Assembly (NCBI GenBank): GCA_903853735.1 | Contig: CAINUH010000460.1 | Location: 1-18,151 of the forward strand | Source of the DNA: an uncultured Desulfomonile sp. | GTDB taxonomy: Bacteria > Desulfobacterota > Desulfomonilia > Desulfomonilales > Desulfomonilaceae | Direction of reading: 5' to 3' | Length of the DNA stretch: 18,151 nucleotides | Shown here: positions 1 through 18,151 of the stretch, one piece after another | How the letters are laid out: each line of letters starts with the position of its first letter | Numbering within the stretch: the first letter of the stretch is position 1 | Notes under the pieces: generated by a model | Told to the model about the DNA's origin: nothing | Databases searched by the model: none | What the model saw: only the letters and a program-made list of their open reading frames with translations | Position numbers and translations under genes: made by a program

Positions 1-129
1 TTCAGGCATTCGTTGTTCTATATTGAGGAGGCCACGGCGTCCGTAGCCCGGTTGAGGGGCTTTGAGCTGGCTTATACAGTCTGTGTAAACCGGGAAAGGG
101 TGATTGGGAAGAATCTGGCATGTCGTTGA
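1..129 (+). other. Possible 3' end of an unidentified gene running in from the left
   Basis: Frame 1 is open from the window edge to a TGA at 127-129 and would encode 42 residues with a mixed, protein-like composition (for example RLRGFELAYTV). I do not recognise a family. A palindromic, operator-like site (72-88) lies inside it, which argues either that this is not coding or that the palindrome sits in the tail of an upstream gene. A 30-codon open frame (131-223) follows immediately and ends exactly inside the second palindrome; it is too short to trust. Confidence 0.2.
72..88. promoter_or_regulatory. Palindromic operator-like site A (TTATACAGTCTGTGTAA)
   Basis: Two 7-base arms, TTATACA and TGTGTAA, are separated by GTC and are complementary with one mismatch. 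The same arm recurs as a perfect palindrome at 207-223 and as a single half-site, TTATACAG, at 174-181. Repetition of one dyad in a short leader is typical of a binding site for a dimeric repressor or controller protein. The cognate regulator is not visible in the window. Confidence 0.4.
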
Positions 130-206
130 TATGAATGATATTATGCGTGAATACAAGAAGAAGCTGGAACTTCTTATACAGAAGGAAACAGTCTGCGTTT
201 CCCGTT

Positions 207-224
207 TTATACAGATTGTATAAT
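207..224 (+). promoter_or_regulatory. Palindromic operator-like site B overlapping a perfect -10 box
   Basis: TTATACA-GAT-TGTATAA is a perfect 7+7 palindrome at 207-223. Its right arm continues into TATAAT at 219-224, a consensus sigma-70 -10 hexamer. No good -35 is seen at the usual spacing (the sequence around 196-203 is GC-rich and matches poorly), so the promoter may be weak or activator-dependent. Binding of a protein to the dyad would cover the -10, which suggests repression of the downstream restriction-modification-like pair. The + strand leader to the first start codon at 301 would be about 70 nt. Confidence 0.5.
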
Positions 225-300
225 CATTGTTAGGCCGACGCACTATTGCAGACCAGTTGTGGTACTGCTACCTAAGATTTCAGGTGAGGAGAAGGCTGAA

Positions 301-777
301 ATGGCTATTGCCGAGGGCCTATTCGAGTGGGATATTAACCAAATATCGGCTGCGCTCAAGATCAGTCCCACGGACGTGCACGCTTATTTCACAGACGGCC
401 GTCGAGTCTCGTTCCTGCTGGAGAGGCGCATTGCCTATGAGGTCCTCAATGGCTCGTTGGCAAGTAGCGAGGGAGCCGGCTATGACGTCCTAGATTCCCA
501 AGGTCGCAAGTGGGAAGTCCGCAGCGTATCAAAGGGCGGCATTTATTTCTGTCCCAGCTACATGGTGGGTTCAGGTCGGCACTTCGAGGAGCATGGCTTT
601 CTTAAGAAGCTACAAGAGATTTTCGGTTATGTTGTGTCCGACATCCAGCAGTTTCCATCAGTTCCCTACTGGAGGATCCCGGCAGACACCGTGCGCACCT
701 GGTGGCGTCAGGGCAACCTCGGCCCGGCTTCGAAGATCAGTCGCGATCGAGCCCTGTCTTTATTCAGGAGGATATAG
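301..777 (+). CDS. Candidate type II restriction endonuclease (partner of adjacent methyltransferase)
   Basis: Encodes 158 residues. I chose the ATG at 301 because GAGGAG lies at 286-291, nine bases upstream; a GTG at 259 would add 14 residues without a comparable ribosome-binding site. The N-terminal 40 residues resemble a small helical DNA-binding segment (ISAALKISPTDV). The middle has an Asp, then GRKWEVRSV, then GIYFCPSYMVGSGR. An acidic residue followed by a strand with E-x-R/K is what one expects of a PD-(D/E)XK nuclease core, although the usual ExK lysine would here be Arg. The stop abuts the GTG of the methyltransferase with no gap, so translation is coupled. The position next to a DNA methyltransferase is the strongest argument for an endonuclease role. 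I cannot name the family; a DNA-binding regulatory protein is the main alternative. Confidence 0.5.
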   Translation: MAIAEGLFEWDINQISAALKISPTDVHAYFTDGRRVSFLLERRIAYEVLNGSLASSEGAGYDVLDSQGRKWEVRSVSKGGIYFCPSYMVGSGRHFEEHGFLKKLQEIFGYVVSDIQQFPSVPYWRIPADTVRTWWRQGNLGPASKISRDRALSLFRRI

Positions 778-2049
778 GTGACGACCCGGCAACTTGAGCT
801 GTTCGCTCACGAAGCAGACAGACAGGAGTCATTGACCATCGCGGAGTTCGCCGCCGAGATAGAGGACTTCACTGACTTCGGCAAGGCGACACAGGTTCTT
901 GATTTCCCTGACGGGGACTTTCCCATACCGCTGTATGTCAACGAGTTCTGGACGTCTAAACAACGTGCAGCGCACTCAATTCACGAAGTGTCCTATCGCG
1001 CGTGTTTCAAGCCGCAGTTGCCGCGGTTCTTTATTGAGCGCCTAACGCGTCGGGGTGATGTGGTCTACGACCCCTTCATGGGGCGGGGAACAACAGTTGT
1101 CGAGGCGGCCCTAATGGACCGGCGTCCATTTGGCTGCGACATCAATCCCCTTAGTAGAATACTCGTACTTCCACGACTGTCCCCACCCAGCCCGACTGAA
1201 GTCACAGAACGGCTGGCAATTCTGGATCTTGAGAAGCCAGTTGAGACCTGGGAGGACCTCTTGGTGTTCTACCATCCCAAGACCCTTCTCCAGATATTAA
1301 ATCTCCGTAACTACCTTCTTGCTCGACAAAGCGATGGATCTCTTGATCGTGTGGATTCGTGGATCCAGATGGTGGCAACGAACCGGCTAACCGGCCACTC
1401 GCGGGGTTTCTTTTCCGTCTATACCCTTCCTCCGAACCAGGCCGTGTCAATCGATGCTCAAAGGAAAATAAACGAGAAGCGTGAGCAGGTTCCTCCTGAG
1501 CGTGATGTCAAAGAAATCATACTTCGCAAGACGAGGTCACTGCTTTGCAAGTTGCAGGAAAACGACGTGCACGTTGTGCCGGATACGGCCTGTGCTCCAT
1601 TGATTGTGACAGGCTCTTCGGACCAAACACCCGACATCCCAAGCGACTCCGTAACTCTGGTAGTCACATCCCCACCATTCCTTGATACCGTTGACTATCA
1701 AGCAGACAACTGGCTTAGATGCTGGTTTAACGGGATAGACGTTAAGGAGGTCTGCATCTGGCAGCTCAAGAAGCCGGAGGACTGGCGTGCTGCAATGACT
1801 CGTACGTTCAGGGAGCTTCATCGCGTTCTTGTTCCGGGAGGCTTGGTCGCCTTCGAGGTCGGCGAAGTGCGCAACGGCAAGGTACTGCTGGAAACACTGG
1901 TAGTGCCGGCTGCCGCAGATGCAGGCCTTGTACCCTTGATGGTCCTGGTCAACGATCAGATCTTCACGAAGACTTCCAATTGCTGGGGGGTCGAAAATCT
2001 CAAAAGGGGCACGAACACAAACCGCATAGTCTTGATAGGCAAGCAATGA
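778..2049 (+). CDS. Site-specific DNA methyltransferase (amino-methylating, N4-cytosine or N6-adenine)
   Basis: A 423-residue SAM-dependent DNA methylase. Motif I (SAM binding) is DPFMGRGTT at residues 98-106, followed by the acidic strand end FGCDINP near 118-124. The catalytic motif IV is TSPPF at 297-301. A C-terminal Rossmann-type stretch, RVLVPGGLVAFEVGEV, is near 349-364. TSPPF is the form commonly seen in N4-cytosine enzymes, but N6-adenine modification cannot be excluded. Motif I precedes motif IV by about 190 residues, so the target-recognition region probably lies between them, as in alpha-class enzymes. GTG start directly after the preceding stop, with AGGAGG at 766-771. It would protect host DNA against the upstream candidate endonuclease. 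It has the length of a complete enzyme and no frameshift. Confidence 0.85.
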   Translation: MTTRQLELFAHEADRQESLTIAEFAAEIEDFTDFGKATQVLDFPDGDFPIPLYVNEFWTSKQRAAHSIHEVSYRACFKPQLPRFFIERLTRRGDVVYDPFMGRGTTVVEAALMDRRPFGCDINPLSRILVLPRLSPPSPTEVTERLAILDLEKPVETWEDLLVFYHPKTLLQILNLRNYLLARQSDGSLDRVDSWIQMVATNRLTGHSRGFFSVYTLPPNQAVSIDAQRKINEKREQVPPERDVKEIILRKTRSLLCKLQENDVHVVPDTACAPLIVTGSSDQTPDIPSDSVTLVVTSPPFLDTVDYQADNWLRCWFNGIDVKEVCIWQLKKPEDWRAAMTRTFRELHRVLVPGGLVAFEVGEVRNGKVLLETLVVPAAADAGLVPLMVLVNDQIFTKTSNCWGVENLKRGTNTNRIVLIGKQ

Positions 2050-2273
2050 TTTTGCTGTCGGGCTACCTTCTTGACCCATCTTCGGTCCTTCTTTGGTCCA
2101 CACATTGTTTCGCAATTGCCAGGTATTCCCATCCGAGGACCGGAAGCCAGATCCATTACAGCGCTATCTGTGCGAAATCATTCTTCCGTTCCCTGATAAA
2201 AAATCGCAGCACCCCATTTCAGGTTTTAGAAAAAACCCTTGCGATGTGTAAGCCGATTAAAGGGGACCCTCAT

Positions 2274-2545
2274 ACCGGAGTTTCCGGCTTATTGATTAAC
2301 AGTTCGTGCAACCATACGCAATCATTCGCAGTTGTGGCCACAATGTTGATGCCTCTAACGAAAAAGAGCTTGCATGAGTCTCCAAGTATGATAAAGACCA
2401 CCGGGCGGTGGGACAATTCATCACGGCCGGAATTAGACAGGCTTTGTGCAAAACCACAGTGTTAGGGGTTCACTTCCAATCGAGGTAACCAAAGGTAGTT
2501 GTAAGCTTTTCATCACATTTTTGTCTTTTTTTCGGAAACTCCGGT
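2274..2545. repeat. Inverted repeat pair of 13 bp flanking about 246 bp
   Basis: ACCGGAGTTTCCG at 2274-2286 recurs as its exact reverse complement, CGGAAACTCCGGT, at 2533-2545. The left copy is itself the core of a small hairpin (CCGGA-GTT-TCCGG, 2275-2287). The enclosed segment has no transposase. It could be a small non-autonomous element, a pair of binding sites, or chance; similarity does not extend far beyond the 13-mers. Confidence 0.3.
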
Positions 2546-2590
2546 CAGAGATCGATGCCTCAGGGTGGAAGCGATGTTTTGCACCCAGAG

Positions 2591-2621
2591 AAAAATCATG
2601 GGCTACCCGAGAGGGCAGCCC
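2591..2621 (-). terminator. Rho-independent terminator of the acyl-CoA ligase transcript
   Basis: Read on the minus strand, GGGCTGCCC (2621-2613), loop TCTC, GGGTAGCCC (2608-2600) forms a nine-position stem with one internal mismatch. It is followed by ATGATTTTTCTC, so a run of five T starts four bases after the stem. It lies 63 bases beyond the ligase stop codon, in the right orientation. The + strand lacks a T run after the hairpin, so termination of the methyltransferase transcript by the same structure is less likely. Confidence 0.65.
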
Positions 2622-2683
2622 AATCACATATAGCAAGAAAAGCAGTACTAAAAATGACGACAAAAACTAATTCTTAACCACAC

Positions 2684-4273
2684 TTAACGCGAATCGCTCC
2701 ACTTTCCATACTTTTCTCTGAGAATTCGATGAAGAATTTTACCAGTACCCGTGCGGGGCATCTCGTCATCCCCAATGAAATCCAATGTCTTTGGCACCTT
2801 GTAAGCTGCTATTTTTGAGCGTGCAAGTTTCCTGATTTCCTCTTTCAACTGGTCGCTCGGCTCCTTTCCCGCATGAAGAATGACCACTGCGTGGACCGCT
2901 TCACCCCACTTGTCGTGAGGTATGCCTATTACAGCCACATCCTTTACCGAAGGATGAGACCCCACGGCGTTTTCCACCTCGGACGGGAAGACATTCTCTC
3001 CCCCGGTAATGATCATGTTTGCTTTACGGTCGACCAAAACGTAGAACCCATCGGGGTCACGGTAACACATATCCCCGGCCGTGAACCACTCACCTTGAAA
3101 AACCTCTTTAGTTTTTTCCGGTAAGTTCCAATACTTGGTGAACATCTCTGGAGTTCTAGCGTACAGTTCGCCTACCTGGCCATCCGGAACCTCGTTACCG
3201 CTTTCATCCAGCACCTTAATGCGGTCTATACCAAAAATCTCCCTTCCGATGGTTCCCAACTTTCTCAGTTGATCCTCCGGCCTGCAGAGGGTTACCAAGC
3301 CTGCCTCGGTGGAGCCGTAGGCCTCCCACAGTTCCGCATTCTTGAAAAAATCCAGGACGGCAATCTTGGTGTCCTTCCTTATTGGAGCAGATGAGACCAA
3401 CAACTGACGCATGCTGGACACGTCATACCTTGTCTTTACTTGGTCCGGTAGAGAAAGGATCATGATGTAATGAGTCGGCACGAGAGAAGCGAAGGTAATC
3501 TTGTACTTTTCCACCGTGGCCAGGAAGTTTTCTGCGCTGAAACTGGCTTCGTTATAGACGCAGATCGGAGCCGACACAAGGGTATAAGGAAATGAATAGA
3601 AGATTGAATTCACGTGGCACATGGGCATTACCATTAGGGGTTTATCGGTAGGCCTGATACCGGTATTGGCGATGTTCACGTAATACATCGCCAGGTAGCT
3701 CTCGTGACTTCGCACCACGCCTTTAGGTTTGCCGGTGGTGCCTGAGGTGTACATAAAAGTCCACGGATCTTCTGCGTCAACCTCCGCGTCGGGCTCACCT
3801 GAAGATGCGGCCGCCAGCCATTCTTCGTAACCCACATACCCATTAGGGGTTGGATCGCCCGGTTCACCCAGGAATATGTAGTTACCAGCAGAAATGGTTA
3901 ATTTGTTTCGGATACCGTCGACAAGGCTTACAAATGGTTTCTCCACGATGATGGCTTTGCTATTGGAGTCATTGACTATGTACTCAATCTCAGGTCCAGC
4001 CAATCTGAACATGAGAGGCACGCAGATTTGGCCTGCTTTAGCGCATCCTGCATAAATTTCCATCCACTCGACCCTATTGTAAGCGAGGACTGCAAAACGG
4101 TCTCCCCGGTCGCATCCAATAGAAATCAAGGCATTGCCGACGCGGCAACTGCGCTCGTTCCACTCGAGAAATGTCAAAGCCTTGAATTTGTCTTGACAAC
4201 CCAGTTTGTCTGGAAACTGGACTGCCTGTTGACGAAGTACTCTTCCCATGGGTATCCATTTACTGATAGTCAT
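2684..4273 (-). CDS. AMP-dependent acyl-CoA synthetase/ligase
   Basis: A 529-residue adenylate-forming enzyme (ANL superfamily) that would activate a carboxylic acid with ATP to an acyl-adenylate and transfer it to CoA. Landmarks: phosphate-binding YTSGTTGKPKGV at 175-186; YGSTE at 319-323; TAGD at 398-401, with the ribose-contacting Asp; hinge region near VLVDRKANM at 412-420 followed by GGENVFPSEVE; and PRTGTGKI at 506-513 with the predicted catalytic Lys at 512. The start at 4273 is fixed by GGAGGAGG just upstream; the in-frame ATG at 4297 lies before that site and is unlikely. It is the last gene on this strand, 189 bases after the QmoB-like gene, and ends at a terminator. The gap contains a small hairpin, so it may have its own promoter. 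The substrate (medium/long-chain or aromatic acid) cannot be read from sequence. Soluble, no signal peptide. Confidence 0.9.
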   Translation of the reverse strand: MTISKWIPMGRVLRQQAVQFPDKLGCQDKFKALTFLEWNERSCRVGNALISIGCDRGDRFAVLAYNRVEWMEIYAGCAKAGQICVPLMFRLAGPEIEYIVNDSNSKAIIVEKPFVSLVDGIRNKLTISAGNYIFLGEPGDPTPNGYVGYEEWLAAASSGEPDAEVDAEDPWTFMYTSGTTGKPKGVVRSHESYLAMYYVNIANTGIRPTDKPLMVMPMCHVNSIFYSFPYTLVSAPICVYNEASFSAENFLATVEKYKITFASLVPTHYIMILSLPDQVKTRYDVSSMRQLLVSSAPIRKDTKIAVLDFFKNAELWEAYGSTEAGLVTLCRPEDQLRKLGTIGREIFGIDRIKVLDESGNEVPDGQVGELYARTPEMFTKYWNLPEKTKEVFQGEWFTAGDMCYRDPDGFYVLVDRKANMIITGGENVFPSEVENAVGSHPSVKDVAVIGIPHDKWGEAVHAVVILHAGKEPSDQLKEEIRKLARSKIAAYKVPKTLDFIGDDEMPRTGTGKILHRILREKYGKWSDSR

Positions 4274-4338
4274 GAAATCCTCCTCCAACGCCGTCAATAG
4301 CGGCTGCTTAGTGCTTTTTGAACTCCGAACGAAGCAAA

Positions 4339-4354
4339 TTCCCTAAGAAGGGAA
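4339..4354. other. Small perfect stem-loop in the gap before the acyl-CoA ligase
   Basis: TTCCCT-AAGA-AGGGAA is a perfect 6-bp stem with a 4-base loop between the QmoB-like gene and the ligase. On the minus strand it is followed by only TTTGCTTC, so it would be a poor terminator; it could attenuate read-through or be a small operator. No clear -35/-10 pair was found in the 189-bp gap. Confidence 0.3.
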
Positions 4355-4462
4355 ACCAGATGACCCGTACCAAAAGATCTTGATTCAAAAGCTGTTGTGA
4401 GTCACCAAAACGGTCAAGCCCGAATCTGCCATAGCAATACGGTTGTTTGGATGCCTTGAATA

Positions 4463-6079
4463 CTACCCTTGACCGAATTCCCGAGTAGTACTGTGGCGCA
4501 AGATCTGTTTCAACGTTTGAACCGCCCTAGACAAATCTCCCTGTGTGTTACTGGCGAGAGTGGTGAACATCAATCTGAGTGCACCGATCCCGGCATGATC
4601 CAGCAACACCTTGGTAGCAGACACTCTTTCGGCAGCGAGGACAGTTCCGTAAATAGACGCACAATTTCCTGTGTGGCAGCCTGCCACAAGAACTCCATCC
4701 GCACCGTTTCGGAAAGCGGATAGTATGTGATCTTGGGCAATAGTTCCTGCACAGGGGACTATAATGGGAGTGAGATCCTCCCGAATCTGAAGGGTGGCCG
4801 ACTCAAAAGCCTTCTCCGCTGATCTACGGCACAGAAAAGCCACTATTCGGTCATCAGGACCGGCAACAGCCAAGGCAGCGGGTATTCTATCAGCAAGACC
4901 GGTTTGGCCCGCAGGCGGTTCCAGAGTTATGGCCCCCATGGGGCATTCGGCCGCACATATTCCGCAACGCTTGCAGCTAGCCGCGTCAACTTCGGCTCTC
5001 TTCCGGAAACTCATTGCGCCGTGTGGACACAGTCGGATGCATGTCAGGCAAATAGTGCACTTGCCCTGGTCCACCAAAGGAGCGCCGGGAAGTCCTACCA
5101 GTCCATTCTCTGAACTAGCAGTTTTCAGGGCCACCATGACGGCATCCAAGTCGCACTCCGTGGTAAGGGGATCGAAATTACCACGAGACGGCCCCACAGC
5201 TAAGATCCCGGCCTTGGGGGTGGCTACCCCTGAGAACCTGATGGACTCGGGCTGCAAAAAAGGCGCCATAACAGCCGACGATGGGATTGCTTCCAATAGT
5301 GGTTTTAGCGAAGAAGGTGGTCGGAGATTTTCGTCTACAACGACCAGGTCAGGAAGGAGCTCCATTTCGACGCCGAGAACCGGATCGCGGAAAACGACTG
5401 CCAAACCGTCCGTTCCGTTCTCAAAACCTGGTCCATCCTGGTCGAATTTGAAGAAAAGGACTCCATCGTTACGGGTATGCCGGTACTGTCTTTCGAGGCC
5501 CTGAGCAGCAACTTTGACGTCCCTGGCAAACACGTATGGCTGGACTCGGCAAATTTTTGTAAGCCGAGCGATTGCATCAAATACTCTTGCGAATGTCAAA
5601 GGATCAGATCCCCCTTCCAATCCGCAAAGGAAAACAACGTGAAACAAGTCTCCGCGAGGCTTGACCAGGTCTGCTCCATCATCAAGGATAGCTTCCAGGG
5701 CTGACAACGTAGTGACTCTATCTGAAGGATTAAGTCCATAATCGTTGTACTTGGGGACCGCGACTGCGGCGGGAACTGCTACGATGAAACCTGCCGATTC
5801 GGTTGACCGTCCAGTGGACGAGGCTACGATAGCCTCGAACCGACCAACAAATCCGCGTACCTCTTCCAACACGGCGTCCGCAGGTAGTTGAACACCTGTG
5901 CCGCCGTCAGTGTCATCTCGGTGCCCGAGAGCTATTACCTCAAAACCCTCATTTTCGAGTCGGCGGACTAGCTCGCTCGCTGTCTTGTCGCCACCCATCA
6001 CCAAGACGCGGTGCAAGAGGTTGCTCTCCGGTAGAACCGAGGGGTTGAGAAAAACTGATTCAAGAACCGGCGCCTTCAC
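4463..6079 (-). CDS. QmoB/HdrA-like iron-sulfur protein with fused MvhD domain, degenerate FAD site
   Basis: 538 residues. Residues about 20-330 follow the HdrA/QmoB plan, but the nucleotide-binding loop reads VMGGDKTASEL (27-37) instead of GxGxxG. The segment where HdrA proteins have QCVGSR and CSxVCC reads FLCGLEGG near 150-157, without the cysteine cluster. Two [4Fe-4S] ferredoxin motifs follow: CTICLTCIRLCP at 341-352 and CKRCGICAAECP at 369-380. The C-terminal 125 residues are an MvhD domain with Cys 417, 443, 468 and 473; the second Cys of the usual CxxC is Ser 420. Start GTG at 6079 overlaps the previous stop (GTGA), with GAGGAG upstream. QmoB proteins of sulfate reducers share the HdrA-ferredoxin-MvhD order, but this one is shorter and seems unable to bind FAD normally. 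It probably pairs with the QmoA-like protein encoded just upstream, carrying electrons through its clusters. Cytosolic; no QmoC-like membrane subunit is nearby. Confidence 0.75.
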   Translation of the reverse strand: MKAPVLESVFLNPSVLPESNLLHRVLVMGGDKTASELVRRLENEGFEVIALGHRDDTDGGTGVQLPADAVLEEVRGFVGRFEAIVASSTGRSTESAGFIVAVPAAVAVPKYNDYGLNPSDRVTTLSALEAILDDGADLVKPRGDLFHVVFLCGLEGGSDPLTFARVFDAIARLTKICRVQPYVFARDVKVAAQGLERQYRHTRNDGVLFFKFDQDGPGFENGTDGLAVVFRDPVLGVEMELLPDLVVVDENLRPPSSLKPLLEAIPSSAVMAPFLQPESIRFSGVATPKAGILAVGPSRGNFDPLTTECDLDAVMVALKTASSENGLVGLPGAPLVDQGKCTICLTCIRLCPHGAMSFRKRAEVDAASCKRCGICAAECPMGAITLEPPAGQTGLADRIPAALAVAGPDDRIVAFLCRRSAEKAFESATLQIREDLTPIIVPCAGTIAQDHILSAFRNGADGVLVAGCHTGNCASIYGTVLAAERVSATKVLLDHAGIGALRLMFTTLASNTQGDLSRAVQTLKQILRHSTTREFGQG

Positions 6080-7317
6080 CTATTCTCTCCTCTGCAAGAA
6101 CCCTTCAAGTATGAAGCTACTGTTCCGGCTGTCCTGATCGAGTGTGATACAGTGTCCTCAATTGACTTTGGGCCGTGAACGGCACCTGCCACGAAAACTC
6201 CTGTCGCATCAGTTAGAACCTCATTGCCATCCCTTCCCAAGAAACCATCCTGATTGATCTGTACACCCAGAAGTTCAGCAAGGGGAAGCAATTCCGGGTC
6301 GGGCGAAATGCCGACGCTCAGCACTACCAGGTCGAAGGACTCAGCGATCCGTTCCTCGTTTGATCCCAGGTATACAAGCTCCGGCCGACCGTCGGCTCCG
6401 TGACGAATTTCACCGGGAATGGCTCTGACCAGGCGCAAGTTCCGTCTAAACGCCTGAAAACGCGCCTCAAAGTCGCGATCAAATGATTGGATATCCATGT
6501 AGAAGATAGTCGGCTGGATTCCGTGAAAACGATGACGGAGCAACTCAGCGAGCCTCAGAGCATAACCACAACATACCTGTGAGCAGTAGTTTCTTCCTAT
6601 TTTTGCGTCCCTGCTTCCGACACATTGTATAAAGGCTACGGACTTCAATTTCGTTTCGCCTTCACCAGCGTCGAAATTGTCTCTCCTCAGAATGGAATCA
6701 AGTTCAAGTGCTGTGATCACTCCGTGGATACGTCCGTATCCGAATCGAGGTTTTTCGTGCGGGTCAAAGGCCTTGAATCCACATGCAAGGATGACCGTGC
6801 CAGCCTCGATCTTGACTTCCTCTGCTTCTCCATCCAGGTTCACAGCTCCCGCGCTGCAAGCCTTCTCGCATGCTCTGCACGATCCGTCCTTGAAAAAAAG
6901 ACAATTGTCCTCGTCAAGAGACATCCCGTTCTTGACGAAGGTGTTTGAGAGTGCGTCAGGAACTGGACATACTTCCAAACACTTGCCGCACTGGTTACAC
7001 TTATCAGGATAAATTCTTAAGGGCTGTCTATTTAACGTGACGCTAAAAGAACCGTTTGATCGTTCTACTTCCGTGACAGTGGATCTCAGAGACCAACCTA
7101 TTCTATTGGAAGCATCTGAACTCTCAAGTTGGTCCTCTAGTAGGCACGCACCGCATCTTTGGCATTGGTCAGTCGCCTTGCAACAATAGAGGGCCACATG
7201 CCCTCCGGGATAAGGATTCTTCTCCACAACAACGGAGCGAAACCCGAGTCGCGAAAGTTCAATCGCACAACGTGTACCGGCGATCCCACCACCGATAATA
7301 ACAGCATCTGTCATCAT
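6076..7317 (-). CDS. QmoA/HdrA-like FAD and iron-sulfur oxidoreductase subunit
   Basis: 413 residues, close to the usual length of QmoA. The FAD-binding fold begins at residue 4 with VIIGGGIAG (6-14). Cysteine clusters follow: CKATDQCQRCGAC at 46-58; CNQCGKCLEVCP at 107-118; CRACEKAC at 147-154, with C139 nearby; and the HdrA signature QCVGSRD (231-237) with YCSQVCC (244-250). A second FAD-contact segment, GVFVAGAVHGPKSI, is at 373-386. It should hold one FAD and several [4Fe-4S] clusters and act as the flavin core of an electron-transfer complex. It starts 8 bases after the metF-like stop and ends overlapping the QmoB-like start, so the three are co-translated. A general HdrA name is equally defensible; the QmoA comparison rests on size and on the MvhD-fused neighbour. 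Two adjacent ATGs (7317 and 7314) are possible starts. Confidence 0.8.
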   Translation of the reverse strand: MMTDAVIIGGGIAGTRCAIELSRLGFRSVVVEKNPYPGGHVALYCCKATDQCQRCGACLLEDQLESSDASNRIGWSLRSTVTEVERSNGSFSVTLNRQPLRIYPDKCNQCGKCLEVCPVPDALSNTFVKNGMSLDEDNCLFFKDGSCRACEKACSAGAVNLDGEAEEVKIEAGTVILACGFKAFDPHEKPRFGYGRIHGVITALELDSILRRDNFDAGEGETKLKSVAFIQCVGSRDAKIGRNYCSQVCCGYALRLAELLRHRFHGIQPTIFYMDIQSFDRDFEARFQAFRRNLRLVRAIPGEIRHGADGRPELVYLGSNEERIAESFDLVVLSVGISPDPELLPLAELLGVQINQDGFLGRDGNEVLTDATGVFVAGAVHGPKSIEDTVSHSIRTAGTVASYLKGSCRGENR

Positions 7318-7325
7318 AATCCGGC

Positions 7326-8195
7326 TCAGAGCAGCGATCCGATCTCCAATTCCCTACCATTGGTGCTAATACAAACGCCTGTAACTCTTCCTGACTCCCT
7401 CAACAGTGAAACCAGCTTCCGAACGTGTTCAACTGAGGTTGACAGAAAATCATCCTCACCGTCGTCCCTCCACGCCCTTACGACAGAGTCAGGAATAAAA
7501 GTACCTGGAATAGACCCGTCGTGGTACCGCACAATTTCCGCATAGGACGGCAACAGAACCCCGGCAATAATCTTCACGGGCATGTCCTTCGCAGCGTCAA
7601 GAAACGGACCCAACTGGTCAATGGTGAAAATGGGTAGAGTTACGAAAAAATCCACGCCGGCTGCAACTTTCTTTCTGGCTTTCATCAACTGGGGCCCAAG
7701 AGGATCCGCAGTGGCACAGACGGCCGCTCCAAGGCAAAAAGATAGAGCGCCTTCCAGTGCGTTACCGCCACCATCTCTCCCCTTCTCCATTTCCCTAATC
7801 ATGGAGATTAGCTGAACCGAATCTAAATCGTAAACTGGTTTTGCTTCCGGATGATCGCCAAAGTTGAAATGATCGCCTGAAACGCACAAGATCGAACCTA
7901 TCGATAACGCGGCACAACCAAGAGCCGTCGATCCTAGCGCAATCCTGTTACGATCGCGACACGAGATGGTCATAATAACATCGTTACCATCTCTGCCGAG
8001 TCTTTCGGCCAGCACAAGAGAAGAAATACCCATCCTTGCAGACTGGTTGTCCGAGACAAGTAAACTGTCGACTTTACCTTTCCATGAGGAAATCCACGAA
8101 AGGGTGGACGAAAGTTCAGGACTCTTGGGAGGAATCACCCTCGCCAAAACTTGAAAGTCGTCTGAGGCTAGTCGTTCGTGAAAACTTTTAACCAA
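7326..8195 (-). CDS. metF: Methylenetetrahydrofolate reductase-like protein (MetF family), altered active site
   Basis: A TIM-barrel MetF homologue of 289 residues if started at TTG 8195, which has AAGAGG seven bases upstream and overlaps the metV stop by 8 bases (TTGGTTAA). In-frame ATGs at 8222 and 8255 would add 9 or 20 residues but have poorer ribosome-binding sites. Family landmarks: ISCRDRNRIAL (77-87), VSGDHF (105-110, the Asp corresponding to E. coli D120), and GDHPEAKPVYDLDSVQ (113-128). Two conserved positions differ. The Glu before PP (E. coli E28) is Arg 19 in ARVIPPK, and the Gln of the TQ motif (E. coli Q183) is Leu 187 in VTLPIF. Family knowledge says MetF reduces 5,10-methylene-THF using flavin-bound electrons; with these changes the reaction may differ. 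It lies directly after metV, as in organisms where MetV and MetF form one enzyme with Hdr-type partners. Confidence 0.75.
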   Translation of the reverse strand: MVKSFHERLASDDFQVLARVIPPKSPELSSTLSWISSWKGKVDSLLVSDNQSARMGISSLVLAERLGRDGNDVIMTISCRDRNRIALGSTALGCAALSIGSILCVSGDHFNFGDHPEAKPVYDLDSVQLISMIREMEKGRDGGGNALEGALSFCLGAAVCATADPLGPQLMKARKKVAAGVDFFVTLPIFTIDQLGPFLDAAKDMPVKIIAGVLLPSYAEIVRYHDGSIPGTFIPDSVVRAWRDDGEDDFLSTSVEHVRKLVSLLRESGRVTGVCISTNGRELEIGSLL

Positions 8196-8865
8196 TATGG
8201 AACCTCTTTTGATAAGCGGCATGAACAACTTTTCCCGGCCGCCGGCACATGTCATATTTCATCGGCGAAACAGTCATTTCTTGCAACGAGCCCCTGGATT
8301 GCTTGTCAAGACGTTCATATATCATGGTCCAAGCACAGTTTCTTTCAGGGTCTACTTCACATTTCCCGTGTACGGTTCCGCAGCATGGACCATTCAGAAG
8401 CCCCTTGGAACACATCGTGACCGGACAAATGCCGCCAGTGATCCCAAGGTAGCATTGGTTGCAGGCTCGGCAGCGCTCCGTCCACTCCCCGGCTGCTTCC
8501 GCTACTCCTATGAAACTGGTATTTACGCCAGGGATGACGGGCACACTGGGATATTCCTCGGACAAAAACTGGATGCCCGCGCCACAGGCGAGCGATACCA
8601 CTGCGTCAACCTGAGAAACCTTGTCTTTGAAAAGGCGAAGAAACTCACGATCGCACTGTCTTTCAACCGTAGCCGCTGTAGCATGCAAGTCCGTCTTGTC
8701 AATGCCGGCGGCCAACATGAGTTGGGATGCCAGAATACCCGCTTCCTTTTCTCCCCCGGCCAAGCATACGGCAACGCATGTTCCGCATCCTGCTACCAAC
8801 ACGCGGGAATAACCAACCAGCATGTTCTTGACTTCAGGGAAGGGCTTCAGCTTTGCAACGATCAT
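8188..8865 (-). CDS. metV: MetV: methylenetetrahydrofolate reductase C-terminal domain, iron-sulfur/zinc partner of MetF
   Basis: 225 residues from the ATG at 8865, which has an AGAGG site six bases upstream; an in-frame TTG at 8901 is less likely. The N-terminal half has GCGTCVAVCLAGGEKEAGILA (26-46 region). The C-terminal half has the cysteine-rich signature CRACNQC (132-138), GGICPVTMCSKGLLNGPC (144-161) and GKCEVDPERNCAW (167-179). MetV subunits bind Fe-S clusters and sit between MetF and its electron source in acetogens and related anaerobes. One small oddity is GPCCG where GPCGG is usual. It is the first gene of the locus A transcript and its stop overlaps the metF-like start, so a 1:1 complex is likely. 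Confidence 0.85.
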   Translation of the reverse strand: MIVAKLKPFPEVKNMLVGYSRVLVAGCGTCVAVCLAGGEKEAGILASQLMLAAGIDKTDLHATAATVERQCDREFLRLFKDKVSQVDAVVSLACGAGIQFLSEEYPSVPVIPGVNTSFIGVAEAAGEWTERCRACNQCYLGITGGICPVTMCSKGLLNGPCCGTVHGKCEVDPERNCAWTMIYERLDKQSRGSLQEMTVSPMKYDMCRRPGKVVHAAYQKRFHIG

Positions 8866-8925
8866 CCGCGCCTCTTGGAGAAAGGTTATAGCCAGTGCCA
8901 AAATTATTGCCGCTTTCGCTTTCTA

Positions 8926-8942
8926 CCCCCCCCCTTTTTTTT
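8926..8942. repeat. Homopolymer pair C9T8 (A8G9 on the minus strand) in the metV leader
   Basis: Nine C followed by eight T lie about 60 bases upstream of the metV start, reading A8G9 in the direction of transcription. An in-frame TAG follows directly, so the tract is not coding for metV. Runs of this length slip during replication and can vary in length between cells; they are also a frequent site of sequencing error. Confidence 0.8.
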
Positions 8943-9197
8943 GGGCAAATGGCGGTTGGGGGGATTCGCTCGCGTACAACCGTGTTTCATTCGGGCAGAA
9001 ATTTTGGCAACTGGTATAGAATTAACCACACTACATGACACAAATAACAAAGCGATTTCCGAGTGTCAAGACAAGCTCATCGGTTTGGCACACTCAGGAA
9101 CCTGTCAGACCGGTTCGGGATCATGATCATTGATTGCAGGAGGATTCCCAGATTTTTAGGCGAAGATTATGACAGGCACGGTGACGTGATCACTCCA

Positions 9198-9513
9198 TCA
9201 AGACTTCGACAACTGTCAGGAAGAGATCGGAATGCGCAGTTTGAGTCTATCAGAGGTAAAATTCAAGAGCATCTGTCGAATCATCAGCCTGCCATATCAG
9301 TGGATACGAAGAAAAAAGAGTTGGTGGGAAATAGTCAATTTGATATAGCTTCAACCTGTACTGAAACGGGGCTCAGGGTTCGTTGCGAACTTGACACGCG
9401 TACCTATCCTAAAGGACTCAAGGTGGTCGAACAAAGAGAAGGCTCAAATCAAGATCACAAGACATGACTTCCATGGAGAATGGAACTACACCATGAGCCC
9501 AAAGAGCACATAA
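9198..9513 (+). pseudogene. ISAzo13-family transposase remnant, internally deleted and frameshifted
   Basis: Three blocks characteristic, from memory, of ISAzo13-type transposases survive in order. Around 9198-9270 is GRDRNAQFE. At 9285-9332 is QPAISVDTKKKELVGN. After about 9345 is TETGLRVRCELDTRTYPKGLKV. The reading frame then shifts at about 9425 (one extra base in AAGGTGGTCG) and continues in the next frame as NKEKAQIKITRHDFHGEWNY, ending at TAA 9511-9513. In intact family members the second and third blocks are separated by well over 100 residues that include catalytic acidic positions, so a large internal deletion has occurred. The N-terminal DNA-binding part is also missing. It cannot be active and marks an old insertion between metV and fumC. 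Confidence 0.8.
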
Positions 9514-9785
9514 CCGTGTCAGAGTCAATTCCCGTTGACGATGGGCATGAGTTCATCATGTGTATTATACAACCAATGTAGCGGGCTCGGACTAACCGTA
9601 CCGGGGCTCACGTTTCGGAGGACTTGCTCCCACAATACCCGGCGACGTGGTATGCAGTAAAACGAATCGGACATTACTTCTGGCACTGGTCATAGGTTTT
9701 CATTCTTGTTTTTCATGTCTTCACCGTAACACAACCAAGTCTCTCTCCCAACCTATTGCGGAGACATAACACGAGCGAGGCAGTC

Positions 9786-11198
9786 ATGACGAAGTCGAAA
9801 AATAAAACCAGGACCGAATCTGACAGCATGGGTCCGATAGAGGTCCCTGCAGACAGGTACTGGGGTGCACAAACACAGAGGTCTTTAAAATACTTCAATA
9901 TCGGAAGAGACCTGATTCCCGAAGAAGTGATCAAAGCCTTTGGGATAATTAAGAGAGCAGCGGCCCTCACCAACCGCGATCTTGGAAAGCTCCCTTCTGA
10001 AAAATCTGATCTTATTATCAAAGCTGCTGAAGAGGTGAGACATGGCAAACTTCAAGACCACTTCCCGCTTCATGTTTGGCAGACCGGAAGTGGCACTCAG
10101 ACCAACATGAATGTTAATGAGGTCATTGCGAATAGGGCCATTGAACTGGCTGGAGGGAAGCTGGGCAGCAAAGACCCTGTCCATCCCAACGATCATGTCA
10201 ACATGTCCCAGTCATCCAACGATACCTTTCCCACCGCAATGCACGTGTCGGCAGCGATGAAAATTCATGACTCCCTTCTGCCGGCAGTAAAAAAGATGAG
10301 GGATGCACTGAATCAAAAAGCTGATGAGTTCAAGGATATCGTTAAGATAGGACGAACTCATCTTCAGGATGCTGTGCCGCTGACTCTGGGCCAGGAATTC
10401 TCAGGATATGTGGCCCAGTTGGACGCTGATTTGGAATGCATCAAGAGAGTTCTTCCCGATTTGTACCAGCTCGCTTTAGGTGGGACCGCAGTTGGCACCG
10501 GCCTCAACACCCATAAGGAATTCGCCGAACGAGCCGCCAAGTATATCAGTGAAATAACAGATTTACCCTTTGTTTCCGCGAAGAACAAATTTTCCGTTCT
10601 TGCGGCGCATGATGCCATAGTGATGGTTAGTGGCGCCCTAAAGACGCTTGCATGCTCGTTGATGAAGATAGCTAATGATATCAGATGGCTGGGGTCAGGC
10701 CCTCGATGTGGAATTGGCGAGTTGACTCTACCGGCCAATGAACCGGGATCCTCCATCATGCCTGGAAAGGTGAATCCCACACAGTGCGAAGCCATGACCA
10801 TGGTGGCCGTGCAGGTGATGGGATGCGACACTGCTATCTCTGTTGCGGGCAGTCAGGGAAATTTTGAATTGAACGTCTTCAAGCCGATTATGATTTTTAA
10901 TTTGATGCAGGCCCTTGATTTGTTGACCGACACGTGCAACTCCTTCACAGATTTCCTCATTGTTGATTTGCGGCCAAACCTGAAAAGGATCGATTACTTA
11001 GTACGAGAATCACTCATGCTGGTGACTGCTCTCAATCCTGTGATAGGATATGACAAAGCTGCAAAAGCTGCTCATAGAGCCCAACACAATGATATTACCT
11101 TGAAGGAGGCCTGTTTGGCCCTGGGCTATCTGACCGACTCGGAATTTGAAGAGGCCATTCAGCCCTACAAGATGGCGCGGCCCCACAGCGAAAGTTAG
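9786..11198 (+). CDS. fumC: Class II fumarate hydratase
   Basis: 470 residues, the normal size for class II fumarases, which interconvert fumarate and malate without a metal cluster. Motifs: GSGTQTN at 101-107; [14 protein letters not shown] at 133-146; [16 protein letters not shown] at 189-204; and the signature [11 protein letters not shown] at 321-331, whose flexible loop carries the catalytic Ser (322), with Lys 328 and Asn 330 contacting substrate. The ATG at 9786 has GCGAGG five bases upstream; an in-frame TTG at 9756 is less likely. [13 protein letters not shown] and the PGKVNPTQ loop fit fumarase rather than aspartase or argininosuccinate lyase. It is the only + strand metabolic gene here, between two minus-strand Hdr loci, and converges on mvhD with a 60-bp gap in which I see no clear terminator. 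Role: the TCA cycle or succinate-fumarate-malate steps of propionate-type metabolism. Confidence 0.95.
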
Positions 11199-11258
11199 TT
11201 CGGAGAGGAGTATCGAGAAACAGTATAAGCCTCAAGAAAGAACGCGAAGGTGACAAAT

Positions 11259-11687
11259 TTACGGTTCGCTAGGTGATACATCCCCCACAGGAGACGGACC
11301 CAATTCCTGAAGTCGTGTTGCCATTGTCAGGACAGCCTGAACGAACTTTTGGGCCATAGACGCACTCATGTTGAACATCTCGAGACGACGAGGATCCATA
11401 CCTCCATCCTCGATCAACTGTTTCGTGTATTCTACAACCTGGCGAGCACGGAGGTTGCCCTCAACGAAATGGCATTCACCTTCCATGCAGCCGGCCACGA
11501 ACACTGCATCGGCCCCATGGCGAAACGCCTCCAACAGGAGGATCGGTTCAATCTTCCCCGTGCACAAGAGCTTTACTATCCGCACATTGTGAGGATACTG
11601 AATCCTCATAGATCCGGCCAAGTCAGCAGCGTTATACGCACAATACGTACACGTGAAAGCTATAATTTTCAGATTGTCATGATCCAT
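11259..11687 (-). CDS. mvhD: MvhD-type [2Fe-2S] electron-transfer subunit
   Basis: 142 residues, the size of stand-alone MvhD (methyl-viologen-reducing hydrogenase delta subunit). The five family cysteines are all present: CTYC at 13-16, C42 in LLCTGKIE, and C67 and C72 in GCMEGEC. MvhD passes electrons between a donor module (hydrogenase, formate dehydrogenase or pyridine-nucleotide oxidoreductase) and HdrA. It begins 15 bases after the HdrA stop with only a weak ribosome-binding site, so it is the last gene of the hdrCBA-mvhD operon. No hydrogenase large or small subunit adjoins it. Compared with the MvhD domain fused to the QmoB-like protein at 4463-6079, this copy keeps the complete cysteine set, with the same spacing between the shared cysteines. 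Confidence 0.93.
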   Translation of the reverse strand: MDHDNLKIIAFTCTYCAYNAADLAGSMRIQYPHNVRIVKLLCTGKIEPILLLEAFRHGADAVFVAGCMEGECHFVEGNLRARQVVEYTKQLIEDGGMDPRRLEMFNMSASMAQKFVQAVLTMATRLQELGPSPVGDVSPSEP

Positions 11688-11702
11688 TCGAATTTTTCTA
11701 AA

Positions 11703-14700
11703 TCAGATAGCCTGAATCTTCGCGAGTACCTGCTCGTCCGTATAATGTTGTAGTCTGATGGCCTTTCGTGGGCAGACACTGGCGCAGATGCCACATCCTT
11801 GACAGGATGCGGCCTCTATATAGGCACGGTTCGTTCCGGCATCAATCGTCGGAACGTTGTAAGGACATACTCGCACGCATGTCAGGCACGACGCGCAAAG
11901 GTCCGGGTCGACCACCGAGACTTCACCGGACACCTGGAGGATGTCTTTGCTCAGGACAGTGGCTGCCCTGGCCGCAGCGCCCTTGGCCTGGGCTATGGTT
12001 TCGGGCAGATACTTCGGACCATGAGCCAATCCGCACAGGTAAATGCCTTCGCTTGCGAAATCCAACGGACGCATCTTCATGTGCGCTTCCATGAAAAACC
12101 CCACGTCATTACGAGGGAGTTTCATTAGGGCTCCGAGGGCTTCTGTTTGAGGATGGGGCCTAATAGCGGCGCTGAGGACAACTCGATCAGCAGGAATAGC
12201 CACCTCACCTCCAAGGATCTGGTCGAATACAGTGATCATCAACCTCCCAGCTCCTTCTTCGACCACAGGCTTACGATCCCTCTGGTAGCGGAGGAAAATT
12301 ACACCCGCCTCTCGTGCCTTCCTGTAATGGAGTTCCTTGAACCCGTAAGTCCGTATGTCTCTGTACAGAATAAAAACATTTCTAGTTGGATCCATTTGTT
12401 TGAGAGCCAGAGCATTCTTCACCGCGGTTCCGCAGCACACCCTGCTGCAATAGAGATTGTCCGGCTCGCGGGAACCCACACACTGTATCATGACGACGTT
12501 CTTTACTCCTGCCATCTTGTCCGGCTCGTCATAAATACATCTTTCCAGCTCAGTTTGGGTCCAGACCTTTTCTGATTTTCCTCTCAAATATTCGGTGGGT
12601 TCATATTCGATCCCTCCCGTAGCTGCTATGATTGCACCGATCTCCGTGTCGATCTCCTCACCGGTCTTACGGTTCCTGACCTTCACCAGGAATCGTCCCA
12701 CGTGCCCCGAATATTCCCTCAACTCAGAATTCATCAACACACTTATCTTGGGGTGAGACAGTGTCCTCAGTTGGAGTCCTTCCACAAAAGCCGTTACATC
12801 GAGTCCGGTTAAGCTGCGACGCAGGTTCAAGGCCGTGCCTCCAAGGAGTCCTTCTCTCTCAACCAAAAAAGCCTCGAATCCCTGATCGGCCAAGGATAGA
12901 GCGGCTGTCATGCCTGCAACACCGCCGCCTATAACCAGCCCTCGCCGTACGACCTGAAACGAGCGCTCACGAATCGGCTCCAACTTGGCTGCCCGGTAGA
13001 CCGCCATGCGGACCAGATCCTTAGCCTTTTCAGTGGCTGCTTCAGGTTCTTGCTGGTGAACCCAGGAGCATTGGTCGCGTATGTTAGCCATCTCAAACAG
13101 GTACTTATTGATTCCAGCATCAAGGCAAACCTCACGGAAAAGTGGTTCGTGAGTCCTCGGGCTGCAAGACGAAACTACCAACCTGTTGATTCCGTGTTCT
13201 CGGATTTTATCCGCAATAGCCACAGTGGTGTCGGTGGAGCAGGTAAAGAGGTTATGTTCGGCAAATACCACATGAGGAAGGGTCGAGGCGTATTCCATCA
13301 CTTCTTGTACGTTCACAATACGTGCAATGTTTGAGCCGCAATGGCAAACAAACACACCAATCCTGGGGTCTTCGCCGCGCACGTCTCTTTCTGGAGTAAA
13401 GGTCTTCGCTGTAACTATGGTGTTGCGGACCTCACTGAGCAGCTCGCCCGAAAGCGCGGCAGCAGACGCTGCGCCCATTACCGATTCCGGAATGTCCATT
13501 GGCGCCTCGAACGCGCCTGCGACAAATATTCCAGGCTTGGTGGTCCTATTTGGAGAGAATTCGCCGGTTTCTGCAAAACCGAATCTGTTCAGATCGATTC
13601 CGCATCTCTGGGCAAGCTTCCTGGACGAAGCCGAAGGCTCAATCCCGATGGACAAGACCACCATCTCAAATGTTTCGTTAGTCATGGTTCCGTCTTGGCC
13701 CCGGAATGTTACTGCCAGGTTTTTTGTTTGCTGTTCCTCCTTGACCGTTGAGACAATGCCCTTACGGTATCTCACGCCAAGGTTGGCCTCTGCGTTCTCG
13801 TAGTAGAATTCGAACCCTTTCCCGAAGGCACGAATGTCATTGTAAAAGATGGTAGGCGAAACTCGTGAATCATGTTCCCTTGCAATGATCGCTTCTTTGG
13901 TAGCGTACATGCAGCAAACACTCGAACAGTAGTCACGATCGCACGTCACGTCCCGAGAGCCCACGCACTGAATCCAGGCGATCTTCCCCGGATGACCGCC
14001 GTCGGAGGGTCTGCGTATCTCTCCAGAAGTCGGGCCGGACGCAGAAAGAAGGCGCTCGAATTCCATGGATGTCATTACGTTGGCCATGCGGCCGTAACCG
14101 TATTCACCCTTAATTTCAGCCCGAAATGTATCAAAGCCGGGTATTAGTATGACTGAGCCTATTTCGAGTGCTATTTCCTCCGGCATTTCGTCATGGCACG
14201 TCGCTTTAGGCTGGCAAACGCGAACACATTCAAGGCACTCGGAACATATCCCACAACCAAGGCAGCGTTCAGTCTCGGCTTGCACCGCAGCCTCGTCAAA
14301 ACCCACTACAGTCTCCAGAAAATCTCTCTTTCGCAGATCAGCCGGGATTTCTGTCTTACATCTCCTGGGGGAAGGCACAACTCCCTTGATATCCGGTTCG
14401 GCGATGGGCCGCTCTAATTGTCTACCTGTTCGGAGGTCCTCGCCTTCCAGGAATCTCCGGATTGACTCGGCGGCTTCTTTTCCGCCGGCCAATGCCTGGA
14501 TCACCGTCTTCGGGCCTGTTACTGCGTCTCCTGCTGAAAAAAGTCCTTCCACTGACGTTGCGCAGGTTAAAGGGTCTACGCTAATGCTGTTCCCGCGAAC
14601 TGTCTCGACGTTTTCTAGTAATTCCAACAGCCTCTTATCGACTCTCTGGCCAATTGCTAACATCACGGTGTCCGCTTCCATGCCCATGGAGCACTGGTCA

Positions 14701-16130
14701 TCGAAACTCGGATTGAATCTGCCATCCTCGTCAAAGACACAGACACACTGGTTGAAGCATACTCCTCTCACCCCAACACCGGTTTCACTAGGCACAAAAT
14801 CAAAGGGACCCCAACAATTGTGTACAGTAACTCCTTCGGCCTCTGCCTCGTGGATCTCGTCTGGATGTGCCGGCATTTCGTCTCGATCTTCCAGGCACAC
14901 CAGGTGCACCTCGTCCACACCGAGCCGGACGGCAGTTCGCGCAACGTCTATAGCTACGTTGCCGCCGCCTATGACCAGGACCCTTGTCCCCAAATCGGTC
15001 TTCTTGCCCTGGGCAGTGTCTCTAAGAAAATCCACGCCCTGGACAACTCCTGGCGTATCCTCCCCGGAAATTCCCAGTCTCGCTCCTGAAGAGCAGCCCA
15101 CGGCCAAAAAAATGGCATCATAACCTCGGTCCCGCAGATCCTGAAGGGTCCTATCCTGGTCCAACGCGGTGGAGCATCGAATGTCCACACCGCAGCGTCT
15201 TATGTAGTCGATATCCCTTTTGAGAATAGCCTTCGGAAGTCTGTATTCGGGGATGCCATAACGAAGAACACCGCCGGGCTCCGCCTCCTTTTCGAAAACG
15301 GTGACTGGATATCCGTTGAGGGCAAGATAATAAGCGCAGCTTAGGCCGGCAGGGCCGGCTCCGACGACTGCGACCTTCCGGTCCTTTGCCGGCTGGATCT
15401 CCGGCGTATCCCCGGGGTCGTCCTGTTCCGAGAGGAACCATTTTACGTCATTGATGGCAATAGCTTCGTCAACTTGGGCCCTGGAACATTGCTGCTCGCA
15501 AAAACGCACGCACACCCGACCGCAAACCGACGGGAGTGCACAGTCCTTTCGAATCAGGCTAAGAGCTTCCTTATATTTTCCCTTCTTCGCCAGGGCCAAG
15601 TATCCCTGAACGTGGATGTGAGCTGGGCACGCTGCTTTGCATGGACTCACGCCGGCCTTTTGTATCACCGCTTTGTTGGGTATGGCCTGAGGATAAAGTT
15701 TGTGTATAGCCTTGCGAGGTTGAAGCCCCTCGTCAAATTCGTTAGGGATCTCCACAGGGCACACTTCAAAGCAATCTCCACATGCGTTGCATTTCTGCAT
15801 GTCCACGTAGCGAGGATGCTTGAGTATCCGAGCGCTAAAATGTCCCGCTTCTCCTTCAACGGCGAGAATCTCCGAATTGGTCAAAATTTGTATGTTGGGG
15901 TGCTTGTCGACCTCGATCAGCCTGGGTGAAATGGTGCACATGGAACAGTCATTGGTGGGGAAAGTCTTGTCGAGTTGAGCCATGCGGCCGCCTATAGCGC
16001 TTTTCTCTTCCACCAGGTAGACTTTGTACCCGGCATTTGCCAGGTCTATTGCTGCCTGCATGCCCCCTATACCGGCTCCCGCGACCAATACTGCGCCAAT
16101 CTTATCCTTATAATCGGGATGCTCTTTCAC
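11703..16130 (-). CDS. hdrA: HdrA fusion: QmoA/HdrA module interrupted by a GltD-like NAD(P)H module, plus full HdrA
   Basis: 1475 residues from GTG 16130, whose GTGA overlaps the hdrB stop; an in-frame GTG at 16187 would add 19. Module 1: FAD loop VAGAGIGGMQAA (16-27), PTNDCSMC (59-66) and ferredoxin CNACGDCFEVCP (114-125). It is then interrupted at about 155 by a GltD/NfnL-like unit: N-terminal cysteines (CKAACPAH, then CGRVCVRFCEQQC), second FAD loop VVGAGPAGLS (255-264), NAD(P) loop VIGGGNVAIDVART (386-399) and GLFSAGDAVTGPK. Module 1 resumes with CLGCGICSECLECVRVCQP (623-641), QCVGSRD (721-727) and CSSVCC. Module 2, from about 920, is a full HdrA: CHCGSN, SSCSPRTHEP, FAD loop VIGGGVAGM (1066-1074), QCVGSRE (1216-1222), CSRVCC, and ferredoxins CASCLTCVRVCP (1412-1423) and CQGCGICASVCP (1443-1454). 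Three flavin sites are predicted. HdrA is the bifurcating subunit of HdrABC; the insert should let NAD(P)H connect directly. No frameshift; the modules form one continuous frame. Confidence 0.92.
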   Translation of the reverse strand: MKEHPDYKDKIGAVLVAGAGIGGMQAAIDLANAGYKVYLVEEKSAIGGRMAQLDKTFPTNDCSMCTISPRLIEVDKHPNIQILTNSEILAVEGEAGHFSARILKHPRYVDMQKCNACGDCFEVCPVEIPNEFDEGLQPRKAIHKLYPQAIPNKAVIQKAGVSPCKAACPAHIHVQGYLALAKKGKYKEALSLIRKDCALPSVCGRVCVRFCEQQCSRAQVDEAIAINDVKWFLSEQDDPGDTPEIQPAKDRKVAVVGAGPAGLSCAYYLALNGYPVTVFEKEAEPGGVLRYGIPEYRLPKAILKRDIDYIRRCGVDIRCSTALDQDRTLQDLRDRGYDAIFLAVGCSSGARLGISGEDTPGVVQGVDFLRDTAQGKKTDLGTRVLVIGGGNVAIDVARTAVRLGVDEVHLVCLEDRDEMPAHPDEIHEAEAEGVTVHNCWGPFDFVPSETGVGVRGVCFNQCVCVFDEDGRFNPSFDDQCSMGMEADTVMLAIGQRVDKRLLELLENVETVRGNSISVDPLTCATSVEGLFSAGDAVTGPKTVIQALAGGKEAAESIRRFLEGEDLRTGRQLERPIAEPDIKGVVPSPRRCKTEIPADLRKRDFLETVVGFDEAAVQAETERCLGCGICSECLECVRVCQPKATCHDEMPEEIALEIGSVILIPGFDTFRAEIKGEYGYGRMANVMTSMEFERLLSASGPTSGEIRRPSDGGHPGKIAWIQCVGSRDVTCDRDYCSSVCCMYATKEAIIAREHDSRVSPTIFYNDIRAFGKGFEFYYENAEANLGVRYRKGIVSTVKEEQQTKNLAVTFRGQDGTMTNETFEMVVLSIGIEPSASSRKLAQRCGIDLNRFGFAETGEFSPNRTTKPGIFVAGAFEAPMDIPESVMGAASAAALSGELLSEVRNTIVTAKTFTPERDVRGEDPRIGVFVCHCGSNIARIVNVQEVMEYASTLPHVVFAEHNLFTCSTDTTVAIADKIREHGINRLVVSSCSPRTHEPLFREVCLDAGINKYLFEMANIRDQCSWVHQQEPEAATEKAKDLVRMAVYRAAKLEPIRERSFQVVRRGLVIGGGVAGMTAALSLADQGFEAFLVEREGLLGGTALNLRRSLTGLDVTAFVEGLQLRTLSHPKISVLMNSELREYSGHVGRFLVKVRNRKTGEEIDTEIGAIIAATGGIEYEPTEYLRGKSEKVWTQTELERCIYDEPDKMAGVKNVVMIQCVGSREPDNLYCSRVCCGTAVKNALALKQMDPTRNVFILYRDIRTYGFKELHYRKAREAGVIFLRYQRDRKPVVEEGAGRLMITVFDQILGGEVAIPADRVVLSAAIRPHPQTEALGALMKLPRNDVGFFMEAHMKMRPLDFASEGIYLCGLAHGPKYLPETIAQAKGAAARAATVLSKDILQVSGEVSVVDPDLCASCLTCVRVCPYNVPTIDAGTNRAYIEAASCQGCGICASVCPRKAIRLQHYTDEQVLAKIQAI

Positions 16131-16981
16131 GCGCCCCACCCCTTGCTTCTCAAAAGCGGAACAGGATCCACAATATGTTTTCGCCACCAGGAACGCGTTT
16201 CAGGAACACTCATGGCGACCGCCAATAGCTCCGTGATGTAAACCACCGGCATCTGGTAACTCGTATTCCTCTCCCGCTCGATCTCCTTCTGTCTTGTGTC
16301 CAGGTTAGCCTGGCACATGGGACAATCTGTGACTATGAGTTCGCCGCCGGCCTCTCGAGCGGCTTCGAACAAATTACCCGAAAGCCTTCGGACCACATCC
16401 GGCCGAGTCATAGCCAGGCTTCCTCCGCAGCAGTCCGTTTTGTAACTCCAGTTGACTACGTCGGCTCCGAGAATGTTCAAGATGGCGTCCATTTCCCTTG
16501 GGTTTTCAGGATCAGGATGTTTCATTGCTCGAGGGGGGCGTACGGTCAGACAACCGTAATAGGGAACTACCTTGATGCCGGCGAGAGGATTATTGATATT
16601 TGTCTTTATCTTTTTCTGGATCTCGTCTTTCAATAGCATCTCGTTGATATGAACGACCTCAACCCGTGTCAGCGCTGCAGCGTGGGGATGATCTGCCGGA
16701 TGCTCTAGTAGGTGCGCCTGGCAGAGCCTCAAGCGATGAAAACAAGCCGCACACGGGGTGAGGAGGGGCCTGTCGGATTGGGATGCAATGAGCAAGTTTC
16801 TGGCCGGCAGTTCCACAGCAGCGCGAGGATGCATTATATGGGCACTGCTGGCTCCGCAACAGTTCCAGTCGTCCAGTTCAATCAGATCTACTCCCAGATG
16901 CCGAAAGACGGCCACTATCCCCACATCGTAATCATGGGCTGTACCATGAAGGCTACAGCCAGGATAATAATTCAGTTCCAT
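16127..16981 (-). CDS. hdrB: Heterodisulfide reductase subunit B-like protein (two CCG domains)
   Basis: 284 residues carrying two complete CCG (cysteine-rich) domains. The first is C9, C41-C42 (WNCCGAS), C77 and C80. The second is C143 (YGC), C184-C185 (DCCGG), C220 and C223 (DCPMC). In archaeal HdrB these hold two noncubane [4Fe-4S] clusters that cleave a heterodisulfide. In bacteria without coenzyme M or B the substrate is unknown and may be another disulfide or a protein thiol. ATG at 16981 starts 17 bases after the hdrC stop, and the TGA overlaps the hdrA GTG. All catalytic cysteines are retained, so a working HdrB is expected. Soluble; no membrane segment. Confidence 0.92.
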   Translation of the reverse strand: MELNYYPGCSLHGTAHDYDVGIVAVFRHLGVDLIELDDWNCCGASSAHIMHPRAAVELPARNLLIASQSDRPLLTPCAACFHRLRLCQAHLLEHPADHPHAAALTRVEVVHINEMLLKDEIQKKIKTNINNPLAGIKVVPYYGCLTVRPPRAMKHPDPENPREMDAILNILGADVVNWSYKTDCCGGSLAMTRPDVVRRLSGNLFEAAREAGGELIVTDCPMCQANLDTRQKEIERERNTSYQMPVVYITELLAVAMSVPETRSWWRKHIVDPVPLLRSKGWGA

Positions 16982-16998
16982 TTCAAAAATCCACGCGA

Positions 16999-17523
16999 TC
17001 AGGCCACTATGTCGCGGACCTCTCTGCGGCCCTTAATTCTCTCCGGAATCAATCTTATTCGCCCTCGAGCGAACAACTCGCGTCCCAGTTCCATATCCTC
17101 AAAGAAAGTGCCCGTCTTGATTTTATACCTGGCGATCATTTCTATTTCGTGCACCCGCCCGTGGGTGCGGATCGCTTTCATGAATTCTTCGTGAAACGCC
17201 CTCACCCGAGGCAGGCTGACGGTTCCCTGTTGCATGGACATCCTTCGGAGGGCATCCATCACGTGAGCCAAATCTATGTCGTTGGGACAACGCGTGGAGC
17301 AGGTTATGCAAGAAGCGCACACCCATATAGTCTCCGATCCCAGCACCTTATCCCTTTGCCCAAGTTGAATGTGCCGTATCAAGAGATTGGGAGGCAAGTC
17401 CATGGCATAAGACACGGGGCATCCACTGGTGCATTTTTCACAGTGAAAACAGGCTGAGACCTTGACACCAGACAGGCCCTCGACCTCGGAAAGAAATGCA
17501 CCGTCGTCCGGACGAATGGGCAT
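16999..17523 (-). CDS. hdrC: Heterodisulfide reductase subunit C-like ferredoxin protein
   Basis: 174 residues from ATG 17523. Two [4Fe-4S] ferredoxin motifs, CFHCEKCTSGCP (25-36) and CASCITCSTRCP (69-80), sit in the typical HdrC helical frame, without the membrane cytochrome domain seen in HdrE- or DsrM-type fusions. HdrC carries electrons between HdrA and HdrB. Start choice is uncertain: ATG 17523 has a GGAAG a few bases upstream, ATG 17550 has none but would fit the promoter, and the TTG at 17571 lies at the predicted transcription start and can be excluded. It is the first gene of the hdrCBA-mvhD operon. Confidence 0.9.
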   Translation of the reverse strand: MPIRPDDGAFLSEVEGLSGVKVSACFHCEKCTSGCPVSYAMDLPPNLLIRHIQLGQRDKVLGSETIWVCASCITCSTRCPNDIDLAHVMDALRRMSMQQGTVSLPRVRAFHEEFMKAIRTHGRVHEIEMIARYKIKTGTFFEDMELGRELFARGRIRLIPERIKGRREVRDIVA

Positions 17524-17576
17524 AGAGTCTTCCAAGAGAACCTTCTCCATCAAACTTAATCGTAAAAACAAGCTTC

Positions 17577-17605
17577 ACATTAGTCTTGGTAACAGGTGCT
17601 GTCAA
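17577..17605 (-). promoter_or_regulatory. Sigma-70 type promoter of the hdrCBA-mvhD operon
   Basis: On the minus strand a consensus -35, TTGACA (17605-17600), is followed by exactly 17 bases and TAATGT (17582-17577), which keeps the three most conserved -10 positions. Transcription would start near 17570, leaving a leader of about 20-46 nt to the two candidate hdrC start codons. No clear operator palindrome was seen around it. Confidence 0.6.
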
Positions 17606-17734
17606 GTCTGCGGGGAAATGGCGATCCGTCGTGTAAATGTAAATAGCTTCTCGCTTCGTGTCATGCTCAATCTTCCTATGGGCGGGTATTCTTTGGAATA
17701 TGGTATAGGCTATCAATGTGTTCCTAGAAATAAG

Positions 17735-18151
17735 GACGAAGAGGTCGTCGAACTCTACCGTTACGTGGCCGAAGAAAAGAATATCGTTATCAGCACAGCC
17801 TTTACGGAAGACTTGCAGGTGACTGTCGATCCCCACAGGATACGGCAGGTGCTGGCGAATTTGCTGGATAACGCAGTGAAATATACCCCGGATGGGGGGA
17901 GAGTCGATGTTGAGACTGGGCAAAGCCCGAAACAGGTGATTATAAGAGTCAAGGACACCGGTAGCGGTATCCCTGAGGAAGAAATCCCCAAAATCTGGAA
18001 CCGTCTCTATCGGGGGGACAAGAGTCGCTCACAACGGGGACTTGGACTGGGGCTCAGTTTGGTTATGTCCATTGTCAAAGCACACGGCGGATACGTTGAA
18101 GTCTCCAGCCAACCCGGATCCGGTTCCACGTTTACCGTATATCTTCCCCAA
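17735..18151 (+). CDS. Sensor histidine kinase, ATPase domain only (5'-truncated; runs off window)
   Basis: From about 17735 to the window edge the + frame encodes the C-terminal ATPase part of a histidine kinase. It has a linker helix (EEVVELYRYVAEEKNI), the N box NLLDNAVKY, the G1 box DTGSGIP, WNRLYRGDKSRS, the G2 box GLGLGLSLV, and a terminal GSGSTFTVYLP, which usually lies at the very end of such proteins. The expected phospho-acceptor (HisKA) helix with its H-E-x-x-T/N motif and any sensor or HAMP domain should be upstream, but the sequence before about 17735 shows neither. The frame stays open upstream, antisense to hdrC, but without recognisable similarity. In-frame ATGs exist at 17618, 17663 and 17678 without good ribosome-binding sites. 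I read it as a decapitated remnant produced by rearrangement; a small stand-alone ATPase protein is less likely. Confidence 0.65.

Follow-up and report, generated by a model that had tools for sequence, protein, structure and literature searches.

According to the available text of PMC9430772, the TrxR-like domain of HdrA from the hexaheteromeric methylene-THF reductase (MTHFR) of Moorella thermoacetica is interrupted by a GltD domain, and the subunit contains eight [4Fe-4S] clusters in addition to three FAD sites and a single NAD(P)H site. Within this enzyme, HdrA was described as the NADH-oxidizing subunit and MetF as the methylene-THF site (PMC8760232, citing Mock et al., 2014); in the portion of PMC8760232 available, coupling of NADH oxidation to methylene-THF reduction by the Moorella complex was not observed in vitro, and no second acceptor was found. 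For the Sporomusa complex, the HdrA of which is without a GltD insert, the available text of PMC9430772 states that co-reduction of NAD(P)+ or ferredoxin was not seen. The GltD-in-HdrA architecture is thus not new, as it has been published for Moorella, for ANME-1 and for Bathyarchaeota in the sections of these sources available. Like the protein described here, type III HdrA of methane-metabolizing archaea (PMC12054007, in part) and HdrA 9-11 of ANME-1 (PMC9012536, in part) carry a GltD/NfnB-like unit within the inserted ferredoxin; unlike it, type III HdrA otherwise resembles a single (type I) HdrA, and the longest HdrA given in the survey section of PMC12054007 measures 1182 aa as compared to 1475 aa here. 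As far as the available text of PMC9012536 goes, no MetF is clustered with HdrA in its ANME-1 genomes.

Here, a stretch of 18,151 nucleotides from an uncultured Desulfomonile sp., referred to as the window, was analyzed and encodes a real, intact, further member of this published architecture (Table 1). A protein of Neomoorella thermoacetica (P0122, 1487 aa) showed 49.6% identity to the window HdrA over 1466 residues, and both its length and its residues E696, K750, E1204 and K1246 agree with the Moorella HdrA as given in the available text of PMC9430772; these residues correspond to E711, K764, E1215 and K1257 of the window protein and are all conserved. The M. thermoacetica protein and the window HdrA are of the same length class, carry GltD in the first TrxR-like domain, have a second module without inserted ferredoxin as well as E/K pairs in both modules, and display the motif CLE in the NAD(P)-binding lobe; moreover, hdrCB, mvhD and metVF genes are found in both systems. 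Besides the divergence in sequence, the window differs from Moorella in that fumC sets its metVF genes apart and that two additional Hdr genes come after them. The tandem modules with GltD in the first are those of a Type IV MTHFR HdrA, and all six genes of the Type IV set are present in the window, in two blocks split by fumC. We therefore read the window protein as the HdrA of a Type IV MTHFR (HdrCBA-MvhD-MetVF), in which NADH would be oxidized at the insert and electrons would pass via HdrA to MetVF, with a probability of about 0.78.

Table 1. Genes of the window and parts of its HdrA chain. Residue numbers refer to the 1494-aa ORF; subtraction of 19 gives those of the 1475-aa protein.
Feature	Position	Strand	Remarks
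DNA methylase-like protein	778-2049	+	
Acyl-CoA ligase-like protein	2684-4297	-	
HdrA C-terminal half fused to MvhD	4463..6079	-	538 aa; same place in L010, L015
Short HdrA-like protein	6076..7317	-	413 aa; TrxR-like + ferredoxin, no N-terminal domain; same place in L010, L015
metF, methylene-THF reductase	7326..8255	-	
metV	8188..8901	-	PF12225; start not certain
ISAz013-type DDE transposase piece	9063..9467	+	adjoins fumC, in segment splitting the gene block
fumC	9756..11198	+	TIGR00979, 767.7 bits > cut-off 664.75; between mvhD and metV
mvhD (FlpD)	11259..11687	-	PF02662, 1e-44
hdrA with inserted GltD	11703..16130	-	1475 aa from GTG 16130; mechanical ORF to 16187, 1494 aa
C-terminal 2[4Fe-4S] ferredoxin	11754..11927	-	residues 1421-1478
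Module 2	11928..13388	-	residues 934-1420; N-terminal HdrA domain, second TrxR-like FAD domain, no inserted ferredoxin
Module 1, second half	13398..14249	-	residues 647-930; second cysteine cluster of inserted ferredoxin, remainder of TrxR-like domain
Inserted GltD/NfnL/StnC-like unit	14250..15656	-	residues 178-646; Fe-S domain, FAD + NAD(P) sites
NAD(P)-binding lobe, CLE type (VHLVCLEDRDEMPA)	14643..14981	-	residues 403-515; predicted NADH; apparently exchanged part
Module 1, first half	15657..16106	-	residues 28-177; TrxR-like FAD Rossmann part + first inserted-ferredoxin cysteine cluster
hdrB	16127..16981	-	two complete CCG motifs
hdrC	16999..17571	-	start not certain
Sensor histidine kinase, part	17462-18151	+	

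The hdrA frame (11703..16187) is an uninterrupted minus-strand ORF of 1494 aa. GTG 16130 is its likely start codon because of the overlap with the hdrB stop and because the database protein P0001, which is 100% identical to the window ORF over 99% of the query, has 1475 aa. A search of the protein database at E-values up to 1e-50 returned at least 7994 related proteins (7996 candidates scored), not all of which necessarily carry the insert, and 120 of these were listed as the homologue set. A search of genome contigs with the single protein gave no match, and a search with an alignment gave 582, the best 80 of which form the locus set L001-L080. Among the listed homologues, 118 of 120 are 1464-1529 aa long, and an HdrA-GltD ORF of at least 1150 aa was recovered from 79 of the best 80 of the 582 loci, yielding 80 ORFs as L037 contributes two. 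A survey of this architecture and the chance of separate genes joined by misassembly had both been raised in an earlier note on this DNA; recurrence of this chain among the listed homologues as well as in loci from named genome records excludes a chimeric assembly, and with these independent relatives on one side and no point found in its favor on the other, an assembly error fusing separate genes has a negligible probability. The HdrA frames of several loci are split (L008, L009, L014, L021, L030, L033, L036, L037, L038 and others), in 26 of 26 cases among the best 80 of the 582 loci by a single in-frame TGA, which in L008 coincides with window C84 (HdrA C197) and probably encodes selenocysteine. 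In several loci, mvhD is likewise split in two.

The domain anatomy of the chain was resolved by phmmer against HdrA of M. marburgensis (8rvu). Residues 34-177 align to HdrA 155-298 and residues 647-871 to 300-524, so that the 469 residues 178-646 lie between the adjacent HdrA residues 298 and 300, within the inserted ferredoxin; residues 934-1111 align to 5-182 and 1355-1493 to 515-651. The claim that a GltD-like unit splits module 1 and that HdrA sequence resumes behind it is thereby borne out, and an appended rather than inserted unit is ruled out by the alignment to neighboring HdrA residues. By contrast, the description of what follows as a second full HdrA was wrong: an N-terminal domain is missing from module 1, and module 2, although it has this domain as well as the C-terminal ferredoxin, lacks the inserted ferredoxin, in the place of which no cysteine occurs between C1040 and C1217. 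A complementary pattern, what one module lacks being present in the other, was noted for Moorella HdrA in the available text of PMC9012536. The cysteines of the first half of module 1 (C81, C84, C133, C136, C139, C143) are invariant in 32 aligned sequences; those of the inserted ferredoxin flank the insert, with C133, C136, C139 and C143 before and C648, C651, C654 and C658 after it; another two conserved cysteines are C642 and C645. C84 aligns with HdrA C197, which module 2 lacks. The second half of module 1 holds C741, C754, C758 and C759, and the N-terminal domain of module 2 holds C948, C950, C983 and C1008. The glutamate and lysine used in the available text of PMC9430772 to mark possible bifurcating flavins are kept as a pair in both TrxR-like FAD domains (E711/K764 and E1215/K1257). 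The chain thus shows the TrxR-like FAD domain with inserted ferredoxin, the cluster cysteines and the E/K flavin residues of HdrA. NCBIfam scores were below cut-off for both HdrA2 (954.5 bits vs. 1100) and HdrA (692.8 vs. 1400); judged by these scores, the chain is HdrA-like and lies below the orthologue cut-offs of archaeal HdrA/HdrA2. The predicted structure (pLDDT 88.7, pTM 0.83) matched one HdrA fold over 419-422 residues, spanning residues 1-895 of the model, at 1.5-1.8 Å and one GltD fold over 470-473 residues at 1.6-1.8 Å, the former being built around the latter.

Both Rossmann domains are present in the insert (Pfam Fer4_20 181-255, Pyr_redox_2 271-569), together with the N-terminal Fe-S domain and the conserved cysteines of GltD/NfnL-type flavoproteins, and NCBIfam PRK12771 was recognized over residues 172-669 with 504.6 bits, slightly below the cut-off of 516. 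The GltD-like part is therefore complete; a missing FAD or NAD(P) loop was not seen in the domain search, and the expectation of three flavin sites, a single NAD(P) site and numerous Fe-S clusters in one chain is supported. R316 of the insert aligns with Arg187 of Thermotoga maritima NfnB, which contacts FAD N5, and K249 aligns, as counted by hand, with Lys170 of StnC, where the cluster next to FAD was described with three cysteines and this lysine; both R316 and K249 are invariant in 32 sequences. The aligned arginine might suggest that the insert is a bifurcating NfnB, which would give the chain two kinds of bifurcation site, as proposed for ANME-1 HdrA-NfnB fusions in the available text of PMC9012536. 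We consider this unlikely, given that the same arginine (R239) occurs in StnC, the flavin of which is reported as non-bifurcating, so that the residue is not decisive, that the insert is closer to NfnABC/StnC-type chains (342, 341 and 297 bits) than to NfnB/NfnL (243 and 227 bits), and that no NfnA/NfnS-like gene was present among the window genes scanned. The insert nevertheless differs from StnC of Sporomusa ovata (8oh5) and NfnABC (9bov, 9n5u/9n5v), which stand outside HdrA and have a YRR lobe, StnC being in addition joined to a NuoG-like domain.

In the window, hdrC-hdrB-hdrA-mvhD lie in a row on the minus strand and metVF about 2.4 kb away, with fumC on the opposite strand in between; the order is hdrCBA-mvhD, the fumC segment, metVF and the two further Hdr genes. 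The latter, a short HdrA and an HdrA-MvhD fusion behind metF, presumably resemble QmoA/QmoB in build. Since the fumC segment separates metVF from hdrCBA-mvhD, their link rests on relatives: the order hdrC-hdrB-hdrA-mvhD-metV-metF was found in seven of the best 80 of the 582 loci, many contigs of which end early (L001, L010, L015, L040, L051 from Moorella stamsii, L070 and L079), and L010 and L015 hold the same eight genes in the order of the window without the fumC segment. Two complete CCG motifs, as present in the window HdrB, are those of disulfide-reducing HdrB. Together with the fact that metVF is not directly adjacent, this would fit a complex HdrCBA-MvhD not tied to MetVF, which instead reduces a disulfide, for example of DsrC or another thiol protein, with NADH. 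Such a function appears improbable in view of the single block in which metVF follows mvhD in the seven loci and of L010 and L015, which, except for the fumC segment, keep the eight-gene order. Hence, the assignment to a Type IV (Hdr-type) MTHFR is retained as the most likely one, with a gene block that in the window is split by fumC and an adjoining transposase remnant, and MetVF is the likely partner of the window HdrA complex.

The gene set, the architecture, the intact cofactor motifs and the predicted fold are direct observations; in the electron path that we propose on this basis, NADH would be oxidized at the GltD FAD of the insert, by analogy with Moorella, and electrons would pass from the GltD clusters to the split ferredoxin and on to the HdrA flavins, as suggested by the predicted fold and by StnC. 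An HdrA-type flavin with the E/K signature may then bifurcate or confurcate. One branch would lead via HdrC-HdrB to MetVF and the couple methylene-THF/methyl-THF, as gene order and pull-downs with Sporomusa proteins suggest, the pull-downs bearing on the HdrC-HdrB to MetVF link according to the available text of PMC9430772, and the other branch to a putative low-potential partner. The direction in vivo might be oxidation of methyl-THF. In methanogen HdrA, the inserted ferredoxin is the site of ferredoxin reduction, which GltD was proposed to block (PMC12054007, in the part available), and we consider such a block likely.

That NAD(P)H could enter at HdrA itself, as the earlier note had it, is supported by the Moorella HdrA of the same architecture, which is reported to oxidize NADH. 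Its further claim, that a separate FlxABCD or hydrogenase donor would no longer be needed, fails as a general rule. In FlxABCD-HdrABC, which like the proposed window system is an NADH-linked HdrABC, the donor is a separate complex, whereas no Flx or hydrogenase gene was found among the window genes scanned. Within the best 80 of the 582 loci, however, BLAST detected FlxA/B-like genes in 18 (L006, L013, L016, L017, L022, L023, L032, L035, L041, L045, L054, L058, L062, L063, L064, L069, L075 and L077, all with a YRR lobe), which rules out that the insert replaces Flx in general; a NiFe-hydrogenase small-subunit-like neighbor occurs in L001 and L034, and MvhD matches were obtained in 70 of the 80. 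HdrC and HdrB were matched in 45 and 23 of these loci, many of which are cut by contig ends, and MetV/MetF in 46 of 80 and not in the other 34, many contigs again being cut; both Met and Flx matches were present in 3 of 80 and neither in 19. The labels of these best 80 loci comprise Thermodesulfobacteriota, Bacillota, Chloroflexota, Acidobacteriota, Gemmatimonadota, Planctomycetota, Spirochaetota, Lentisphaerota, Cloacimonadota and others. Tandem HdrAs without insert are also present in related genomes, beside an aldehyde:ferredoxin oxidoreductase-like gene and CCG/Fe-S (HdrBC-like) genes in L081 and L084, with a Flx-like neighbor in L086 and L089 and with a NuoF-like neighbor in L088.

Two versions of the NAD(P)-binding lobe exist among the inserts, labeled by aligned position (L042 was dropped as mis-called and L060 left unlabeled). 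Among the window protein and the 120 listed homologues, 79 lobes are CLE, 39 YRR and two other, and one was not found; YRR accounts for 86 of 197 labeled rows. The window lobe is 35-39% identical to those of the YRR relatives P0009-P0015 and P0017-P0019, as compared to 52-90% in the other regions. For pairs with an HdrA identity of 80-90%, the median lobe identity was 78% between same-type lobes (n = 321) and 41% between different-type lobes (n = 35), and the different-type median was 41-47% in every HdrA identity band from 40 to 90%, labels for these medians being taken from a stricter motif pattern that left out 13 rows. On trees of 196-197 rows, the fewest label changes required were one on the lobe tree without the motif columns, 27 on the HdrA-part tree (15 at support 0.99) and 17 on the GltD FAD-part tree (4 at support 0.99), and given the starred branches of an IQ-TREE tree of 79 locus rows, the CLE label must have changed at least 14 times, with one mis-called row included. 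Because one change suffices on the lobe tree whereas the HdrA tree, at support 0.99, needs at least 15, these comparisons suggest that the lobe has probably been exchanged repeatedly between CLE and YRR versions; point changes at the motif alone would be insufficient, as the whole lobe differs, and repeated replacement would suffice. In some cases, a portion of the GltD FAD domain seems to travel together with the lobe, since at support 0.99 its tree requires 4 changes and the HdrA tree 15. One lobe change suffices among the close relatives that form a clade with the window (CLE rows as one clade, AU p = 0.637). As to where the exchanged lobe came from, similar scores were obtained for HdrA-type and stand-alone lobes beyond its own clade. 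No treatment of lobe exchange in HdrA-GltD was found in the literature searched, outside of which most subscription papers lie.

With respect to the nucleotide, YRR is present in the solved StnC, T. maritima NfnB, Pyrococcus furiosus NfnL, 9bov and 9n5u, of which StnC and T. maritima NfnB are NADPH enzymes and P. furiosus NfnL is an NADP(H)-bound entry. It is reasonable to assign NADH to CLE and NADPH to YRR, the CLE side being derived by analogy with one enzyme, that of Moorella. The fingerprint GGGNVA of the window protein is of the form GxGxxA, read as the NADP form in the available text of PMC12054007, and with many inserts of the family being YRR (86 of the 197 rows), NADPH rather than NADH might be thought the nucleotide of the window protein. 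This is doubtful, as the window has CLE in place of the YRR seen in the NADP(H)-linked StnC, T. maritima NfnB and P. furiosus NfnL, and as Moorella, a reported NADH oxidizer, combines CLE with the same GGGNVA. The GxGxxG/GxGxxA rule of PMC12054007, as given in its available text, was rejected for telling NAD from NADP here, since most CLE and YRR lobes alike read GGGNVA. The window protein would thus use NADH rather than NADPH. MetV/MetF context was not clearly lobe-dependent in the best 80 of the 582 loci (22 of 31 CLE and 25 of 47 YRR rows; Fisher p = 0.24 in a table with L042 still counted as CLE). FlxA/B-like genes accompanied YRR lobes only in these loci (18 of 18, CLE 0 of 31; Fisher p = 2e-5), a link that is not significant given shared ancestry, with 4-5 independent contrasts and 5 changes of Flx context on the tree. 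One contig, L037, carries two divergently oriented HdrA-GltD genes, the lobe being CLE in one and YRR in the other, and mvhD and metV/metF matches lie near each of them.

Taken together, we lean towards viewing HdrA-GltD as a modular nucleotide adaptor, in which a lobe of about 110 residues would be swapped, with HdrA and much of the FAD domain staying in place, thereby re-wiring the complex between NADH and NADPH. If this is true, Flx-linked YRR complexes would be NADH/NADPH/ferredoxin transhydrogenase-like, and the window system with CLE and MetVF would be the NADH-linked form. Natural pairs with HdrA parts 73-80% identical and differing lobes (window/P0009, L024/L029, L019/L031 and P0042/P0111), together with L037 and its two versions, provide a map for probing how NAD(P)H feeds into Hdr-type bifurcation, and the uninserted tandem HdrAs of related genomes offer the before-insertion comparison. 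If the lobe classes hold, the nucleotide of the least understood methylene-THF reductases would be readable from sequence.
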